Below are positions 1 through 64,000 of a stretch of DNA of 64,000 nucleotides, in pieces. The notes beneath the pieces are model-generated. The model was not told the origin of the DNA and did not search any database. It saw only the letters and a list, made by a program, of their open reading frames with translations. The stretch comes from Planctomycetota bacterium (GTDB lineage Bacteria > Planctomycetota > UBA1135 > GCA-002686595), in NCBI GenBank assembly GCA_947484275.1, contig CANKOY010000001.1, positions 1-64,000 of the forward strand, read 5' to 3'. The first letter of the stretch is position 1, and each line of letters begins with the position of its first letter. The translations under genes were made by a program, and so were the position numbers.

Positions 1-1
1 C

Positions 2-61
2 CTCGACGATGCGGTGACGCCAATCATGCGCATCCCCTACCAGCGCAAGCTCAACCCCTAG
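2..61 (+). CDS. C-terminal end of an unidentified protein (cut by window start)
   Basis: An open frame enters from the left edge and stops at TAG (59-61). Only 19 residues remain, ending in IPYQRKLNP. Nothing in the fragment identifies a family. It is called coding because the frame is open to the edge and the next gene (tyrS) converges on it. It could be chance. Confidence 0.35.
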   Translation, partial: LDDAVTPIMRIPYQRKLNP

Positions 62-90
62 CGGCCCGTTGAGAAAGTCCTGTCGCGAAG

Positions 91-104
91 CGAAGCGAGC
101 TTCG
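91..104. terminator. Small hairpin between convergent genes
   Basis: The arms CGAAG and CTTCG pair across a 4-base loop. The hairpin lies between the end of the left-edge reading frame (61) and the end of tyrS (228). No T-run follows on either strand, so it is at best a weak intrinsic terminator. The rest of 62-227 shows nothing recognisable. Confidence 0.25.
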
Positions 105-227
105 TCGTGGATAGGAACGCGAGTGAGGAACGGCGGAGGCGGCTTCCCTGGCCCCTGAGCACGGCGCGACGACTGTGACGACGCCGCGGCGACGAGCGCG
201 CAGCCGGGCACGCTTTCGGGCGGGCCG

Positions 228-1394
228 CTAGGTCGGCGGCAGAATGCGCGCTGCCCTGCGCTTGCCGAGTTGAAGCAGCAGCGGAAGGCGCGCGCGCTCG
301 ACCTGAAACACCGGGTCCGTGGCCACCGTTCCGTCGAGTGTCACGGCGCCTTGCTGAACCGCGCGTCGCGCGTCCGAAGTGCTCGCACTGAGCCCCAGCT
401 GCTTGATCAAATTGGCCAGCGGCATGCGATCCGCCGTGGGGTCCGGCCAGGGCATGCTTGGGGCTTCGCGCACGTCGTCCAGGCTTTGTCGGCCGTGAAA
501 AAAGCCTGTGATCTCGCTGGCGAGACGGTCCTTCGCGTCGCGCCAATCGCCAGCGCACAGGCGCTCGATCTCCGCCGGCTCAACCTCGGTAAGCAGCTCG
601 AGCCACTGCTTCACGTTCTTGTCCTCCACGCGCAAGACCTTGTGAAACATCTCGCGCGCAGAATCGGTCAAGGGGATCGAATTGTCGTAGCTCTTCGACA
701 TTTTTCGGCCGTCGAAGCCGGTGATCAACGGCAGGGTCAGCACCACCTGCGGCGTTTGGCCGGTTTGCTCCTGAAGGTGGCGGCCGACGATCAAGTTGAA
801 CAGCTGATCGGATCCGCCGAGCTCCACGTCCGCGCGGATCATGACGGAATCCCAACCCTGCATGAGCGGGTAGAGGAATTCGTGGATTCCGATGGGCTCG
901 TTGTCGCCGACGCGCTTTTGGAATGTATCGCGCTCGAGCATGCGCGCAACGGTCATGCGCGACGCGAGCTGCAGCACATCCTCGAAGCGCATCTTGTCGA
1001 ACCACTCTGAATTGCGGTGCACCTCCGTGCGCTGCATGTCGAGCACCTTGGACACCTGACTGATGTAGGTTTCCAAGTTCGCTTCGACTTCAGCGCGCGT
1101 CAGCTGTGGCCGCAATTTGTTGCGCCCCGAGGGATCGCCGACCATGGCGGTGGAATCGCCGACGATCAGCACGATCTGCATCCCGGCGCGTTGCAGGGCG
1201 CGTAGTTTGAACAACTGAACGCAGTGGCCCAGGTGCAAGTCGGGCGAGGAAGGGTCCATTCCGAACTTGACCCGCAGGGCCCGGCCGGACCCCAAACGCA
1301 ATGACAGGTCCGCGCGTTCGATCAGATCGATAGCGCCTTGGGAGAACAGCTCGAGGTGCTTGAGGCTCATCGTGGGACGCGCCGCTGCGCTCAC
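228..1394 (-). CDS. tyrS: Tyrosyl-tRNA synthetase
   Basis: Cytoplasmic class I aminoacyl-tRNA synthetase that charges tRNA-Tyr. The 388 residues show the HIGH-type signature HLGH at about 54-57, the tyrosine-pocket segment GGSDQLFN at about 193-200, and an intact KMSKS loop at 231-235. A C-terminal S4-like RNA-binding segment (about 325-385) follows. The length fits bacterial TyrRS. The GTG at 1394 overlaps the stop of the upstream lipoprotein gene as GTGA, which suggests translational coupling. An ATG eight codons later (1370) is an equally plausible start. It is the last gene of an rpsA-lipoprotein-tyrS run. Confidence 0.96.
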   Translation of the reverse strand: MSAAARPTMSLKHLELFSQGAIDLIERADLSLRLGSGRALRVKFGMDPSSPDLHLGHCVQLFKLRALQRAGMQIVLIVGDSTAMVGDPSGRNKLRPQLTRAEVEANLETYISQVSKVLDMQRTEVHRNSEWFDKMRFEDVLQLASRMTVARMLERDTFQKRVGDNEPIGIHEFLYPLMQGWDSVMIRADVELGGSDQLFNLIVGRHLQEQTGQTPQVVLTLPLITGFDGRKMSKSYDNSIPLTDSAREMFHKVLRVEDKNVKQWLELLTEVEPAEIERLCAGDWRDAKDRLASEITGFFHGRQSLDDVREAPSMPWPDPTADRMPLANLIKQLGLSASTSDARRAVQQGAVTLDGTVATDPVFQVERARLPLLLQLGKRRAARILPPT

Positions 1395-2437
1395 CGACGG
1401 TACGTCGGAGAATCGGGCAGTTCCAGGGCCGATCCTTCGCCCAACGCTTCACTTGCTGACTGCGCTCGCGCCCTGGCGCGCTCGTCGAGCCACTGACGCC
1501 AACTGCGCGAGTCGGCGCCGAGTTCCTGCCGACCGGAGAGCCAGCGCAGGGCCACGGTGATTTTTTCTAATTCGCCCGAGGGCAGTGCCATGGCGGACAC
1601 CGTCAAGAGATCGAGGGCCAAGGCGCGCTGGTCCACCGGAATGCGCACTGCGCGCTCCAGTAGCGGCGCCGTTCGGATCATCTCCTCGCGCACGTAGCGC
1701 GCCAGTTCTTGGGGATCCACGGGTTCGGTAGGCAAGAAATCGGCCAGCCGTATCACGTCCGCGCGCGCGATGGGGATCTCCGCCGCTGGGCGCACTTCGC
1801 TGCCCTTCCACACGTCGCCCGGGAGAAACTCCAGGGTGAAATTGGCGCGCACCGCCAAAGCCTCCCCGGGGGGAATTTCGAAGCGGCCAACCTCCTGCGC
1901 GGTCTCGACGCCAGCTGGCAGGTGCCAGCGCGAGAGCGACTCGACGATCGTGCCGACGGAATAGCGCTGCTCGAGCCCCTCAGGCGAGACGCCGATCAGC
2001 GACATGCGCAAGCTCGGGGGCGCGCCGCGCAGGGTCAGATCGTCAGCTCCGATGTTCGAGGCCAGGGCGCTCACAATCCACTGGTCGCCCGGCAACTGCC
2101 GCTTGGCTTCGAGACGAATTCCAAGGGACGCGACCCATTCGCGGCCCTCAAGGATCCGGTCGTAGGCGCGGGCGCGCGCCAGGGCGGCACCGCGGGGACC
2201 GCGAGCGTGAATACGCAACAGAATGCGCTGGGCCAGGCTGTCATCCCGCGCGCGCAGGGCAGCGTCGAGACTGGCGAATCCCGCCTCGAAGGGTTCCAGC
2301 TCACTCTGGGCGCGCTCGCGCTGGGCGGGCGTCATCTGGGCCAGGGACCCAGGCGACCCCGGTATGAAATGGTCAGCGGGCCCTGCACAGGCGATGACGA
2401 AAAAAATCGTCAGTGCCGTGAGCAGGGCCCGCTGCAT
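1391..2437 (-). CDS. Putative lipoprotein of unknown function
   Basis: 348 residues. A short hydrophobic leader ends in a lipobox-like VIAC with Cys17, so the product is probably lipid-anchored. Residues 35-110 are helical and charged. The middle looks beta-rich, and the C-terminal 40 residues are charged and low-complexity. No enzyme motif was recognised. It starts 18 bases after the rpsA stop and its stop overlaps the tyrS start, so it is probably co-transcribed with two translation genes. No functional link to them is evident. Confidence 0.8.
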   Translation of the reverse strand: MQRALLTALTIFFVIACAGPADHFIPGSPGSLAQMTPAQRERAQSELEPFEAGFASLDAALRARDDSLAQRILLRIHARGPRGAALARARAYDRILEGREWVASLGIRLEAKRQLPGDQWIVSALASNIGADDLTLRGAPPSLRMSLIGVSPEGLEQRYSVGTIVESLSRWHLPAGVETAQEVGRFEIPPGEALAVRANFTLEFLPGDVWKGSEVRPAAEIPIARADVIRLADFLPTEPVDPQELARYVREEMIRTAPLLERAVRIPVDQRALALDLLTVSAMALPSGELEKITVALRWLSGRQELGADSRSWRQWLDERARARAQSASEALGEGSALELPDSPTYRR

Positions 2438-2455
2438 GGTGTCAGTAGCCTCGAA

Positions 2456-4228
2456 TCAGGCCGGAGTTTCGGGCGCCGGCCGCGAATCGCCACCGTCCCC
2501 GCGCGCCTCCGCGGTCTTGGCTGCTTCCGCCTCCTGGGCTTGACGGCGCTCGTGCTCCGCCAGGATCGCCTTGTTCTCCTCGAAGTCCGCGTGGACGAAG
2601 GACAAGCCGATCTTGCGCTCGTCGGTGTCGACGCGGATCACGCGCACTTCGATTTTCTGACCGGGCTTCACGATTTCCTCGGGGCTGGAAATCTTGTGGT
2701 CGGACAGTTCGGAGACGTGCAGCAGCCCCTCGAGATCGTCCTCGAGCTTCACGAAGGCACCGAAGTTCGTGATCTTCGTCACGAAGCCGGTCAACAAATC
2801 GCCAACGTGGTAGTTGGCAGGAATCGTGTCCATCCAGGGGTCCACGGCCAGTTGCTTCAGGCCGAGCGCAATGCGCTTCTTCGCGGTGTCCACGGACAAC
2901 ACGACGCAGCGCAGCTTGTCGCCCTTCTTGACCATCTCGGACGGGTGCGTGATTTTCTTCGTCCAGGACATGTCGGTGACGTGCAACAGCCCGTCGATGC
3001 CCTCTTCGATCTCGATGAACGCGCCGTAGGAGGTCAGGTTGCGCACCGTGCCCTCGATGACTGTGCCGACCGGGTAGTGCTCCTCGACCAGGTCCCAGGG
3101 ATTGGTCTCGGCCTGTTTCATGCCGAGCGAAATCTCCTGCTTCTCCTTGTTGTACTCGAGCACCACAACCTCGGCCTTGTCGCCGGTCTTGACCAGCTCG
3201 GACGGGTGGTTGATGCGTCGCGTCCAGGACATTTCGGAGATGTGCACCAGGCCCTCGACGCCGTCTTCGAGTTTGACGAAGGCACCGTAGGACATGATGT
3301 TGACCACTTCGCCCACGTGCTTCGAGGCCACCGGGTAGCGCGCTTCGATGCCTTCCCAGGGCGAAGCTTGCTTCTGCTTGAGACCCAAGGCGATACGCTC
3401 GCGCTCGGAATCGACGCGCAGCACGCGCACTTCGATCTGCTGATCGATCGTGACCATTTCCGAGGGGTGATTGATGCGGCCCCAGGTCATGTCGGTGATG
3501 TGCAGAAGACCGTCGATGCCGCCGAGGTCCACGAACACGCCGAAGTCGGCGATGTTCTTGACCGTTCCCAGGCGATTCTGGCCTTCCTTGATGTCTGAGA
3601 GCAGGATTTCCTTCTGCTTCTGACGCTCTTCCTCGAGCAGCTTGCGGCGCGAGATGACAATGTTCATGCGCTCCGCGTCGATCTTGATGATGCGCGCGCG
3701 AATCGGCTCGTTGAGGAAGTCCGAAATGTCGTGGGTGCGGCGCAGGTTGACCTGCGATGCGGGCAAGAAGACGTTGACGCCTTCGACGTCCACGAGCAGA
3801 CCACCCTTGATCTTGCGCTGCACGACGCCCTGGACCTCATCGCCCTCGTTGTACTTGGTGGAGACGCGCTCCCAGGCGCGCAGACGATCTGCACGGCGCT
3901 TGGAAATTTGCGCGGTGTCATGTTCGTCGAGACCGTCGTAAAAGACCTCGTAGCTCTCGCCAGTCTTGGGCAGCACTTCGCCGAATTCGGCCAGTGCGAT
4001 CGAGCCCTCGGATTTGCCGCCGATGTCCATAACCACCATGCCGGTGCGCTCGTCGACGGAATCGACGCGAGCCTTGACGATGGAGCCGGGACGGATGTCG
4101 CGGACCGAAGTGGTCAGCGCAGTGTGCAGGTCAGTTTCGGAAAACAGTCCCATCGCTGCCTGGACCTGGCGTTCCAGATCCTGCGAGTCGATTTCGAACT
4201 GTTTGATGCGGCGTGAAGCGAGAGCCAT
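2456..4228 (-). CDS. rpsA: 30S ribosomal protein S1
   Basis: RNA-binding ribosomal protein that helps mRNA load on the 30S subunit. Six tandem S1 (OB-fold) repeats are visible at roughly 46-112, 130-197, 213-283, 300-370, 385-457 and 470-542. Repeats 3-6 carry the typical YGAFV/FGVFV and GLLHI/GLVHI strands. A charged Ala/Glu-rich tail ends the protein. 590 residues fits six-domain S1. The ATG is supported by a good Shine-Dalgarno AAGGA at 4238-4242 (minus strand), 9 bases upstream. It sits downstream of cmk-plsC, an order also common in other bacteria. Confidence 0.97.
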   Translation of the reverse strand: MALASRRIKQFEIDSQDLERQVQAAMGLFSETDLHTALTTSVRDIRPGSIVKARVDSVDERTGMVVMDIGGKSEGSIALAEFGEVLPKTGESYEVFYDGLDEHDTAQISKRRADRLRAWERVSTKYNEGDEVQGVVQRKIKGGLLVDVEGVNVFLPASQVNLRRTHDISDFLNEPIRARIIKIDAERMNIVISRRKLLEEERQKQKEILLSDIKEGQNRLGTVKNIADFGVFVDLGGIDGLLHITDMTWGRINHPSEMVTIDQQIEVRVLRVDSERERIALGLKQKQASPWEGIEARYPVASKHVGEVVNIMSYGAFVKLEDGVEGLVHISEMSWTRRINHPSELVKTGDKAEVVVLEYNKEKQEISLGMKQAETNPWDLVEEHYPVGTVIEGTVRNLTSYGAFIEIEEGIDGLLHVTDMSWTKKITHPSEMVKKGDKLRCVVLSVDTAKKRIALGLKQLAVDPWMDTIPANYHVGDLLTGFVTKITNFGAFVKLEDDLEGLLHVSELSDHKISSPEEIVKPGQKIEVRVIRVDTDERKIGLSFVHADFEENKAILAEHERRQAQEAEAAKTAEARGDGGDSRPAPETPA

Positions 4229-4273
4229 GAAAAGAGGTCCTTAGGGGTCGGGTTTGAAAAAGGGTGGAGATAG

Positions 4274-4308
4274 AAAACGCCCCGCCGCGTGGCGATGTGC
4301 CGGCGGCG
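4274..4308 (-). terminator. Possible attenuator/terminator between cmk-plsC and rpsA
   Basis: Read on the minus strand, CGCCGC (4308-4303) pairs with GCGGCG (4288-4283) over a 14-base loop. A TTTT run (4277-4274) follows after five bases. The gap between stem and T-run weakens the case for an intrinsic terminator. It could separate rpsA from the cmk-plsC transcript or adjust its level. Confidence 0.35.
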
Positions 4309-4326
4309 AGGTGTACGGAGGTGGGC

Positions 4327-5613
4327 TCAGTGCGCGCCCGGGGAGAGCTTGGCGGCGATGGCGGCGCGCGTAAGCTCGAGGGCGTTCGACTGGGCCGGAT
4401 CGATCGGCGGGCAGAACTCGATCTCGATTCGCTTCGGGCGCGGAATGCTCTTGCCCTTGCCCCAGGCGGAGAACGTGCCGCGGATCGCGCAGGGAACGAT
4501 CGGGACCCCGGCGGAGCGCGCCGCTATCAAGGCGCCTGCCTTGAAGGTCTGGAGCGAACCGTCGTCCGAGCGGGTGCCTTCGGGGAAGATCGCGACGCAA
4601 TCGCCGGCCTCGAGGTGCGCGGCGATGGCCCGCAGGGCGCTGCGATCTGCCTTGCCGGGCTCGACGAGCACAGCGCCGCAGCGGCGCATGACGTAGGCCA
4701 GGGGCGCCGAGCGCGCGAGGCTGCGGCGCGCGACGAAGCTGACGTGGCGCGGCGCGGCGATGGCGATCAACGGAATGTCGAGAAACGACTGATGGTTGGC
4801 CGCGATCAGCACGCCACCGGTCCGCGGCAGGTGCTCCTGCCCGCGGCAACTTCGCCGGAAGTAGGGCAGGTACCAGAGGTTCATGACCGCGCGCGTCAGT
4901 CGATAGACAAACGTGGCGTGGGTCAGGATTTCTTCAGCGGGTTGTGCGCGCGCGCTGGCCCGCGGAACGGCGGCCTTCGCCTGCACCTTGCGCAAGATCT
5001 CGCTGGCGACACCTGCGGCGTCCATGGCGTCCGTCTCGATCACGAGCGCGTCCGGCGCGCGGATCAGTGGCGAATGGGCCCGTGTGGAATCCAGATGATC
5101 GCGCGCCTCGATCTCGCGCTGAATTTCGGCCTGCCGCTCGGGCTGGCCCAATTCCTCAGCGCGCCTTCGGGCACGTTCTTTGGATGTTGCTATGAGAAAG
5201 AACTTGTGCTCCGCACGCGGAAACACAACGGTCGTCGTATCTCGGCCCTCCGCGACCAGTCCACCGCGGCGCTCGGCCACTGCTTGCTGTTCGCGGACCA
5301 CAGCGGTGCGCACTTTTCCGTGTGCACTGACTGCGGAGACGTTGGCGGTCACTTCCGCACTGCGGATGTGGGGCTCGCCCGCACGTCCGTCGATCAGGAT
5401 GTTTCCGTTTTCGTCGAAGCTGAGTTGAGTTGTCTGCGCCACGCGGGCGCACTGTTCCTCATCCGTGGGGGCGAGCCCCTGCTGCAGCACGCGCCAGGTG
5501 ACCGCGCGGTACATGGCGCCCGTGTCTAGGAACACGAGCCCGAGTTCGCGGGCGACGCGCCTGGCCACGGTGCTTTTTCCGGCGCCGGCAGGCCCGTCGA
5601 TGGCAATGATCAT
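4327..5613 (-). CDS. Bifunctional cytidylate kinase / 1-acylglycerol-3-phosphate acyltransferase fusion
   Basis: 428 residues holding two enzymes. Residues 1-215 are a CMP kinase: P-loop GPAGAGKST, the LDTGAMYRA CMP-binding segment and EGRDTTT. Residues 230-428 are a PlsC-type acyltransferase: the NHQSFLD (HX4D) catalytic box, then FPEGTRS. The first half makes CDP for nucleotide synthesis in the cytoplasm. The second makes phosphatidic acid at the inner membrane. The frame is continuous with no frameshift. The start at MIIAIDG was chosen because Cmk proteins begin there; an in-frame ATG lies 24 codons upstream (5685). In other bacteria cmk and plsC are often separate neighbours before rpsA. 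Confidence 0.93.
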   Translation of the reverse strand: MIIAIDGPAGAGKSTVARRVARELGLVFLDTGAMYRAVTWRVLQQGLAPTDEEQCARVAQTTQLSFDENGNILIDGRAGEPHIRSAEVTANVSAVSAHGKVRTAVVREQQAVAERRGGLVAEGRDTTTVVFPRAEHKFFLIATSKERARRRAEELGQPERQAEIQREIEARDHLDSTRAHSPLIRAPDALVIETDAMDAAGVASEILRKVQAKAAVPRASARAQPAEEILTHATFVYRLTRAVMNLWYLPYFRRSCRGQEHLPRTGGVLIAANHQSFLDIPLIAIAAPRHVSFVARRSLARSAPLAYVMRRCGAVLVEPGKADRSALRAIAAHLEAGDCVAIFPEGTRSDDGSLQTFKAGALIAARSAGVPIVPCAIRGTFSAWGKGKSIPRPKRIEIEFCPPIDPAQSNALELTRAAIAAKLSPGAH

Positions 5614-5699
5614 GCTGCGGAAGGGTGGACTCTCCCCCACTTTAGATGGGGCGAAAGAGGATACGCGCAATCCGCCCAGGATCAAGTCCGCGGTGGCAC

Positions 5700-6488
5700 C
5701 TAGGCCGTGGCTGTACCCCTGAAGATCCGTGAAGATCCCGGCTCGAGGCCGCCTGCCGCGCCGACCAGCAGCATGTCCCGGGGCCCTAAAAAGGCGTCGA
5801 GGACGATCCAGCGCGGGCCCGGCACGAGGCGTTCGTCCCGAAATTCGTGGGCGTGGCCGCAGATCACGGTGTCGGCGGACGCAAGGGCTGCCCGCGCCCG
5901 GACCTCAGCCTCCTGCTGGCGCTTGGTCAGCGCAGGCTTGTGCTGTACAGCGCTCGTGGAGGCGCGCCGCAGGCGCCGAGCAATGCCCAGGGCCAGGGCA
6001 TCGGGAAGGCGCGGCGCGAGCCAGCGAACGGGCGCGGAACGCACCACGCGCTTGAGGCGCTGATAGCCCAGATCGAGCGTGCACAACTCGTCTCCGTGAA
6101 GGAACAGGATGCGCTCGCCGGAGGGCAGCACGGCGCGAACGCCCTCGGGGAACAGTCGCGCCCCCGTGGAGTCGGTGAAGTTCGAGTCCAAGAGGAAGTC
6201 GCGATTCCCAGGCACCAGGGAAATGGCCACGCCGCTGTCGCTGGCGCGCCTCAAGGCAGCGAGGATCAGCTTGGCACCCGGCAATCGCCCGTGGGCCGGC
6301 CCGACCCAGGCGTCGAACAAATCGCCGAGGATCAAGAGCGCGGGCCGCGCGCTCACGCCCCGCAGAAATTCCAAGAACGCCTCGTGTCCGTCGGCGCGGG
6401 CCGCATCGAGGTGCAGGTCAGCGATGACCACGGCGCCCGGGGGCAACTCGATGCCGCCTGGATCAGCCACTGGCCGAGCCCGGCGCAT
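5700..6488 (-). CDS. lpxH: UDP-2,3-diacylglucosamine hydrolase (LpxH-type metallophosphoesterase)
   Basis: 262 residues. The calcineurin-like metal ligands are in order: ADLHL (D24, H26), LGDLFDAW (D56), GNRDFLL (N95, D97), HGDELCT, and GHAHE near the C-terminus. GNRDFLL and HGDELCT followed by YQRLKR are typical of LpxH, which cleaves UDP-diacylglucosamine to lipid X at the inner face of the membrane in lipid A synthesis. This implies an outer membrane with lipid A. The ATG at 6488 lies inside the 3' end of the regulator gene; a GTG at 6470 is an alternative. The overlap suggests co-translation with the sigma-54 activator. Confidence 0.88.
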   Translation of the reverse strand: MRRARPVADPGGIELPPGAVVIADLHLDAARADGHEAFLEFLRGVSARPALLILGDLFDAWVGPAHGRLPGAKLILAALRRASDSGVAISLVPGNRDFLLDSNFTDSTGARLFPEGVRAVLPSGERILFLHGDELCTLDLGYQRLKRVVRSAPVRWLAPRLPDALALGIARRLRRASTSAVQHKPALTKRQQEAEVRARAALASADTVICGHAHEFRDERLVPGPRWIVLDAFLGPRDMLLVGAAGGLEPGSSRIFRGTATA

Positions 6489-7827
6489 TGAGGCCCAGGT
6501 CGCGCATCTTCTCCCACAAGACCTTGCGCGAGATGCCAAGCATGTCGGCGGTCTGGGAGCGATGACCGCCGCAGGCTCCGAGTGCGCGCACGATGTGGGC
6601 CGACTCGTGCTCCCGCAGGACTTCGCGAAGCGGTCGGACCTCGGTCGAGACTTCGGTCGCACCGCGCCAGCGCGAATCAAGGGGGACGAGATCTCCCAGG
6701 GCCAATTCGGTGTTCTCGCCAGCCAGGGCGATGGCGCGTTGCGCCGCGTTTTCCAATTCGCGCACGTTCCCGGGCCAGGGGTGGCGCGTAAGAGTCGCGA
6801 GGGTCGAGGCGCTGACGCCGAATCGCCGCCCCTTGCCGTGGCGCGCGATGAAATGTTCGAGCAGGAGCGGGATGTCGCCCTCGCGCGAGCGCAGGGGCGG
6901 CAGCTGAATCGGTACAACGTTGATGCGGTAGTACAAATCCTCGCGGAATTCGCCGCTGCGCACGAGTTCCGCCAGGGGCTCCTTGGTGGCGGCGACCACG
7001 CGGATGTCGACGTGGCGCGTCTTGTCCTCGCCCAAGCGCTCGACGGTGCGCTCCTGCAGCACGCGCAACATTTTCACCTGGACGGACAGGGGCATGTCGT
7101 CGATGTCGTCGAGGAAGAACGTGCCGCCGTCCGCGAATTCAAAGCGGCCGCGGCGTTCCTTGCGAGCGTCGGTGAACGCCCCCTTCGCGTGTCCGAACAG
7201 TTCGGCTTCCAGCAACGATTCCGGCAGCGCCGCGCAGGACAAGGCGACAAACGGTCCGTCGGCGCGGGCGCTGGCGTTGTGCAGGGCGCGGGCCACCAGT
7301 TCCTTTCCCGTGCCGCTCTCGCCTTCGATCAACACGGTGACGTCGCTGGGAGCCACAGTGCGAATGCGGTCGAACACCGCGCGCATCGATGACGAGGAGC
7401 CGACGATTCCTTGGAAGGCGCCGTGCGTACGCAGCTCCTCCCTGAGCACCGCGTTGGCCGCCGAAAGGGTCTTCACCTGCGCGAAGGTCGACAGCATCGC
7501 GACGATCGACTCGTTTCGGAAGGGTTTCTGGATGTAGTTGCGCGCTCCCAAACGCATCGCTTCCACGGCCTGATCGATCGAGCCGAAACCCGTGGTCACG
7601 ATCACCGGCCGCTCGGGATCGAGTTCGATCGCCCGCGCCAGGACCGCCATGCCGCCCTTGCCCGGCATGCGGATGTCGGTGATCAGGGCGTCGGGCTGGA
7701 AGGAATCCAACAGCTCCAAGGCCGAGTCAGTGTTCGCTGCGATTCGGGTTTCATGGCCCGCCTCGCTCAGGGCGTCGCCCAGCGTGACCGCGATCGTAAT
7801 TTCGTCTTCGGCGAGCAGGACGCGCAT
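6463..7827 (-). CDS. NtrC-family sigma-54-dependent response regulator
   Basis: 454 residues. The receiver (1-120) is intact: acidic pair E7/D8, phospho-acceptor D51 in TDIRMP, and K101 in IQKPF. The AAA+ domain has Walker A GESGTGKE (169-176), a sigma-54 contact loop reading GAFTDA (216-221; the usual form is GAFTGA), Walker B FFLDDID, and an arginine-finger region. A Fis-type helix-turn-helix lies at about 415-448. It activates sigma-54 RNA polymerase after phosphorylation. No partner kinase is adjacent; downstream is lpxH and upstream are GGDEF-like and FHA-like genes. Confidence 0.93.
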   Translation of the reverse strand: MRVLLAEDEITIAVTLGDALSEAGHETRIAANTDSALELLDSFQPDALITDIRMPGKGGMAVLARAIELDPERPVIVTTGFGSIDQAVEAMRLGARNYIQKPFRNESIVAMLSTFAQVKTLSAANAVLREELRTHGAFQGIVGSSSSMRAVFDRIRTVAPSDVTVLIEGESGTGKELVARALHNASARADGPFVALSCAALPESLLEAELFGHAKGAFTDARKERRGRFEFADGGTFFLDDIDDMPLSVQVKMLRVLQERTVERLGEDKTRHVDIRVVAATKEPLAELVRSGEFREDLYYRINVVPIQLPPLRSREGDIPLLLEHFIARHGKGRRFGVSASTLATLTRHPWPGNVRELENAAQRAIALAGENTELALGDLVPLDSRWRGATEVSTEVRPLREVLREHESAHIVRALGACGGHRSQTADMLGISRKVLWEKMRDLGLNAPGSASG

Positions 7828-7860
7828 GTGGGCTGCGGGCCGTGGCCCGCGGGTGGTCTG

Positions 7861-8394
7861 CTAGCTGTCAGCGGAACCCGGGTCACGATCGGCTATGCGG
7901 TCGCCGCCGGCGCGCAGGGCTTGATTCAGAGCACCTTCCGAGGCTGCCAGGAGCGAATCGAAGAACATCGTGTCATTGCCGGAGGAGCGCGTGAGGCCGA
8001 TCGACAGGGTGACCCGCAATCGCCGACCTTCGCTCTCGAACTTCAGATCGCGGACGCCGCCCATCAACCGCTCGCCCAGGGATCGCGCGCCGCTGAGGTC
8101 CGTGTGCGGCACCACGATCAGCAATCGATCGTCCGCGAGGCGTCCCATGAAGTCGCATTGGCGCACGTGGGTCTTGGTCAGCTTGACGACCTCGTCCAGG
8201 ATTGCCTCCTTCGAGTCGTAGCCGTAGAGATCGCGCAACTCCGACAGCCGATCCACGGCCACCATGACGCAGCAGATCGGATAGCTGTAGCGCTGTGCAC
8301 GACCGAACTCGATCCGCATCAAGTGCATGATCTGAGCGAGCGAAAACAGGCCCGACTCGGGCTCGGCGGGCTGTAGCGGCGTTTCTTGCGGCAT
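7861..8394 (-). CDS. Degenerate GGDEF-domain protein
   Basis: 177 residues, essentially one GGDEF fold (about 18-165). The N-terminal helix, the VAVDRL strand and a VTLSIGLT strand match the family. The signature that should read GG(D/E)EF is LADDR, so diguanylate cyclase activity is unlikely. The D-helix DLYGYDSKEAILDEV is recognisable. It may bind nucleotide or act as a protein-interaction module. There is no signal peptide or membrane segment. It lies 33 bases upstream of the NtrC-type gene on the same strand and is probably transcribed with it. Confidence 0.75.
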   Translation of the reverse strand: MPQETPLQPAEPESGLFSLAQIMHLMRIEFGRAQRYSYPICCVMVAVDRLSELRDLYGYDSKEAILDEVVKLTKTHVRQCDFMGRLADDRLLIVVPHTDLSGARSLGERLMGGVRDLKFESEGRRLRVTLSIGLTRSSGNDTMFFDSLLAASEGALNQALRAGGDRIADRDPGSADS

Positions 8395-8493
8395 GGTTGC
8401 GCCTCCGGAAGCGGGAGGCGACGGTCAAGAGTGTACTCAGCGGTGCGTCGGGATCCGAACGTCCGGCGGGCTCCTGCAGGAAAGGCCCCGCGC

Positions 8494-9282
8494 TCAGAAC
8501 GGGTTGATGCGCTCCAGGAAGGCGTCGATGCTGTGGCCAAGACGCGTGTGGATGAACAGCAGGCCGCAGAGCACGAGCGCGGTGAAGATGGCCAGGATCA
8601 TGAACTGCACAAGGACGAAGGCCACCCCGGTGCGCGCCGCCTTGCGGACTTGGCGCATCGGACTGCGTGTCACCGAGGACATCAATAGGTCGCGCATCAG
8701 CCGCGTGGATCGTTCCGCCAAGCGCGGGTCGTCGTCGGCGAGCCCCGGCGCACTGGCCAGGAGATCGCGCGCAGCGGATTCCGGTTCGAACTCGCCGCGG
8801 GTCACGGACTGCTGCCAGCGCTTGAGCACCTCGCGATCGCCGAGGGCCAGCTCGGCCACGAGCCCGGCCTTGAGCCAGCGCCACGGCCCCGGCGATCGAG
8901 CGGCGCCCGACCCGGCCGCGGGTGACGGCGCTGGGGTGAGCTTGGCCGTGGCGGGCAACGCAGGGGTCGCTTTGACCTCCTCGAGTTGCGCCTGGCCGTC
9001 GTCGTATCCGAAGGTCGCCGTCAGTCCGTGCCACTCGATTCGATCGCCGCCGCGCAGTCCCATTTCTTGGGCCGCCTGACCGTTGACCCGGGGCGCTTCG
9101 CCGCCTCCAACGAAAATCAGTTTGGGCGGTTCGCTCCACAGGTGCACGCAGTCGTGGCCACTCCCTTCGACGCGCACGTCCGCCCGCGGACCGCCGAGCA
9201 TGGTCAAGCCGGGCTTCAAATCGACGCGCAACTCCCCCGGGGGGCCTTGACTTGCGGTGAGGATCAACCAGGCACGGCTCAT
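8494..9282 (-). CDS. FHA-like membrane protein
   Basis: 262 residues. Residues 1-95 resemble a forkhead-associated fold: an N-terminal strand, LTMLGGPRADVRV, then VNGQAAQE and LRGGDRIEWHG, in the order seen in FHA domains. The usual GR and SxxH residues are not clearly kept, so phosphothreonine binding is uncertain. A Pro/Ala linker follows. A charged helical region and one transmembrane segment (about 222-246) end the protein, placing the FHA-like part in the cytoplasm. It heads the minus-strand run 9282-6463 and diverges from the secreted-protein gene at 9443. Confidence 0.68.
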   Translation of the reverse strand: MSRAWLILTASQGPPGELRVDLKPGLTMLGGPRADVRVEGSGHDCVHLWSEPPKLIFVGGGEAPRVNGQAAQEMGLRGGDRIEWHGLTATFGYDDGQAQLEEVKATPALPATAKLTPAPSPAAGSGAARSPGPWRWLKAGLVAELALGDREVLKRWQQSVTRGEFEPESAARDLLASAPGLADDDPRLAERSTRLMRDLLMSSVTRSPMRQVRKAARTGVAFVLVQFMILAIFTALVLCGLLFIHTRLGHSIDAFLERINPF

Positions 9283-9442
9283 GGGAGGTCAGTTCCTACC
9301 CGATTGTCGCGCCGCCCGCACGCACACATTCCATCGCCGGCCCGGGGATGTAGTTCGCCGGCGCGCGGTCGACTATCGTGCCCGCGCGAGTAGTTCCCTG
9401 AACGCCCGCGCCGTCTGGACGCTGCCCGGAGAAGACCAAGCC

Positions 9443-11017
9443 ATGCTGCTCCCCACCCTCCTGTGCCTTGCCTTGTCCGGTGCCGCGCCCCAGGACCGAT
9501 CCCCGGGCGCGAACGGCAGCTGGCGCGCCCTGCCTCTGCCGGGCCTGTGTCGAAGCGCCCCTCCCGCCGTCGTTCCGCCGCGTCTCGTCGGCGGATCCCA
9601 CCTCATCACCCCCCCATGGGCGGGCAATTCGGCGGCAGCCGTCGCGGCCCTCAACCCTGCAGCCTTTGCCAGCCTGCTCTCCGAGGAGAGCAGGCGCAGC
9701 GGGTGGAACGTCAGCGTGCACCCGATTTTTCCGCCACTGCTCGTCAATGGTCCAGACTCCGGATGCCAATCCGCAGCAGACTTTTGCGCCGAGATCGACC
9801 GCGCCTCGCGCGGTTTGGAAGTCGAACTCTCGGTCTGGCTGGTGCGCGCCAGCGGCGCGTCCGCGGCCCAAGCCGTCGCCCCCAAGGACGCTCCTTGGGG
9901 CTTCGCGCGCCTGATTTCCGGCGGAGAGACGACGCTCGGCGAGCAAGCGGCACAGAGCTACGTCCACAATTACTCCGTCGAAGTTGCCACGGACTCGGGC
10001 GTGGCGGCCCCAGTCATCGGCCGAGCGCTGACGGGAGACATCGTTCACCTGCGCGCCATGCGCGCCCGAGGTGGCACGGCGGTGTACATCGACGGCCTGC
10101 TCGATCTGTCGCGCCTGGTATCGATGGACGAATATGCGCTTTCCGCCCCGGACCTCGGATCCCTTCACCAGCCGCGCGTCCAGGCATTTCAGGTCGCCTT
10201 CTCCGGAACGGTCGCCTCAGGCACTCCCCTGCGCGTCAGTTGGTCGGGCATGGGAACTTCTGAGGCCCTGACCGAAGGCTCGCTATGGATCATCCCGCGC
10301 GCCACGCCCGACGCTCGCGAGGGACGCTGGCGCGTGATGGACACTGCGCTGCTTTCTGCACTGCCCTGGGAACTTCCGCTTGTGCCTCCCGGAGTTGGAC
10401 TCGATTCGATCGCGGAGCTTGGTGCCTACGCAGAGGGACCTGCACCCGTGGCCGCGACTCTGATTGCCAAAGAGGCGGAGGTGGCGCGTTCCAGTGCTTC
10501 GCGCTCGCGGCCGTTGTTCGTGGCAGGTGAGAACGTGGTGCTCGGCCCAAGCTCCGAAGAAGAGAGTTGGGCCGCCATCGACGGATTCCACGGAGCACTC
10601 GAAGCCTCTCGCACGCGCAACGTAGAAATCCAGGTACAGCGCGGCGCCGGATCGGTTCGACTGCCCGTGGCTGGCGGCGCCCAGTGGCGCGTGCTGATTT
10701 GCGACGAAACGACCGCGGTTCTCGACTACGACGTCGAAATCGCGCCGGAAACTTGGATGCCTGGACCGCGCGTGGAGCGCTCGCTGGAGGGCTTTTGCGC
10801 TCAGGGGCTGTCGAGTACGGAATTGACGACTTACACGGCGTGGGTGGCAGGGACCAGTGAGCGTCGCACCTTGGAGCGCGCGGTCGTTCCCCTGGGCCGA
10901 CTGGAAGTTCAGCGCCGCGCCTGGCGCAGTTCCCGGGGCGAGGTTCGCGCTGGGCAGTCGGCGGAGATCGCGAGCGGCACAACCTCAGCGCTTACGATTT
11001 CTGTTCGCGGACTCTGA
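9443..11017 (+). CDS. Secreted protein of unknown function
   Basis: 524 residues. The start at 9443 was chosen because it gives a clean signal peptide (MLLPTLLCLALSGAAPQ, cleavage near 15-18); the frame is open further upstream without a better start. The mature part is rich in Ala, Gly, Val and Ser with alternating hydrophobic stretches, suggesting beta structure. A few cysteines are present (mature positions near 36, 109, 118). No catalytic motif or known domain was recognised. It is probably periplasmic. The kinase-TPR gene follows 93 bases downstream on the same strand. Confidence 0.7.
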   Translation: MLLPTLLCLALSGAAPQDRSPGANGSWRALPLPGLCRSAPPAVVPPRLVGGSHLITPPWAGNSAAAVAALNPAAFASLLSEESRRSGWNVSVHPIFPPLLVNGPDSGCQSAADFCAEIDRASRGLEVELSVWLVRASGASAAQAVAPKDAPWGFARLISGGETTLGEQAAQSYVHNYSVEVATDSGVAAPVIGRALTGDIVHLRAMRARGGTAVYIDGLLDLSRLVSMDEYALSAPDLGSLHQPRVQAFQVAFSGTVASGTPLRVSWSGMGTSEALTEGSLWIIPRATPDAREGRWRVMDTALLSALPWELPLVPPGVGLDSIAELGAYAEGPAPVAATLIAKEAEVARSSASRSRPLFVAGENVVLGPSSEEESWAAIDGFHGALEASRTRNVEIQVQRGAGSVRLPVAGGAQWRVLICDETTAVLDYDVEIAPETWMPGPRVERSLEGFCAQGLSSTELTTYTAWVAGTSERRTLERAVVPLGRLEVQRRAWRSSRGEVRAGQSAEIASGTTSALTISVRGL

Positions 11018-11041
11018 GCGCGGGCGCGAATTTTCCTTGAG

Positions 11042-11056
11042 TCTCTCTCAGAGAGA
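11042..11056. repeat. Perfect hyphenated palindrome in front of the kinase gene
   Basis: TCTCTCT-C-AGAGAGA lies 25 bases after the secreted-protein stop and 55 bases before the kinase ATG. A second inverted repeat, GCGAC (11072-11076) and GTCGC (11086-11090), follows. There is no T-run, so an operator or mRNA hairpin is more likely than an intrinsic terminator. Confidence 0.35.
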
Positions 11057-11110
11057 AATCGCCGCGCCCCTGCGACGCGGCGGGAGTCGCGCGACGCTAG
11101 ACTCCGGCGA

Positions 11111-14100
11111 ATGCCTGTGCCCCTTCCGCATTCGCCGAATTCTCAACCTTCCGTGGGCGCGCGCCTGAGAGAAATCTATGGCGCCGACGTTGACCCTCGG
11201 GTCGAACTCTCCCCCAACACGGTGCCGGATTCTCACACTCAACGCCAAGCGTCCGGGGTTCAACATTCCGCGGGCGTGCTTTCGCGTCTGAGCGAGCGTG
11301 GTGCGAGCGCGTCGCGCTATCGGCTCGACGGTGAAATTGCCCGCGGCGGCATGGGCGCGATCTTGCAGGTCTTCGACGAAGACCTGCGGCGTCGCCTGGC
11401 GATGAAAGTGATCCTCGATCATCGGACGGGCGAAGCCGGCGTGGACACGAAACACGTTCATCCGGCGCTTCTGGCGCGCTTCCTCGAGGAAGCCCAGGTC
11501 ACCGGTCAGCTCGATCACCCCGGAATCGTCCCGGTGCACGAACTGGGCCTCGACGAGCGCGGGCAGGCGTACTTCACCATGCGCTTGGTCCAGGGACGCG
11601 ACCTCGAGGCCATCTTCGAACTTGCGGCGTCGGGGCGAGACGAATGGTCGCAGACGCGGGCGCTCGGGGTGCTGCTCAAGGTCTGCGAGGCCATGGCCTA
11701 CGCTCACGCGAAAGGTGTGGTCCACCGCGACTTGAAACCTGCCAACGTCATGGTTGGCCAGTTCGGAGAGGTCTACGTCATGGACTGGGGGCTGGCGCGC
11801 GTGTCCCAGCAGGCCGACAGGCACGATCTGAGAATTCGCCTACCCGAGAACGCCGACACCGCGACGAAGACGGCTGCCGCGCGGTCGACACCTCGCAGCG
11901 CTGCCAGCGCGGCGGAAACTGGCTTGCACTCCCTGCCCGGGGTCGAAACGGATCGGCGCGAGGCTTCGGCCCTGGGCAGCGGCGACGCGTTGCTCACCAT
12001 GGACGGTTCGGTTGTCGGTACGCCGTGTTACATGCCGCCTGAGCAGGCGCGCGGTCAGGTGGGCCAGTTGGACGAGCGCGCGGATGTCTACGCCGTGGGC
12101 GCCATGCTGTACCGACTGCTGTGCGGAGCAGCGCCGTTCATGCAGCGCGGAGAAGCTGCGGCACCGACGACGATTCTGCTGCGCGTGCTCAACGGGCCGC
12201 CCGTGCCACTGGAGGATTTGGCGCGCGACACGCCTGCGGAACTCGCCGCGATCTGTGCCAAGGCCATGGCCCGCGATCCGTCAGAACGCTACGCCAACAT
12301 GCTCGCCCTCGCAGACGACCTTCGCGCCTTTCTGGAGGGTCGCGTCGTCAAGGCCTACGAGGTCGGCGCACTCGCCGAGGCGCGCAAGTGGGTGCGACGC
12401 AATCGACCGTTGTCGGCGGCCCTGGCCGCGGCGGTCCTGATTCTCGTCGTCGGACTCGTTGCAAGCCTGGTGTTTGCAGATCGCGCCGAGGACAGCGCCC
12501 TGCTCGCCGAAGAACGCCGATTCGAGGCCGATGCGAATGCCGACCGCGCGCGCCGACAGGCGCTCATCGCCGGAGAGGCGAACGACTTCCTCAACAACGA
12601 CCTCTTGGCGTCGATCGCACCCGAGCATGAGGGCATCGACGTCACCGTGCGCGAGGTGCTCGACCACGCGGCCGCACGTCTTGAACTGCGCTTCACAGAC
12701 GAACCGGAAGTGGAGGCCGCCCTGCGCACGACCATCGGAACGAGCTACTCGCGCATCGGCGAGTACAGGGGCGCCCGAAAGCACCTCGAACGCGCCCTGG
12801 AACTGCGCAAGACACACGCGGGTCCCCGCGCGGAATCGACCCTGGAATCGATGAACAACGTGGCTGCGGTCTGGGCCGAACTCGGCCTCAGCGCGGAGGC
12901 GATCGCCCTGTACGAGGAGGCGATCACATTGGCGCGGGAGATCCTGGGCCAGGAGGCGCGCGGCACGCTCTCGATGACCAACGATCTTGCGATCGTCTAC
13001 GGGGACATCGGAAGACTGCGCGAGGCGCGCCAACTGTACGAGGCCATCTTGCCGATCGAGGAGCGCGTGCATGGCGAGAACGACCAAGGCACGTTGTCGA
13101 CGGTAAACAACCTCGCGCTGCTCGATCAGCGCGAGGGACTTTTCGAGCCTGCGCGGGCGAAGTTACAGAGGGTCTTCGAACGGCGCCTCGCCGCGGAAGG
13201 CGAGCGTCACCCCGAGACCCTCATTGCCATGAGCAACCTGGCCACAGTGCTGGGCGACATGGGGCATTTCGCGGCGGCCGAAGAGCTCTCGCGGCGAGCA
13301 CTCGGGTTGCGCCGCGAAGTGCAGGGCCCGCGGCATCCGATGGTGGCTCAGGAGTTGGGCAACCTGGGCAACGTCGTCTCCGGCCTTGGACGATTCGGCG
13401 AGGCCCGCGCGCTGATCTCGGAGGGTCTGGAGATTTGCATCGAGCGCTTCGGCCCAGATCATGCGTTGACGTTGCTGGCACAGCACAACTTGGCTTCGAC
13501 GCTCCAGAGTCTTGGCCGAAACCGCGAGTCCCTGGAAATGGAGCAGGGCGTACTTGCGGCGCGACGGCGAGTGCTGGGGGACAAGCACGTCGACACGCTA
13601 GGTTCCATGGGCACGATTGCGCTCGCCTTGCGCGCTCTGGGGCGACTCGACGAATCCGAGGCGTTGCTCCTCGAAGCACTGGCCTTGAACCGCGAGGTGC
13701 TAGGCGTGGATCACCCTTCAACGCTGATCTGCAACGAGAACTTGGGCAACGTGTATTTCACCCAGGGCAAGCAAGCCGAGGCTGAGGCCATCGTTCGCGA
13801 AGTGCTCGAGGCCCGCGAGCGTGTCCTTGGCGACGGACACCCCGATGTGGCCAAGACCACATTCAACCTTGCCATGGTTCTCAAAGCCCAAGGCAAGACC
13901 TCTGACGCCCTGGACACGGTGCGCGAAGCCCTGGAGCTAAACCGCGCGGCCCTGGGAGACATCCATGTTCAAGTGGCTTCCTGCCTGCAGACTCTCGGGG
14001 ATCTTGAATTCCAGTCCGGGGATCGCGCGGCGGCGTCGCTCGCCTACGCGGAGTCGCTGGAAGTGCGCGGCGCCTTGGGCCTCGAGGATGAAGAGTCCGG

Positions 14101-14425
14101 CTACCTGCAGCACCAACTGGGAGTACTGCACTATGAAGACAAGGACTTCGCCGCGGCATTGCCGGCCTTCGAATTGGCGGTGGCCATGCGACGGCGGCTC
14201 GTCGGCGTCGACCTCGCTGGCTTGCGAGTTTCCCTGTTCTTGCAGGCCCGAACGCTCCTAGCACTGCGCCGCTTCGAGGAGGCTGAGCCCGTGGCACTGG
14301 AACTTCGCACTGCCGCTGCGCGCGCCGGAGCGGCGGGCGCCGAACACTTGACGCGGGCGCGCCAACTGCTTCTCCAGCTCTACGGGGACTGGGGCAAGCC
14401 CGAGGAAGCGGCAAAGTGGCGCTAA
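11111..14425 (+). CDS. Ser/Thr protein kinase with TPR repeats, membrane-anchored
   Basis: 1,104 residues. The kinase domain (about 75-415) has the Gly-rich loop ARGGMG, the Lys of AMKV, HRDLKPAN with catalytic Asp about 207, and DWG (about 225) where most kinases have DFG. The activation segment up to MPPEQ is about 80 residues, Ser/Thr/Ala-rich and far longer than usual. One transmembrane segment (about 434-456) separates it from some ten 42-residue kinesin-light-chain-type TPRs (about 500-1090). Topology suggests a cytoplasmic kinase with TPRs outside the inner membrane. The HRD and DFG-equivalent aspartates are present, so it should be active. DWG is frequent in planctomycete kinases. Confidence 0.92.
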   Translation: MPVPLPHSPNSQPSVGARLREIYGADVDPRVELSPNTVPDSHTQRQASGVQHSAGVLSRLSERGASASRYRLDGEIARGGMGAILQVFDEDLRRRLAMKVILDHRTGEAGVDTKHVHPALLARFLEEAQVTGQLDHPGIVPVHELGLDERGQAYFTMRLVQGRDLEAIFELAASGRDEWSQTRALGVLLKVCEAMAYAHAKGVVHRDLKPANVMVGQFGEVYVMDWGLARVSQQADRHDLRIRLPENADTATKTAAARSTPRSAASAAETGLHSLPGVETDRREASALGSGDALLTMDGSVVGTPCYMPPEQARGQVGQLDERADVYAVGAMLYRLLCGAAPFMQRGEAAAPTTILLRVLNGPPVPLEDLARDTPAELAAICAKAMARDPSERYANMLALADDLRAFLEGRVVKAYEVGALAEARKWVRRNRPLSAALAAAVLILVVGLVASLVFADRAEDSALLAEERRFEADANADRARRQALIAGEANDFLNNDLLASIAPEHEGIDVTVREVLDHAAARLELRFTDEPEVEAALRTTIGTSYSRIGEYRGARKHLERALELRKTHAGPRAESTLESMNNVAAVWAELGLSAEAIALYEEAITLAREILGQEARGTLSMTNDLAIVYGDIGRLREARQLYEAILPIEERVHGENDQGTLSTVNNLALLDQREGLFEPARAKLQRVFERRLAAEGERHPETLIAMSNLATVLGDMGHFAAAEELSRRALGLRREVQGPRHPMVAQELGNLGNVVSGLGRFGEARALISEGLEICIERFGPDHALTLLAQHNLASTLQSLGRNRESLEMEQGVLAARRRVLGDKHVDTLGSMGTIALALRALGRLDESEALLLEALALNREVLGVDHPSTLICNENLGNVYFTQGKQAEAEAIVREVLEARERVLGDGHPDVAKTTFNLAMVLKAQGKTSDALDTVREALELNRAALGDIHVQVASCLQTLGDLEFQSGDRAAASLAYAESLEVRGALGLEDEESGYLQHQLGVLHYEDKDFAAALPAFELAVAMRRRLVGVDLAGLRVSLFLQARTLLALRRFEEAEPVALELRTAAARAGAAGAEHLTRARQLLLQLYGDWGKPEEAAKWR

Positions 14426-14445
14426 CCACGCTCGCTTGCGCGTGG
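14426..14445 (+). terminator. Hairpin directly after the kinase stop codon
   Basis: CCACGC (14426-14431) pairs with GCGTGG (14440-14445) over an 8-base loop, starting at the first base after TAA. No T-run follows, so termination is uncertain, but the position fits a 3'-end structure. Confidence 0.4.
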
Positions 14446-14544
14446 ATCCCGGCTCCTGCGGACGGCTACGGTCTGGCGGTGTAGACTTGCCTGCGCCTCT
14501 TGGCCTCGGCCCCCGCGAATTCACCCACTTACACTTGACCTCGA

Positions 14545-14556
14545 AGTGACGTCACT
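14545..14556. promoter_or_regulatory. 12-base perfect palindrome in front of rpoN
   Basis: AGTGACGTCACT is a perfect palindrome ending three bases before the rpoN ATG at 14560. It could be an operator, for example for autoregulation, or a short hairpin at the initiation site. No Shine-Dalgarno is visible next to it. Confidence 0.4.
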
Positions 14557-14559
14557 GAC

Positions 14560-16032
14560 ATGAGACTCGGCCTGCATCAATCCGCGCGCATGGAACAGCG
14601 GATGGTTCAGTCGCCGCAGATGATTCAGGCGATGCAGATCCTGCAGCTTTCGAGCCAGGATCTTGCGGATCGAGTCGAGCAGGAGCTGAGCGAGAATCCC
14701 TTCCTGGAGATGATCGAACCTGGCCAGGACGCCGCAGGCGAGGTCGGGTCCTCGGATGGCGGCGTGCAACCCGCGGGGACCACCGCAGCTCCGGAAGCGG
14801 GCAGCGGGCTCGACATCGCACCCGATGGACCCGGCGAGGACTTCGAACGCTACGAGCGCGAATGGGATCCGGTGCGTCGCACGCGCGACAACGGCGATGG
14901 CGACCGCAAGCTCGAGGCCATGGCAAACACGCCCGACGCGCCCAAGAGCGTCGCCGAGGCGGTGCTGGATCAATTGGCGTTCCTCGACCTCGATGCACGG
15001 GGGCGTGCTCAAGCGGAGTACTTGGTCTATTCCCTCGATTCGCGCGGCTACCTCGAAGAAACCCTGGAGGAGATCGCCCAGGAATGCCAGGCCATGCCCG
15101 AGACCGCCGGGACCACGGTCGAGGAGTTGGCACGGGTGCTGCAGGATTTGCGCAGCGTGATTCACCCGGCCCTCGGCGCCCAGGACCTGCGCGAGTGCCT
15201 GCTGCTGCAATTGGAATCCAGCGGCGCGGAGACTCCGCTGCTACGGGCTCTGATTGAAAATCACCTCGAGGACATCACGACCAATCGCCTGCCGCGCATC
15301 GCCAAGGCCACCGGTCGCACGCTTGAGGAGGTCAAGTCCGCGATCGAGTCCTTGCGCGCCCTCGACCCGGCCCCAGGCGGCGAGTACGGCGAAAACACCG
15401 CGGCCGTGATCACTCCGGACGTGGCAGTCGACGAGCAGGACGGAGAATTTCAGGTGTCCCTGACGCGCCAGCGCTCCACGGAATTGCGCTTGTCGCCCAC
15501 CTACAAGCAGTTGCTGCGCGACAACAAGAAGGACCGCGCCCTGGCGGAATTCGTAAAGAAGCGCGTTGAGAATGCGCGCTGGTTCATCGAAGCCGTCTTG
15601 CAGCGCCAATCCACCCTGGAACGCATCGCCGTCTGCCTGTTCCAGCGCCAGCGCGAATTCCTGGAGCGGGGCGTGCGCGGGCTCAAGCCCCTGCGCATGC
15701 AGGAAGTCGCCGATGAAGTCGGCGTGCACATTTCCACGGTCAGCCGCGCCGTTTCCGGCAAGTACGCACAGACGCCGCGCGGGATCTTTCCGCTGAAGTA
15801 TTTCTTCACTGGCGGCACAACGAAGGAATCCGGCGAGGTGGCGAGCCAGGCGGCGATCAAGAACCGCATCGCAGAACTCGTGCGCCAGGAGGACGGCGCG
15901 AATCCGCTCTCCGACGATCAACTGGCTGAATTGCTGGGGAAGAGGGACCGCATCCGCATCGCACGGCGCACGGTGACGAAGTACCGCAAGGCGCTTTCGA
16001 TTCCCTCCTCTTCGCAGCGGCGCGTCTTCTAG
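14560..16032 (+). CDS. rpoN: RNA polymerase sigma-54 factor
   Basis: 490 residues with the full sigma-54 layout. Region I (1-50) is Gln/Leu-rich with QSPQMIQAMQILQLS and ENPFLE. An acidic linker follows, then the core-binding domain (about 130-300). Next come the helix-turn-helix (about 385-410) and the RpoN box ARRTVTKYRKAL (about 465-476; common form ARRTVAKYRE). It recruits RNA polymerase to -24/-12 promoters and needs AAA+ activators, two of which are encoded here (6463-7827 and 24063-25490). The 5' leader holds a perfect palindrome. Confidence 0.97.
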   Translation: MRLGLHQSARMEQRMVQSPQMIQAMQILQLSSQDLADRVEQELSENPFLEMIEPGQDAAGEVGSSDGGVQPAGTTAAPEAGSGLDIAPDGPGEDFERYEREWDPVRRTRDNGDGDRKLEAMANTPDAPKSVAEAVLDQLAFLDLDARGRAQAEYLVYSLDSRGYLEETLEEIAQECQAMPETAGTTVEELARVLQDLRSVIHPALGAQDLRECLLLQLESSGAETPLLRALIENHLEDITTNRLPRIAKATGRTLEEVKSAIESLRALDPAPGGEYGENTAAVITPDVAVDEQDGEFQVSLTRQRSTELRLSPTYKQLLRDNKKDRALAEFVKKRVENARWFIEAVLQRQSTLERIAVCLFQRQREFLERGVRGLKPLRMQEVADEVGVHISTVSRAVSGKYAQTPRGIFPLKYFFTGGTTKESGEVASQAAIKNRIAELVRQEDGANPLSDDQLAELLGKRDRIRIARRTVTKYRKALSIPSSSQRRVF

Positions 16033-16049
16033 GAACGCGCCCAGGGGCC

Positions 16050-16078
16050 CTGACGAATCGCCCGCGAGTTGGTATTCT
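16050..16078 (+). promoter_or_regulatory. Candidate sigma-70-type promoter for efp
   Basis: CTGACG (16050-16055) and TATTCT (16073-16078) each match four of six consensus bases and are separated by exactly 17. The -10 element lies about 90 bases before the efp ATG. The match is moderate and the assignment is by eye. Confidence 0.35.
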
Positions 16079-16169
16079 GTGAGGTTGATCGACGGCCGGC
16101 CACAGCTCGCCTGCCACTCCAGCCCGCGGCCCGAGGTCGGCGGGGAAAAACTCGAACCGGGACAAGAAT

Positions 16170-16736
16170 ATGGGCGTAAGGGCAACTGAACTGCGCAAGG
16201 GCGTGGTCATTCAAGTGGACGGCGACCTGCTCCTGATCACGGAGTACATGCACCACACGCCAGGCAACCTGCGCGCAGTCATCCATGTCAAGTTGAAGTC
16301 GCTCAAGAGCGGTTCCAGCAAGGAGATGCGGCTGAACGCCAGCGAGTCTCTGGAGGTCGCCTACCTCGACAAAAAGCCCTGCGAGTACCTCTACAAGGAA
16401 GTCAACGGCGGGTACGTCTTCATGGACCAGGAGTCGTACGAGCAAGTGACGATTCAGCCGGAGATGATCGCCGAGCAAATGGGCTTCGTGAAGGAGAACA
16501 CCGTGGTCGCGATCACCTTCCACGACAATCTGCCGATCGGCATCGAAGTCCCGCCTTCGGTGGTGCTCAAGGTCACGGAGGCAGAGCCCGCGGTGCGCGG
16601 CAACACCGCCACCAACGTCAAGAAAGAGGTGACCCTGGAGACGGGCCTGAAGATCAAGGTGCCGATCCACATCTCCGTGGGCGACATGGTCAAGGTGCGC
16701 ACCGCCGATAGCGAGTTTCAGGGCCGCTCGAACTGA
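16170..16736 (+). CDS. efp: Elongation factor P
   Basis: 188 residues in three domains: KOW-like (1-65), OB (about 66-128) and C-terminal OB (about 129-188). It binds stalled ribosomes and promotes peptide bonds at consecutive prolines. The domain I loop that carries the modified Lys34 in E. coli (PGKGQA) reads PGNLRA, so Asn33 stands at the tip and the nearby residues are not lysine either. Beta-lysylation or 5-aminopentanol modification at this site is therefore not possible, and the Arg rhamnosylation form is also absent. No modifying enzyme gene is nearby. Confidence 0.94.
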   Translation: MGVRATELRKGVVIQVDGDLLLITEYMHHTPGNLRAVIHVKLKSLKSGSSKEMRLNASESLEVAYLDKKPCEYLYKEVNGGYVFMDQESYEQVTIQPEMIAEQMGFVKENTVVAITFHDNLPIGIEVPPSVVLKVTEAEPAVRGNTATNVKKEVTLETGLKIKVPIHISVGDMVKVRTADSEFQGRSN

Positions 16737-16740
16737 GCCC

Positions 16741-18249
16741 TCAGGGGCGCAGGTAGACCAGCACGTCGAGGTCGCGCACGCCCACATCGAGGTCGAAGCT
16801 CTTCACGAGCGTTGCCCTATCAGCGAGCATGGCCTTGAAGGCGTCGCGCGCCGCCATGGGCCATTCGTCCAACCGCTCGATATTGACCACGAACCACGCC
16901 CGGCGAGGTTGGCGCGCCCAGTGCTGCTCCGACGCGTAGGTGTAGCGGTCCAGATTTTGCACGTGCGAGGGGTGGCGCAGATCGAGACTGAGGGGTGCGA
17001 AGTAGTACTCGCCCACATTGGCATTGTTGGTGAACACCAAGTCACCCGGTTCCCGAAGCCTGTGCACCTCGGCGAAGGCCTCGCGCCAGGGCGGCCGGTC
17101 ACCGTTGCGCGCAGTGAAGTACAGCCCTTGATCGATCACCGCAGGCAGCACCAGGGCCGCGAGCCATGCGGCCCGCCACCACGGCCGAAAGCGCGACTGC
17201 ACGATCGGCCAGGTTGCCAGCGCAGCGACGAAAGGCAGCAGCACGAACAGGTACTGCGCTGCAGCCCGCACGAACAGCGCGTTCGCCTGAGCGAGTCCAG
17301 CCGCAAAGAGACACGCTAGTCCCACAACGATGTCCGGAGCGCTGCGCCTGCGGACGGCGCACACCATCGAGAACGCGGCCGCGCCTAGCAGCGCCGGGGT
17401 GAAGTACCAGCCGCTGGTCAGCAACAGGTGCAGAGCCGTGGGGTCGTGCTTCGTGCGGTAGAAATCCAACCAGATCGGACCTACCCAAGCGGCGATCAGT
17501 ACCCCCAGGATCCCAGCAGCGATCACTGAGGTGCGCGATATCGGAAGCGATGCCAAGGGCGGTTGTGTCCGGATGCGCGAGACCGCGACAGCGGCGGCGA
17601 GCCAGGCCGGCAGCAGCAACAGCGCCGCGGGCTGTGCCAGTGCCGCCAGCATCAGCAGGGCGAGTGCGCAAAGCGCGCACAGGAAAAAACGCTCGCCCCT
17701 GGCGCGCAACAACGCACGCGCGGCGAACACGCCACCGAGCAGGGCCAGATCCTGGGCCAGCGTGTAAAAGCGCGCGTTCTGGGACCAATACAGGTGCCAC
17801 GTCGAAGCCCCGAGAATCAGGGCCGTGGCCGCCGCTCTGCGAGCCCCGAAAATCGGCGCGAAACACAGACCGCATGCGGCGATGCCAAGGACGCCGAGGA
17901 TCGCCGGCAGAATGCGCAATCCGAACTCGCCGGGCACCGTCCCGAGCCCGTGGATCAGGCCCGCGAACAGGAAGTACCCCAGTGGATTCTTGGGCACGCC
18001 GCCGTCGGCCATGATCGTGCGCGCGTCGCTGAGGGTGAAGACCTCGTCTTCCCACAGGCTCCAATCTCCAAGACGCCAGAAACGCGTCATTGCCAGGCAC
18101 AGAGCTAGCCAGAACAGCGGCTCGCGCAGGACGCTGAGGGCTGGACTCGGGCGCCCGAGATCAACGTTCGGTGCGTCCGTAGCCGGAGCAAAGGGGGCAG
18201 GATCCCCTACACGGTGCCTGTGCTCTGAAAAGCTTTCCGGGTCGCTCAC
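16741..18249 (-). CDS. GT39-like integral membrane glycosyltransferase
   Basis: 502 residues with about ten transmembrane segments after a 45-residue cytoplasmic N-terminus. LWEDEVFTLSDA in the first outside loop holds the acidic pair typical of GT39/ArnT/PMT proteins. SQNARFYTLAQDL matches the next conserved loop. A soluble C-terminal part (about 410-502) follows. Such enzymes move a sugar from a polyprenyl-phosphate carrier onto protein or lipid at the outer side of the membrane. The acceptor cannot be told. Its stop is 4 bases from the efp stop (convergent). It diverges from the PEGA lipoprotein gene. Confidence 0.8.
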   Translation of the reverse strand: MSDPESFSEHRHRVGDPAPFAPATDAPNVDLGRPSPALSVLREPLFWLALCLAMTRFWRLGDWSLWEDEVFTLSDARTIMADGGVPKNPLGYFLFAGLIHGLGTVPGEFGLRILPAILGVLGIAACGLCFAPIFGARRAAATALILGASTWHLYWSQNARFYTLAQDLALLGGVFAARALLRARGERFFLCALCALALLMLAALAQPAALLLLPAWLAAAVAVSRIRTQPPLASLPISRTSVIAAGILGVLIAAWVGPIWLDFYRTKHDPTALHLLLTSGWYFTPALLGAAAFSMVCAVRRRSAPDIVVGLACLFAAGLAQANALFVRAAAQYLFVLLPFVAALATWPIVQSRFRPWWRAAWLAALVLPAVIDQGLYFTARNGDRPPWREAFAEVHRLREPGDLVFTNNANVGEYYFAPLSLDLRHPSHVQNLDRYTYASEQHWARQPRRAWFVVNIERLDEWPMAARDAFKAMLADRATLVKSFDLDVGVRDLDVLVYLRP

Positions 18250-18333
18250 TCCAGCAGCGTGCAGAAGCGCGCCGAGGAAGGCAACCGGACGCAGCCCAGG
18301 CTATGCTCTCTGGGGCCACTCCGAGGAATCGAG

Positions 18334-18852
18334 ATGCACCCGTTGATCACCAGCACCGCCCGCGCGCTCCTGTTGTCGGCCCTCTTGATTGGCGCCGGCT
18401 CCGGTTGCCAGTCCATCAACACGCCGGTCCTCAGAGCCAGCGCGAGCTCCCTGAACGGGGCGCTCCTCGCTGGCGCTGGACTTTACGTCGTAACCGCCGT
18501 GGCCAACTCCCGGCCGGAGTCGCGTGGCGTGCTCGTTTCCTCTAAGCCGCTCGGAGCGCGCGTCTTGATCGACGGCAAGGACTCGGGCTTCGCAACGCCC
18601 TGCTGCTTGGCGATCGACGACCGCGAGCAGCGCATCGATCTGGTTCTCGACGGCTACCAAACCGCTTCGCGGGTTGTGAACGGCGACGGCCGCACGTACT
18701 TGATCTACTGGAACGACGGCTACCTAGGGCCGAGCACGTACCGGTTCCCGATGTACTTGAACTTCTACGACTTCTACGTGCCCCTGCGCTTCGAAGAAAC
18801 GTACTCGCCCGAACGCCTATTCGTTCGCATGCGCCCGGCCCCCGTGCCGTGA
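18334..18852 (+). CDS. PEGA-domain lipoprotein
   Basis: 172 residues. The signal peptide ends in the lipobox GSGC with Cys25. Residues about 68-112 look like a PEGA domain: a VLVSSKPLGARVLIDGKDSG strand pair and LVLDGYQ. PEGA domains are extracytoplasmic beta modules found in surface and cell-wall-associated proteins. The tail is Tyr/Phe-rich. The start at 18334 gives the proper leader; an earlier in-frame ATG would place charged residues before it. Its TGA overlaps the GTG of the next gene as GTGA, so the two are coupled. Confidence 0.75.
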   Translation: MHPLITSTARALLLSALLIGAGSGCQSINTPVLRASASSLNGALLAGAGLYVVTAVANSRPESRGVLVSSKPLGARVLIDGKDSGFATPCCLAIDDREQRIDLVLDGYQTASRVVNGDGRTYLIYWNDGYLGPSTYRFPMYLNFYDFYVPLRFEETYSPERLFVRMRPAPVP

Positions 18853-19472
18853 GTCAAGGGCCCCAAGGGCAGCTTCGCCCGGCTGTTTTCTTCGATCGCG
18901 ACGGCACACTGGTGCGCGAAGTCGAGGGCGCCCTCAGTCAGCTTTCGCAGTTGGAAGTCTTGCCCGGCGCCGCTCTGGCGGTGGGTCGCGTCAATCGCGC
19001 GGGATTCGCGGCCTGCGTAATCACCAACCAGAGTGCCATCGCGCGCGGTTGGATGGACGCCTTCGAACTCGAACGCATCCACGGCGCCCTCGCAGAGCGC
19101 CTGGTCGCCCAGGGCGCTCAACTGGATCTGATTCTGCACTGCCCGCATCTGGACTCCACGGGACTGCCGCCGCACTGGCGTCCGTGCCCGTGCCGCAAGC
19201 CGCAGCCGGGCCTTCTGCTCCATGCGGCCGAGCTGCTGAAATTGAATCTTGAGCGCTCGTGGGTGATCGGAGACGCACTGCGGGACGTGGCTTCGGCCCG
19301 CGCCGCTGGGGCGCGCGGCATCCTGGTTCGCACGGGCAAGGGGCGCCGTGAAGAACTGGGCATCGCAGCTCTGCCCGACGCCGAGCGACCCTTCGCGGTC
19401 GTGGACACTGTGCTGGCCGCGGTCGAACTGCTCATGTCGCAGCCCGCGCCCGTAGCAACTCAGGGCAAGTAG
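18849..19472 (+). CDS. gmhB: D-glycero-manno-heptose 1,7-bisphosphate 7-phosphatase-like HAD enzyme
   Basis: 207 residues, HAD superfamily. FFDRDGTLV holds the nucleophile and general-acid aspartates; VITNQSAIARG is motif II; KPQPG and IGDALRDV complete motifs III and IV. CPH followed by a 13-residue spacer and CPC fits the zinc loop of the GmhB/HisB-N group, with a longer spacer than usual. GmhB removes the 7-phosphate in ADP-heptose synthesis for LPS or glycans. No other heptose gene is in the window, so a histidinol-phosphatase-like role is possible. The GTG start overlaps the PEGA lipoprotein stop. The 3' end overlaps the FemAB-like gene by 13 bases. Confidence 0.82.
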   Translation: MSQGPQGQLRPAVFFDRDGTLVREVEGALSQLSQLEVLPGAALAVGRVNRAGFAACVITNQSAIARGWMDAFELERIHGALAERLVAQGAQLDLILHCPHLDSTGLPPHWRPCPCRKPQPGLLLHAAELLKLNLERSWVIGDALRDVASARAAGARGILVRTGKGRREELGIAALPDAERPFAVVDTVLAAVELLMSQPAPVATQGK

Positions 19473-20557
19473 CGCGCGAGCGGCTTCGAGAGCCCGTTGG
19501 CCAGCCACGCCGGCAATCGGCTCCAAGTCTTGCGCAGGCGCTCCGTCTTGGGGTTGGAGGGCGTGAAGTTCGGTAGAGAGCGATCGCGCAGGAGCGCCAC
19601 CTGGTAGGGCAACTCCTTGGGCTCGAAACCCTGGTGCTCTTTGAAACTGTAGGCCCCCGAATCGCGCCGACTGCGCCCAAAGTCGAAGCGCGTGAGCCCG
19701 CGCTCCACGCACCACTCCTGCAGGGCAAAGTACATGAAGTTCGAGGCAGAGTACTTGCGATCGACCTCGTCCGCGGTGCCCGCGTAATAGGCGTGCAGCG
19801 TCTCCTTGTGAACGAACGACATCACCGCCGCCAGGGGCTCGCGGCCCAGATGCACCATATGCACGACGACGTCAGCACGGAATTCGTCGCTAAGGGCCTG
19901 GAACCACTCCAGCGGCAGACCGGGTGAGCCCAGGTTGCGCTTGTTGTTCGAGAACAGACGCTGCAGATCGCGCGTGTACCACAGTCCTTCGCTCAGGCGC
20001 AGTCCGTGCCTGTCGCGCGCCTTGCGACATTCGGCGCGGGCCTTCTTGGGGATCGAGAGCAACACGTCGTCGACGGTGGAGGGCAGATCGCGAACAAAGG
20101 TCGAGTACAGCGACACGGGTGCGAGGTCGAGCCCCGAAGGTTCGCGGTAACGCAACTCCAGGCGTCCAGCGCGCTCGCGCCCACCCTCGGCACGCGCCAC
20201 CTCAACCAAGGCAGCTTCGATCTCTTGCGTCTGCCCCAATGCGCCGCCGTAGACCGCATAGGGCATCGAAATCAAATGCCGTTTCATCGACAGGGATCGC
20301 GTGCGCATAAGCGGCAGCACACCAGCGATTTCGTTGCCGCGCCACGCGATCCAATCCGACGGTTCGTGCCCAAACGAGCGCTCGACGGCCCTGCGCCAAC
20401 CGCTCAAATGAAAAAACGTCCCCCGTGCGTGGGAGTTCACGAAGCGGTCGCGGGCGGCATCGTCCTCGGGTCGCCCCGGACGAATGTCGATCGGCAAAAA
20501 GGTCTCCGGCGCAGGGGGCGCAGCCGGCGACTCCGCGACGATTCCGACGGCGCTCAT
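19460..20557 (-). CDS. FemAB-like protein of the XrtA/PEP-CTERM-associated type
   Basis: 365 residues with two GNAT-like halves. The C-terminal half carries FDFGRSRRDSGAYSFK and GFEPKELPYQ, typical of the FemAB-type proteins found with exosortase-A EPS loci. FemAB proteins transfer amino acids from aminoacyl-tRNA to peptidoglycan precursors; the substrate of this subgroup is not established. It is cytoplasmic, without signal peptide. The ATG at 20557 overlaps the upstream GT2 stop (ATGA), showing coupling in a GT2-GT2-FemAB operon. The 3' end overlaps the convergent gmhB-like gene by 13 bases. Confidence 0.87.
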   Translation of the reverse strand: MSAVGIVAESPAAPPAPETFLPIDIRPGRPEDDAARDRFVNSHARGTFFHLSGWRRAVERSFGHEPSDWIAWRGNEIAGVLPLMRTRSLSMKRHLISMPYAVYGGALGQTQEIEAALVEVARAEGGRERAGRLELRYREPSGLDLAPVSLYSTFVRDLPSTVDDVLLSIPKKARAECRKARDRHGLRLSEGLWYTRDLQRLFSNNKRNLGSPGLPLEWFQALSDEFRADVVVHMVHLGREPLAAVMSFVHKETLHAYYAGTADEVDRKYSASNFMYFALQEWCVERGLTRFDFGRSRRDSGAYSFKEHQGFEPKELPYQVALLRDRSLPNFTPSNPKTERLRKTWSRLPAWLANGLSKPLARYLP

Positions 20558-21624
20558 TCGTAGACGCGCTCCACGCGGTATTCGCGCAGGTGCCGCGCCT
20601 GGCTGTAGATGATGATCTCCCCCACCAAACCAAATCCGATGATCTGCACGCCAAGCACCAAGAGCATGATCGCGATCAGGAACACGGGTCGGCCGTAGAG
20701 TCCGGCGTCCTCCTGGGTCAGCTTCTGATAGATGACCACGGCGAGCATCGCCGCACCGAGGAACGAGCACAGGGCGCCGACGGAACCGAAGAAACGCAGG
20801 GGCTTCAGCGTGAACTTCGTCAGGAACATGACGCCCAGGACGTCCAGAAAGCGGCGCACGTAGACGCCCAAACCGAAGAAACCGCTGTGGCCCCACTCCT
20901 TGAGGTGTCGCACCGGAACCTCAAGGACGCGGAACCCCTGACGGTGCGCGATCACGGGCAGGAAGCGGTACATGTCGCCGTAGATCGCCACTTCGCTCAG
21001 AACCTCGCGACGGATCGCGCGGAAGTAGCAATTGAGGTCGTGAAACTCCATGCGGATGATCTGGCGGATCACCCAGTTGAAACACGCGGACTGCACGCGG
21101 TTGAGCAGCGGGTCAACGCGCGGCCGACGCCAGGGAGTGACGAAATCCGCGCCCGCGTCCAGGGCCGCGAGCATCACCGGCAGTTCCAGCGGATCGATCT
21201 GTACGTACTGGGGTGAGGTCACGATCACCCGGCCCTTGCTGATCTCAAATCCAGCGGAGAGGCACACCGATTCGCCGAAGGGACTCTCGAAGGTAATCAG
21301 GCGCACTTGCTCGCCGCGTTTCTCGGCCAGGGCCTGGGCGTCGGTGTAGGCCTTGCCCCGCACGCCGTCGAAAACCAGGATGAATTCGAAGCTGCGCCCA
21401 TCGCGCGTGAGTTCGCGCGAGAGCCCTGCGACGACATCGACTACTTCCGCAAGGGGCGAAGTTACCGGCACGATCACGGTCACATCCAAGGTAGCGAATT
21501 GGCGCGGTCCGAGATGTTCTCCGGCCGCCGACACGGCCAAAGGAGCGAGGGCCGCCCGCGTGGCCAGCTCGTGCTGGGCGGGCGTTCGTTCGTGTACTGT
21601 GGTTTGTGCGCGGGGTTCTGTCAC
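20554..21624 (-). CDS. Family 2 glycosyltransferase with C-terminal membrane segments
   Basis: 356 residues. A 45-residue N-terminal extension precedes a GT-A domain (about 47-250): VTVIVPV, FILVFDG, then YVQIDPLE where a DxD would be expected, so the acidic motif is weak (QID). Two transmembrane segments (about 280-305 and 318-342) end the protein. The DPM1/GtrB-like shape suggests sugar transfer to polyprenyl phosphate, but the poor DxD makes activity uncertain. GTG start, 4 bases after the stop of the upstream GT2 gene; the stop overlaps the FemAB start. Confidence 0.82.
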   Translation of the reverse strand: MTEPRAQTTVHERTPAQHELATRAALAPLAVSAAGEHLGPRQFATLDVTVIVPVTSPLAEVVDVVAGLSRELTRDGRSFEFILVFDGVRGKAYTDAQALAEKRGEQVRLITFESPFGESVCLSAGFEISKGRVIVTSPQYVQIDPLELPVMLAALDAGADFVTPWRRPRVDPLLNRVQSACFNWVIRQIIRMEFHDLNCYFRAIRREVLSEVAIYGDMYRFLPVIAHRQGFRVLEVPVRHLKEWGHSGFFGLGVYVRRFLDVLGVMFLTKFTLKPLRFFGSVGALCSFLGAAMLAVVIYQKLTQEDAGLYGRPVFLIAIMLLVLGVQIIGFGLVGEIIIYSQARHLREYRVERVYE

Positions 21625-21628
21625 GGGA

Positions 21629-22588
21629 TCACTGGGAACGGATCAGCAGGCGATCGAAGACGCGCCGGCGGTGCATGCCGCTGGCGGTGACCGCCAGTTC
21701 GGACAACAGCCCAAGCAAAACGAAATAGGCCACCAAGACCAACAGCATGAGAAAAGTGAACAACGAGAATGCGAACCAGGTCTCGACCAGTTCGAAACTG
21801 TTGTAATTCACGGTGCTCATGAACAAGAGCGCCAGCGCGCAAGCAGTAAAGAAAAGCGACATCAGGCCAAAGTAGTGCAGCGGCCGGTGGCTGAAGCGCG
21901 CGATCAACAGGATCGAGAGCAAGTCGAGCAGCACGCCCGACGCACGCCCGATGCCATATTTGGACTGGCCGCTGACGCGCGGGCGGTGATTGACGACGAG
22001 TTCGCGCACGCTCGCGCCGCTGCCCATGGCCAGGGCCGGCAAAAATCGATGTTGCTCGGAGTAGATCTCCAGGCGCGCGACCAAGTCCTTGCGGAAGGCC
22101 TTGAGCGTGCAGCCTGTGTCGTGAATCTGCACGCCGGTCACGAAGGAAATCAGCCGGTTGGCGATGCGCGAGGGAATCCGGCGCAGCCACAGACCGTCGT
22201 GGCGATGTTTGCGCCAGCCCGCGACCACGTCACAGCCGCGGTCGATTTCCGCCAGCATGGCCGGGATGTCGGCCGGGTCGTTCTGCAAATCGCCGTCGAG
22301 CGTGACGATGACTTTGCCGCGCGCCTGTTCGAAGCCGGCCGCCAGGGCCGCGGTCTGGCCGAAGTTGCGCCGAAAGCGCACCACGCGCACGCGCGGGTCC
22401 TCGGCGCGCAATTCCAGCAACAGCTCGAGGCTGCCGTCCGTGGAGCGGTCGTCGACGTAGATCACTTCGCTCGTGCGCCCCACGCGAGCCAGGGCCTGGG
22501 TGATCTCTGCGTGCAAGGCCCGCAGGCTTCCGGCCTCGTTGAACACCGGCACAACGATCGAGAGTTCCACTTTCGCTGCGTGATTCAT
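21629..22588 (-). CDS. Family 2 polyprenyl-phosphate glycosyltransferase (DPM1/ArnC/GtrB-like)
   Basis: 319 residues. The GT-A domain (1-215) has VELSIVVPVFNE at the N-terminus, YVDDRSTDGS, and VTLDGDLQNDP with the DxD motif. Two transmembrane segments (about 235-260 and 270-298) follow. Such proteins load a hexose or similar sugar onto undecaprenyl phosphate at the inner face of the membrane. The product could feed the GT39-like enzyme at 16741. The start at 22588 is the first ATG giving the standard GT2 N-terminus. It is the first gene of the minus-strand GT2-GT2-FemAB operon and diverges from the kinase-like gene at 22753. Confidence 0.9.
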   Translation of the reverse strand: MNHAAKVELSIVVPVFNEAGSLRALHAEITQALARVGRTSEVIYVDDRSTDGSLELLLELRAEDPRVRVVRFRRNFGQTAALAAGFEQARGKVIVTLDGDLQNDPADIPAMLAEIDRGCDVVAGWRKHRHDGLWLRRIPSRIANRLISFVTGVQIHDTGCTLKAFRKDLVARLEIYSEQHRFLPALAMGSGASVRELVVNHRPRVSGQSKYGIGRASGVLLDLLSILLIARFSHRPLHYFGLMSLFFTACALALLFMSTVNYNSFELVETWFAFSLFTFLMLLVLVAYFVLLGLLSELAVTASGMHRRRVFDRLLIRSQ

Positions 22589-22752
22589 CGCGTGCGCTCG
22601 CGCTGTGGGCAGGCTACCTGAGCCACAGACGCGCAAAGAGTCAATTCCCTGGCATCGGCGCGCCTCTGTGCTCTTGTCCGACGGGCCAAGGCAGCTAGGA
22701 TCGGCACACCGGGCTGGGCAGGAATCGTCAGCCACCCCCGCCGGGCAACACC

Positions 22753-23907
22753 TTGGAAAACACCCAGAGCGAAAGCCGTCTGCCGGGAATACGAATTGGC
22801 CCCGGCAGCGGCCTCGACAAGCTCGCTGCACTGCTCGAAGCCCTCGGCCGCGACATGCCGGAGAGCCCCGGAATTACGCGTTGGTCCGACGTCGCGGAGA
22901 TGCTTCTGTCTGGCCCCAGGGACCGGGTGGTACTCGATGCTGACCATTTTCCGCAGGAGGACATCGGCATCGTACGCCGATTCCTTGTGGCCCGGCCTGG
23001 AGCATCGATCGAGGCTCTTGGGGCGAATCGCGCGGCCCCGGTGAGCCGCAGCCTGCTTGCCATGGAGGGTGTGCACTGGCATCCCTGGCCACAGGACCTG
23101 GTCCAACTGGAGAGCCTGCTGCGGCCAGTTCGGGTCACACAAACTGCTGGGGCCGCGGGGAGAGATGCCGCGGAGCGGTCGTCGCTGGGAACCCCGCGAG
23201 AGGAACCGAAGGTGGCCGACCTGCGCTCGCCCCTGGTCGAATTGCTCGCCCAGGTTAGACGGGCCGGCGATGCCCTGGAGTCGGCTCGCGCCAGCGGAGA
23301 AATGAGCCCTGCGCAAAGCCTGCACCTAGGCGCCGAATTGACGCGCCTGGAGCGCGGAGCCCGGGGCCTATTGTTGGAAAGCGAACGTCCGCTTGCGCCA
23401 GCGGAAGCCATGGACTTGGACTGCCTCGTGGAGGAAGAACTTGCGGTACTTGCGCTCCAAAGCCGCCGCGCGCCGCGCGTGCGCTACCACGGCGGTGAAG
23501 CTCTGCCGGTGCGCGCGGATCGATCTCTGCTCGTCCACGCACTGGGGATGCTCCTTGACCTCGCGCGCGGATTGGCTCCCCAGGGTGAGGCCCTGGAAGT
23601 TCGCACGCTCGCGGCACCCATCGACCAGGATCAGCCAGGCTTCGCGCGGGCGATCGTCCGCGTACGGGCTCCGGCAGGCGTCCTCTCGGATCTATCCCCG
23701 GCTCAGTTGCTCATGCCAGCCGGACTGGGTGAACGCGTCCCGGGGGTCGGCCCCAGCGAGCTGTGCGCCCTAGCCCGGCTATGTGCCCAGCGCGGCCTGC
23801 TCCTGGAAGTTCACCGGGTGGTCGGTGCCCAGGCACTGCTTGAATTTGACGTCTCCGCACCCCTTGCGGAGCGCCACGCGGCCAAGCTCGCCGTTTCCCC
23901 CGGATAG
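22753..23907 (+). CDS. Degenerate histidine-kinase-like protein
   Basis: 384 residues. Residues about 45-130 follow a receiver-like pattern (VVLDADHFPQED, later HPWPQDLVQLESLL). Residues about 150-210 are helical but hold no clear H-box. Residues about 220-375 track a HATPase_c fold: VRADRSLLVHALGMLLDLA in place of the N-box, then GVGPSELCALARL and a terminal LLEFDVSAPL. The N-box asparagines and the DxGxG ATP-lid motif are missing, so kinase activity is unlikely. TTG start with weak context. It is 155 bases upstream of the sigma-54 activator and is read here as a PrsK-like pseudokinase, by position. Confidence 0.65.
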   Translation: MENTQSESRLPGIRIGPGSGLDKLAALLEALGRDMPESPGITRWSDVAEMLLSGPRDRVVLDADHFPQEDIGIVRRFLVARPGASIEALGANRAAPVSRSLLAMEGVHWHPWPQDLVQLESLLRPVRVTQTAGAAGRDAAERSSLGTPREEPKVADLRSPLVELLAQVRRAGDALESARASGEMSPAQSLHLGAELTRLERGARGLLLESERPLAPAEAMDLDCLVEEELAVLALQSRRAPRVRYHGGEALPVRADRSLLVHALGMLLDLARGLAPQGEALEVRTLAAPIDQDQPGFARAIVRVRAPAGVLSDLSPAQLLMPAGLGERVPGVGPSELCALARLCAQRGLLLEVHRVVGAQALLEFDVSAPLAERHAAKLAVSPG

Positions 23908-24035
23908 CCGCCCATTCCCGGGACTCCGGTCCGCCCTAGCCGCACGCCGTCCAGGGGTCGGGGCGGGCCCCGTGCAACCCGATGAGGGGCAGATCCGCTC
24001 GCCGGTCAAGGGGGCCTTGGGAGCGCGTCGATCTA

Positions 24036-24062
24036 TGGAAGCCCCGGATTCGGGGGACTTCC

Positions 24063-24063
<1 letters not shown>
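24036..24063 (+). promoter_or_regulatory. Hairpin over the ribosome binding region of the sigma-54 activator gene
   Basis: TGGAAG (24036-24041) pairs with CTTCCA (24058-24063). Inside, CCCC (24042-24045) pairs with GGGG (24053-24056) with a bulged A. The G-run 24052-24056, the only Shine-Dalgarno-like sequence, is in the stem, and the A of the start codon closes it. Melting would be needed for initiation. This is read by eye without a folding calculation. Confidence 0.45.
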
Positions 24064-25490
<1,427 letters not shown>

Positions 25491-25560
25491 TCGCTGCGTG
25501 TTGAAGTCCTGCATTCGGTCCAAGGAGCAGATCACCCCCCGAGGCCCCGGGGCAGGTGAG

Positions 25561-25576
25561 GGTCAAGGTCAAGGTC
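25561..25576 (+). repeat. Short tandem repeat upstream of the TPR gene
   Basis: GGTCAA occurs twice in tandem, followed by GGTC, ending 34 bases before the GTG of the 1,407-residue protein gene. It may be a regulator site or chance. No -24/-12 element was recognised in 25491-25610. Confidence 0.25.
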
Positions 25577-25610
25577 GGCCGGCTCGCTCGGCTGGCGAAC
25601 ATCGGCGCCC

Positions 25611-28600
25611 GTGAAGCTAACTGCCTGGATCCTATTGACTGCGGCCCTGGTGGTACTCGGGGCGATCGGGGGGCTGATGCTCTCCGGCGCACAGGCTGAG
25701 CCGCGTGACTTGCTTGAATCAGCTCTACGGCGCTTCAATGGTCCGGAGCAGGACGCCGAGGCCACCCTCGGGGAACTGGACATGGCACTGCGCGCGGCGG
25801 AATCCAGCGCCGACGACGAACTCGCCGCCGACATTCTGATCGCCCGCGGTCGCGTGCTGCGCGACGTTGAGGCCTACGGCCCTGCGCGCGCCGATTTCGA
25901 GCGTGCCCTGGCGCGCTATCGCCCGGGTGCCTTGGAACTCGAACTCGAACTCGTCTCCCTGGAGGAGGAGACTGGCGAACTAGATGCCGCACTAGAACGC
26001 GCAATGCGGATCACGGAGCGCGATCCGACGCGCCTCGAAGGCTGGACCCACGCTGGTCAGATCCTGACGCGCATGTCCGAGCAGCGCTTCGCGGAGCTCG
26101 AGGCGGTGTGCGACGCCAATCTTTCCGATGCCTTCGCGGCGCGAGCAGTGGCCTACGCGCGCAGAGCCGCTGGCATGGACGCCGACGATCCGCTGCGCGT
26201 CTCTCAACTGGCGGGATTGCGCTCGCTGTACTCGCCGCCGGATCAGGCGGATTCCCTGCGTAGCCTTGCGCTCGCCGACCAGGCCAGCTCCGCAAGTTCA
26301 AGCGCGCGCGATGCCCTCGTGCGATCTTTCGCCGGTGAGTTGGATCGCGACGCGGTGCGCTCGTACCTGGAGTTGCTCTGGCGCTCAGGGCGCACACAGG
26401 ACGCCGTGGATTTCGGGCTGGCCGTCGTTTCTCAGCGATCGGTCAATTCATCGCCACTATTCATGGAGCGGCTGGCCCGCGTTCTGATCGATGCGGGGCG
26501 CCCTCGGGCCGCCTGCGAGGCGATTCAGCAGCACTTCAACCGCAACGTCCAGGCCGGACAGTCCTTCTACTTGACGTGGTGTGAAGCCCTGCACAAGTCA
26601 GAGCGCTGGAAGGACCTGGCCTTTGCCGCCTCGCTGCTGCGATCCGCTGGCGACGAGGCACACAGGTCCATCGCCGTGTTCTACCTCGGGGTGTCGCGCG
26701 CAAACTCGAACCAGACCGAGGCCGCTGAGGACGCATTCGATTTCTACACCCGGAACGGCCCGGTCGAACCTTTTCCCGGGGCCCTCGGTCTCGCCTGGCG
26801 CTCGCTGGCTGCTTCGTTGCGCACCATGGAGCAGCCGGCGAATGAGAACGGCGCCCTGCTCGAGGCCGTGCGTCTTGCGCCGCAGGCGGACGGCGAAGCA
26901 TGGTTGCGCCTGTTCCACCTGCTGCAGGAAAGCGAACCGGAGAGCCTGAGCCAGGCTGAGTTGTACCTCACCAACGCCCTCTGCCTGCTGCCGCAACGCA
27001 CCAACGAGCTGATGCCGACCTGGCTCGACGTGGGCCGCCGCCGCATGCGTGCTTCGAGCATGGAGCTAGAGTTGTTGATGGCCGACCAGCGCAAGGCCGG
27101 CCGCATCGGACTTTCACCGAGCGCGGGACCCTACGAGTTGTTCCGCTTCGCCGAGATGCACCGCGACGCAAAGGAACCGACGGCTGCTGCAGCCGGCGCG
27201 CGACGCATGCTGCTGAACTACCCCGGCTTCATTCCAGCCATGGATCTCCTCGGAGATGCCCTGCGCGAAATGGGCGATTTCTCCGGCGCCGCACAGATGT
27301 GGATCGATCGCCTCAAGCTCGCGCCGGGAGACGAAGCCACGTTGCGCAAGTTGGCCCGCTCGCCACCGGAGTCATTGAGCTCGGCGCAGTTGATCGAATT
27401 GATGCAGATCGACCCGGAGAACACTGGCCGGCTCGAGGTCGCGCGAACCCTCAAGGCCGACAAGCGCCCCCATGATGCCTTGGCCGGACTCAATGCACTG
27501 CCATTGCAGTCACTGGGGGACGCGGGTGTGATGCTTGCGAGCGAGCTCTTGATTGAGGTCGGAAAGGCCCAGGAGGCCCTCGCGATGCTCGCGCGCCTGA
27601 CGCCCCAGCGCCAGCGGAGTGCGCGCGCCTTCGAACTCTCGCTCGATGCCGCGCGGCTCTCGGGCAAGGACGAACTGCTGCTGTCGATCATTGCCAAGCC
27701 ACCGGAAGTCTCGAGCCTGGACGCGGCAACGATCATGCAACGCGTAGACACGATGCTCGCCTATGGACAGGTCGCTCCGGCACGCGCGCTGCTCGACTTC
27801 CTGGACGCCCAGGCGGAAACGCGCACGCGCGATGTGATGCTCCGTCGTGCGGCGGTTGCGCTGTTGAACCGCGACCCGGTCGGCGCGCAGGACGAACTCG
27901 ATCGCGCCCAGGTCTTCGACGACGGCAGCGCGGTCGCTTTCGGGCGTTTGCTCGCTGTGCTGGAGTCCCGCATCTACAATCGCTTGCCGATCTTCGTGCG
28001 CGCGCTGTACAGCACGTCTTTCCGGCCCACGCGCTTGCAGTCTGCGATCCTGGCGATCCTAGACGAGCGCGTCGACGAAGCCCGCTACCTGATTAGCGAG
28101 GGGCGCCGACTCGAACCGCGCGAACCCAACTGGTCCTTGCTCGAGGCTTCGCTCGAGGTGCTCGCCGGCCGCAATCCCGATCTGTCGGCACTGGTGGATT
28201 CGACCGGCGCGGATGAGACGCTGTTCTTGCTGCGCGCCGGCGACAACCAACGCAATCCGCGCACTATGTACGCGCGCCTTCTGGCGCTGGAGAGTCCGGA
28301 CTGGCGCCTGTGGGCCGTGGCCGATTTCGCCCACCTCAAGCCCACAGTGCCCGGTTCCATGTGGGCCAGCTACCTCTCAGGGCGCGGCCAGGCGTCTGCG
28401 GGGATGGCCCAGGATGCGGAGCGCACCTGGCGCACCGTGTTGCGCTCCTGGCCCACGTTTGTGCCGGCGTGGGACGCCCTAGAAAAGGCGCGGCTGGAGC
28501 GCCTCCGTCGATTCGATCACGTCGATATGGTGCGCCTGCGCGCCGATCGACGCTTGGCCCTCGGCGCGCGGCCAGGTGAAGCGGCCGAGGAATTGCTGAC

Positions 28601-29834
28601 GGAGGCCTGGGCGCGCGAAATTGCCGGCAACCTGACCGGTGCGCTGGAGAGCGTGCGCGCGTCCGTCGAGTTGGATCAAGAACTTGCTCCCGCCTGGTTC
28701 AAGCTCGGCCAGCTCTGCCATCGATTGGCCGAATGGGATAGCGCGATCGCCGCCATGCGCCGAGCTGCGCGTTCGGCGGAAGTGGAGACCGCGTCGCCAA
28801 TCGTCGAAGAATTCGTGTCCGTGTTGCGCGACGCACGCGCGGCTCTCCCCGAGCGCATTTCAGCTGAATCGGTGCGCGCAGACCTTGCGGAATTGGCGCT
28901 GCGCTTTCCGAACGATCCCGGCGTGGTCCTGGCCCAGGCGCGCGCGGAGTTGGATCAGGAGGACATCGCGCCGGCGGTGCGCGTCGCGCGCGCCTACGAC
29001 CGACTCGACAGGTTTCTCGCGCGCCTCGATGAAGCCGCGATCGCAACTGCAGCACAGCTGAAGGCAGAGCGAGCCGCAGCCCTGGCGAAGCCCGTTGCGC
29101 GCGGGAAGGCGGGCCGCAACCCCACGCCGCGGGCCGTGATGGACATGCTGATCCCAAGTCGCGCGACGACGCTGCGGCCCGCCAAGGGCCAGCGTCAGTC
29201 CCTGGATCAACTGCGCCCGGGATCCACAGGTGCCTGGAAGGACTTCTATCAGAGTCTTGAGCCGGCGCGGGCCGAGGCATTCGTTCGCAGCGAACTTCTT
29301 CGCAGTCCGGGTAGCCTCGAACTGTGGCGAATGCTCTGCGAGGCACTGGTGGCCCAGGGCCGACGAGCGGAGGCCACGCGGCTGTTCGAGTTGATGGCGC
29401 GCATGGTGCCCGCCGGGAAGACCCACCGAGCCCTTGCGGACCTCTACGCGGGTACAGGTGCAGTGCCGGCGAAAGTGCAGGCCAGCATCGCGGCGGCCGT
29501 GCTCGTGGAAGGGCGCACGGCACCTGACGTCGACTTGCTCTTCTTACTTGCTCGAGAGTTGACCAGCACACCACAGGGCATGACGCAGGGTCTGCAGGTG
29601 CTCGAAGGATTGTGGCAGCAGCGCGACGCCGCCATCGGCCGAATCAAGGACCTCGATATCGGCCAGCTCTATGGCACGGCACTGGTTCAGCGCGCCGATC
29701 CTGCGGACCGACAACTCGCGTCGAGCCTCCTAAATGAGGTCTCCGCCGCGATCACCAACGATCGCGCGCGCAAGAACCTCGTTGATGCTTTGGCGCTGCT
29801 AGCCGCGCAAATTCCTGCGCGCGCTACGCGCTGA
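25611..29834 (+). CDS. Very long secreted/membrane-anchored TPR protein (PrsT-like by position)
   Basis: 1,407 residues. An N-terminal hydrophobic segment (5-28) ends in AQA and can serve as signal peptide or anchor. The rest is a helical solenoid of degenerate TPR-like pairs with Ala/Leu/Glu/Arg-rich helices. A Lys/Arg/Pro-rich insert (about 1150-1200) interrupts it before more TPRs. No enzyme motif is present. In exosortase-A EPS loci a TPR protein, PrsT, follows PrsK and PrsR and is needed for EPS-dependent flocs; the order here is the same, but the length is greater and homology is not shown. The GTG start at 25611 directly precedes the signal-like segment. It is convergent with the EPS operon, 21 bases apart. 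Confidence 0.85.
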   Translation: MKLTAWILLTAALVVLGAIGGLMLSGAQAEPRDLLESALRRFNGPEQDAEATLGELDMALRAAESSADDELAADILIARGRVLRDVEAYGPARADFERALARYRPGALELELELVSLEEETGELDAALERAMRITERDPTRLEGWTHAGQILTRMSEQRFAELEAVCDANLSDAFAARAVAYARRAAGMDADDPLRVSQLAGLRSLYSPPDQADSLRSLALADQASSASSSARDALVRSFAGELDRDAVRSYLELLWRSGRTQDAVDFGLAVVSQRSVNSSPLFMERLARVLIDAGRPRAACEAIQQHFNRNVQAGQSFYLTWCEALHKSERWKDLAFAASLLRSAGDEAHRSIAVFYLGVSRANSNQTEAAEDAFDFYTRNGPVEPFPGALGLAWRSLAASLRTMEQPANENGALLEAVRLAPQADGEAWLRLFHLLQESEPESLSQAELYLTNALCLLPQRTNELMPTWLDVGRRRMRASSMELELLMADQRKAGRIGLSPSAGPYELFRFAEMHRDAKEPTAAAAGARRMLLNYPGFIPAMDLLGDALREMGDFSGAAQMWIDRLKLAPGDEATLRKLARSPPESLSSAQLIELMQIDPENTGRLEVARTLKADKRPHDALAGLNALPLQSLGDAGVMLASELLIEVGKAQEALAMLARLTPQRQRSARAFELSLDAARLSGKDELLLSIIAKPPEVSSLDAATIMQRVDTMLAYGQVAPARALLDFLDAQAETRTRDVMLRRAAVALLNRDPVGAQDELDRAQVFDDGSAVAFGRLLAVLESRIYNRLPIFVRALYSTSFRPTRLQSAILAILDERVDEARYLISEGRRLEPREPNWSLLEASLEVLAGRNPDLSALVDSTGADETLFLLRAGDNQRNPRTMYARLLALESPDWRLWAVADFAHLKPTVPGSMWASYLSGRGQASAGMAQDAERTWRTVLRSWPTFVPAWDALEKARLERLRRFDHVDMVRLRADRRLALGARPGEAAEELLTEAWAREIAGNLTGALESVRASVELDQELAPAWFKLGQLCHRLAEWDSAIAAMRRAARSAEVETASPIVEEFVSVLRDARAALPERISAESVRADLAELALRFPNDPGVVLAQARAELDQEDIAPAVRVARAYDRLDRFLARLDEAAIATAAQLKAERAAALAKPVARGKAGRNPTPRAVMDMLIPSRATTLRPAKGQRQSLDQLRPGSTGAWKDFYQSLEPARAEAFVRSELLRSPGSLELWRMLCEALVAQGRRAEATRLFELMARMVPAGKTHRALADLYAGTGAVPAKVQASIAAAVLVEGRTAPDVDLLFLLARELTSTPQGMTQGLQVLEGLWQQRDAAIGRIKDLDIGQLYGTALVQRADPADRQLASSLLNEVSAAITNDRARKNLVDALALLAAQIPARATR

Positions 29835-29855
29835 ATCCCGAGTCGGCCCCAGTGC

Positions 29856-30710
29856 TCAACTGAGAGCGCCCTCGGCCTCGAGCACCGCGCGCAAGGAACC
29901 GAAGCGGTGCTCCGCGAGCAGCGCGTCGAGGCGCGGGAGGGTGCGCCCCAGGTTCAGGTAGTGTCGCCAGCGCTGCAATGCCGGGGCCGGACAGCGCGGT
30001 TGGTCAGGATCGAATTCCCAGGGATGCAAGTAGAGCGACGCGGGCCGACCGCGGCGCTGCAGCGAACGAACCGCGGCGCGCGTCACTGCCCCGGGCAAGA
30101 GGCGGAAGTAGCCGCCGCCCCCCACCGGCAGATTGACACCGGCCAGTGGATAGGTGGAAACGGGAAACTCGATCACGTCAGCCACAGCGGTCTTCACACG
30201 CGAGATGCCCGGCTCGAAGTCGGGCACGCCGTACACGGGATGGCGCACGGGATGGACACTGGAGTCGTAGAGATAGCCGCGCTCTGCTAGCACATCGAAG
30301 GCCCACCAGGTCTTGCGCGTCAGCGTGAACGTCGAGGCCCGAAATCCGATCGGACGCGGTGCGCCAGCGTCCATCAGGGCGCGCTCGGTGCGCGCGAGAT
30401 CCTCGATGAAGTGCGCGCGGTCCATGTCCCATAGGAACAGATGTTCGTAGCCGTGACTCGCTACCTCGTGGCCCGCGTCGAGCACGCGCCGAACGTACTC
30501 AGGATGTCGCTCCGCGATCCAGCCCAGGAAAAAAAACGTCGCGTGGGCGTCGTGGCGCGCGAGCGAGTCGAGAATTCTGTCCATTCCGATCGCGAGGCGC
30601 GTCGGAACCTCGTCCCAGTCCTCGCGCGAAAAGTGCCCGCGCAGGTTGGCAACCTGGAAGTACTCCTCCACATCAAAAGAGATTGCGTGCAGACGAGCGG
30701 AGTTCACCAT
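29856..30710 (-). CDS. Polysaccharide deacetylase (XrtA-system type, NodB-like with DUF3473-like tail)
   Basis: 284 residues. SFDVEEYF near the N-terminus holds the catalytic Asp. HGYEH gives the metal histidines, and GFRAST is the next motif. The C-terminal third (YLHPWEFD) matches the tail seen in deacetylases of exosortase-A EPS loci. It should remove N- or O-acetyl groups from the polymer or its precursor. No signal peptide is visible. The ATG at 30710 overlaps the stop of the upstream GT4 gene by seven bases. It is the last gene of the EPS operon. Confidence 0.9.
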   Translation of the reverse strand: MVNSARLHAISFDVEEYFQVANLRGHFSREDWDEVPTRLAIGMDRILDSLARHDAHATFFFLGWIAERHPEYVRRVLDAGHEVASHGYEHLFLWDMDRAHFIEDLARTERALMDAGAPRPIGFRASTFTLTRKTWWAFDVLAERGYLYDSSVHPVRHPVYGVPDFEPGISRVKTAVADVIEFPVSTYPLAGVNLPVGGGGYFRLLPGAVTRAAVRSLQRRGRPASLYLHPWEFDPDQPRCPAPALQRWRHYLNLGRTLPRLDALLAEHRFGSLRAVLEAEGALS

Positions 30711-31894
30711 GGGGCCTCTCCAGTGTCGCGCATGCGAGCGATTTCGCGAGCGACGCGCTCTGCGTTTCCGCGCCAAGTGAGCCCGCGCTCCTCGATCGTA
30801 CGCCGCGCGGCCTCTCCCAGGTTAGCGCGCAACTTGGGATCACTGGCCAGCGCCATCAGCGCCGCCTCGAGGGCCGCGCCGTCGTCCGCAGTGACCAGCC
30901 AGGCGTTCTCCCCGTGGGTCAGCACCTCGCGCAGATTGGGCTGGTCCGGAGCCAAGGTGGCCAGGCCGGCAGCCATGTATTCGTGCAGCTTCAATGGCGA
31001 AGCGTAGGGGTTGATCGCCGGAACCAGGGCAAGGTCGAATGCCGGCAAAAGCGCAGGGATCGCCACATGCTCGCGCCGTCCGCAAAAGCGCACGCGGGCC
31101 GTCACGCCGCGCTCGCGCGCTCGCGCTTCCAATGCTTCGCGCGCAGGCCCCTCCCCCACCAGAGCCAGCACTGCACCTGGGAGTTTGGGCAGAGCGTCGA
31201 TCACCAGGTCCAATCGGTGCCAATCGCGGTAATAGCCCACGAAGCCAAGCACCAAGGCGCCTTCCGGAAGCTCCAGATCTCTGCGCGCGATCGCGCGCAC
31301 TGCAGCGCGGTCTTCATACTCGAATTGCTCGAGGTGCACGCCGTTGGGTGTGATCAGGATTCGCCGACGATCGACGCCGAGGTCCACGAGCATATCGGCG
31401 AGGACCTCTGTCACGGCACACACACGCGTGGCCTCGCGCAGGATGTAGCGCTCCATGCGATCCGCGGTGCGCGCGAACGTCAACCCGCGCGTGCGCGATA
31501 GCTCATGAACCATCGGCGAGTTCACTTCGAGCACCAGCGGCACGCCCGTGCGTCGCGCGGCCATCACACCCGCGGCGTTGCCAAAGGCGTAGCGCTCGTA
31601 AACGAAATCCGGTTCTGCCTGTCGGATCGCGCGTGCCAGGCGCGGCCGGGCGAAGGCGGTGTATGAGTACTCAGCCAATTCGCGCGCGAACCGGGGCAGC
31701 CGCCCAACCGCGCTCCAGCGCGAGGGCGCCGGCAAATTCGCTCCCGAGTAGCTAGGCTCCGACGGCCGCGAGCGCGACACCAGACTGAATTCGACGACCT
31801 CATGTCCCAGTTCGCGCCATGCGTCCTGCAGCGCACGGATGTGCACGGCCTGTCCGTCCTCGGCCTGGGTGCGATGGTGGTAGAGAATCTTCAA
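30704..31894 (-). CDS. Family 4 glycosyltransferase (XrtA-locus type)
   Basis: 396 residues, GT-B fold. The N-terminus reads KILYHHRTQAEDGQAVHI, much like PEP-CTERM/XrtA-system GT4 proteins. NSPMVHE, TPNGVH and the C-terminal donor site PLKLHEYMAAG are present. It adds a sugar to the lipid-linked repeat unit at the cytoplasmic membrane face. The TTG at 31894 was chosen because it gives the standard N-terminus and overlaps the upstream GT4 stop as TTGA. Donor and acceptor are unknown. Confidence 0.9.
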   Translation of the reverse strand: MKILYHHRTQAEDGQAVHIRALQDAWRELGHEVVEFSLVSRSRPSEPSYSGANLPAPSRWSAVGRLPRFARELAEYSYTAFARPRLARAIRQAEPDFVYERYAFGNAAGVMAARRTGVPLVLEVNSPMVHELSRTRGLTFARTADRMERYILREATRVCAVTEVLADMLVDLGVDRRRILITPNGVHLEQFEYEDRAAVRAIARRDLELPEGALVLGFVGYYRDWHRLDLVIDALPKLPGAVLALVGEGPAREALEARARERGVTARVRFCGRREHVAIPALLPAFDLALVPAINPYASPLKLHEYMAAGLATLAPDQPNLREVLTHGENAWLVTADDGAALEAALMALASDPKLRANLGEAARRTIEERGLTWRGNAERVAREIARMRDTGEAPW

Positions 31895-33072
31895 TCGGCG
31901 CGCTCCAGAGCGCGGGCACGCGCGAGGCAGCCCTCCAGGGCGTCTAGGCTCTGCTCCCATGACAAGCCCTCGACCTGGGCGCGACAGCGCTGCGACGTGG
32001 GCGGGTTTCGCAGCAAGGACACCAGCGCGCGGCCGATCACCTCGGGATCGCGCGAGTCCACGAGGCACTGCGGAAGCCCGACGAGCAACTCGGCGGTACC
32101 ACCCGCATCCGTGGCGAGCACGGGCCGTCCGCAGGCGAGAGCCTCGAGCACGACATTGGGGCGACCTTCGCGCGAACTGGTCAGCAGCAACACGTCGCTG
32201 GCGTTGTACCAATCGCAAAGGGACGCGGAAGGTACCTCGCCGCGAAGAGTGAATCGATCGCCGAGATTCAGTTCGCGCGCGCGCTGATCCAGCGCGGGGC
32301 GCAGGGCTCCAGCACCGACGAATGCAATGCGCGCGTTCGCTAGTGCCGCCCGGGCGAAGGCATCCAACGCCAGGAGCGGATCCTTGCGCCCGATGAGGTG
32401 CCCGACCACGAGGACCAAGGTCCCTTCGGACGCCAAACCCAGTCGCTGGCGCGCAAAGCTGCGATCGCGCATTTCGAACTGATCGAGATCCACGCCGTTG
32501 GGTACGAGCACACCGCGCGCAGGCCCGCCCGCGAGGCGATCCATGGCGTCGACGAGATCCTGGGAAACCGCGCACCAGTTGCCAGCGTCCCTCAAGCACT
32601 GCCCCAAGGCCTGGGCCAACTTAGGTGTTTCGGCCACCTGCAACACATCGCTGCCGCGGCCGTTGATCAGGGTGGGCAAGCACGCTGCGCGCAATTGCGC
32701 AGCCGCGCGCGCGGCTGGCCAGGCATAGTCGCACACGACCACATCGCAGGTCGCTGCGCCCAACAGGCGTGAGCAGCCGGCGCGTGCAAACCCATCGGCA
32801 TTGGCCAAGGCTCGCCCGGGGACGTGTAGGTAGCGCGGACGCTCGATCGGAATGCCGTCGCGAAACTCTTGTCGCGGCATGCGCGCGATCTCGCTCCAGT
32901 GCGGCCTTCCCAGCAGCGAGCCCAGGGGCCCAACGGGCGCCCGTGGAAGCGGCTGGACCACGAACACGTCGTGTCCGCGCTTGACCATGCCCGCCCAGCG
33001 GCGTTCGGCAAAAATTCCCTCCTGAGGCCGCACGGTAGAAGGAAACAGCGATGTTAGAACCCCAATCCTCAC
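31891..33072 (-). CDS. Family 4 glycosyltransferase
   Basis: 393 residues, GT-B fold. RIGVLTSLFPS opens the acceptor domain. NGRGSDV, VPNGVDL and the donor-side SSREGRPNVVLEALACG with ATDAGG are typical GT4 features. It probably builds the EPS repeat unit. The GTG at 33072 overlaps the amidotransferase stop (GTGA), and its own stop overlaps the next GT4 start, so three consecutive genes are coupled. Confidence 0.91.
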   Translation of the reverse strand: MRIGVLTSLFPSTVRPQEGIFAERRWAGMVKRGHDVFVVQPLPRAPVGPLGSLLGRPHWSEIARMPRQEFRDGIPIERPRYLHVPGRALANADGFARAGCSRLLGAATCDVVVCDYAWPAARAAAQLRAACLPTLINGRGSDVLQVAETPKLAQALGQCLRDAGNWCAVSQDLVDAMDRLAGGPARGVLVPNGVDLDQFEMRDRSFARQRLGLASEGTLVLVVGHLIGRKDPLLALDAFARAALANARIAFVGAGALRPALDQRARELNLGDRFTLRGEVPSASLCDWYNASDVLLLTSSREGRPNVVLEALACGRPVLATDAGGTAELLVGLPQCLVDSRDPEVIGRALVSLLRNPPTSQRCRAQVEGLSWEQSLDALEGCLARARALERAD

Positions 33073-34970
33073 GCTGAGACTCCGCGAACGCCATGGGCGC
33101 GCCGCCAGTGCTCCAGCACCAGGAGACTCCACAGGAGGCGCGAGTGGTCGCGGGCACCGGAGAGGTGCTCGGCGTGGCGTGCCGCGAGCACGCCGGGTGC
33201 AAACCACTGGGCGGGCAACGCGCTCAGAGCGTCGCGACAGGACTCTGCCAGGGGGCCGCGCAACCAGGCGGCCAAGGGGATGTCGAACCCGCGCTTGGCG
33301 CCATCGAGGATCGAAGCGGGCAGCCGCGGGCGCAGCGCTTCGCGGAACGCGTGTTTCCCGCGCCGCGCGCGGATCTTCTCCCGCGCGGGCAGCGTGGCGA
33401 AGCGTTCGACAAAACGGTGGTCGAGCAGCGGCGGTCGTACCTCCAACGATACTGCCATGGCGGCGCGGTCGACCTTGGTCAGGATCTGATCGGGCAAGTA
33501 GGTGTGGATGTCAGCGTACTGTGCCCGGTACAGCGGATCGTCCACACGCGGGCGCTCGTAGTGCGCGGCGAAGGCCTCGTATGGATCGCAGTCCGCGAGC
33601 GAGCGCGCCAATTCCGGCGCGAGGAGCTCCATAACTTCGCCGCGAGAGAGCTGCGAGACACTGTGGTAGTACGCGCGACCGGGTTCGCGTCCGAGGTTGG
33701 AGAGAAAGGTCTTCGCGCGCAACGGACGCGGCGCGAAATCCAACTTCGGATAGACCCGTCCCAACCAGCGCGCACCCACGCGACCTGGCGCGCCGAGGCT
33801 TTGGCGCATGCGGTTTTCCGCTGAATCGTGCACGTAGCGGCGGTATCCGGCGAAAACCTCGTCACCGCCGTCGCCAGAGATCGCAACGGTCACGTGCTCG
33901 CGCGCCATCTTGGACACGAGGAAGGTCGGTACCGTCGATGGATCGGCCAGGGGCTCGTCGAACACCCAGGGCAGAGTGTCCACGACTAGGAGCGGGTCGG
34001 GCTCGAGCACGCGAGCGTGGTGCTCTGCGCCAAAGCGTTTGGCGCTCTCTCGCGCGATCTCCAGTTCGTCGTGGCTCTTCTCGCGAAATCCCACGGAACA
34101 TGCGATCAGGGGCCTACCCCCTGCGCGCGACATGCTCTCCACCACCGCGGTCGAGTCGATTCCGCCGGAGAGGAACGCGCCGAGGGGCACTTCGCTCTCG
34201 AGGTGCTCACCGACCACGCGATCGACCCACTCACGGATTTCCTGACCGCGATCCACTTCGCTGGCGGGTTCGCGCATTCGATCCAACGGAAGATCCCAGT
34301 AGCGTTCGATTCTCGGCGTGCCGCCGGGTTCGAAGGCGAGCGTGTGACCTGCGGGCAAACGCTCGATGCCGGCCCAGGCGGAGTGCGCGCCGCCAACGTA
34401 ACCCTGCATCAAGTACTCGAGCAGCGCCTCGCGCCGCAGCACGCGAGGTGTGTCCCCCATGGCAAGAATTGCCTTGGGTTCGCTGGCCCAGGCCAGTCCG
34501 CGGGAGGTCCTGGCCCAGTACAGCGGCTTGATGCCCAGTCGATCGCGCCCCAGCAAGACCCGTGGCCGCGCGGGGTCGCGATAGTCGAGCAGCGCAAAAG
34601 CAAACATGCCCACCAGGCGCTCGACGAGTTTCGCGCCAACCTCCTCGTACAGATGTACGGCTACTTCGACGTCGGAGTTCGTCCGGAAGCGGTGCCCGCG
34701 CGAAATCAGCTCCGCGCGCAGCGCGTGATGATTGTAGATCTCACCATTGAGCACCATCGCGATGTCGCGGGTCTCGTTCTCGATCGGCTGGTGGCCGCCG
34801 GCAACGTCGATGATCGACAGCCGCCTAAAGGCGATTGCCATGGGCCCTTGGACATGGACTCCCTCATCGTCCGGACCGCGCAGGCGCAAGCTGCGCGCTG
34901 CATCCAGCATGAACTGGCGCTCCGGTGAGCTGGCCGGATCGTCAAGGGCAATACCGCAGAGTCCGCACAC
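33069..34970 (-). CDS. Asparagine synthetase-like amidotransferase (XrtA-system type)
   Basis: 633 residues. An N-terminal class II glutaminase domain (Cys2 after Met removal; RGPDDEG, NGEIYNH) is joined to an ATP-dependent synthetase domain with SGGIDSTAV and SGDGGDEVFAGY. It moves ammonia from glutamine to a carboxylate. In EPS loci of the exosortase-A type such enzymes are thought to amidate uronic acids in the polymer; free asparagine synthesis is an alternative. The GTG start encodes the invariant MCG. UDP-uronate-related genes occur in the same cluster (42038-42976, 44856-45815), which fits uronamide formation. Confidence 0.92.
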   Translation of the reverse strand: MCGLCGIALDDPASSPERQFMLDAARSLRLRGPDDEGVHVQGPMAIAFRRLSIIDVAGGHQPIENETRDIAMVLNGEIYNHHALRAELISRGHRFRTNSDVEVAVHLYEEVGAKLVERLVGMFAFALLDYRDPARPRVLLGRDRLGIKPLYWARTSRGLAWASEPKAILAMGDTPRVLRREALLEYLMQGYVGGAHSAWAGIERLPAGHTLAFEPGGTPRIERYWDLPLDRMREPASEVDRGQEIREWVDRVVGEHLESEVPLGAFLSGGIDSTAVVESMSRAGGRPLIACSVGFREKSHDELEIARESAKRFGAEHHARVLEPDPLLVVDTLPWVFDEPLADPSTVPTFLVSKMAREHVTVAISGDGGDEVFAGYRRYVHDSAENRMRQSLGAPGRVGARWLGRVYPKLDFAPRPLRAKTFLSNLGREPGRAYYHSVSQLSRGEVMELLAPELARSLADCDPYEAFAAHYERPRVDDPLYRAQYADIHTYLPDQILTKVDRAAMAVSLEVRPPLLDHRFVERFATLPAREKIRARRGKHAFREALRPRLPASILDGAKRGFDIPLAAWLRGPLAESCRDALSALPAQWFAPGVLAARHAEHLSGARDHSRLLWSLLVLEHWRRAHGVRGVSA

Positions 34971-34997
34971 GGGTCTGATGACTCCAGTGGCGGCGCC

Positions 34998-36371
34998 CTA
35001 GGCGCTACCTTGCGGCGCGGGGCGCCCGGGACTCGGATCTGAAACCAGACGCCGCCTGAATCCGCTGGTCTGGACGCTGCGCAGTTCGCTGCGGTGTTGC
35101 CCGAGGCGCAGTGGATAGGCCGTGGTGTCCGCCATCTCCTTTTCAGCGATGGCCTCAAACGCGATCACCAGCGCGATCCAGTGGTATGCAAGGTCGAAGT
35201 GAGCGCGATTCAAGAAGGTGCTGCCAACAATGAACGCCACCCATGTGGCCTCGAACATCGTCGCGTAGTTGACGATCCACGACGTGAAATAGCGTTTTCG
35301 CGCGCGGTTGCGAATGCGCCACAGCGACACCAGGGTCAAGAGCAACATCATGAGGTAGGTGGCCAGGGCGATCGTTCCGCATTCGGCCCAGATCTGCAGG
35401 TAGCTGTTGTGCGCCACACGCTTTCCCTGGAACGCCTCACCGGTCTGGTACTGCCGGTAGTTGCGAATGAACATGGTCAGCCCAACCCCGAGCACCGGGT
35501 TGTCCGTTGCCATGTTGACTGCCGTCCTCCAGGCCGCGAGCCGCCCCATGGCCGAGCCGTCCTCCTCGTACTCCTGAATCGTGTTCAGACGATCCAAGTA
35601 GGATGCCGGAGCGATGGCGTAGGCGCCCACAAGACACGACACGCCAATGACTATGCCCGCCACGCGGTTCTTCGAGCGCCATACCAGCACCGAGAACATT
35701 GCGGCCAGGGCCAGGAACCCGCCGCGCGAGTGGGTCATGATCACGGTGATCGCCGTCATGGGCACCGCGAACAAGATGCCGCGCCTGAGCTTCGCGTTGG
35801 CCTCCGAGAGCCCGATCAATAGCAACATCGGAATGGCCATGACCATGGCCAGTGCGAAGTCATTGTTGTCGGCGAGCATGCCCCCGGGCCCCACGAGCAC
35901 CTGGGCGCTCATTCCGGTCAACACGCCGGTCAATCCGGACTTCACGCCGTAGAAACCGAGTGACAGGGCTATGACCCAGAGGACCACGCGCAGTTGCGAA
36001 GCAGTGCGCACGATTGCGGTGGTGAAGAGCGCCACGCCGATGATCTTGACGAACTCGACCCAGCGGTCCACCTGGCCCGGGGACCACTGGTTTGCGACGA
36101 TGATGCCCAGTGTCACCATCGCCACCAGAAGCATCATCAGGCTGGAGCGGAAGTTGCGCCGGAACCAGGACTCAGGCTTCAGCGCCCAGTAGCCGAGCAC
36201 GGTCACGATCGCCACAAGGAACGACCAGCGTAGTTGGCGAGCAAAACCCCAGCACAGATCTTGCGGCCGCATGTAGGCCAGCCAAGAAAACGTCAAGAGA
36301 CCGATGAACGGGCGCCGGTAGCAGACCGGCAGCAGCCCCAGCACGATGATCGAGAAGATGAGGTCGCGCAT
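34998..36371 (-). CDS. O-antigen-ligase-like membrane protein (exosortase-A-associated O-glycosylation ligase type)
   Basis: 457 residues with about ten transmembrane segments. AYMRPQD near the N-terminus and the periplasmic loop around GSAMGRLAAW and VGLTMFIRNY fit the putative O-glycosylation ligases of exosortase-A loci. It may polymerise or ligate the glycan outside the inner membrane. A 45-residue polar C-terminus is cytoplasmic or disordered. It lies 27 bases before the amidotransferase gene. Upstream is a 252-base gap holding a palindrome and a possible small gene. Confidence 0.88.
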   Translation of the reverse strand: MRDLIFSIIVLGLLPVCYRRPFIGLLTFSWLAYMRPQDLCWGFARQLRWSFLVAIVTVLGYWALKPESWFRRNFRSSLMMLLVAMVTLGIIVANQWSPGQVDRWVEFVKIIGVALFTTAIVRTASQLRVVLWVIALSLGFYGVKSGLTGVLTGMSAQVLVGPGGMLADNNDFALAMVMAIPMLLLIGLSEANAKLRRGILFAVPMTAITVIMTHSRGGFLALAAMFSVLVWRSKNRVAGIVIGVSCLVGAYAIAPASYLDRLNTIQEYEEDGSAMGRLAAWRTAVNMATDNPVLGVGLTMFIRNYRQYQTGEAFQGKRVAHNSYLQIWAECGTIALATYLMMLLLTLVSLWRIRNRARKRYFTSWIVNYATMFEATWVAFIVGSTFLNRAHFDLAYHWIALVIAFEAIAEKEMADTTAYPLRLGQHRSELRSVQTSGFRRRLVSDPSPGRPAPQGSA

Positions 36372-36396
36372 TCGCTAGCCCCTCGCTTGGGGACGA

Positions 36397-36408
36397 ACTC
36401 CTAGGAGT
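36397..36408. promoter_or_regulatory. 12-base perfect palindrome upstream of the O-ligase gene
   Basis: ACTCCTAGGAGT lies 26 bases before the O-ligase ATG and includes the stop codon of the small candidate reading frame 36401-36610. A second short hairpin (CCCC/GGGG, 36379-36392) follows. It could be an operator or an mRNA stem controlling the 3' part of the operon. Confidence 0.35.
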
Positions 36409-36610
36409 CCGTTGACCAAGCCGCCTCCGCGCCGCACTGGCTTACTCCATGGATCACGTTCATAAACGCGCTGGCGCGAGGCATGTCGCGGTATGGCGAT
36501 ACGCCGAGCGCGACGCGACAGCGGCACAGGCGGCCTTGATGGCCTCCGAGCACGATGTTTCGAGCCGCGACGAAGTTTTGCCGAAGCGCGCGAAGCCGAG
36601 CGGGCGACAT
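36401..36610 (-). CDS. Possible small protein between the chain-length and O-ligase genes
   Basis: 69 codons from ATG at 36610 to TAG, filling the gap between two operon genes. AGGAG overlaps the upstream stop and lies 10 bases before the ATG; a TTG two codons earlier is in frame. The product is basic at the N-terminus and holds four cysteines. No family was recognised, and there is no membrane segment. The frame could be chance in GC-rich DNA; the position and Shine-Dalgarno are the only support. Confidence 0.25.
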   Translation of the reverse strand: MSPARLRALRQNFVAARNIVLGGHQGRLCRCRVALGVSPYRDMPRASAFMNVIHGVSQCGAEAAWSTDS

Positions 36611-36623
36611 CTTCAAAGGGCTC

Positions 36624-38291
36624 CTAGGGCCGGAACGCTTTGCGGAGGTCGTCGATCATCTCCGTCAGGCGCGGACCGAGCAGCCGCAGGCTGTCGTTTT
36701 GGTAGGCCCAGGTGACCCACAGGATCGAACCGACGATCACCGCACTGGAGACGGCGATCATGATGTGGCGCGACAGGCGCCGACGCGCCTGGGCGCGGGT
36801 GGTGATCAGGTTGACGGAGCCGAGCACCGGGACCGCGAGGCCGCGCGTCAGGTCGGGCACGCTGCGGAAGCCATTGCGCAAGAATTCGCTGGTCAGGGCC
36901 CAGCCCAGTCCGAGGGCAAGTCCGGCGATGGCCGAGACGAGCACCACGATGGGAACCACTGGCGCATTGGGTACGTCGGAGGCCGTGGCCACTTCAACCA
37001 CGTCGAAAGGGTTGGCGTGGGGGCCCTCCAGGAGTGCCACGCGGTTCGATTGGGCGGCGTAGTTTGAGTCTGCCGCCAGGTAGGCTGCTTCCGCGCGCTG
37101 CACGTCCTGGGTCAGGTAGGAAAGCTGCAGATACCAATCCTGGCGCAAGGCGTACTCGCTACTCAGGTCCTCGATCGTGATCTTGAGACTGCTGATCTGG
37201 ACCTTGAGTCCTTCGATTTCCGTCTCCGCGTCGCGCATCTGCGTTTCGTAGAGGGCGCGCTTAGGATTGGGAACGAACCGAGTGGGATCCGCCTTGGTGA
37301 GCTCGGGATCACTCTCTCCGCGCAGCAGCGCGATGCGCGACTCCGCCTTAAAGATGTCGTCTTCGATCCTCTGGTAGGCCTTGGCCGCGGGGCGGTAGTC
37401 CTTGAGCTTTTCGCGCATGTCGAGGATCGACATTTCGAGATCACGCACCTGATTGTCGGTGTCGTCGGCCAGCGCCGGCTTGGCAGCGGCATTGGCAATG
37501 GCTGCCGCGGCGCTCTCGGGAATCGTCTCAGATTCCGCATCGAAGAAGTTCTGAATGGTAACCAGCTTGGCTTCTTCGCTCCTCAGGGCCATATCTGCCG
37601 TCGCTAGCTGCGTCTGGCTTTGAATCAGGCGGCCGTAGATCGGATCCTCCGCGCGCGTTTGGCCCGAGCCCGGCACTTGCGTCGCGACGGCGAGGTTCTT
37701 GCTCTTGACCAGCTCGGACTTGACCTTCTCGGCCTCGATGTAGGCGTCCTGGTAGTCCTTGCGCAAATCCTTGAGAGTGTCGCGCCGGGACTTCGCTTCA
37801 CGCCGCACGCCCTCGACCACGCTTTCGATGTAGCGATCGCGCAGGCTGTTGAGGAACTTCTCCGCGCGCGAGCCCTCGGAGTCGTGATACTGAACAACGA
37901 TGTAGCTGGATCCGGCGGCGTTCTTGCCCGCCGTGCGCACCATGGGGACGATGTTGGCGGCCACACGCCGAACAAAATCGAGCTTCTCCTTGTCACCCAG
38001 GCCGATGTAGTCGGGCCATTCCTGGGCTTCGATCACCGAGCGCACCAAGGGTTCCGCGACCATATCGCGAGTCGCAGAGCTGACGTCGCGCTGAATCTCG
38101 CCTGTGCCCATGATCCCGCTTTCCGGGATCTTGACCGAGGTCTGGACGTTGTAGCGCCGCGGCATCAGCTGGGCGATCATCACGCCTAGGGCCGTGACGA
38201 ACGCGAAGGGCAGCACGATGCTCCACCACTGTCGGCGCACGAGGGCGCCGAAATCTGAGAGCGGGTTGGTTGACTGACGCTGCAAGGCCAC
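36624..38291 (-). CDS. Wzz/GumC-like polysaccharide chain-length determinant
   Basis: 555 residues. Two transmembrane segments (about 24-45 and 510-530, with a further hydrophobic stretch near 440-460) frame a long periplasmic coiled-coil (about 150-410). The N-terminal QWWSIVLPF and PRRYNVQTSVKIPESG match Wzz proteins. No tyrosine-kinase domain follows, so it is the kinase-less form seen in exosortase-A loci. It sets polymer length and links synthesis with the Wza-like outer membrane protein encoded upstream. GTG start at 38291, 23 bases after the Wza-like gene. Confidence 0.9.
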   Translation of the reverse strand: MALQRQSTNPLSDFGALVRRQWWSIVLPFAFVTALGVMIAQLMPRRYNVQTSVKIPESGIMGTGEIQRDVSSATRDMVAEPLVRSVIEAQEWPDYIGLGDKEKLDFVRRVAANIVPMVRTAGKNAAGSSYIVVQYHDSEGSRAEKFLNSLRDRYIESVVEGVRREAKSRRDTLKDLRKDYQDAYIEAEKVKSELVKSKNLAVATQVPGSGQTRAEDPIYGRLIQSQTQLATADMALRSEEAKLVTIQNFFDAESETIPESAAAAIANAAAKPALADDTDNQVRDLEMSILDMREKLKDYRPAAKAYQRIEDDIFKAESRIALLRGESDPELTKADPTRFVPNPKRALYETQMRDAETEIEGLKVQISSLKITIEDLSSEYALRQDWYLQLSYLTQDVQRAEAAYLAADSNYAAQSNRVALLEGPHANPFDVVEVATASDVPNAPVVPIVVLVSAIAGLALGLGWALTSEFLRNGFRSVPDLTRGLAVPVLGSVNLITTRAQARRRLSRHIMIAVSSAVIVGSILWVTWAYQNDSLRLLGPRLTEMIDDLRKAFRP

Positions 38292-38314
38292 TGTGCTAAC
38301 TCGCTCCCCGTGTC

Positions 38315-39097
38315 CTAGTAGATCGTCCCGCCGCGGCGGCCACCACGACCACCGTAGCCGAAGATGAACAGCGAACCTCGCAGGTCATTCATCACCTGTG
38401 TGACCGGGAAGATCATGGCCGAGAGGAAGTAGCCAAACTCGGCCACCATGGTTGGCGGCACGTAGATGATGTCGCGCTCTTGAATGTGCACGTTCGAAGT
38501 GGAGTCGTGCTTGAACATGTCGCCGATGTTCACATAGATCTTGTAGCCGTCGCGGGGATCGGGCCGGATCACTTGCACGCGGCCGAGGTTGGCCGTGCGC
38601 GGATCGGGTCCGGCGGCCATTACGGCTTCGAACACGGTCAGGTCCCCTAGGAAATTCTGCGCGCCCTGGGCTCCGACCTCGCCGAAGATGAAGTACACCT
38701 TGCCCTTGGTGCGGATCTTCACCTGCAGGTCGAGCTTGGTGTAGTAAGGCGAGTACTTCTCGAGCAGGTAGGCCTCCAGTTCACTGCGCGTCTGTCCAGC
38801 CACGTGAACGGCGCCCAGCTCCGGCAGCACGACGGTGCCGTCGATCTCCACCACCAGACCTGTCAAGGTCAGCTCGAGCGGGTGATAGCTGTCGTAAATG
38901 TCGAGCGAGTCGCCGATCGTGATGTAGTTCTCTTCCTCGGCGTTGCCCGTGTAGCGGTTGCCGAAACCCTCCTGATTGAGGTACTGCATCAGGCGCTTGT
39001 CAGGCGACGAACTGGAACATCCGCCCAGCGCCACGCACAGGCCGACAAGCAGCGCGAGCGCAACGGAGAGCTTCGTGCGGTAAAGCAGAAAGGTCAT
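38315..39097 (-). CDS. Wza-like polysaccharide export lipoprotein
   Basis: 260 residues. The signal peptide ends with lipobox LGGC (Cys27). The PES domain spans about 55-130 (YITIGDSLDI, EIDGTVVLPELG, VAGQTRSELE), followed by a SLBB-like part (GKVYFIFGEVGAQGA, TVFEAVMAAGP). The C-terminus is Gly/Arg-rich (GYGGRGGRRGG), unusual for the family. It should form the outer-membrane exit for EPS together with the chain-length protein encoded next. It heads the wza-wzz pair; rmlB ends 96 bases upstream. Confidence 0.92.
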   Translation of the reverse strand: MTFLLYRTKLSVALALLVGLCVALGGCSSSSPDKRLMQYLNQEGFGNRYTGNAEEENYITIGDSLDIYDSYHPLELTLTGLVVEIDGTVVLPELGAVHVAGQTRSELEAYLLEKYSPYYTKLDLQVKIRTKGKVYFIFGEVGAQGAQNFLGDLTVFEAVMAAGPDPRTANLGRVQVIRPDPRDGYKIYVNIGDMFKHDSTSNVHIQERDIIYVPPTMVAEFGYFLSAMIFPVTQVMNDLRGSLFIFGYGGRGGRRGGTIY

Positions 39098-39193
39098 GGG
39101 GCAAATGGGGTGGTGCCGAGCCCCGTGAGTGCTTTGGAGCCCACTCGGGTGCCCTAAGGATCGGTCAGATCACGCAGGAGGTTGAAGGCGCGG

Positions 39194-40213
39194 TCAAGAA
39201 CCGTATTGGCGCGCGTAGTATTCGCGGTACGCGCCGTTCCTAACTCGTTGCAGCCAAGCATGTTGGGACTGATACCACCGCACGGTCAAGGGCAGTGCCA
39301 CTTCAAAGGTGTGCCGCGGCCTCCAACCCAGGTCGCGCTCGATCTTCCCAGCGTCGATCGCGTAGCGTCGATCGTGGCCCGGCCGGTCCTTGACGTAGCG
39401 GATGAGACTGTCCGGCTTGCCTAGCTCCGCGAGAACCCGCTTCACAATGGCCAGGTTCGGGTACTCGTTGTGCCCGCCGATGTTGTAGACCTCCCCCGCC
39501 GAGCCACGCTCGAGCACCGCAAGGATCGCCTCGCAGTGATCCTCCACGTACAACCAGTCGCGCACGTTCATGCCGTCGCCGTAGACCGGGATCGACTTGT
39601 CCTCGCTGGCGTTCGCGATCAAGAGCGGGATCAGTTTCTCTGGGAACTGATACGGCCCGTAGTTGTTCGAGCAGCGCGTAATCAGCGCCGGGAAGTCGTG
39701 GGTGTGCACCGCCGCGCGCACGAGCATGTCGCTCGCGGCCTTGCTCGCCGAGTACGGTGAGTTGGGCTGGATCGGCGAGTCCTCGGTGAAAAAGCCCTGT
39801 TCGCCCAAGGAACCGTAAACCTCGTCCGTGGAAACGTGCACGAAGCGCGCGACTTTGCGCGCACGCGATTCATCGAGCAGTACCTGCGTCCCGACGACGT
39901 TTGTCTCGACAAAGGGCAGTCCCGATTCAATGGATCGATCGACGTGGCTCTCCGCCGCGAAGTGCACGACTCGGATCTCGCCCTTGCCGCAGGCGTCGAA
40001 GGCGCGCGCCACGTCCGCGGGCCGGCGAATGTCCCCGTGAACGAAGCGATAGCGCGGGTTGTTTTCGAGCGCCACTAGGTTCTCGAGGTTGCCGGCGTAG
40101 GTCAGCGAATCGAGGTTGACCACGTTCCAGTCCGGACGCTCGCGCATGAGCAGATGGACGAAATTGGAGCCGATGAAGCCGGCGCCGCCGGTGACGAGCA
40201 CAGAGTGACTCAT
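39194..40213 (-). CDS. rmlB: dTDP-glucose 4,6-dehydratase
   Basis: 339 residues, extended short-chain dehydrogenase. TGGAGFIGSNFVH binds NAD; HVSTDEVYGSL holds the catalytic Thr-Asp-Glu; YSASKAASD holds Tyr and Lys. RDWLYVEDH is typical of RmlB. It makes dTDP-4-keto-6-deoxyglucose, the branch point to rhamnose and other deoxy sugars. The ATG overlaps the rmlD stop (ATGA). Confidence 0.96.
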   Translation of the reverse strand: MSHSVLVTGGAGFIGSNFVHLLMRERPDWNVVNLDSLTYAGNLENLVALENNPRYRFVHGDIRRPADVARAFDACGKGEIRVVHFAAESHVDRSIESGLPFVETNVVGTQVLLDESRARKVARFVHVSTDEVYGSLGEQGFFTEDSPIQPNSPYSASKAASDMLVRAAVHTHDFPALITRCSNNYGPYQFPEKLIPLLIANASEDKSIPVYGDGMNVRDWLYVEDHCEAILAVLERGSAGEVYNIGGHNEYPNLAIVKRVLAELGKPDSLIRYVKDRPGHDRRYAIDAGKIERDLGWRPRHTFEVALPLTVRWYQSQHAWLQRVRNGAYREYYARQYGS

Positions 40214-41100
40214 AGGGGTTCGATGGCGAGGTAGGCTGCCAGTGCTTCGCGCCAGGGTCCAAGGGTGCGACCGCGCAAGCGCGCAAGCTTGGAGCAGTCG
40301 AGGGTCGAATACGCGGGGCGCCGCGCGGGCCGCGGGAATTCAGCGCTGGAACACGCTTCGAGCACCACCGCGGACAGGCCCAGTTGATCGAGAATTTCGC
40401 GCGTGAATCCGTGCCACGAACACTCGCCTTCGCAGGCGGCGTGGTAAATGCCCGGTGCGCCGTCGCGCGCCAGGTCCCAGAGCGCAGGTGAAAGCGCAAT
40501 CGTGCTCGTGGGTGCCCCGCGCTGATCGTCAACGACCTTCAGGCGGCCTCGCGCGCGCGCCGCACCGACGATCGTGCGCGGGAAATGCGTCCCGCGGGGA
40601 CCGTAGAGCCACTGGGTGCGCGCGATCAGCGTGCCACTGGGGTGCGCCATCAGGGCCGCGCGCTCGCCGTCCAGCTTGGTCGCTCCGTAGACGGATGTCG
40701 GATTGGGCGTATCGGTCTCGAGGTAGGGGCGCGAGGCGCTCCCGTCGAAGACGAAGTCCGTGGAGACCGCCACCAGACGCGTTCCCGTCCGCGCGCATTG
40801 GCGCGCGAGCACGCCGCTGGCCTCGACGTTCACGCGCCGCGCGAGTTCGGCATGGGTCTCGGCGAGATCGACCGCCGTGTAGGCTGCGCAGTGGATCACT
40901 GCTTCGAACGGACCGTGCGCGTCGAACACGCGCGCGACGGCAGCGGCGTCCGCCAGGTCAACCCCCGGAGCGAGCAAGTCCGGAGCTTGCGCCAAATCGC
41001 TTTGCACAACCGTCACGCCGGTTGGCGCGTCGGCGAACAACTGGCGTCCAAGCATCCCGGCCGCGCCGGTGATCAACACCCGTCTCAAGACGTTGGTCAC
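40210..41100 (-). CDS. rmlD: dTDP-4-dehydrorhamnose reductase
   Basis: 296 residues. GAAGMLGRQLF is the nucleotide loop; VIHCAAYTAVDLAE, STDFVFDG and PTSVYGATKLDGE are RmlD hallmarks. It reduces dTDP-4-keto-L-rhamnose to dTDP-L-rhamnose. GTG start, 16 bases after the rmlA stop. rmlC, whose product is its substrate, is not in the window. Confidence 0.94.
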   Translation of the reverse strand: MTNVLRRVLITGAAGMLGRQLFADAPTGVTVVQSDLAQAPDLLAPGVDLADAAAVARVFDAHGPFEAVIHCAAYTAVDLAETHAELARRVNVEASGVLARQCARTGTRLVAVSTDFVFDGSASRPYLETDTPNPTSVYGATKLDGERAALMAHPSGTLIARTQWLYGPRGTHFPRTIVGAARARGRLKVVDDQRGAPTSTIALSPALWDLARDGAPGIYHAACEGECSWHGFTREILDQLGLSAVVLEACSSAEFPRPARRPAYSTLDCSKLARLRGRTLGPWREALAAYLAIEPL

Positions 41101-41116
41101 GGAAGCTGTACCGCGC

Positions 41117-41863
41117 TCACGCCTGCGGCGGCACTTCCATCAAGTTGGCGCCGCCATCCTTGACCAAGGTGCTGGCGCGGTGCAAGGACTCGAAGGTGCC
41201 CGCATCCGTCCACCATCCGGGCAGGACGTCGTAGCTCATGGAGCCGTCCTGGATGAACCAGTTGTTGACGTCGGTGATCTCGAGTTCGCCGCGCTCGGAG
41301 GGCTTGAGCGTCTTGATGATCTGAAACACGCGCGGGTCGTACATGTAGATGCCGATGACCGCGAGGTTGGATTTCGGCGCCTTGGGCTTCTCGACGATGC
41401 CCAGCACTTTGCCGCCTGAAATTTCCGCCACCCCAAAGCGCTCGGGATCGTGGACTTCCTTGAGGATGATCTTTGCGCCGCGCCCCTGCTTGCCGAAGTC
41501 GGCCCGGGCCTTGGCCACGTTGTACTGAATAATGTTGTCCCCAAGGATCACGCACAGGCTGTCGCCGCTGGCCCAGTGCTCCGCCAATCCGAGGGCCTCT
41601 GCGATGCCGCCCTCGCCCTGCTGGTAGGTGTAGTTCAGGTGCTTCAACCCGAAGTCCGCACCGTTGCCCAGGAGCGACAGGAAATCGCCGGACTTGCGCC
41701 CGCCGGTCACGATCATGATGTCGGTGATCCCGGCGTTCACCATGGCCTGGATCGGGTAGTAGATCATCGGCCGATCGAACACCGGCAGCAGGTGCTTGTT
41801 CGTGATCTTCGTCAGCGGGTAGAGCCGGCTTCCGAGACCGCCGGCGAGGATCACACCTTTCAT
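41117..41863 (-). CDS. rmlA: Glucose-1-phosphate thymidylyltransferase (short form)
   Basis: 248 residues, shorter than the roughly 290 of enterobacterial RmlA but matching the short class. GVILAGGLGSRLYPLT is the nucleotide-binding signature; VILGDNI and VEKPKAPKSN follow. It starts the dTDP-deoxy sugar pathway. First of the rmlA-rmlD-rmlB group. Its 174-base leader holds two hairpins. Confidence 0.93.
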   Translation of the reverse strand: MKGVILAGGLGSRLYPLTKITNKHLLPVFDRPMIYYPIQAMVNAGITDIMIVTGGRKSGDFLSLLGNGADFGLKHLNYTYQQGEGGIAEALGLAEHWASGDSLCVILGDNIIQYNVAKARADFGKQGRGAKIILKEVHDPERFGVAEISGGKVLGIVEKPKAPKSNLAVIGIYMYDPRVFQIIKTLKPSERGELEITDVNNWFIQDGSMSYDVLPGWWTDAGTFESLHRASTLVKDGGANLMEVPPQA

Positions 41864-41904
41864 GGGAACTTGGGGCAGGGAGAACTGGGGGCAGCTTGAG
41901 CACC

Positions 41905-41919
41905 CGACCCATAGGGTCG
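41905..41919 (-). promoter_or_regulatory. Hairpin in the rmlA leader
   Basis: CGACCC and GGGTCG pair over an ATA loop, 42 bases before the rmlA ATG. No T-run follows on the minus strand. It may be part of a leader structure together with the larger hairpin at 41941-41970. Confidence 0.35.
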
Positions 41920-41940
41920 AGCAGGGCAGTTTATCCCAGG

Positions 41941-41970
41941 CTTCCGGCGTCGGCCAACGCGCGCCGGAAG
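41941..41970 (-). terminator. Strong hairpin between the epimerase gene and rmlA
   Basis: CTTCCGGCG (41941-41949) pairs perfectly with CGCCGGAAG (41962-41970) over a 12-base loop, 68 bases past the epimerase stop. There is no T-run, so it may be a factor-dependent terminator, an RNA-stability stem or an attenuator. Confidence 0.45.
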
Positions 41971-42037
41971 AACCGCTCGACTGGCGAGCATGGAAAGACC
42001 GAAACGACGCGGGTTTTCAGGGGTCCTGGGACGTGCT

Positions 42038-42976
42038 TTAGCGCGTCTTGACCCAGTCCACGTAGCGCCGAACGCCCTCCGACACGGCCGTGCTCGGCGC
42101 ATAGCCGAGCTTCGCTCGCGCTTTGGAGATGTCGGCGTAGGTGACCAGCACGTCACCGGGCTGCATCGGCTGGCGGTCGAGGATCGGCCGGGCCCCGACC
42201 GCGGCACCGATCAATTCCACGAGCTCACTCAGGGTGGTCGTGGCGGACTCGCCCAGATTGTAGATCTCGTATCCCTTGCAACGATCCAGCGAACGCACGA
42301 CACCGTCGACGATGTCGTCGATGTAGGTGTAGTCGCGACGCGTGGTGCCGTCGCCGAAGAACGGAACCGGCTTGCCGTCCATGATCGCGCGCGTGAACTT
42401 CGCGATCGCCATCTCCGGCCGCTGGCGTGGGCCATAGACGGTGAAGAAGCGCAAGCAAGTGGTTGGGATGCCGTAAAGGTGATGGTGCGTGTAGGCCAAT
42501 AGTTCGCCGGCGCGCTTGGTGGCTGCGTAGGGCGAGACCGGATGATGGATGTCGTCGTCCTCCCGGAACGGAACGCGCTCATTCGATCCGTACACGCTGG
42601 AACTCGAGGCGAACACGAAGCGCGTCGTGGGTCGCCGTCTCAGTTCATCCAGGATCACCTGCGTGCCGCGAACGTTGACGTCGCCGTAGTGCAGCGGATC
42701 GTCGAGCGACGGGCGCACGCCGGCCATGGCTGCCAAGTGAATCACGCCGTCGAAGTTGCCTTGGGCGAAGAGCGTAGAAAGCAAACCTCGATCGCGAATG
42801 TCTCCAGTCACGATCGTCGCACCGGTCAGGTCTGCCGCGTTGGCGCGCTTCAGTGCGGGATCGTAGAAGTCATTGAAGTTGTCCAGGACGCACACGCTGT
42901 CTCCGCGCGCGAGCAGCGCGCGCGCCACTTGGCTGCCGATGAAACCGGCGCCACCGGTGATCAGGATCTTCGACAT
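42038..42976 (-). CDS. NAD-dependent UDP-sugar epimerase (UDP-glucuronate 4-epimerase-like)
   Basis: 312 residues, extended SDR. TGGAGFIGSQVA binds NAD; SSSSVYGSN and YAATKRAGE hold the catalytic Ser, Tyr and Lys. FFTVYGPRQRPEMAI and PFFGDGTTRRDYTYIDD are typical of the UDP-glucuronate 4-epimerase group. It probably makes UDP-galacturonate for the EPS. UDP-glucose 4-epimerase activity cannot be excluded. The start MSKILITGG was chosen over an ATG 18 codons upstream. It follows glmS by 28 bases. Confidence 0.88.
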   Translation of the reverse strand: MSKILITGGAGFIGSQVARALLARGDSVCVLDNFNDFYDPALKRANAADLTGATIVTGDIRDRGLLSTLFAQGNFDGVIHLAAMAGVRPSLDDPLHYGDVNVRGTQVILDELRRRPTTRFVFASSSSVYGSNERVPFREDDDIHHPVSPYAATKRAGELLAYTHHHLYGIPTTCLRFFTVYGPRQRPEMAIAKFTRAIMDGKPVPFFGDGTTRRDYTYIDDIVDGVVRSLDRCKGYEIYNLGESATTTLSELVELIGAAVGARPILDRQPMQPGDVLVTYADISKARAKLGYAPSTAVSEGVRRYVDWVKTR

Positions 42977-43004
42977 GGATGGATCAGGCCTTGCGGGGGG
43001 CGAT

Positions 43005-44846
43005 TCACTCGACGGTGACGCTCTTGGCAAGGTTGCGCGGTTTGTCGATGTCGCAGCCGCGCATCAGCGCGTGATGGTAGGCGAACAACTGCAGCGGGAT
43101 GACGTTGAGCACAGGCGAGAGCCATTCGCTGGCCTCGGGCACTTCGATCGATTCGTCCCCCAGGGAGCGACTGTCGGCGTCGGAGCCGATCACGATCACG
43201 TGCCCGCCGCGGGCTTTGACCTGTTCGATGTTCGAGCGAACTTTGTCGGTGACGCGGCCCGTGGAAGAAATCACGACCACGGGCATGCCCGGCTCGATCA
43301 GGGCGATCGGCCCGTGCTTCATTTCGCCTGCTGCGTAGCCCTCTGCGTGTACGTAGCTGATTTCCTTGAGCTTGAGCGCGCCCTCGAGAGCGATCGGGAA
43401 ATTCAGCCCGCGTCCGAGGAAGAAAAACCCCTTGGCCTTGAGGTGCCGCTCTGCGATCGCGCGCACGCGGTGCACGGTGTTGTCGCTGAGCAAGCCTTCC
43501 ATGCGCGGGCGAAGACGGCGCAGATCGTCTAGCAACTCGCGACCGCGAGCCTCGTCGATCATTCCCCGCGCGCGGGCCAGGCGTACAGCAAGCAGGAACG
43601 CGGCCACGACTTGGGCGGTGAAGGCCTTCGTGCTGGCCACGCCGATCTCCGGTCCAGCGTGGGTCAGGATCGTCGCCTCGCTCTCGCGCACCACTGTGCT
43701 GCCGATCGCGTTGCAGATCGACGCCGGATAGGCACCCAATTCGCGCGCAAGACGCAGGGCCGCCAACGTATCCGCGGTCTCGCCGGACTGCGTGATCGCC
43801 AAGGCCAAGGTGTCCGGCGCGAGGCACGGCTCGCGATAGCGGAACTCGGAGGCAAAGTCGAAGTCCACGGGCACGCGCGCCAGCCCTTCGATCATGTAGC
43901 GCGCAATCATCCCGGCGTGCAGGGCCGTTCCGCAGGCAATGACCTGCACGCGCTTGATGCGTTTCAGGAGCGCGTCGTCCCACCCGGCACCTTCAAAGGC
44001 CACGTCCCCGTGCACCGAGGCGATGCGATCGAACGCCGTGCGCGCGAGCACATCGGGCTGCTCAAAGATCTCCTTGAGCATGTGATGCGCGAAGCCACCC
44101 TTGCTGGCGGCTTCCGCGTCCCATTCGATGCGCAGCGGTACGCGCGTGACCGGCTCTCCAGCGAGGTTCGTGATCGCGACCTTGCCCGGCGAAAGTTCCA
44201 CGACTTCGCCGTCCTCGATGTAGATCACATCGCGCGTGTGCGGCATGAGTGCCAGCACGTCCGAGGCGAGCCAGGCTCCGTCGGAGGTCTGCGCCGCCAC
44301 GAGCGGCGGACCATGGCGAGCCCCGACCAGTGCGGGAGACGCCCCGGTCGAGATCACCGCAATCGCGTAGTAACCGCGAACCCGGGCCAGGGCGGCGCGC
44401 ACCGCGTCGCCGAGTGACTTGCCGAGGTCGTACTCGCGCCCCACGAGCAGAGTCAGTACCTCGGTGTCCGTTTCGCTGTGGAACTTGCGGCCTTCGGCAA
44501 TAAGTTCACGGCGCAACTCGAGGTAGTTCTCGATGATGCCGTTGTGCACCAGGGCCAGTTTCCCGCTGCCGTCGGAGTGCGGGTGAGCGTTTTCGTCCGA
44601 CGGTTTCCCGTGGGTCGCCCAGCGCGTGTGCCCGATGCCCGCGCGCGCTTGGCCCAGGGCACCGTCGGCGAGCACGCGCTCCAGTTCAGCCAACCGGCCT
44701 ACCTTGCGCCGCACGGTGACCGATCCGCCCTCCGCCACGGCGACGCCGCAGGAGTCGTAGCCCCGGTACTCGAGCACCCGCAAACCCTCAACCAAGTGCG
44801 CGAGCACAGTGCCCGAACTGGAGATTCCGCCGACGATTCCGCACAT
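43005..44846 (-). CDS. glmS: Glutamine-fructose-6-phosphate aminotransferase
   Basis: 613 residues. MCGIVGGIS gives the Cys2 nucleophile of the class II glutaminase domain (1-240). Two SIS domains (about 285-420 and 455-590) follow, with TQSGETADT and the C-terminal KSVTVE. It makes glucosamine-6-phosphate for peptidoglycan, lipid A and EPS amino sugars. No glmS-type ribozyme is recognised in its short leader (9 bases from the upstream gene). Its place in an EPS cluster suggests extra supply for the polymer. Confidence 0.96.
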   Translation of the reverse strand: MCGIVGGISSSGTVLAHLVEGLRVLEYRGYDSCGVAVAEGGSVTVRRKVGRLAELERVLADGALGQARAGIGHTRWATHGKPSDENAHPHSDGSGKLALVHNGIIENYLELRRELIAEGRKFHSETDTEVLTLLVGREYDLGKSLGDAVRAALARVRGYYAIAVISTGASPALVGARHGPPLVAAQTSDGAWLASDVLALMPHTRDVIYIEDGEVVELSPGKVAITNLAGEPVTRVPLRIEWDAEAASKGGFAHHMLKEIFEQPDVLARTAFDRIASVHGDVAFEGAGWDDALLKRIKRVQVIACGTALHAGMIARYMIEGLARVPVDFDFASEFRYREPCLAPDTLALAITQSGETADTLAALRLARELGAYPASICNAIGSTVVRESEATILTHAGPEIGVASTKAFTAQVVAAFLLAVRLARARGMIDEARGRELLDDLRRLRPRMEGLLSDNTVHRVRAIAERHLKAKGFFFLGRGLNFPIALEGALKLKEISYVHAEGYAAGEMKHGPIALIEPGMPVVVISSTGRVTDKVRSNIEQVKARGGHVIVIGSDADSRSLGDESIEVPEASEWLSPVLNVIPLQLFAYHHALMRGCDIDKPRNLAKSVTVE

Positions 44847-44855
44847 GGCCGAGGG

Positions 44856-45815
44856 TTATCCCTTGGGAGGCACGAGGTCGAGGCGCTTCTTGAAGTACGC
44901 CATGGTGCGCGCGAGCCCCACCGACAATTCGACCTTGGGCTCCCAGCCGAGCAGGGTGCGCGCCTTGGTGATGTCCGGTTGGCGCACCTTGGGATCGTCC
45001 ACGGGCAGCGATTCGAAAACGATCTTCGAGCGCGACTCGCACAGATCGATTACTGCCTGGGCAAACTGCAGGATGGTCATCTCGCGCGGATTGCCGATGT
45101 TCACGGGCAGCACTTCGTCAGAGTGCAGCAGGCGGAAAATCCCCTCGACGAGATCGTCCACGTAACAGAACGAGCGCGTCTGGGATCCGTCGCCAAAGAC
45201 TGTCACGTCCTCGCCGCGCAGGGCCTGGGACATGAAGGCCGGCAGTGCGCGGCCGTCGTTCAGACGCATACGCGGGCCGTAGGTGTTGAAGATGCGCACG
45301 ATGCGCGTCTTGACTCCGTGGAAGCGATGGTAGGCCATGGTCATGGCCTCGGCGAACCGTTTGGCTTCGTCGTACACGCCGCGCGGCCCCACAGGATTGA
45401 CGTTGCCCCAGTAGTCTTCGCGCTGGGGGTGCACCAGCGGATCTCCGTAGCACTCCGAAGTCGAAGCCAAGAGGAACCGCGCCCCCTTGGCGTGGGCCAA
45501 ACCGAGGGCTTTGTGCGTTCCCAGGGAACCGACCTTCAGCGTCTGGATCGGAAACTCGAGGTAGTCCCGCGGCGAGGCCGGCGATGCGAAGTGCAGCACG
45601 GCGTCCAAGGGGCCGGCCACGTGCAGGAACTCGGTGACGTTCTGGTGATGGAAGTGAAAGTCCGGTCGCGACGTCAGGTGCTCGATGTTGCGCAGATCAC
45701 CCGTCAACAAATTGTCCATGCAGATCACTTCGTAGCCCTCGGCCAAGAAGCGCTCGCACAGGTGACTGCCTAGAAAGCCGGCTCCGCCGGTGATCAGCGC
45801 GCGACGTGTGCTCAC
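44856..45815 (-). CDS. UDP-glucuronate decarboxylase (UDP-xylose synthase)
   Basis: 319 residues, extended [14 protein letters not shown] is the NAD site; [29 protein letters not shown] and [11 protein letters not shown] are hallmarks of UXS. It converts UDP-glucuronate to UDP-xylose in the cytoplasm. The GTG start overlaps the upstream lipoprotein stop (GTGA). It points to xylose or a related pentose in the polymer. Confidence 0.93.
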
Positions 45816-46675
45816 GGACGCTTGTCCCCGGTTGCGCTGAAGTCGGCAAAGCGCGTGGACTCCCCTGGCGCGAGTTTCACTCGCTGGCCGAGGCCCTCAA
45901 GCAAACTCTCGCCCGCGGATCCAAAGGCCATGCTCTGTGAGTCCCCCATCGATTCGACGTCGCCCGTAATGCGCACTTGGAAACCTGGACCGGCGATACT
46001 CTTCGCAGCGGGATCGGGTCGGATCGGCGCGCCGCTCTCGGAAAGCAGCGGCAGAACAACCTTGTGTCCCGGCCCGAGGGTGAACAACTCCTCTCGAAAC
46101 GCCACCTGCAGGTCGCCCTGGGATTGGTTGACCACCACCAACTTGCGGTCCTTCATGCGCTCGATCACGTAGGGTCCGGATGAGCCGCTGATTTCGGCGC
46201 CGCCCATCAGACGCACTCGATCTCCCTCGCTGAGCACCATGCGCGCTCGGTCCACTTCCTGGAAATCGAGCATCGGCTCGCCGCGACCCGGGGAACCGAT
46301 CCATGCAAGTCCCTGTCCGAACAGCACGATCGACGAACCCGAAGGCCAGAGCACTTCCGCGCGGCCGCCCGGGGAGACGATCACGGAACTCCCGGCGTTG
46401 GCGCGCATGCGCTTGTCGTAGAACATCAGCGGTTGACCCGAGAGGGCCCCCACGGGCCGCACGCGCACGGGATCTGCGTGGCGGATCACGGTGACCTCTT
46501 CGATGCCCTCGCGCCGAGTGCCGGCGTCGCCTGGGGGCAAGGTTTCGAACTCGCCCGTCATGGGCGGCGGCCAGCGCTGCGTGTTGGGGAAGAAGCATGC
46601 GCCCGTAGTCAGACCGAGAGCCAGGAGCGCGAACGGCAGTGCGCCGCGGCAGGCGAAACGGGTGATGGTGCTCAT
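45812..46675 (-). CDS. Lipoprotein of unknown function, possibly FecR-like
   Basis: 287 residues. The signal peptide ends with TGAC (Cys27). The mature part is beta-rich; segments such as [21 protein letters not shown] and [11 protein letters not shown]-like strands recall FecR-type beta modules, but the match is weak. It is coupled on both sides: its ATG overlaps the accC stop and its stop overlaps the UXS start. It is likely an envelope protein tied to EPS or envelope stress. No enzyme motif was seen. Confidence 0.72.
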
Positions 46676-48048
46676 CGCGCTTCCTTGATCGGCACTTTTG
46701 CCGGTGTGACTCCAAAGTGGCGTGCGACGAATCCGGTGTCATGGTCGCCCGAGCGGAATTCGGGGTGGTCAAGGACCTTGATCAACAGCGGGATCGTAGT
46801 TTTCGGCCCCTCGATGATGAACTCCCCAAGGGCCCGCGATAGGCAGCGAATCGCGTGCTCGCGGGTAGGTCGGTGCGCCATGAGCTTTCCGATCATGGAG
46901 TCGTAGTTCGGCGGAATGCGATAGCCACTGTAGGCGTGGCTGTCGAGGCGCACGCCGGGCCCGCCCGGGGGCACGAACATCTCGATCCGACCTGGCGAAG
47001 GCTTGAAATCGCGGTCGGGATCTTCGGCGTTGATGCGCACCTCGATCGCGTGTCCGCGCTGCTCCACCTGGTCCTGCCGCAGCGAAAGCGGTTCCCCGGC
47101 CGCCATGCGAATCTGCTGTTCGATCAAGTCCAGCCCCGTGACCAGTTCGGTGACGGAGTGCTCGACCTGGATGCGCGCGTTGACTTCGATGAAATAAAAG
47201 TTCAGGTGTTTGTCCACCAGGAACTCCACGGTGCCAGCATTGTGGTAGCCCGCGGCCTTGGCCACCCGTATCGCGGCGGCGCCCATGGCTTCGCGCAGCT
47301 CGGGTGTCATCAGCGGCGAAGGTGATTCTTCGACCAGCTTCTGGTGCCGGCGCTGGATCGAACAATCACGCTCGAACAGGTGGATCAACTCCCCGTGCTG
47401 GTCGCCGAGGATCTGGAACTCGACGTGGCGCGGATTCTCGATGTACTTCTCCAGGTACACGGTGCCGTCGCCGAATGCCGCCTCGGCTTCGCTCTTGGCG
47501 GCGTGAAATCCGCTGACGAGACTGGGATCGTTGCGCGCGATGCGCATGCCGCGTCCGCCACCGCCCGCAGCGGCCTTGATCATGACTGGATAGCCGAGCC
47601 GTTTCGCCGTGCGCAGGGCCACTGCTTCATCGGGCACCGGACCGTCCGATCCAGGCACGATCGGAACGCCGGCTTTCTTGGCCAGGGCGCGTGCATTGGC
47701 CTTGTTGCCGACGGCTTCGATGGACTCAGGACTCGGGCCGATGAAGGTGATGTTGCAGGAGTTGCACACCTCCGCGAAATGCGAGTTCTCCGACAGGAAT
47801 CCGTAGCCGGGGTGAATGGCCTCGACGTCGGCGATCTCGGCCGCGGAAATGATCGAGGGGATGTTCAGGTACGAACGCGCGCCCGGCGGAGCGCCAATGC
47901 AGATCGTCTCGTCAGCCTGCCGCAGGTAGAGGGCGTCCGCGTCGGCCTGGGAATAGACCGCGACAGTCTCGATGCCCATCTCGCGGCAGGTGCGAATGAT
48001 CCGCTGCGCGATCTCGCCGCGGTTGGCGATCAGGATGCGCTTGAACAT
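46672..48048 (-). CDS. accC: Acetyl-CoA carboxylase, biotin carboxylase subunit
   Basis: 458 residues. ATP-grasp layout: an N-terminal domain [16 protein letters not shown], the Gly-rich loop [23 protein letters not shown], and [11 protein letters not shown] with catalytic residues. It carboxylates biotin on AccB in the first step of fatty acid synthesis. It starts 10 bases after accB. Its stop overlaps the start of the lipoprotein gene that leads into the EPS genes. Confidence 0.97.
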
Positions 48049-48058
48049 GCGGCGCGCG

Positions 48059-48547
48059 TCAATTCGGCTGGACCAGGAACAACGGCTGGCCGAATTCCAC
48101 CGGCTCTCCGTTCTTGACCAGCACTTGAACGATCCTTCCGGAGCTCTCGGCCTTGATCTCGTTCATGACCTTCATGGCTTCGATGATGCACAGGGTCGTG
48201 TCCGGGCCGAAACTGGCGCCGACCTGGGCCAGGGGCTCGGCTCCGGGAGCGCTGGCGCGATAGAAGGTGCCCACCATGGGGCTTGGGAACGGCGTGCCCG
48301 CGGCGACCGCGGGCGCGGCTGGGGCGGCTTCACTGGCGGACGCCGTAGGGGCGGGGACGCCTAGGGCCAAGGGCGCGGGGGCGACTCCGCCGTGTGTCAC
48401 GTGCACCACCGGGGCCTGAGCCACGGGCGCATCCTGGCCTCTGCGCAGGCGCAGGCGCGTGCCGGCGGTAGTGTCCTCGAGTTCGAGCTCGGTGAGGTCG
48501 CCCTTTTGCATCAGGGCGATGAGACGTTGGATCAGGCGCAGTTCCAT
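48059..48547 (-). CDS. accB: Biotin carboxyl carrier protein of acetyl-CoA carboxylase
   Basis: 162 residues. An N-terminal helical part (1-45), a Pro/Ala-rich linker (45-85) and the biotinyl domain with PMVGTFYRA and the biotin Lys in EAMKVMNEI. It carries biotin between carboxylase and transferase. The start at 48547 gives the usual [10 protein letters not shown]-terminus. An extended -10-like TGCTATCCT (48594-48586) lies about 40 bases upstream and could drive accBC. Confidence 0.95.
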
Positions 48548-48554
48548 GGCTGGT

Positions 48555-48737
48555 TCATTGGCCCGCGGCAGAACGGGCGTGGCGTAGGATAGCAACGCGC
48601 ACAGGCAATCCGCGATCCAAAGAAAAAGCCAAAGCGGCCTTGCGGCGCGCCAGCTTGAGGTCGCGCTGGCCGATCCCGACCCAGTTTCGGGCCCTGAGTT
48701 TGTGAGCCGAAGACCGAGTGCCCCGGCGTTTCCCCAC
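48555..48737 (-). CDS. Possible small basic protein between moaC and accB
   Basis: 60 codons from GTG at 48737, four bases past the moaC stop, to TGA eight bases before accB. The product is very basic (Arg/Lys/His near one third), for example KLARRKAA. No family was recognised and the Shine-Dalgarno is poor. A chance frame is quite possible. The gap otherwise holds only a hairpin (GCCAGC/GCTGGC, 48649-48670). Confidence 0.2.
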   Translation of the reverse strand: MGKRRGTRSSAHKLRARNWVGIGQRDLKLARRKAALAFSLDRGLPVRVAILRHARSAAGQ

Positions 48738-48740
48738 GAA

Positions 48741-49277
48741 TCAGGACGGTTCGCCGCGCGGATGAACCCAATGCCCTGAGCGGCCGCCGCGCTTCTCCAA
48801 GAGGCGCACGGATTCGATCTCGATCCCGTGGGCACGGGCCTTGGACATGTCGTACACGGTCAGAGCGGCCATACTGGCCCCTACCAAGGCCTCCATCTCT
48901 ACGCCCGTGCGCCCCGTGCAGGCGACGCGACAGCGAACCTCCAAGCGCAGGTCGTCGAGGGGGCTGAAATTGACCTCGATCGCGTCGATGGCGAGCGGAT
49001 GACACATGGGAATCAACTGGCCGGTGTTCTTCGCAGCCAGAATTCCCGCGACGCGCGCCACCTCCGTCAAGGGCCCCTTGGGACCTCGGCCGTCGAGCAA
49101 CTCCTGCAGGAGCCCCGCGGGAAAGCACACGACCGCGGACGCCGTGGCTTCACGCTGCGTGACAGCCTTGGCCGAAACATCGACCATTGCGGATTCGGCT
49201 CCCCCGGGGCCGGCCCGCACGTGAGTCCACGCTTTGGCCGTCGGAGCGCGGGGAGGTTTCGATTTCTTACCAACCAT
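48741..49277 (-). CDS. moaC: Cyclic pyranopterin monophosphate synthase
   Basis: 178 residues. MVDVSAKAVTQREA, KNTGQLIPMCHPL and RTGVEMEALVGAS are MoaC signatures; the active-site Lys and Asp regions are intact. It makes cyclic pyranopterin monophosphate in molybdenum-cofactor synthesis. A Lys/Pro-rich N-terminal extension precedes the core. The ATG at 49277 was chosen; another at 49328 adds 17 residues. No other moa gene is nearby. Confidence 0.93.
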   Translation of the reverse strand: MVGKKSKPPRAPTAKAWTHVRAGPGGAESAMVDVSAKAVTQREATASAVVCFPAGLLQELLDGRGPKGPLTEVARVAGILAAKNTGQLIPMCHPLAIDAIEVNFSPLDDLRLEVRCRVACTGRTGVEMEALVGASMAALTVYDMSKARAHGIEIESVRLLEKRGGRSGHWVHPRGEPS

Positions 49278-49295
49278 GGACTCGTGGACCTCGAA

Positions 49296-49308
49296 CGGCA
49301 CAGTGCCG
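49296..49308. promoter_or_regulatory. Hyphenated palindrome in the moaC / protease gap
   Basis: CGGCAC-A-GTGCCG lies 18 bases upstream of the moaC ATG in the gap shared with the divergent S41 protease gene. It could be an operator or a hairpin in the moaC leader. Confidence 0.3.
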
Positions 49309-49500
49309 CAATTGTCGCTGGCGGGCATTCCCCCGGACCTCGGCCATGGGGCTGCGCAGGTTTTACGTGCCCCGTGAACGAAGCCCCGCTGGCGAGCCTA
49401 CAGTAGAGTCTTCACCGCAACCATGTCGATAGTGCCTTGCCTCGGCTGGCACCTCGCCTACCGCTGGCTAAAGGCCCGCCGCACTTTCAGAATCGCGAAC

Positions 49501-51999
49501 ATGCTTCGACCCACACTGATCGGCTTGCTTGCTCTCCTGCCCCTGACCTTCGCGCCCGCTGTCGCACCGGTCCCGCAGTCCCCAGACTTGGCCAAGCTGG
49601 TGTCGGAGGAGGCCCAGAAGGTTGGCGACAGCTCCGCCGAGGTGATTTGGCAAAAGGTCCGCGCCGTAGCCGACCTGTCGAGGCGATTGGAGGGACAAGA
49701 CCTCGCCGCTGCGGCGGAACGACTGCTCTCCGAGGAAGCGAACCTTAGCCCTGCCGGACGCGTATTCGCCGTGGGTTTGCGCCTACAGGCGAGCGATCCC
49801 GACGCCGTGAAGATGGCGGAGACGTTGAGGCCTTTGCTGCGCAGCAAGGAGCCCGAGATTGCACTGGCGGCTGCACAGCTGTGCGCTGACGCGAATTTTC
49901 GCGCGTTAGGAAACGAGGCGCGCGACGGCCTGCTTACCGACCTCTCGAAACTTGCGGAGGACGGCGCAAAGCCCCCGGCCCTACGCCTGGAATCCGCGAT
50001 CGCCATGCACACCCTAGGCAGCGGCGAACACCGCAAAAACGCCTGGCGCTTGATGAACGGATTCCTTGGCTCCCAGGATCCGGAACTGCGCCAGCAGGGA
50101 GCACTGGCCTTGGCGCGCACGCACGCGGAAATCACCGGTGCCCTGCGCGACGAACTGCGGCGCATGGCCTCCGTTCCCGGTGCGCTCGGCCGCGTGGCCG
50201 ACGCCTACATCGAGACCGCGCGCACGGAGGAACATTGGAGCACGACCCTGCGCCGTCAGGCCGAGCTGTACGAAGCCAAGCCGGACACAGCCAAGCAGAT
50301 CGACGGTGAAGATCCGGCCCAGGTGTTCATGACCGTCATGAACGTAATCCAGAAGGGTCACCTCGAGGGCGACAAGGTCAAGACCGAAGATCTGCTGGAT
50401 GCCGCGCTCAACGGCATGTTGCATCGCATGGACGAGCACTCGACGTACATGGACTCCAAGGAGTTCGGACGATTCGAGCAGGACCTCGAGGGTGCCTATG
50501 GCGGGATCGGTGCCTATGTCCAGAGCGATCCCTTGGACACGTTGTTCACGATCACGCACCCGATCTACTCCGGCCCCGCGTACAAGGCCGGACTGGTCAG
50601 CGAGGACAAGATCGTGCGCGTGGACGACTGGCCGACGCTCGGTGAAACTTCAGAGGCGGTGATCAAACGCCTCAAGGGCCGGCCGGGCACAACGGTCAAG
50701 CTCTACATCTGGAAGCGCGGCATGGAGCCGGCAAAGATCGACCGTCCGACCGAGGACATGGCGGTCGAAATCGTGCGCGCATCCATTGAGATCCCTCAGG
50801 TGCAATCGCAAATGCTCCCGGGCAAGGTCGGACTGATCTCGCTGCTCAGTTTTTCGCGCGTCGCCTCCCAGGAAGTGCGCCAGGCGCTGCTCGGTCTGCA
50901 GGAGCAGGGCATGGAATCTCTGATCCTCGATTTGCGCAACAACCCGGGCGGACTGCTCGACGAAGCGGTTGCGGTGGCCTCGCCCTTCTTGTCCAAGGGC
51001 AAGGTGGTGGTGAAGACTGAGAGCCGCGTCGACCCCTCCGAGAGCAAGAGCACGCGCGCCGCACCGCTGATCCCCATGGACATGCCCATGGCTGTGCTGA
51101 TCAATCGCTTCAGCGCCTCGGCCTCCGAAATTGTCTCCGGCGCCCTTCAGGATCACGAGCGCGCGACCCTGGTGGGCCAGCGCAGTTTCGGCAAGGGTTC
51201 GGTGCAGAAACTGCTCACCGTTCCCGGCCTGTTCGATGACGAATCCTCGGACGAGAACCGCAATGGCCGTCACGACAATTGGGAGCAGCTGACGCGCGAC
51301 TGGAACAAAAACGGCGAGTTCGATTTCGCGCCGCACATCAAGTTGACGATTTCGCGCTACCTATTGCCTTCGGGCCGCTCGATCCACCGCGAGGTGGACA
51401 AGGACGGCAACATCACGAGCAAGGGTGGCGTCGATCCGGACATCAAGGTCGATGCACGCAGCTATGAGGCCTGGCGCCTGGAGGAGATGGTGCGCCTGCA
51501 GACTTCGAAGAAGATCCGCGACTACGTCGACCAGCACTTTGCAGCGAACAAGGATCTGTTCACCTCACTCGCCGAAAACGACCAGCGCGATCCGTCGCGC
51601 TACCCGCAATTCGAGGAGTTCATGACGTCGCTTGCAACGCCGCTCGCGGCGGATGACGTGCGTCAGTTGGTTCGCATCGACGTGCGCAAGCGCGTCCAGG
51701 ATCTGCGCGGCAAGGAATTTCCGGGCGGCGATTTCGTCGAGGATGCGCAGCTCCAAGAAGCGATCCGCGTCGTGCTCGAGAAATTGGGCAAAACGCCCGC
51801 CGACATCGAGGAATACAAGGCCACGATCCCGCCCACGCCCCGCGGCCGACTGCAAATCGCGCGCGTCGAGCGCGGTTCGCTGCAGGAGTCGATCGATCAG
51901 ATCAATGCCGCGCGCAAGGGCGACGGCAAGCTCTCGCAGGAACTCCTGGAGCGCCTGCAGGAACTTCTGCAGGCCTCACTGGCCGGTACGAGGCATTAG
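49501..51999 (+). CDS. Large S41 C-terminal processing protease with PDZ domain and EF-hand-like loops
   Basis: 832 residues from the chosen start, which gives a signal peptide ending near AVAPVPQ; an ATG 26 codons earlier is in frame. The N-terminal 250 residues are helical and HEAT/TPR-like. A PDZ domain (about 320-410) precedes the S41 domain with catalytic Ser540 (SASASE) and Lys565 (GKGSVQ), 25 residues apart as in Prc/Tsp. Directly after, two 12-residue loops (584-595 and 600-611) match Asp/Asn-rich EF-hand-type calcium sites, DENRNGRHDNWE being near perfect. It is a periplasmic protease. The insert suggests calcium binding. Confidence 0.9.
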   Translation: MLRPTLIGLLALLPLTFAPAVAPVPQSPDLAKLVSEEAQKVGDSSAEVIWQKVRAVADLSRRLEGQDLAAAAERLLSEEANLSPAGRVFAVGLRLQASDPDAVKMAETLRPLLRSKEPEIALAAAQLCADANFRALGNEARDGLLTDLSKLAEDGAKPPALRLESAIAMHTLGSGEHRKNAWRLMNGFLGSQDPELRQQGALALARTHAEITGALRDELRRMASVPGALGRVADAYIETARTEEHWSTTLRRQAELYEAKPDTAKQIDGEDPAQVFMTVMNVIQKGHLEGDKVKTEDLLDAALNGMLHRMDEHSTYMDSKEFGRFEQDLEGAYGGIGAYVQSDPLDTLFTITHPIYSGPAYKAGLVSEDKIVRVDDWPTLGETSEAVIKRLKGRPGTTVKLYIWKRGMEPAKIDRPTEDMAVEIVRASIEIPQVQSQMLPGKVGLISLLSFSRVASQEVRQALLGLQEQGMESLILDLRNNPGGLLDEAVAVASPFLSKGKVVVKTESRVDPSESKSTRAAPLIPMDMPMAVLINRFSASASEIVSGALQDHERATLVGQRSFGKGSVQKLLTVPGLFDDESSDENRNGRHDNWEQLTRDWNKNGEFDFAPHIKLTISRYLLPSGRSIHREVDKDGNITSKGGVDPDIKVDARSYEAWRLEEMVRLQTSKKIRDYVDQHFAANKDLFTSLAENDQRDPSRYPQFEEFMTSLATPLAADDVRQLVRIDVRKRVQDLRGKEFPGGDFVEDAQLQEAIRVVLEKLGKTPADIEEYKATIPPTPRGRLQIARVERGSLQESIDQINAARKGDGKLSQELLERLQELLQASLAGTRH

Positions 52000-52010
52000 C
52001 GGACAGCAAG

Positions 52011-52027
52011 TGCCCCTCGGAGGGGCA
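52011..52027. terminator. Hairpin between convergent protease and AI-2E-family genes
   Basis: TGCCCCT-CGG-AGGGGCA, a perfect 7-base stem with 3-base loop, begins 12 bases after the protease stop. Flanking GCA/TGC can lengthen it. There is no strong T-run. It may serve both strands. The rest of 52028-52164 shows nothing recognisable. Confidence 0.5.
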
Positions 52028-52164
52028 TGTGCTTCCGCCTTACGTGTGCGCCGGGCCGAGCTGTTCCTTCTCAGCGTAACGACGAAGAACGAAAGTGGCC
52101 GTCTCACCCTGCGGGGACAACGAGACCACACGTTCCCAGCATCCGAGCTGATCCTCAGAGCCTC

Positions 52165-53280
52165 CTAAGTTCTTTCCTGCGAGGTCTTGGACAGGGCCGG
52201 AAGGACGAGCTCGCGCGTCAGAATGATCAGCGTCGCCGCCAGAGGCAGGGCCAGGAGCAACCCGAACATCCCCAGGGCTGCCCCGCCGATCGTCAGGGAC
52301 GCAAGCACGACCACCGGGTGCAGGCCCAGGCGCTCGCCGATCACCTTGGGCGTCAGGACGTAGCCCTCGACAATCTCGGCGATCAGGTAGATCAACCCTG
52401 TGCGCCACAGGGCATCGAAGAAGTCAAACTGCTGCATGGCAAGCAGGAAGCCGATCACCGCGGCGATCAGCGGCCCGACCACGGGGATCAGGGAAAGCGC
52501 GGCTGCCACGAGACCCAACAGGAGCGCGTAGGGCGCGCCGATCACCCACAGACCGAGCGTGATGAACGCGCCCTTCATCAAACTGACGAGCACGCGACCG
52601 CGCAGGAACGAACTGAGCACTTCGCCGATCTGCTTGGAGATCGAAACGACCATGTCTCGGTCGCGATTGGGCACGTACTTGATCACGAAACCATGGATGC
52701 GTTCGAGTTCGAACAGCAAGAAGTACGTGTAAATCGGTAGCAAGAACAGCAGCGTTGCGAGCGACAACATCGACCCGAAGAAGCCGCGTATGAAGACCAG
52801 CGCTCCACCCGCGGCCTTCGCGCCGGCGCTTCCCGCGGCGGCTAAGTCCACGTCCGAGCTCCAGAGGGATCGCGATTGGGCGAGCATCTCGCGAAGACCT
52901 GGCCGCGTGCCCTCGTCTGCGGCAGCGCTGGCCACGAGCCCCCAATTCTCCAAGTAGCCGTAAGTGGTCTCGATGCCCGCGCGCAGGCGCACGTCGAGTT
53001 GTTCGATCACCCCACCGGGATTCGACATGTCGGTCCACAGGGCCTGGGCTTGCAGTGCTACTGCGAAGCCCACCACGAGGAGCGACAGGGCGAAGGCGGA
53101 AAAAATGACGCCCACGGCCGTGCGCCGACTGATCCCGCGTCGTTCTAGACGCTGCACCGACGGGTTCATGACGTAGGCCAGCAAGTAGGCCAGCAAAATC
53201 GGGTTCAGGACCGAGCGCACGGTCCACGAGAACCAAATCAGCAGCAGGAACAGAGCGCCAAGCACCCAGCGGCGCATCAT
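52165..53280 (-). CDS. AI-2E family (PerM/TqsA-like) membrane protein
   Basis: 371 residues, about eight transmembrane segments. The N-terminal pair (about 5-45), a long periplasmic helical domain (about 85-180), and a C-terminal block with SLIPVVGPLIAAV and AEIVEGYVLTPKVIGERLGLHP, the hallmark of the family. Members export small molecules or ions; the substrate here is unknown. The start at 53280 (MM) was chosen, since the frame upstream is the shadow of the next gene. Confidence 0.9.
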   Translation of the reverse strand: MMRRWVLGALFLLLIWFSWTVRSVLNPILLAYLLAYVMNPSVQRLERRGISRRTAVGVIFSAFALSLLVVGFAVALQAQALWTDMSNPGGVIEQLDVRLRAGIETTYGYLENWGLVASAAADEGTRPGLREMLAQSRSLWSSDVDLAAAGSAGAKAAGGALVFIRGFFGSMLSLATLLFLLPIYTYFLLFELERIHGFVIKYVPNRDRDMVVSISKQIGEVLSSFLRGRVLVSLMKGAFITLGLWVIGAPYALLLGLVAAALSLIPVVGPLIAAVIGFLLAMQQFDFFDALWRTGLIYLIAEIVEGYVLTPKVIGERLGLHPVVVLASLTIGGAALGMFGLLLALPLAATLIILTRELVLPALSKTSQERT

Positions 53281-53347
53281 CGAAGCTTTCGGATCGACCA
53301 ACTGATCTCCTGTGCGCGGGTGTGAGGTACCTGCGGCGGAAAAAAAA

Positions 53348-53752
53348 CTACGCTTCCTTCGGACCCGAATCGAGCTTGGGCAACTGCGGACGATAGCTGT
53401 GCTCGAAGACCTGATCGAAATCGAAGTTCTCTGAAAAGTCCTCGATCGTGTCGCCCTCTTGGCGCTTGAGCATCCCGTTGTCCACCAGCAGGAACACGAT
53501 CCGCCCCCAGTCCAGACTCTCGCGCACACCCCAGGAACGCCAAACGTGGGCCGCCAGTGGGCCGAACTGTTGCGTCGCGCAGGCGCGCATTCCCACCAGC
53601 ACTTCTCGGCCGCTGACATGGCGATCCGTGCCCTCCGCGTGCTCGCGCCCGCTCAGGCGCAGCGCGTGCTCCAAGGATTCGTACAGGAAGCGGAAGGCCT
53701 CTGGCGAGTACCGTCCGTCGCTCAGGGCGAGTTTGCGCAGGGCCTCGTTCAT
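53348..53752 (-). CDS. Minf_1886-family protein
   Basis: 134 residues, mostly helical: ALRKLALSDGRYSPEAFRFL, then HVSGREVLVGMRACATQQFG and WGRIVFLLVDNGML. The pattern matches the small Minf_1886 family common in PVC bacteria; its function is unknown. The start at 53752 has a strong Shine-Dalgarno, AGGAG, about 9 bases upstream. It lies between holB and the AI-2E gene. Confidence 0.82.
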   Translation of the reverse strand: MNEALRKLALSDGRYSPEAFRFLYESLEHALRLSGREHAEGTDRHVSGREVLVGMRACATQQFGPLAAHVWRSWGVRESLDWGRIVFLLVDNGMLKRQEGDTIEDFSENFDFDQVFEHSYRPQLPKLDSGPKEA

Positions 53753-53783
53753 CGCCTCTCCTCGTGGGACAGCGGGAGCGATG

Positions 53784-54860
53784 CTAGCAAAGCAGTTGGG
53801 CCGGCTCACGGGCCGAAAGGATCAGGGCCGCGCGCTCCAAGATCAGGCCCGGATCGAGATTGAGCTCGACATCGGCGCGCAGGCGAACGAGACCCTCGAG
53901 CGCCAGGGACAGAAGTTCGGGATGGGAGGCCAAAGCCATCTCCCCCATTCGCGTCCCAAGATCGCCGTGGGCGACGCGCTCGGGCGGGACTCCCGCGCGC
54001 AGACGCGCCAGATCTCCGAGCAACGCCGCGGCAAGGTCGAGCACCGTGCGCGCGCGCTCGCGTTCCCGGGCCGTGGGAGTTTTCCCCTCGAAGCGGCCAT
54101 CGACGGCTTCCAGGGCGCCGGCAGCGGCAAAACTGTCCGCCTGGGCGCACAACAAGCCGACCAGCACCGCGCGCAAGTCCACCGCGCCGCGCTCGGACAG
54201 GGCCAGGGCCATTCCCGGCGATCCGCCACTCCAGCGCGCAAGCAAGCGAGATTGGTCCCGCGCCAATCCGTGTTCAGCGAGAACCGACATGCAATCCGCG
54301 TCTGCAAGGGCAGCGAAACGCACGACAACCGCCCGACTGCGCACCGTGGGCAGCAATTCCGCAGCGCGTTCCGCGATCAGGATCCACAGCACGCCTTGGC
54401 CCGGCTCCTCCAACATTTTGAGCAGCGCGTTTTGAGCCTGCTCCAGCATGCGTTCCGCGCCGCGCACGATCACGATCCGCCAGCCGCCTTCCATGGGCTT
54501 TAGCGAGAGAAACTGCTCGGCGGAAAGCTCCGGCTCGCCGGATCCCTCGCGGCGCACGATGTAGCCCACGCGGATGTGTGCGTCGACCTCTTGGGGCGGA
54601 TCGATCACCAACAGATCCGGGTGCCCGCCACTGAGGAATCGCTTGCACGGTCCGCAGCTTTGGCAAGGTCCCACCTCGCGCGGACCACGTGCACACAACA
54701 GCCCCTGCGCAAGGGCGAGCGCCGCGCGGAACTTGCCGAGGCCACCGCGGCCGTTGAACAGCAGGGCGTGGGGCAGTCTGTCCGCAGCCGCCGCTCGCCA
54801 CAGGCCTGTGACGACTTCCCCGTGACCGTGGATGGGCCAGGGTGCCTCGAAATCAGCCAC
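53784..54860 (-). CDS. holB: DNA polymerase III delta' subunit
   Basis: 358 residues, clamp-loader AAA+ protein. FNGRGGLGKFRAA is the P-loop; a zinc site is formed by CQSCGPC; NALLKMLEEP and the SRAVVVRF region complete the fold. With tau/gamma and delta it loads the beta clamp. The GTG at 54860 overlaps the tmk stop by eight bases. tmk-holB adjacency is common in bacteria. Confidence 0.93.
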   Translation of the reverse strand: MADFEAPWPIHGHGEVVTGLWRAAAADRLPHALLFNGRGGLGKFRAALALAQGLLCARGPREVGPCQSCGPCKRFLSGGHPDLLVIDPPQEVDAHIRVGYIVRREGSGEPELSAEQFLSLKPMEGGWRIVIVRGAERMLEQAQNALLKMLEEPGQGVLWILIAERAAELLPTVRSRAVVVRFAALADADCMSVLAEHGLARDQSRLLARWSGGSPGMALALSERGAVDLRAVLVGLLCAQADSFAAAGALEAVDGRFEGKTPTARERERARTVLDLAAALLGDLARLRAGVPPERVAHGDLGTRMGEMALASHPELLSLALEGLVRLRADVELNLDPGLILERAALILSAREPAQLLC

Positions 54861-55491
54861 GGGCCGCCTCCTTGGCAAACCACGCGTTGACCGCCGCAAG
54901 GACCAGGCGATGCACGTGCTCCTCGCTGCCGTCGGCAGCGACAACCTGCGCTAGCGGCTCCAACTCCGCGTAGCGGCGATATCCGCTGGCGACCCGGCGC
55001 TGAAACTCGAGGCCCCGGTCCTCGATTCGGTCGCTCGGAGCGCGTCGCCGCCCCTGGGCGAGCTCAGGATCAAGGTCGAGGATCAGCGTCAGCTGCGGCA
55101 CGGGCTCACCAGCCCAGGTGCGCAGGAGTTCGAGCACCTGCCCGGCGTCCAATCCGCCGGCGAAGGCCTGGTAAGCGAAAGTCGAAGCGTGGAAGCGCTC
55201 GCAAACCACATCGACACCGCGAGCCAGGGCAGGCGCCACCAGTTCGTCGAGCATGGCTCGGCGCGCGGCCGCGAAGAGCAGCGTCTCGGAGGGTGCCGCA
55301 ATCTGCAGCGCCCGCGAGAGCAAGAGTTCACGAATGCGCTCCCCAAGCCGAGTGCTGCCAGGCTCGCGCAGGTGCAGCGCCGGCGCACCGCGCCGCATCG
55401 AAAGCGCTTCGGCCAGCCTTTTCGCCTGGGTGCTCTTTCCGCAGCCGTCGATTCCGTCGAGCACGACGAACAAGGGAGGGGCAAACGCCAT
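54853..55491 (-). CDS. tmk: Thymidylate kinase
   Basis: 212 residues. DGIDGCGKSTQA is the P-loop, and ERFHASTFAYQAF the dTMP-binding segment (DRY position reads ERF). LILDLDPELA and GRRRAPSDRIE form the lid. It phosphorylates dTMP to dTDP. It starts 21 bases after the long TPR/gluzincin gene and overlaps holB at its 3' end. Confidence 0.94.
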   Translation of the reverse strand: MAFAPPLFVVLDGIDGCGKSTQAKRLAEALSMRRGAPALHLREPGSTRLGERIRELLLSRALQIAAPSETLLFAAARRAMLDELVAPALARGVDVVCERFHASTFAYQAFAGGLDAGQVLELLRTWAGEPVPQLTLILDLDPELAQGRRRAPSDRIEDRGLEFQRRVASGYRRYAELEPLAQVVAADGSEEHVHRLVLAAVNAWFAKEAARG

Positions 55492-55512
55492 GGTGCGCGA
55501 TGGTACCCCGCC

Positions 55513-58491
55513 TCAGGGCAGGCGCGAACGCGCCGCGCGCGCGGAAGCACATTCAGGATCGAGGGTCAGGGCCGCTTCGATGCGCGCCCCGGCTTCCTCG
55601 GTGCGCCCCAGGTCGACGAGGCAACCTGCCTGAAGCCCGAGCAGCTCCGCCCGCTCCGAATCCGTTAAGGGCTCAGGCCGGTCTGCGTCCAGCTCTGCGC
55701 GGACCAGGGCAGAAACCTCGTACTCCCGCAGCGCGTCTTCGTGCCGGCCAAGCTGCACCAGAGACTCGGCCCACTGCCCGTGCAGTTTCCTACGGAACGG
55801 ATCGATGTCATTGGCCTCGGCGTACAACCGCTCCGCCTCGGCCCAGCGCCCTGCCTCGCCGTGCCACTGGGCCACAAGCATGCGCTGGTCATAATCGCCC
55901 GAATCGAAGCGCAGCCAGCGCGAGCGCGCTGCATTGGCATCGTCGGGGCGATCGGTCCTTCGATACAGGGCCGCCAGGGCAAGTTCCGCGGACATCCGAA
56001 CCTCGTCGAAGCCCGGGAAGCAGCGCTCAGCGGCGAGGTAGTGCTCTTCCGCCAGGGCAAAGTCCTCCGCGGACTGGGCTAGGCGTGCGAGGGCAAATCG
56101 CACGAGAAAATCATCTCCGCCAAGTCCCAGCCCCTCGAGCCAGTTTTCCTGGGCCAGGTCGCGCTTGCCCGCGGCCATCGCGATCTCGCCACGCAGGAAG
56201 CAAGCCCGAGGGCTGCGCGCACCCGCAGCATCGATACGCCTCAGGGCCTGTTCGGCATCCACCACGGCTCCGTTTTGCCAGCGGCCGAAGGCCAGACTGA
56301 CCGTGTCCTCGACCCATCGCGCGCGCGCGGCGGGAGCGCTCGGCGCAGTCGTCGCCAATTCCAACTGCAGTTTCACCAGCCGCCCCGCGGACCAGCGCGG
56401 TTCGATGCGCAGATTGGCGATCTCGCGATCGACGAATTCCTCGAACCGTCGATCCAGTTCCTCGGGCGTCGCCTGAAAAACCTGCTTCAGGGCACTGTCG
56501 AGATCCAGCCCGCGGTCGAAGGCCTCCAACAGCTGCACCATCGAAGCAAAACCATGGCGCTCGATCATCATTTGGCACCACAGTCCGGATTGGTAATAGG
56601 CAAAAAGAATGCGCGGCCCGCGGAACGCGCGGTTCAAGTCGCGCACGCCAATCAGTTCCCCGCTGGCGCGAGAATCGATCAGTTCGCGGCGCATGTTGCG
56701 CGTCCAACTCGGCTCGCGGTTCACCTCTTCCCAGGTCGCCAGTCCCTCGGTAATCCAGCGCGGACAGCGATTGTGGGATAGCCCGAGGTGCACGACGTGC
56801 GTGAACTCGTGGAACGACGTGCGCGCCCAGGAGAAACTGCCGCGCAATTCGCTGACTGGCGAAACGGCGGTAACCACGGGTCCAAAGCACACGCCGAGAG
56901 CAGGAAAGCCCTCGAAGCCTGTGGAGCGCACGGAAAAATCACGATGCCGCTCGAAGACTTCGATCTGAACCGGGCCCGGCGTGAAGCCATAGCGCGCTGA
57001 GAGCGACTCGCGAGCAGCCGCGTAAAACGGGACCAAATAGCGCTGCAGCACGGGCGCCGCATCGGGCGCCCAAAGAAACGTGTGATCGCCAGCGCGCAGG
57101 CGCGTGAAGGTCGTGTGCATGCGCTCGAGCACGCGCGACATATTGAAGCGCCAGGCGTTCTGGCGGCCGGCCGCCAATTCCGTGGCCTTGGCCAATGAGG
57201 CGCGCGCTCCTTCTTCGTCGCCCGTGTTGGCCTGGGCCCGGCCCAATTGCGTCCAGGCCTCAAAGTCCTCGGGGTCGATCTCCACGGCGCGCCTGAGGAA
57301 ATCGAGCCCCTCCGTGAAGCGGTACAACTCGCACAGCGTGCGCCCCACTTCGCGCTCTGGTCGCGAGTCGCCAGCATCTTCAGCGGCAAGCTTCGAGAGC
57401 AAGCTGCGCGCCCGATCGCCATCGTGCTCGATCCAAGCCAGGGCCGCCTGCAGCGTGCGCAATTCGCGCCGCCCAGCGGCCAGGCTTTCCAGGCGAGAAA
57501 TGCGCTGGCGCGCCGCAACCAATTGCCCGTCGTCCAGATCCGCCGAAGCGCCAGCCAGCAGTCCTTCGATCGAGGCCGGGCGCGACCGCAGCCAATCGCT
57601 GAGGATGTCCGAGGGGGAACGCGATTGTCGGTTCCAATTGAAGCGGTTCAACTCGTACAGCCCCAGGGTCGCAGCTTCATGGCGCGGGTGAAGCACCAAG
57701 GCCTGCTTGAGCAATTCGCCCGGCGAGCGCCCCTGGGCCTCGTCGTGCACAATCTCGCCGTCGGCCTCGAAGTAGATGGCCGCGAGTTCCGCAAGCACAT
57801 CGGGTTCCACTCCGTCGCCCCCAGCCGCGAGGCGATCGGCTTCGATCAGGGAGCGCGAAGCGGCCTCGAGACTCCCCAAGGCGCGCTCGCAGCGGGCCTT
57901 CGCCAGGAGCGCTTCCCAACTGGCAGGCTCTGAGCCTCCAGCGCCCTGTTCCAGGTGTAGCCTCGCCGGCTCGCGCTCACCCAGGGCGGCTGCGGTGCGG
58001 GCAAGGATCCAGGCGTCGCGGGTATCTGTCGCGGGATTCAGGGCGGCGCCGTGGCGACTCAGTACCTCGCGAGCGGCAGCGGGCCGCCCCTGCATCAACT
58101 CGAGCGCCGCCAATTGGCGGGCGCCGTCCGCAATCCAGACCTGTACCGCCGCGACGCCTGAACGGGTGGCGTCCTCGAGTCCACGCACGAGATCGGCGCG
58201 CGCACGGTCCCACTCCGCCTCCTCAACTCGCACCCGTGCTCGCAGAATCCGCGCGGCAACATCGGCGCCGTCGTCGTCGAGCAGGGTAGTCAGACTCCGC
58301 AGGGCCTTGGCCGTCTCACCGCGCCTGCGCAGGCGATCGGCTTCGAGGCGCTCGGCCTCAAGCTCGCGTTCCAGCTCATCGGGCTGGGCTTGGACCTGGG
58401 CCGCCGTCGCGCGGAGAGCCAGGCCGCCGAACACGGAGAGAATCAGGGCAAAGCGGAGGAACCAGGGGCAGGGAAAAGCGTGGGTCGGCAT
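55513..58491 (-). CDS. Secreted TPR protein with gluzincin-type (peptidase MA-like) metalloprotease domain
   Basis: 992 residues. The signal peptide covers about 1-30 (cleavage near ATA). TPR-like repeats span about 35-440. The middle domain (about 470-670) has HEFTH (H561-E562-H565) and a downstream WITEGLA with E582, the spacing of gluzincins. More TPRs cover about 680-990. The zinc ligands are all present, so proteolysis is plausible. It is probably periplasmic; the substrate is unknown. It leads a run into tmk and holB and diverges from the amidase gene. Confidence 0.88.
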   Translation of the reverse strand: MPTHAFPCPWFLRFALILSVFGGLALRATAAQVQAQPDELERELEAERLEADRLRRRGETAKALRSLTTLLDDDGADVAARILRARVRVEEAEWDRARADLVRGLEDATRSGVAAVQVWIADGARQLAALELMQGRPAAAREVLSRHGAALNPATDTRDAWILARTAAALGEREPARLHLEQGAGGSEPASWEALLAKARCERALGSLEAASRSLIEADRLAAGGDGVEPDVLAELAAIYFEADGEIVHDEAQGRSPGELLKQALVLHPRHEAATLGLYELNRFNWNRQSRSPSDILSDWLRSRPASIEGLLAGASADLDDGQLVAARQRISRLESLAAGRRELRTLQAALAWIEHDGDRARSLLSKLAAEDAGDSRPEREVGRTLCELYRFTEGLDFLRRAVEIDPEDFEAWTQLGRAQANTGDEEGARASLAKATELAAGRQNAWRFNMSRVLERMHTTFTRLRAGDHTFLWAPDAAPVLQRYLVPFYAAARESLSARYGFTPGPVQIEVFERHRDFSVRSTGFEGFPALGVCFGPVVTAVSPVSELRGSFSWARTSFHEFTHVVHLGLSHNRCPRWITEGLATWEEVNREPSWTRNMRRELIDSRASGELIGVRDLNRAFRGPRILFAYYQSGLWCQMMIERHGFASMVQLLEAFDRGLDLDSALKQVFQATPEELDRRFEEFVDREIANLRIEPRWSAGRLVKLQLELATTAPSAPAARARWVEDTVSLAFGRWQNGAVVDAEQALRRIDAAGARSPRACFLRGEIAMAAGKRDLAQENWLEGLGLGGDDFLVRFALARLAQSAEDFALAEEHYLAAERCFPGFDEVRMSAELALAALYRRTDRPDDANAARSRWLRFDSGDYDQRMLVAQWHGEAGRWAEAERLYAEANDIDPFRRKLHGQWAESLVQLGRHEDALREYEVSALVRAELDADRPEPLTDSERAELLGLQAGCLVDLGRTEEAGARIEAALTLDPECASARAARSRLP

Positions 58492-58658
58492 GGAGCAGTC
58501 GATCGAGTTCTTGCCGTGTCAGTGATAGACGACTTGGTCCCGGAAGTCTCGGCGACGGAGCGCAGAGGTCGTTCTGAAATCGAAATTGAACACATATGTT
58601 GCCGAAAGCTCGCCAACACCGTTGCCCCGACCTGTCCGAGGCGTTATCTCCGAGTTCC

Positions 58659-59669
58659 ATGAACCGAATTTCGCCCCGCCGCCCAGGCAGCTCCGCGGCG
58701 CGCCCGCGTTGGCTCCAGCCGACCTTCTGGCCCCTGTTCCTTTGTGCAGCGATGTTTGCCGCGTGCAACACGCCCAAGCCCCCGGCGCCGCCTCCGCCGG
58801 AGCCGGAAATTGTCAGCGTCCGCCCGGTGTGGCTCGACATGCCACTCTCATGGGAAAAGTTGGTGGCTATCGAAGACTGGCTGGCCACGGACGGGCTCAA
58901 GAGTCACCAGAGCCTGCGGATTGAGGCGCTGCTTCAACTGAACGAAGGCCGAGTGACGTACTCGCGCAAGGACCTCGAACGCAGCAGCGCTCCCGCACAG
59001 ACCGTGCGCGTGCGCATCGCCGCGGCGCGGGACGGGTTCAAGATCGTGCTCGACGATCCCAACGCGGGCAACGCATCCAAGGCCCGGGCCAAAATTGGTG
59101 TGCAGAGCACCTTGGCGCTGCTGGATTCCCCGATCACTTCCCGCAGCGACGTCTCGATCGTCGAGCGCTCCGAATGGAGGGCGAAGGCCGGTCGCGCGGA
59201 ACGCCTGACGCCCATGCGCGGTGCTTGGAGTCGCATCACCGTTCACCACTCTGACGAATCGCGCAGTCCCCTCGCTGGCGGCACGCTCGAGGAATCCGAG
59301 GAGGTGGTGCGGCTGATCCAGAAATTCCACATGGAGGATCCGGATCACAAGTGGGGCGACATCGGCTACCACTTCATGATCGATTCCGCGGGCCGGATTT
59401 TCCGCGGTCGCGAACTGAAGTGGCAGGGCGCCCATGCCGGTGGTGCGGGTGGGGTCAATAACCTGCAAAACCTCGGCGTCTGCCTACTCGGGGATTTTTC
59501 GAAGCGCTCGCCGACCGAGGCGGCCTTCAAGAGTCTGGAGCTCCTGCTCAGTTCCCTGCGTGAAGAACACAAGATCCCCGCCGCGCGCGTCTTTCCCCAC
59601 AAGGAATTCACGACCACCCAGTGCCCTGGGCCAGCCCTGACGAACTGGCTCAAAGACAACGTGCGCTGA
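58659..59669 (+). CDS. N-acetylmuramoyl-L-alanine amidase lipoprotein (Amidase_2 family)
   Basis: 336 residues. The signal peptide ends with FAAC (Cys37), so the protein is lipid-anchored. Residues about 60-150 form an unassigned N-terminal module. Residues about 185-330 are Amidase_2: ITVHHSD (zinc His), GYHFMIDSAG, QGAHAGG, and QCPGPAL at the C-terminus with the last ligands. It cuts peptides from muramic acid in peptidoglycan. The start at 58659 gives the proper leader; an ATG at 58596 would add 21 residues. Confidence 0.9.
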   Translation: MNRISPRRPGSSAARPRWLQPTFWPLFLCAAMFAACNTPKPPAPPPPEPEIVSVRPVWLDMPLSWEKLVAIEDWLATDGLKSHQSLRIEALLQLNEGRVTYSRKDLERSSAPAQTVRVRIAAARDGFKIVLDDPNAGNASKARAKIGVQSTLALLDSPITSRSDVSIVERSEWRAKAGRAERLTPMRGAWSRITVHHSDESRSPLAGGTLEESEEVVRLIQKFHMEDPDHKWGDIGYHFMIDSAGRIFRGRELKWQGAHAGGAGGVNNLQNLGVCLLGDFSKRSPTEAAFKSLELLLSSLREEHKIPAARVFPHKEFTTTQCPGPALTNWLKDNVR

Positions 59670-59684
59670 GAACGCCGCCGGGGA

Positions 59685-60650
59685 TCAGCGGGCTTGCAGG
59701 GCCTGCAGGTCGGCTCGCACCATGCGCTGAATCAGGCCAGCAAAGTCGACCTCAGGCTCCCAGCCCAGCTCCCGGCGCGCCTTGGACGCATCGCCAACGA
59801 GTAGGTCGACTTCCGCGGGACGCACAAGCTTCGCGTCGTGAACCACGTGCTCACGCCAATCTAGGCCCAGCTCCCCGAAGGCCACCTCGCAGACTTCGCG
59901 CACAGAGTGCATCTCGCCGGTGGCGATGACGTAGTCGTCCGGTATTTCGCGCTGCAGCATCAGCCACATGGCGCGCACGTAGTCGCCGGCGTAACCCCAA
60001 TCGCGGCGCGCCTCGAGATTCCCAAGGCGCAGTTCACGGGACTGTCCCAGGCGAATGCGCGCCGCTTCGCGCGTGATCTTGCGCGTGACGAACTCCACTC
60101 CGCGACGGGGCGATTCGTGATTGAAGAGAATGCCGCAGCAGGCGTGCAGGCCGTAGGACTCGCGGTAGTTGACGGTGATCCAGTGTGCGTAGAGTTTCGC
60201 CACGCCGTAGGGACTTCGCGGCCAGAAGGGCGTGCGTTCGTCCTGGGGCGACTGACGTACCTTGCCGAAGATTTCCGAGCTCGAGGCCTGGTAGAAGCGC
60301 GCCGTCGGCGCCACCTGCCGCAGCGCTTCCAAGAGCCGCGTGACGCCCAGCGCAGTAAATTCCGCCGTGAGCACGGGCTCCTGCCACGACGTAGGCACGA
60401 ACGACTGGGCCGCGAGATTGTAGATCTCGTCGGGGGCAGACTCCTTGACCGCGTGCACCAAAGACGTCTGGTCCAGGAGGTCGCCTCGCACCAGCTCGAT
60501 GCGGTCGGACAAGTGCGCGATGCGCTCCAGTTGCTCGTTGGAACTGCGCCGCACCAGACCGAAGACGCGATAGCCCTTTTCGAGCAGCAACTCGGCCAAG
60601 TAGCTGCCGTCCTGGCCGCTGACGCCGGTGATCAATGCGCGCTTTTGCAT
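59685..60650 (-). CDS. gmd: GDP-mannose 4,6-dehydratase
   Basis: 321 residues. [16 protein letters not shown] binds [13 protein letters not shown] and [12 protein letters not shown] hold the catalytic Ser, Glu, Tyr, Lys; [10 protein letters not shown] and [10 protein letters not shown] are Gmd hallmarks. It makes GDP-4-keto-6-deoxymannose, precursor of fucose, rhamnose or perosamine. No downstream enzyme (wcaG, rmd, per) is in the window. It starts 1 base from the uppP stop, same strand. Confidence 0.95.
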
Positions 60651-60651
60651 C

Positions 60652-61470
60652 TCAGCCCGCCTCGATGACGCCCAGAGTCAGAAGAACGGCCACCACGCCC
60701 GCAAGCAAGACTCGATACACGCCGAACCCGGCAAGCGTGCGCGCGTCGAGAGTGCGTACCATCCAGCGCACCGACAGCCAGGCGGCCACAAACGCGACGC
60801 TCAGGCCAACCATGGGGGCGAGAACTCCGTAGGCCTCCAACAACTGCGGCCCTTGTTGGAAGGCCATGTAGGTCGTGGCAGCCCCCAAGGTCAAAAGCCC
60901 AAGCAGAAAGCTGAATTCGATCGCGCGCGCCAAACCGAGGCCGCACAGAAGTCCCGCGGCGATCGTAGCCAGGGAGCGGCTGATCCCCGGCCACAGAGCC
61001 GCGCACTGGCACAGCCCTATGATCGCGGCACTGGTCCAGCCCATGGACTCCAAGGCAACTCCGCCCTCAGCAAACTTGCGTCGGGACAGCCAACACAGGA
61101 ACAGGCCGCCGACCAACCACGCGCCGACCACTGGCCAAAGGCCGAAGAGCATGAGTTCGATCGGATCGTGGAACAACTTGCCGATCACCGCCGCGGGCAC
61201 GAAGGCTACGGCCAAGTTTTTGAATAGCGCCCTCCCGGCGGGGTCGCGACCAACGACCCCGCGCGCGACCTGGGCCAGGCGCGCGCGGTACAGGGCAAAT
61301 ACCGCCAGGATCGCGCCGGCTTGGATGCAGATTGCGAAGGCGTTGGATGCCTCGCTCACCGGAATCCCCATGGCGCGCTGGGCGAGGAGCAGGTGACCCG
61401 TTGAACTGACAGGCAGGTACTCGGTCAGGCCTTCGACCAAACCGAGCAGCGCTGCTTGCCACAGATCCAT
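60652..61470 (-). CDS. uppP: Undecaprenyl-diphosphatase
   Basis: 272 residues, about eight transmembrane segments. [17 protein letters not shown] and [11 protein letters not shown] are the two active-site motifs of the UppP/BacA family. It recycles undecaprenyl diphosphate to the monophosphate used for peptidoglycan, O-antigen and EPS. The gmd gene follows directly. Confidence 0.95.
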
Positions 61471-61498
61471 GCGATGGGAGCCCGGGCTCCGGGGGAGC

Positions 61499-62611
61499 CT
61501 ACGCCAAGGCCTTCTCGGCTGGTGTGTAGGTCATTCCGAAGGCGTCGGCGACGGCTTTGTAGACAATCTTGCCGTTGATCACGTTGGCTGCCGAGCGCAG
61601 GGCCGGGTTCTGCTCGATCGCGGCCTTGGCCCCAAGCTTCGCCAAGAGCAGCGTGTACGGCAACGTCGCGTTCGTCAGCGCGAACGTGCTCGTGCGCGGA
61701 ACGGCGCCCGGCATGTTGGCCACGCAGTAGTGCAGGATCCCGTCGACGGTATAGACCGGATCGGCGTGGGTCGTCGGACGGCAGGTCTCGATGCAGCCGC
61801 CCTGATCGATGGCCACGTCCACGATCACTGAGCCGGGTTTCATCAGTTTGAGATCCTCGCGGCGAATCAGCTTGGGCGCCGCTGCGCCCGGGATCAGCAC
61901 TGCGCCGACCACGAGATCGACCTTTGGCAGGTAGGAGCGAATCGCGAGCGGCGTCGAGAACACCAGGTGGCAGTTCTTCGGCATCACATCGTCTAGGTAG
62001 CGCAGGCGATCGATGTCGATGTCCATCATCGTCACGTCCGCTCCGAGTCCACAGGCCATGCGTGCCGCTTGCGTACCGACCACTCCCCCGCCGAGGATCA
62101 GAACATTGGCGCGCTCCACTCCGGGTACGCCGCCTAGCAGAATGCCCGAGCCGCCGTGGGAGCGCTCGAGCCACTGAGCTCCGGCCTGGATCGCCATGCG
62201 TCCAGCCACTTCGCTCATGGGCGTCAGGAGCGGCAGTGTGCGCCCCATCTCCAGCGTCTCATAGGCGAAGCACTGGGATCCGGTCTTGGCAATTGCCTCG
62301 GTCAAGGCGCGATCCGCGGCAAGGTGCAGGTAGGTGAACAAGGTCTGCCCCTTGCGCATCATCGGCCATTCCTGGCTGAGGGGCTCCTTGACCTTGAGGA
62401 TCATGTCGCAGGCTGCCCAGACATCCGCGGCCGTCTTGCCAATCTTCGCGCCGGCGGCCTCGTAGTCGGCGTTTTCCAGACCGCTGCCCATGCCCGCCTG
62501 ATTTTCGATCAGGACTTCATGGCCAGCGGCCACGAGGCGTTCGGCGCCTGCGGGGGTCAGGGCCACACGGCTCTCATGGACTTTGATTTCGCGAACGACG
62601 CCGACTTTCAC
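61499..62611 (-). CDS. ald: Alanine dehydrogenase
   Basis: 370 residues. [19 protein letters not shown] at the N-terminus, the catalytic Lys/His region LKVKEPL and TYLHLAADR, and the NAD loop [16 protein letters not shown]. It interconverts L-alanine and pyruvate with NAD. The GTG start has AAGGAG about 7 bases upstream. It follows no clear operon partner; uppP lies 28 bases downstream. Confidence 0.96.
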
Positions 62612-62905
62612 GCGGAGACTCCTTCGAGGACGATCTGTGGGGCTCAGCAGCGGACCTCGCTCGCTTCGCGAGCAGACTGGTCAGCGCCGCTGGGGTATGG
62701 GGGCGAAAAGTCTAGCAGCGGGCCGCGGCCCACGGAACGACGGGCCCATATCGCCTGGCCCACTCGATCGGCCAAGTTGATCGGCAGCGCTGATTGGCAC
62801 CAGGGTCCGGCGCCGGGGGCTGGCTTTTTGGCTTGGCAGGCCGAGGGTCGCGATCTAGTCTCTCTGCCCCTCGGACCGCGCGCGGTTCGATGGATGACAA
62901 AGAGT
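62612..62905. other. Divergent gap between ald and tRNA-Val
   Basis: This 294-base gap must hold the ald promoter (minus) and the tRNA promoter (plus). A hairpin GCTCGC-TTC-GCGAGC lies at 62659-62673. No reading frame here looks real, and no promoter hexamers stood out. Confidence 0.4.
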
Positions 62906-62982
<77 letters not shown>

Positions 62983-62991
62983 CTCCACCGC

Positions 62992-64000
62992 ATGATTGCG
63001 AGAATCGCGATTGTTCTGTGCGCCCTTACGGCATGGGGCCCCTCGAACTCCTGGGCCAGCCCAAGCGTTCAGAAGCCCACGCCTGTGGACGAGCGCGAGC
63101 AGCGTCGAATTACGCCCGAAGTCATCGTCGTGCGCGAGGCCTCTCCGGCGGTGGTTTACATCACGTCGGTGGGCTACTCCACGGTCTACGACATTTTCGG
63201 ACAAGCGCGCCGTCAGGAGAGTCGCAGCTCTGGCACCGGCGTCATGGTCGACGGCGAGGGATTCGTTGTGACGAATTTCCACGTGGTCTCGAACGCCGCC
63301 AATCCTGAGGGCGGCAAACTGCAGGTCCAATTCGACAGCGCAGTGGATTCGAAGACCTACGATGCGCAGTTGATTTCCTACGAGCAGCGCGAGGATCTCG
63401 CGCTGCTGAAGATCGACGGCGACCGGAAGTTTCCCACAGTGATCCTGGGTACCAGCGCAGACTTGATGATCGGTGAACGCGTGATCGCCATCGGCAATCC
63501 GTTCCAGCAGAAGTTGTCGGTTTCGGCCGGGATCATATCGGGCCTGCACCGCGATCTCTCGATCGCTGGCAGCCGCTTGCATTTCAACGATCTGATCCAG
63601 ACCGATGCCTCGATCAACCACGGAAACTCCGGTGGGCCCCTGCTCAACATCAACGGCGAGCTGATCGGGATCAACACGGTGGTGCGCGAGGGCGCCGAAA
63701 ACATGGGCTACGCGATCCCCGTGGATCGCGTTCGCGACGTACTGCTGTATCAGTTGTTCGCGCCGAAGTACGAGAAGGCCTGGCTGGGGTTCGAACTCGA
63801 GCCCGCCCCCTCACTGCGCGTAGCCAGTGTGCGCGCCGGATCCCCAGCGGAAGCGGCGGGCATCGACGTCGGCGACACGATCACGAGCCTGGATGGAGTC
63901 AGTCTCGAGGACATCCCCGTCGACGCGACTACAGCGGACGGACGCACGCCGCGCACACCACGGGACGAGTATCGCTATCGGCGACTGACACTGCTCCCTG
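62992..64000 (+). CDS. Deg/HtrA-type serine protease (cut by window end)
   Basis: 336 residues are visible and the frame is open at the edge. The signal peptide ends near SNSWA (about 22). Trypsin-like catalytic residues are His97 (TNFHVV), Asp135 (EDLALL) and Ser213 (GNSGGP). A PDZ domain starts near 263 (WLGFELEP, AGSPAEAAGIDVGD) and runs off the window. It is a periplasmic quality-control or processing protease. The ATG is only 9 bases past the tRNA 3' end, so its promoter lies within or upstream of the tRNA gene. Confidence 0.9.
   Translation, partial: MIARIAIVLCALTAWGPSNSWASPSVQKPTPVDEREQRRITPEVIVVREASPAVVYITSVGYSTVYDIFGQARRQESRSSGTGVMVDGEGFVVTNFHVVSNAANPEGGKLQVQFDSAVDSKTYDAQLISYEQREDLALLKIDGDRKFPTVILGTSADLMIGERVIAIGNPFQQKLSVSAGIISGLHRDLSIAGSRLHFNDLIQTDASINHGNSGGPLLNINGELIGINTVVREGAENMGYAIPVDRVRDVLLYQLFAPKYEKAWLGFELEPAPSLRVASVRAGSPAEAAGIDVGDTITSLDGVSLEDIPVDATTADGRTPRTPRDEYRYRRLTLLP

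Follow-up and report, generated by a model that had tools for sequence, protein, structure and literature searches.

How might a protein with the fold of a histidine kinase, but none of its catalytic residues, act beside the sigma-54 activator of an exopolysaccharide locus? The question is raised by a gene in a 64,000-nucleotide stretch, here called the window, which comprises positions 1 to 64,000 of contig CANKOY010000001.1 (assembly GCA_947484275.1) of a Planctomycetota bacterium (GTDB lineage Bacteria; Planctomycetota; UBA1135; GCA-002686595). The gene is termed PSK, for pseudo-histidine kinase.

Organization of the locus

The genes of the window that concern PSK are the following.

14560..16032, plus strand: RpoN (sigma-54), TIGR02395 above cut-off, about 7 kb from the locus
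19460..20896, minus strand: reading frame of a FemAB-like protein, with a TIGR03019 match from residue 148 (259.1 bits against a cut-off of 260.35)
20554..21624, minus strand: second GT2-like glycosyltransferase
21629..22588, minus strand: GT2 glycosyltransferase, the divergent neighbor of PSK
22753..23907, plus strand: PSK, 384 amino acids, TTG start (open reading frame, AlphaFold2 model, alignment)
24063..25490, plus strand: sigma-54 activator with an AAA+ domain (Walker motifs, GAFTGA), a Fis-type helix-turn-helix and a degenerate receiver (motifs, models)
25611..29834, plus strand: 1407-residue TPR protein, positional counterpart of PrsT, without a match to the PrsT model
29856..30776, minus strand: XrtA-system polysaccharide deacetylase, TIGR03006 above cut-off
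30704..39097, minus strand: XrtA-like exopolysaccharide genes, including an O-ligase (TIGR03097 above cut-off)

The TTG start of PSK agrees with the relative in locus L053, which has an ATG start and begins MENTSE. We chose the activator start at 24063 within a reading frame that opens at 23982, which places the likely start 155 bases from PSK on the same strand. The stretch 30704..39097 also encodes a glycosyltransferase, an amidotransferase and chain-length and export proteins, for which the XrtA models score below cut-off; TIGR03108, 03007, 03027, 03019 and 04063 are all below cut-off in the locus of the window. Although XrtA-system marker genes lie at 29856-39097, a search of the assembly that contains the window found no exosortase (PF09721); at 88% completeness of that assembly this absence is no proof. 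Sigma-54 promoter-like sites are not in excess in the window, with 27 matches at up to two mismatches against 28.7 expected.

Predicted fold of PSK

An initial annotation, made from the DNA alone, had read the product as a pseudokinase in which a receiver-like N-terminus is joined to a HATPase fold, and had proposed comparing a predicted structure with HATPase_c. Structure, sequence profiles and a residue tally over 45 family members bear this reading out. The 45-member alignment consists of the window protein and 44 of the 56 proteins of its relatives, truncated sequences and those with uncertain starts being left out; 58 loci from 57 genomes had been fetched initially. From this alignment AlphaFold2 predicts a receiver-like domain, a DHp-like hairpin (helices at residues 158-181 and 186-210) and a HATPase-like domain, which is the order found in Rec-controlled kinases, with a mean pLDDT of 86 and low values at residues 1-7 and 130-153. 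The parts of PSK, all on the plus strand, map as follows.

22789..23121: receiver-like domain, residues 13-123 (model, Foldseek, residue tally)
23122..23211: low-confidence linker, residues 124-153 (pLDDT below 50 at 130-153)
23212..23382: DHp-like helical hairpin, residues 154-210, without the phospho-acceptor His (model and alignment)
23212..23235: remnant of the H-box, VADLRSPL, residues 154-161 (alignment)
23398..23868: HATPase-like (CA) domain, residues 216-372, without ATP-binding residues (model, residue tally)
23548..23562: former N-box Asn positions, Met266 and Leu270 (alignment)
23668..23682: former G1 box, APAGV, residues 306-310, with the family consensus FPAGP (alignment)

Compared with known structures, the predicted fold matches histidine kinases. 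Over the whole length the best PDB matches are to LvrB (six chains, E 8e-12 to 2.5e-10), followed by many kinases, and in VIA-align histidine kinases reach Z values of up to 17.9, with DivL (4q20, among the nearest) at 17.6 and LvrB at 17.1. The TM-scores against LvrB are 0.32-0.34 and the rmsd is about 24 A, so the placement of the domains is not reproduced. Homology is also found by sequence over the DHp-HATPase part, where ordinary kinases of related genomes match the PSK family profile with E down to 7e-13; among PDB sequences the profile matches the kinase ZraS at 1.3e-8, and also the unrelated vimentin at 3e-4.

Residues 1-131, when modeled separately, reach a pLDDT of 91. The folds nearest to this domain taken singly are the atypical receivers of CpaE/TadZ, then response regulators (best E 1e-4, five PDB chains at E <= 0.001), with sugar isomerases and other proteins lower among the matches. 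CpaE/TadZ are pilus-assembly proteins by their PDB titles, and their receivers, unlike that of PSK, are not joined to a kinase fold. The hhalign comparison of the N-terminus with ten canonical receivers gives a modest signal (P 7e-5, probability 62%) that leaves the first strand uncovered. The window protein matches no Pfam family at E <= 1, and the 45 aligned members yield five single-member Pfam matches (E 0.02-0.25), none of them to a kinase or receiver. NCBIfam gives the 45 members weak matches alone, which include kinases (best 6e-4, one member) and the response regulator EpsF (0.0047, two members).

Loss of kinase and receiver residues

ATP motifs had been reported missing from the window protein, and the tally shows their loss across the 45 aligned family members. 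Both N-box Asn residues are present in 10/10 comparison kinases and 0/45 PSK members, the G1 Asp in 9/10 and 0/45, the first G1 Gly in 8/10 and 0/45 and the second in 8/10 and 2/45; the ten kinases, from related genomes, were chosen since the PSK profile found them and therefore lean towards it. The column of the G1 Asp holds Phe in 42 of the 45 members. Structural columns are kept, namely Asp316 (37/45), Ala331 (38/45) and Pro375 (39/45). The window protein is itself a divergent member that lacks several residues of the family consensus.

The earlier observation that no H-box is present is likewise correct for the window protein, in which the alignment puts Ala155 in the His column (a possible shift by one residue would put Asp156 there) and residues 111-190 contain no His. 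Elsewhere in the family 7/45 members (L032, L035, L036, L038, L045, L050, L059) have a His close to where the first DHp helix begins, and in four (L046, L053, L076, L078) the DHp region is mostly or wholly missing. An active histidine kinase was considered and rejected: PSK has the DHp and HATPase folds, but the H-box His, the N-box Asn residues and the G1 DxGxG are absent.

The receiver-like domain of the window protein has GPG at the place of the acidic pair, Gly90 for Thr/Ser and Trp112 for Lys, and keeps Asp62. Across the 45 members G, P and G occur at the acidic-pair place in 35, 35 and 33, Gly at the Thr/Ser place in 40 and Trp at the Lys place in 34. Asp is retained in the Asp62 column in 33 members and is the sole phosphorylation residue left. 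PSK has the predicted fold of a receiver without the full set of phosphorylation residues.

Distribution and selection

Searched with the single window protein, 58 of the 81 genomes of the host family contain relatives, its own included (weakest E near 1e-3), as do 23 of the 29 genomes of good quality. The PSK profile at E <= 1e-15 finds members in 61 of 154 class genomes, which without exception belong to the 81 of the host family, and in none of the 73 class genomes beyond it; the order-level search set likewise comprised 154 genomes. Remoter relatives outside the host family were reached solely via the locus. With a ten-member alignment, 25 named records were obtained. Planctomycetota or Planctomycetia stands in the titles of 18, "bacterium" or "uncultured bacterium" in those of six, and Deltaproteobacteria in that of one. 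This last relative (L120, isolate SP3084) possibly comes from a misnamed metagenome bin. A scan of named genome contigs with the single PSK protein found no relatives.

PSK is under purifying selection. By the Nei-Gojobori method on pairwise protein alignments, in which certain sequences recur between pairs and dS is above 1.5 in some, whole-gene dN/dS is 0.15-0.42 in 10/10 close pairs; two of these pairs have a sequence in common, and none includes the window copy. Calculated by part for seven pairs, it is 0.05-0.18 in the DHp-HATPase core (last 215 residues), 0.10-0.30 in the receiver and 0.29-0.66 in the linker. In six of the seven pairs constraint is strongest on the core; in the exception, L070/L079, the receiver has 0.10 against 0.12 for the core, at a dS that is too high to be reliable. 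The columns of the former ATP site are the most informative of the HATPase-like domain, with 2.53 bits against 2.23 and 1.80 elsewhere in it.

The adjoining activator

Judged by its motifs, the AAA+ part of the activator looks intact, as Walker A is found in 49 of 58 sequences and exact GAFTGA in 35 of these 49, the window included. The receiver is degenerate: of 48 sequences none has the acidic pair, Asp and Lys together, and singly the acidic pair is kept in 6, Lys in 7 and Asp in 21, the window being among the Asp-keepers. These 48 rows include 12 loci without PSK; they omit the paralogue L032 and nine rows without a match to the Walker A pattern, which are five remnants in genus g10, the full activators L050, L069 and L073, and L076, which is cut. 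Against the PrsR model the activator of the window scores 360 bits, below the cut-off of 502.6.

Gene order was compared in 63 PSK-bearing rows (61 genomes besides that of the window, two genomes being on two contigs each). The divergent glycosyltransferase is present in 60/60 rows with upstream sequence. A full activator lies directly 3' of PSK in 36 of the 52 rows with enough downstream sequence, after 11 rows that end at contig ends were left out and L073, whose activator reading frame overlaps, was assigned by hand as full. In 5/52 rows, all from g10, the activator has shrunk to a helix-turn-helix protein, and in 11/52 it is not adjacent. Among these 11, an activator lies at a distance of 3-7 kb in two (L050, L059) and another contig has a strong match (E 1e-118 or better) in four, and in five (L051, L077, L088, L112, L113) a clearly orthologous activator was not found. 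A helix-turn-helix remnant was not detected in L051, L088 and L112. The best matches to the window activator in the genomes of L051, L088, L112 and L113 (E 2.5e-92 to 2.9e-97) are in the paralogue range, and since the E-values of two in-locus activator copies are themselves no better than 6e-100 and 1e-97, an orthologue call elsewhere in the genome is uncertain.

PSK is in turn missing from 12 loci, where a gap of 98-506 bases between glycosyltransferase and activator leaves it no room; the median gap in PSK-bearing loci is 1,794 bases (35 loci, L050 and L032 left out). On a 75-row FastTree of neighboring genes, which has many weak forks and in which long branches were flagged, the presence of PSK takes six changes, at least five of them on strong branches. 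All six testable rows of g10 keep PSK, with the activator reduced to a helix-turn-helix protein in five and undetected next door in one, and in both rows of genus g2 PSK is followed directly by the TPR gene with no activator between. The g10 remnants (L049, L057, L071, L072, L083) are Fis-type helix-turn-helix reading frames of 160-244 amino acids with a dN/dS of 0.20-0.30 over the last 85 codons (four pairs, sequences shared); rpoN is retained there.

Comparison with known systems

The activator partner of NifL, NifA, is a sigma-54 activator. The available text of PMC3466315 describes NifL as a kinase-like protein that controls a transcription activator via a protein complex and senses via PAS domains with FAD, and titles cited there mention a nucleotide-binding domain. 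PSK differs in having a receiver-like domain and in lacking nucleotide-binding residues, and PAS domains were not found in it with Pfam. DivL of Caulobacter, according to the part of PMC4211667 available, has a kinase fold without kinase activity that is reused for binding; its His is replaced by Tyr, its kinase boxes (H, N, G1, F, G2) are retained and PAS domains are present. PSK does not fit this pattern of a His-to-Tyr change with the other boxes kept. NifL-NifA and DivL show that kinase folds can work by binding, and the best reading is that PSK would work like NifL or DivL while being a member of neither.

LvrB of Leptospira (PDB 8vc9) shares the receiver-DHp-HATPase order. It is presented in the accessible text of PMC13269768 as an active kinase turned on by phosphorylation of its receiver, whereas PSK is without the acidic pair, Thr/Ser and Lys of the receiver, the relay His and the ATP residues. 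By gene order, PSK, the activator and the TPR protein occupy the positions of prsK-prsR-prsT in the PEP-CTERM/XrtA exopolysaccharide locus, for which the available part of PMC1569441 describes exopolysaccharide genes with a kinase, a sigma-54 regulator and a TPR protein nearby. The kinase, PrsK, is a transmembrane protein in that text, which in the same part does not list PrsK, PrsR or PrsT for Rhodopirellula baltica. None of the 81 host-family genomes passes the cut-off of TIGR02916 (PrsK) and one of the 45 PSK members matches at E 0.081, and on this score we rejected PSK as a PrsK orthologue. No description of the PSK family was found among the literature matches listed, as judged by titles and the starts of abstracts; those on pseudokinases include DivL, ChrS and a selenoprotein kinase-like domain.

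Proposed function and alternatives

We propose, with a probability of roughly 55%, that PSK is a phosphorylation-independent binding regulator of the adjoining sigma-54-controlled exopolysaccharide locus, built on the architecture of a Rec-controlled kinase whose phosphotransfer residues have been lost. The dead DHp-HATPase core, with new conserved sequence in the former ATP pocket, would form a binding surface, the receiver-like domain would relay a signal, and binding would raise or lower the output of the activator of the locus or of whatever has replaced it. PSK is probably cytoplasmic; its dimerization, partner, signal and direction of control we infer. The sigma-54 activator appears as the likeliest partner, because it adjoins PSK in most loci and is mostly unable to take phosphate in the usual way. 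As Asp62 is kept in 33/45 PSK proteins and the corresponding Asp in 21/48 activators, some phosphorylation may take place at either receiver, which counts against the proposal. So do the divergence of the window protein from the family consensus, the four outgroup loci without a slot gene, and a number of sigma-54 promoter-like sites in the window no higher than expected by chance.

A stricter form of partnership, in which PSK is an obligate scaffold or co-activator and the adjacent activator works solely in complex with it, seems unlikely to us. The same strand, the 155-base spacing and the full activator directly 3' in 36/52 rows agree with it, but the activator occurs without PSK in 12 loci, the presence of PSK requires at least 5-6 changes on the tree, and six g10 and two g2 rows keep PSK with the activator stripped or undetected in the locus. 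In three g10 pairs, moreover, the PSK core remains strongly selected (0.05-0.11). The suggestion of the initial annotation that PSK may scaffold or bind the activator encoded next is thus possible in a looser form, and adjacency in most loci agrees with it. Because activator and PSK are lost independently, each seems able to do without the other and the claim of a dedicated pair is weaker; a dispensable partnership fits a modulator rather than an essential co-factor.

PSK might instead act on the polysaccharide machinery itself, for example on the divergent glycosyltransferase, and not on transcription. The glycosyltransferase is there in every one of the 60 testable rows, activator-less ones included, but the 12 PSK-less loci share the glycosyltransferase-activator arrangement, so that the adjacency may be no more than long-standing synteny. 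Signaling is, besides, the typical role of proteins with receiver and kinase folds, and we regard a target in the machinery as doubtful. A more specific version of the binding regulator is comparably speculative: a former two-component pair would have become a phosphate-free switch in which PSK, its former ATP pocket binding something else, controls the dead-receiver activator, the contact in g10 being made with the DNA-binding end and not with the receiver or AAA+ part.

Histidine phosphotransferases of the Spo0B/ChpT kind have a kinase fold with the ATP site lost and a relay His. The fold and the ATP-site loss of PSK fit such a role, as does the His noted above for 7/45 members. The relay His is, however, absent from the DHp helix in the window protein, where residues 111-190 are His-free, and Asp takes its place in 8/9 clear copies from outside the host family. 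We rejected this candidate as very improbable. A decaying, functionless kinase relic, to which the missing DHp region in 4/45 members and the repeated loss of the gene would point, is hardly credible given dN/dS of 0.15-0.42 in 10/10 pairs (none with the window copy), the tightest constraint on the core in 6/7 and PSK in 61 of 81 host-family genomes at E <= 1e-15, and was rejected on dN/dS by whole gene and by part.

Outgroup loci and origin

Fifteen loci were fetched from other families of the order, and 14 were testable, L180 lying too near a contig end. A clear receiver plus kinase-like gene occupies the slot of PSK in 9/14, and L170 has a weak match (E 1.4e-4); the slot gene was not found in L166, L167, L168 and L172. 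These E-values were obtained from ten chosen sequences or few loci, with a kinase profile built from the ten PSK-profile-found kinases. With a slot gene in nine of 14 outgroup loci, PSK is probably older than the host family.

The His column of the H-box holds Asp in 8/9 clear outgroup copies, with the rest of the box legible (e.g. DEINNPL), and the H-box of the ninth, L169, is degenerate. A GLGL-type G2 is present in L174, L176 and L178, and partial forms in other copies. The outgroup activator receivers are better preserved than those of the host family: Lys is kept in 10/11 readable cases and Asp in 10/11, and L169 and L173 have the full set of five residues. Locus L169 encodes, at 5336-7519 between PSK and an activator with a canonical receiver, a canonical kinase (AHELNNPL, NLLRNA, DDGPG, GLGL). 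L169 is a possible three-component ancestor. The PSK locus may once have had an active kinase and lost it, a view that rests on this one example. The order seems to retain a series of stages of kinase decay: in family f8 the H-box can still be read, Asp standing for His, and part of G2 remains, and later stages have lost the ATP residues fully (f1), the DHp region (four members) and finally the gene.

Pseudo-histidine kinases are otherwise known as scattered cases such as DivL and NifL. PSK is present in most genomes of the host family with its catalytic residues gone, yet selection is tightest on its core in 6/7 pairs, and the regulator of the locus is degenerate too. The series of stages together with L169 allows one to ask directly how a phosphorelay becomes a binding switch. 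PSK is also a candidate regulator for exopolysaccharide loci of Planctomycetota.

Other sigma-54 and kinase genes

In many host-family genomes rpoN lies within about 10 kb of the PSK locus, and many have a second rpoN elsewhere; five of seven g10 genomes have a single one. Beyond rpoN the window encodes a second sigma-54 activator (6463-7827) with NtrC-like full-length matches, and activators like it occur near rpoN in some other genomes. The 1104-residue protein encoded at 11111-14425 has matches to Ser/Thr kinases and TPR proteins.
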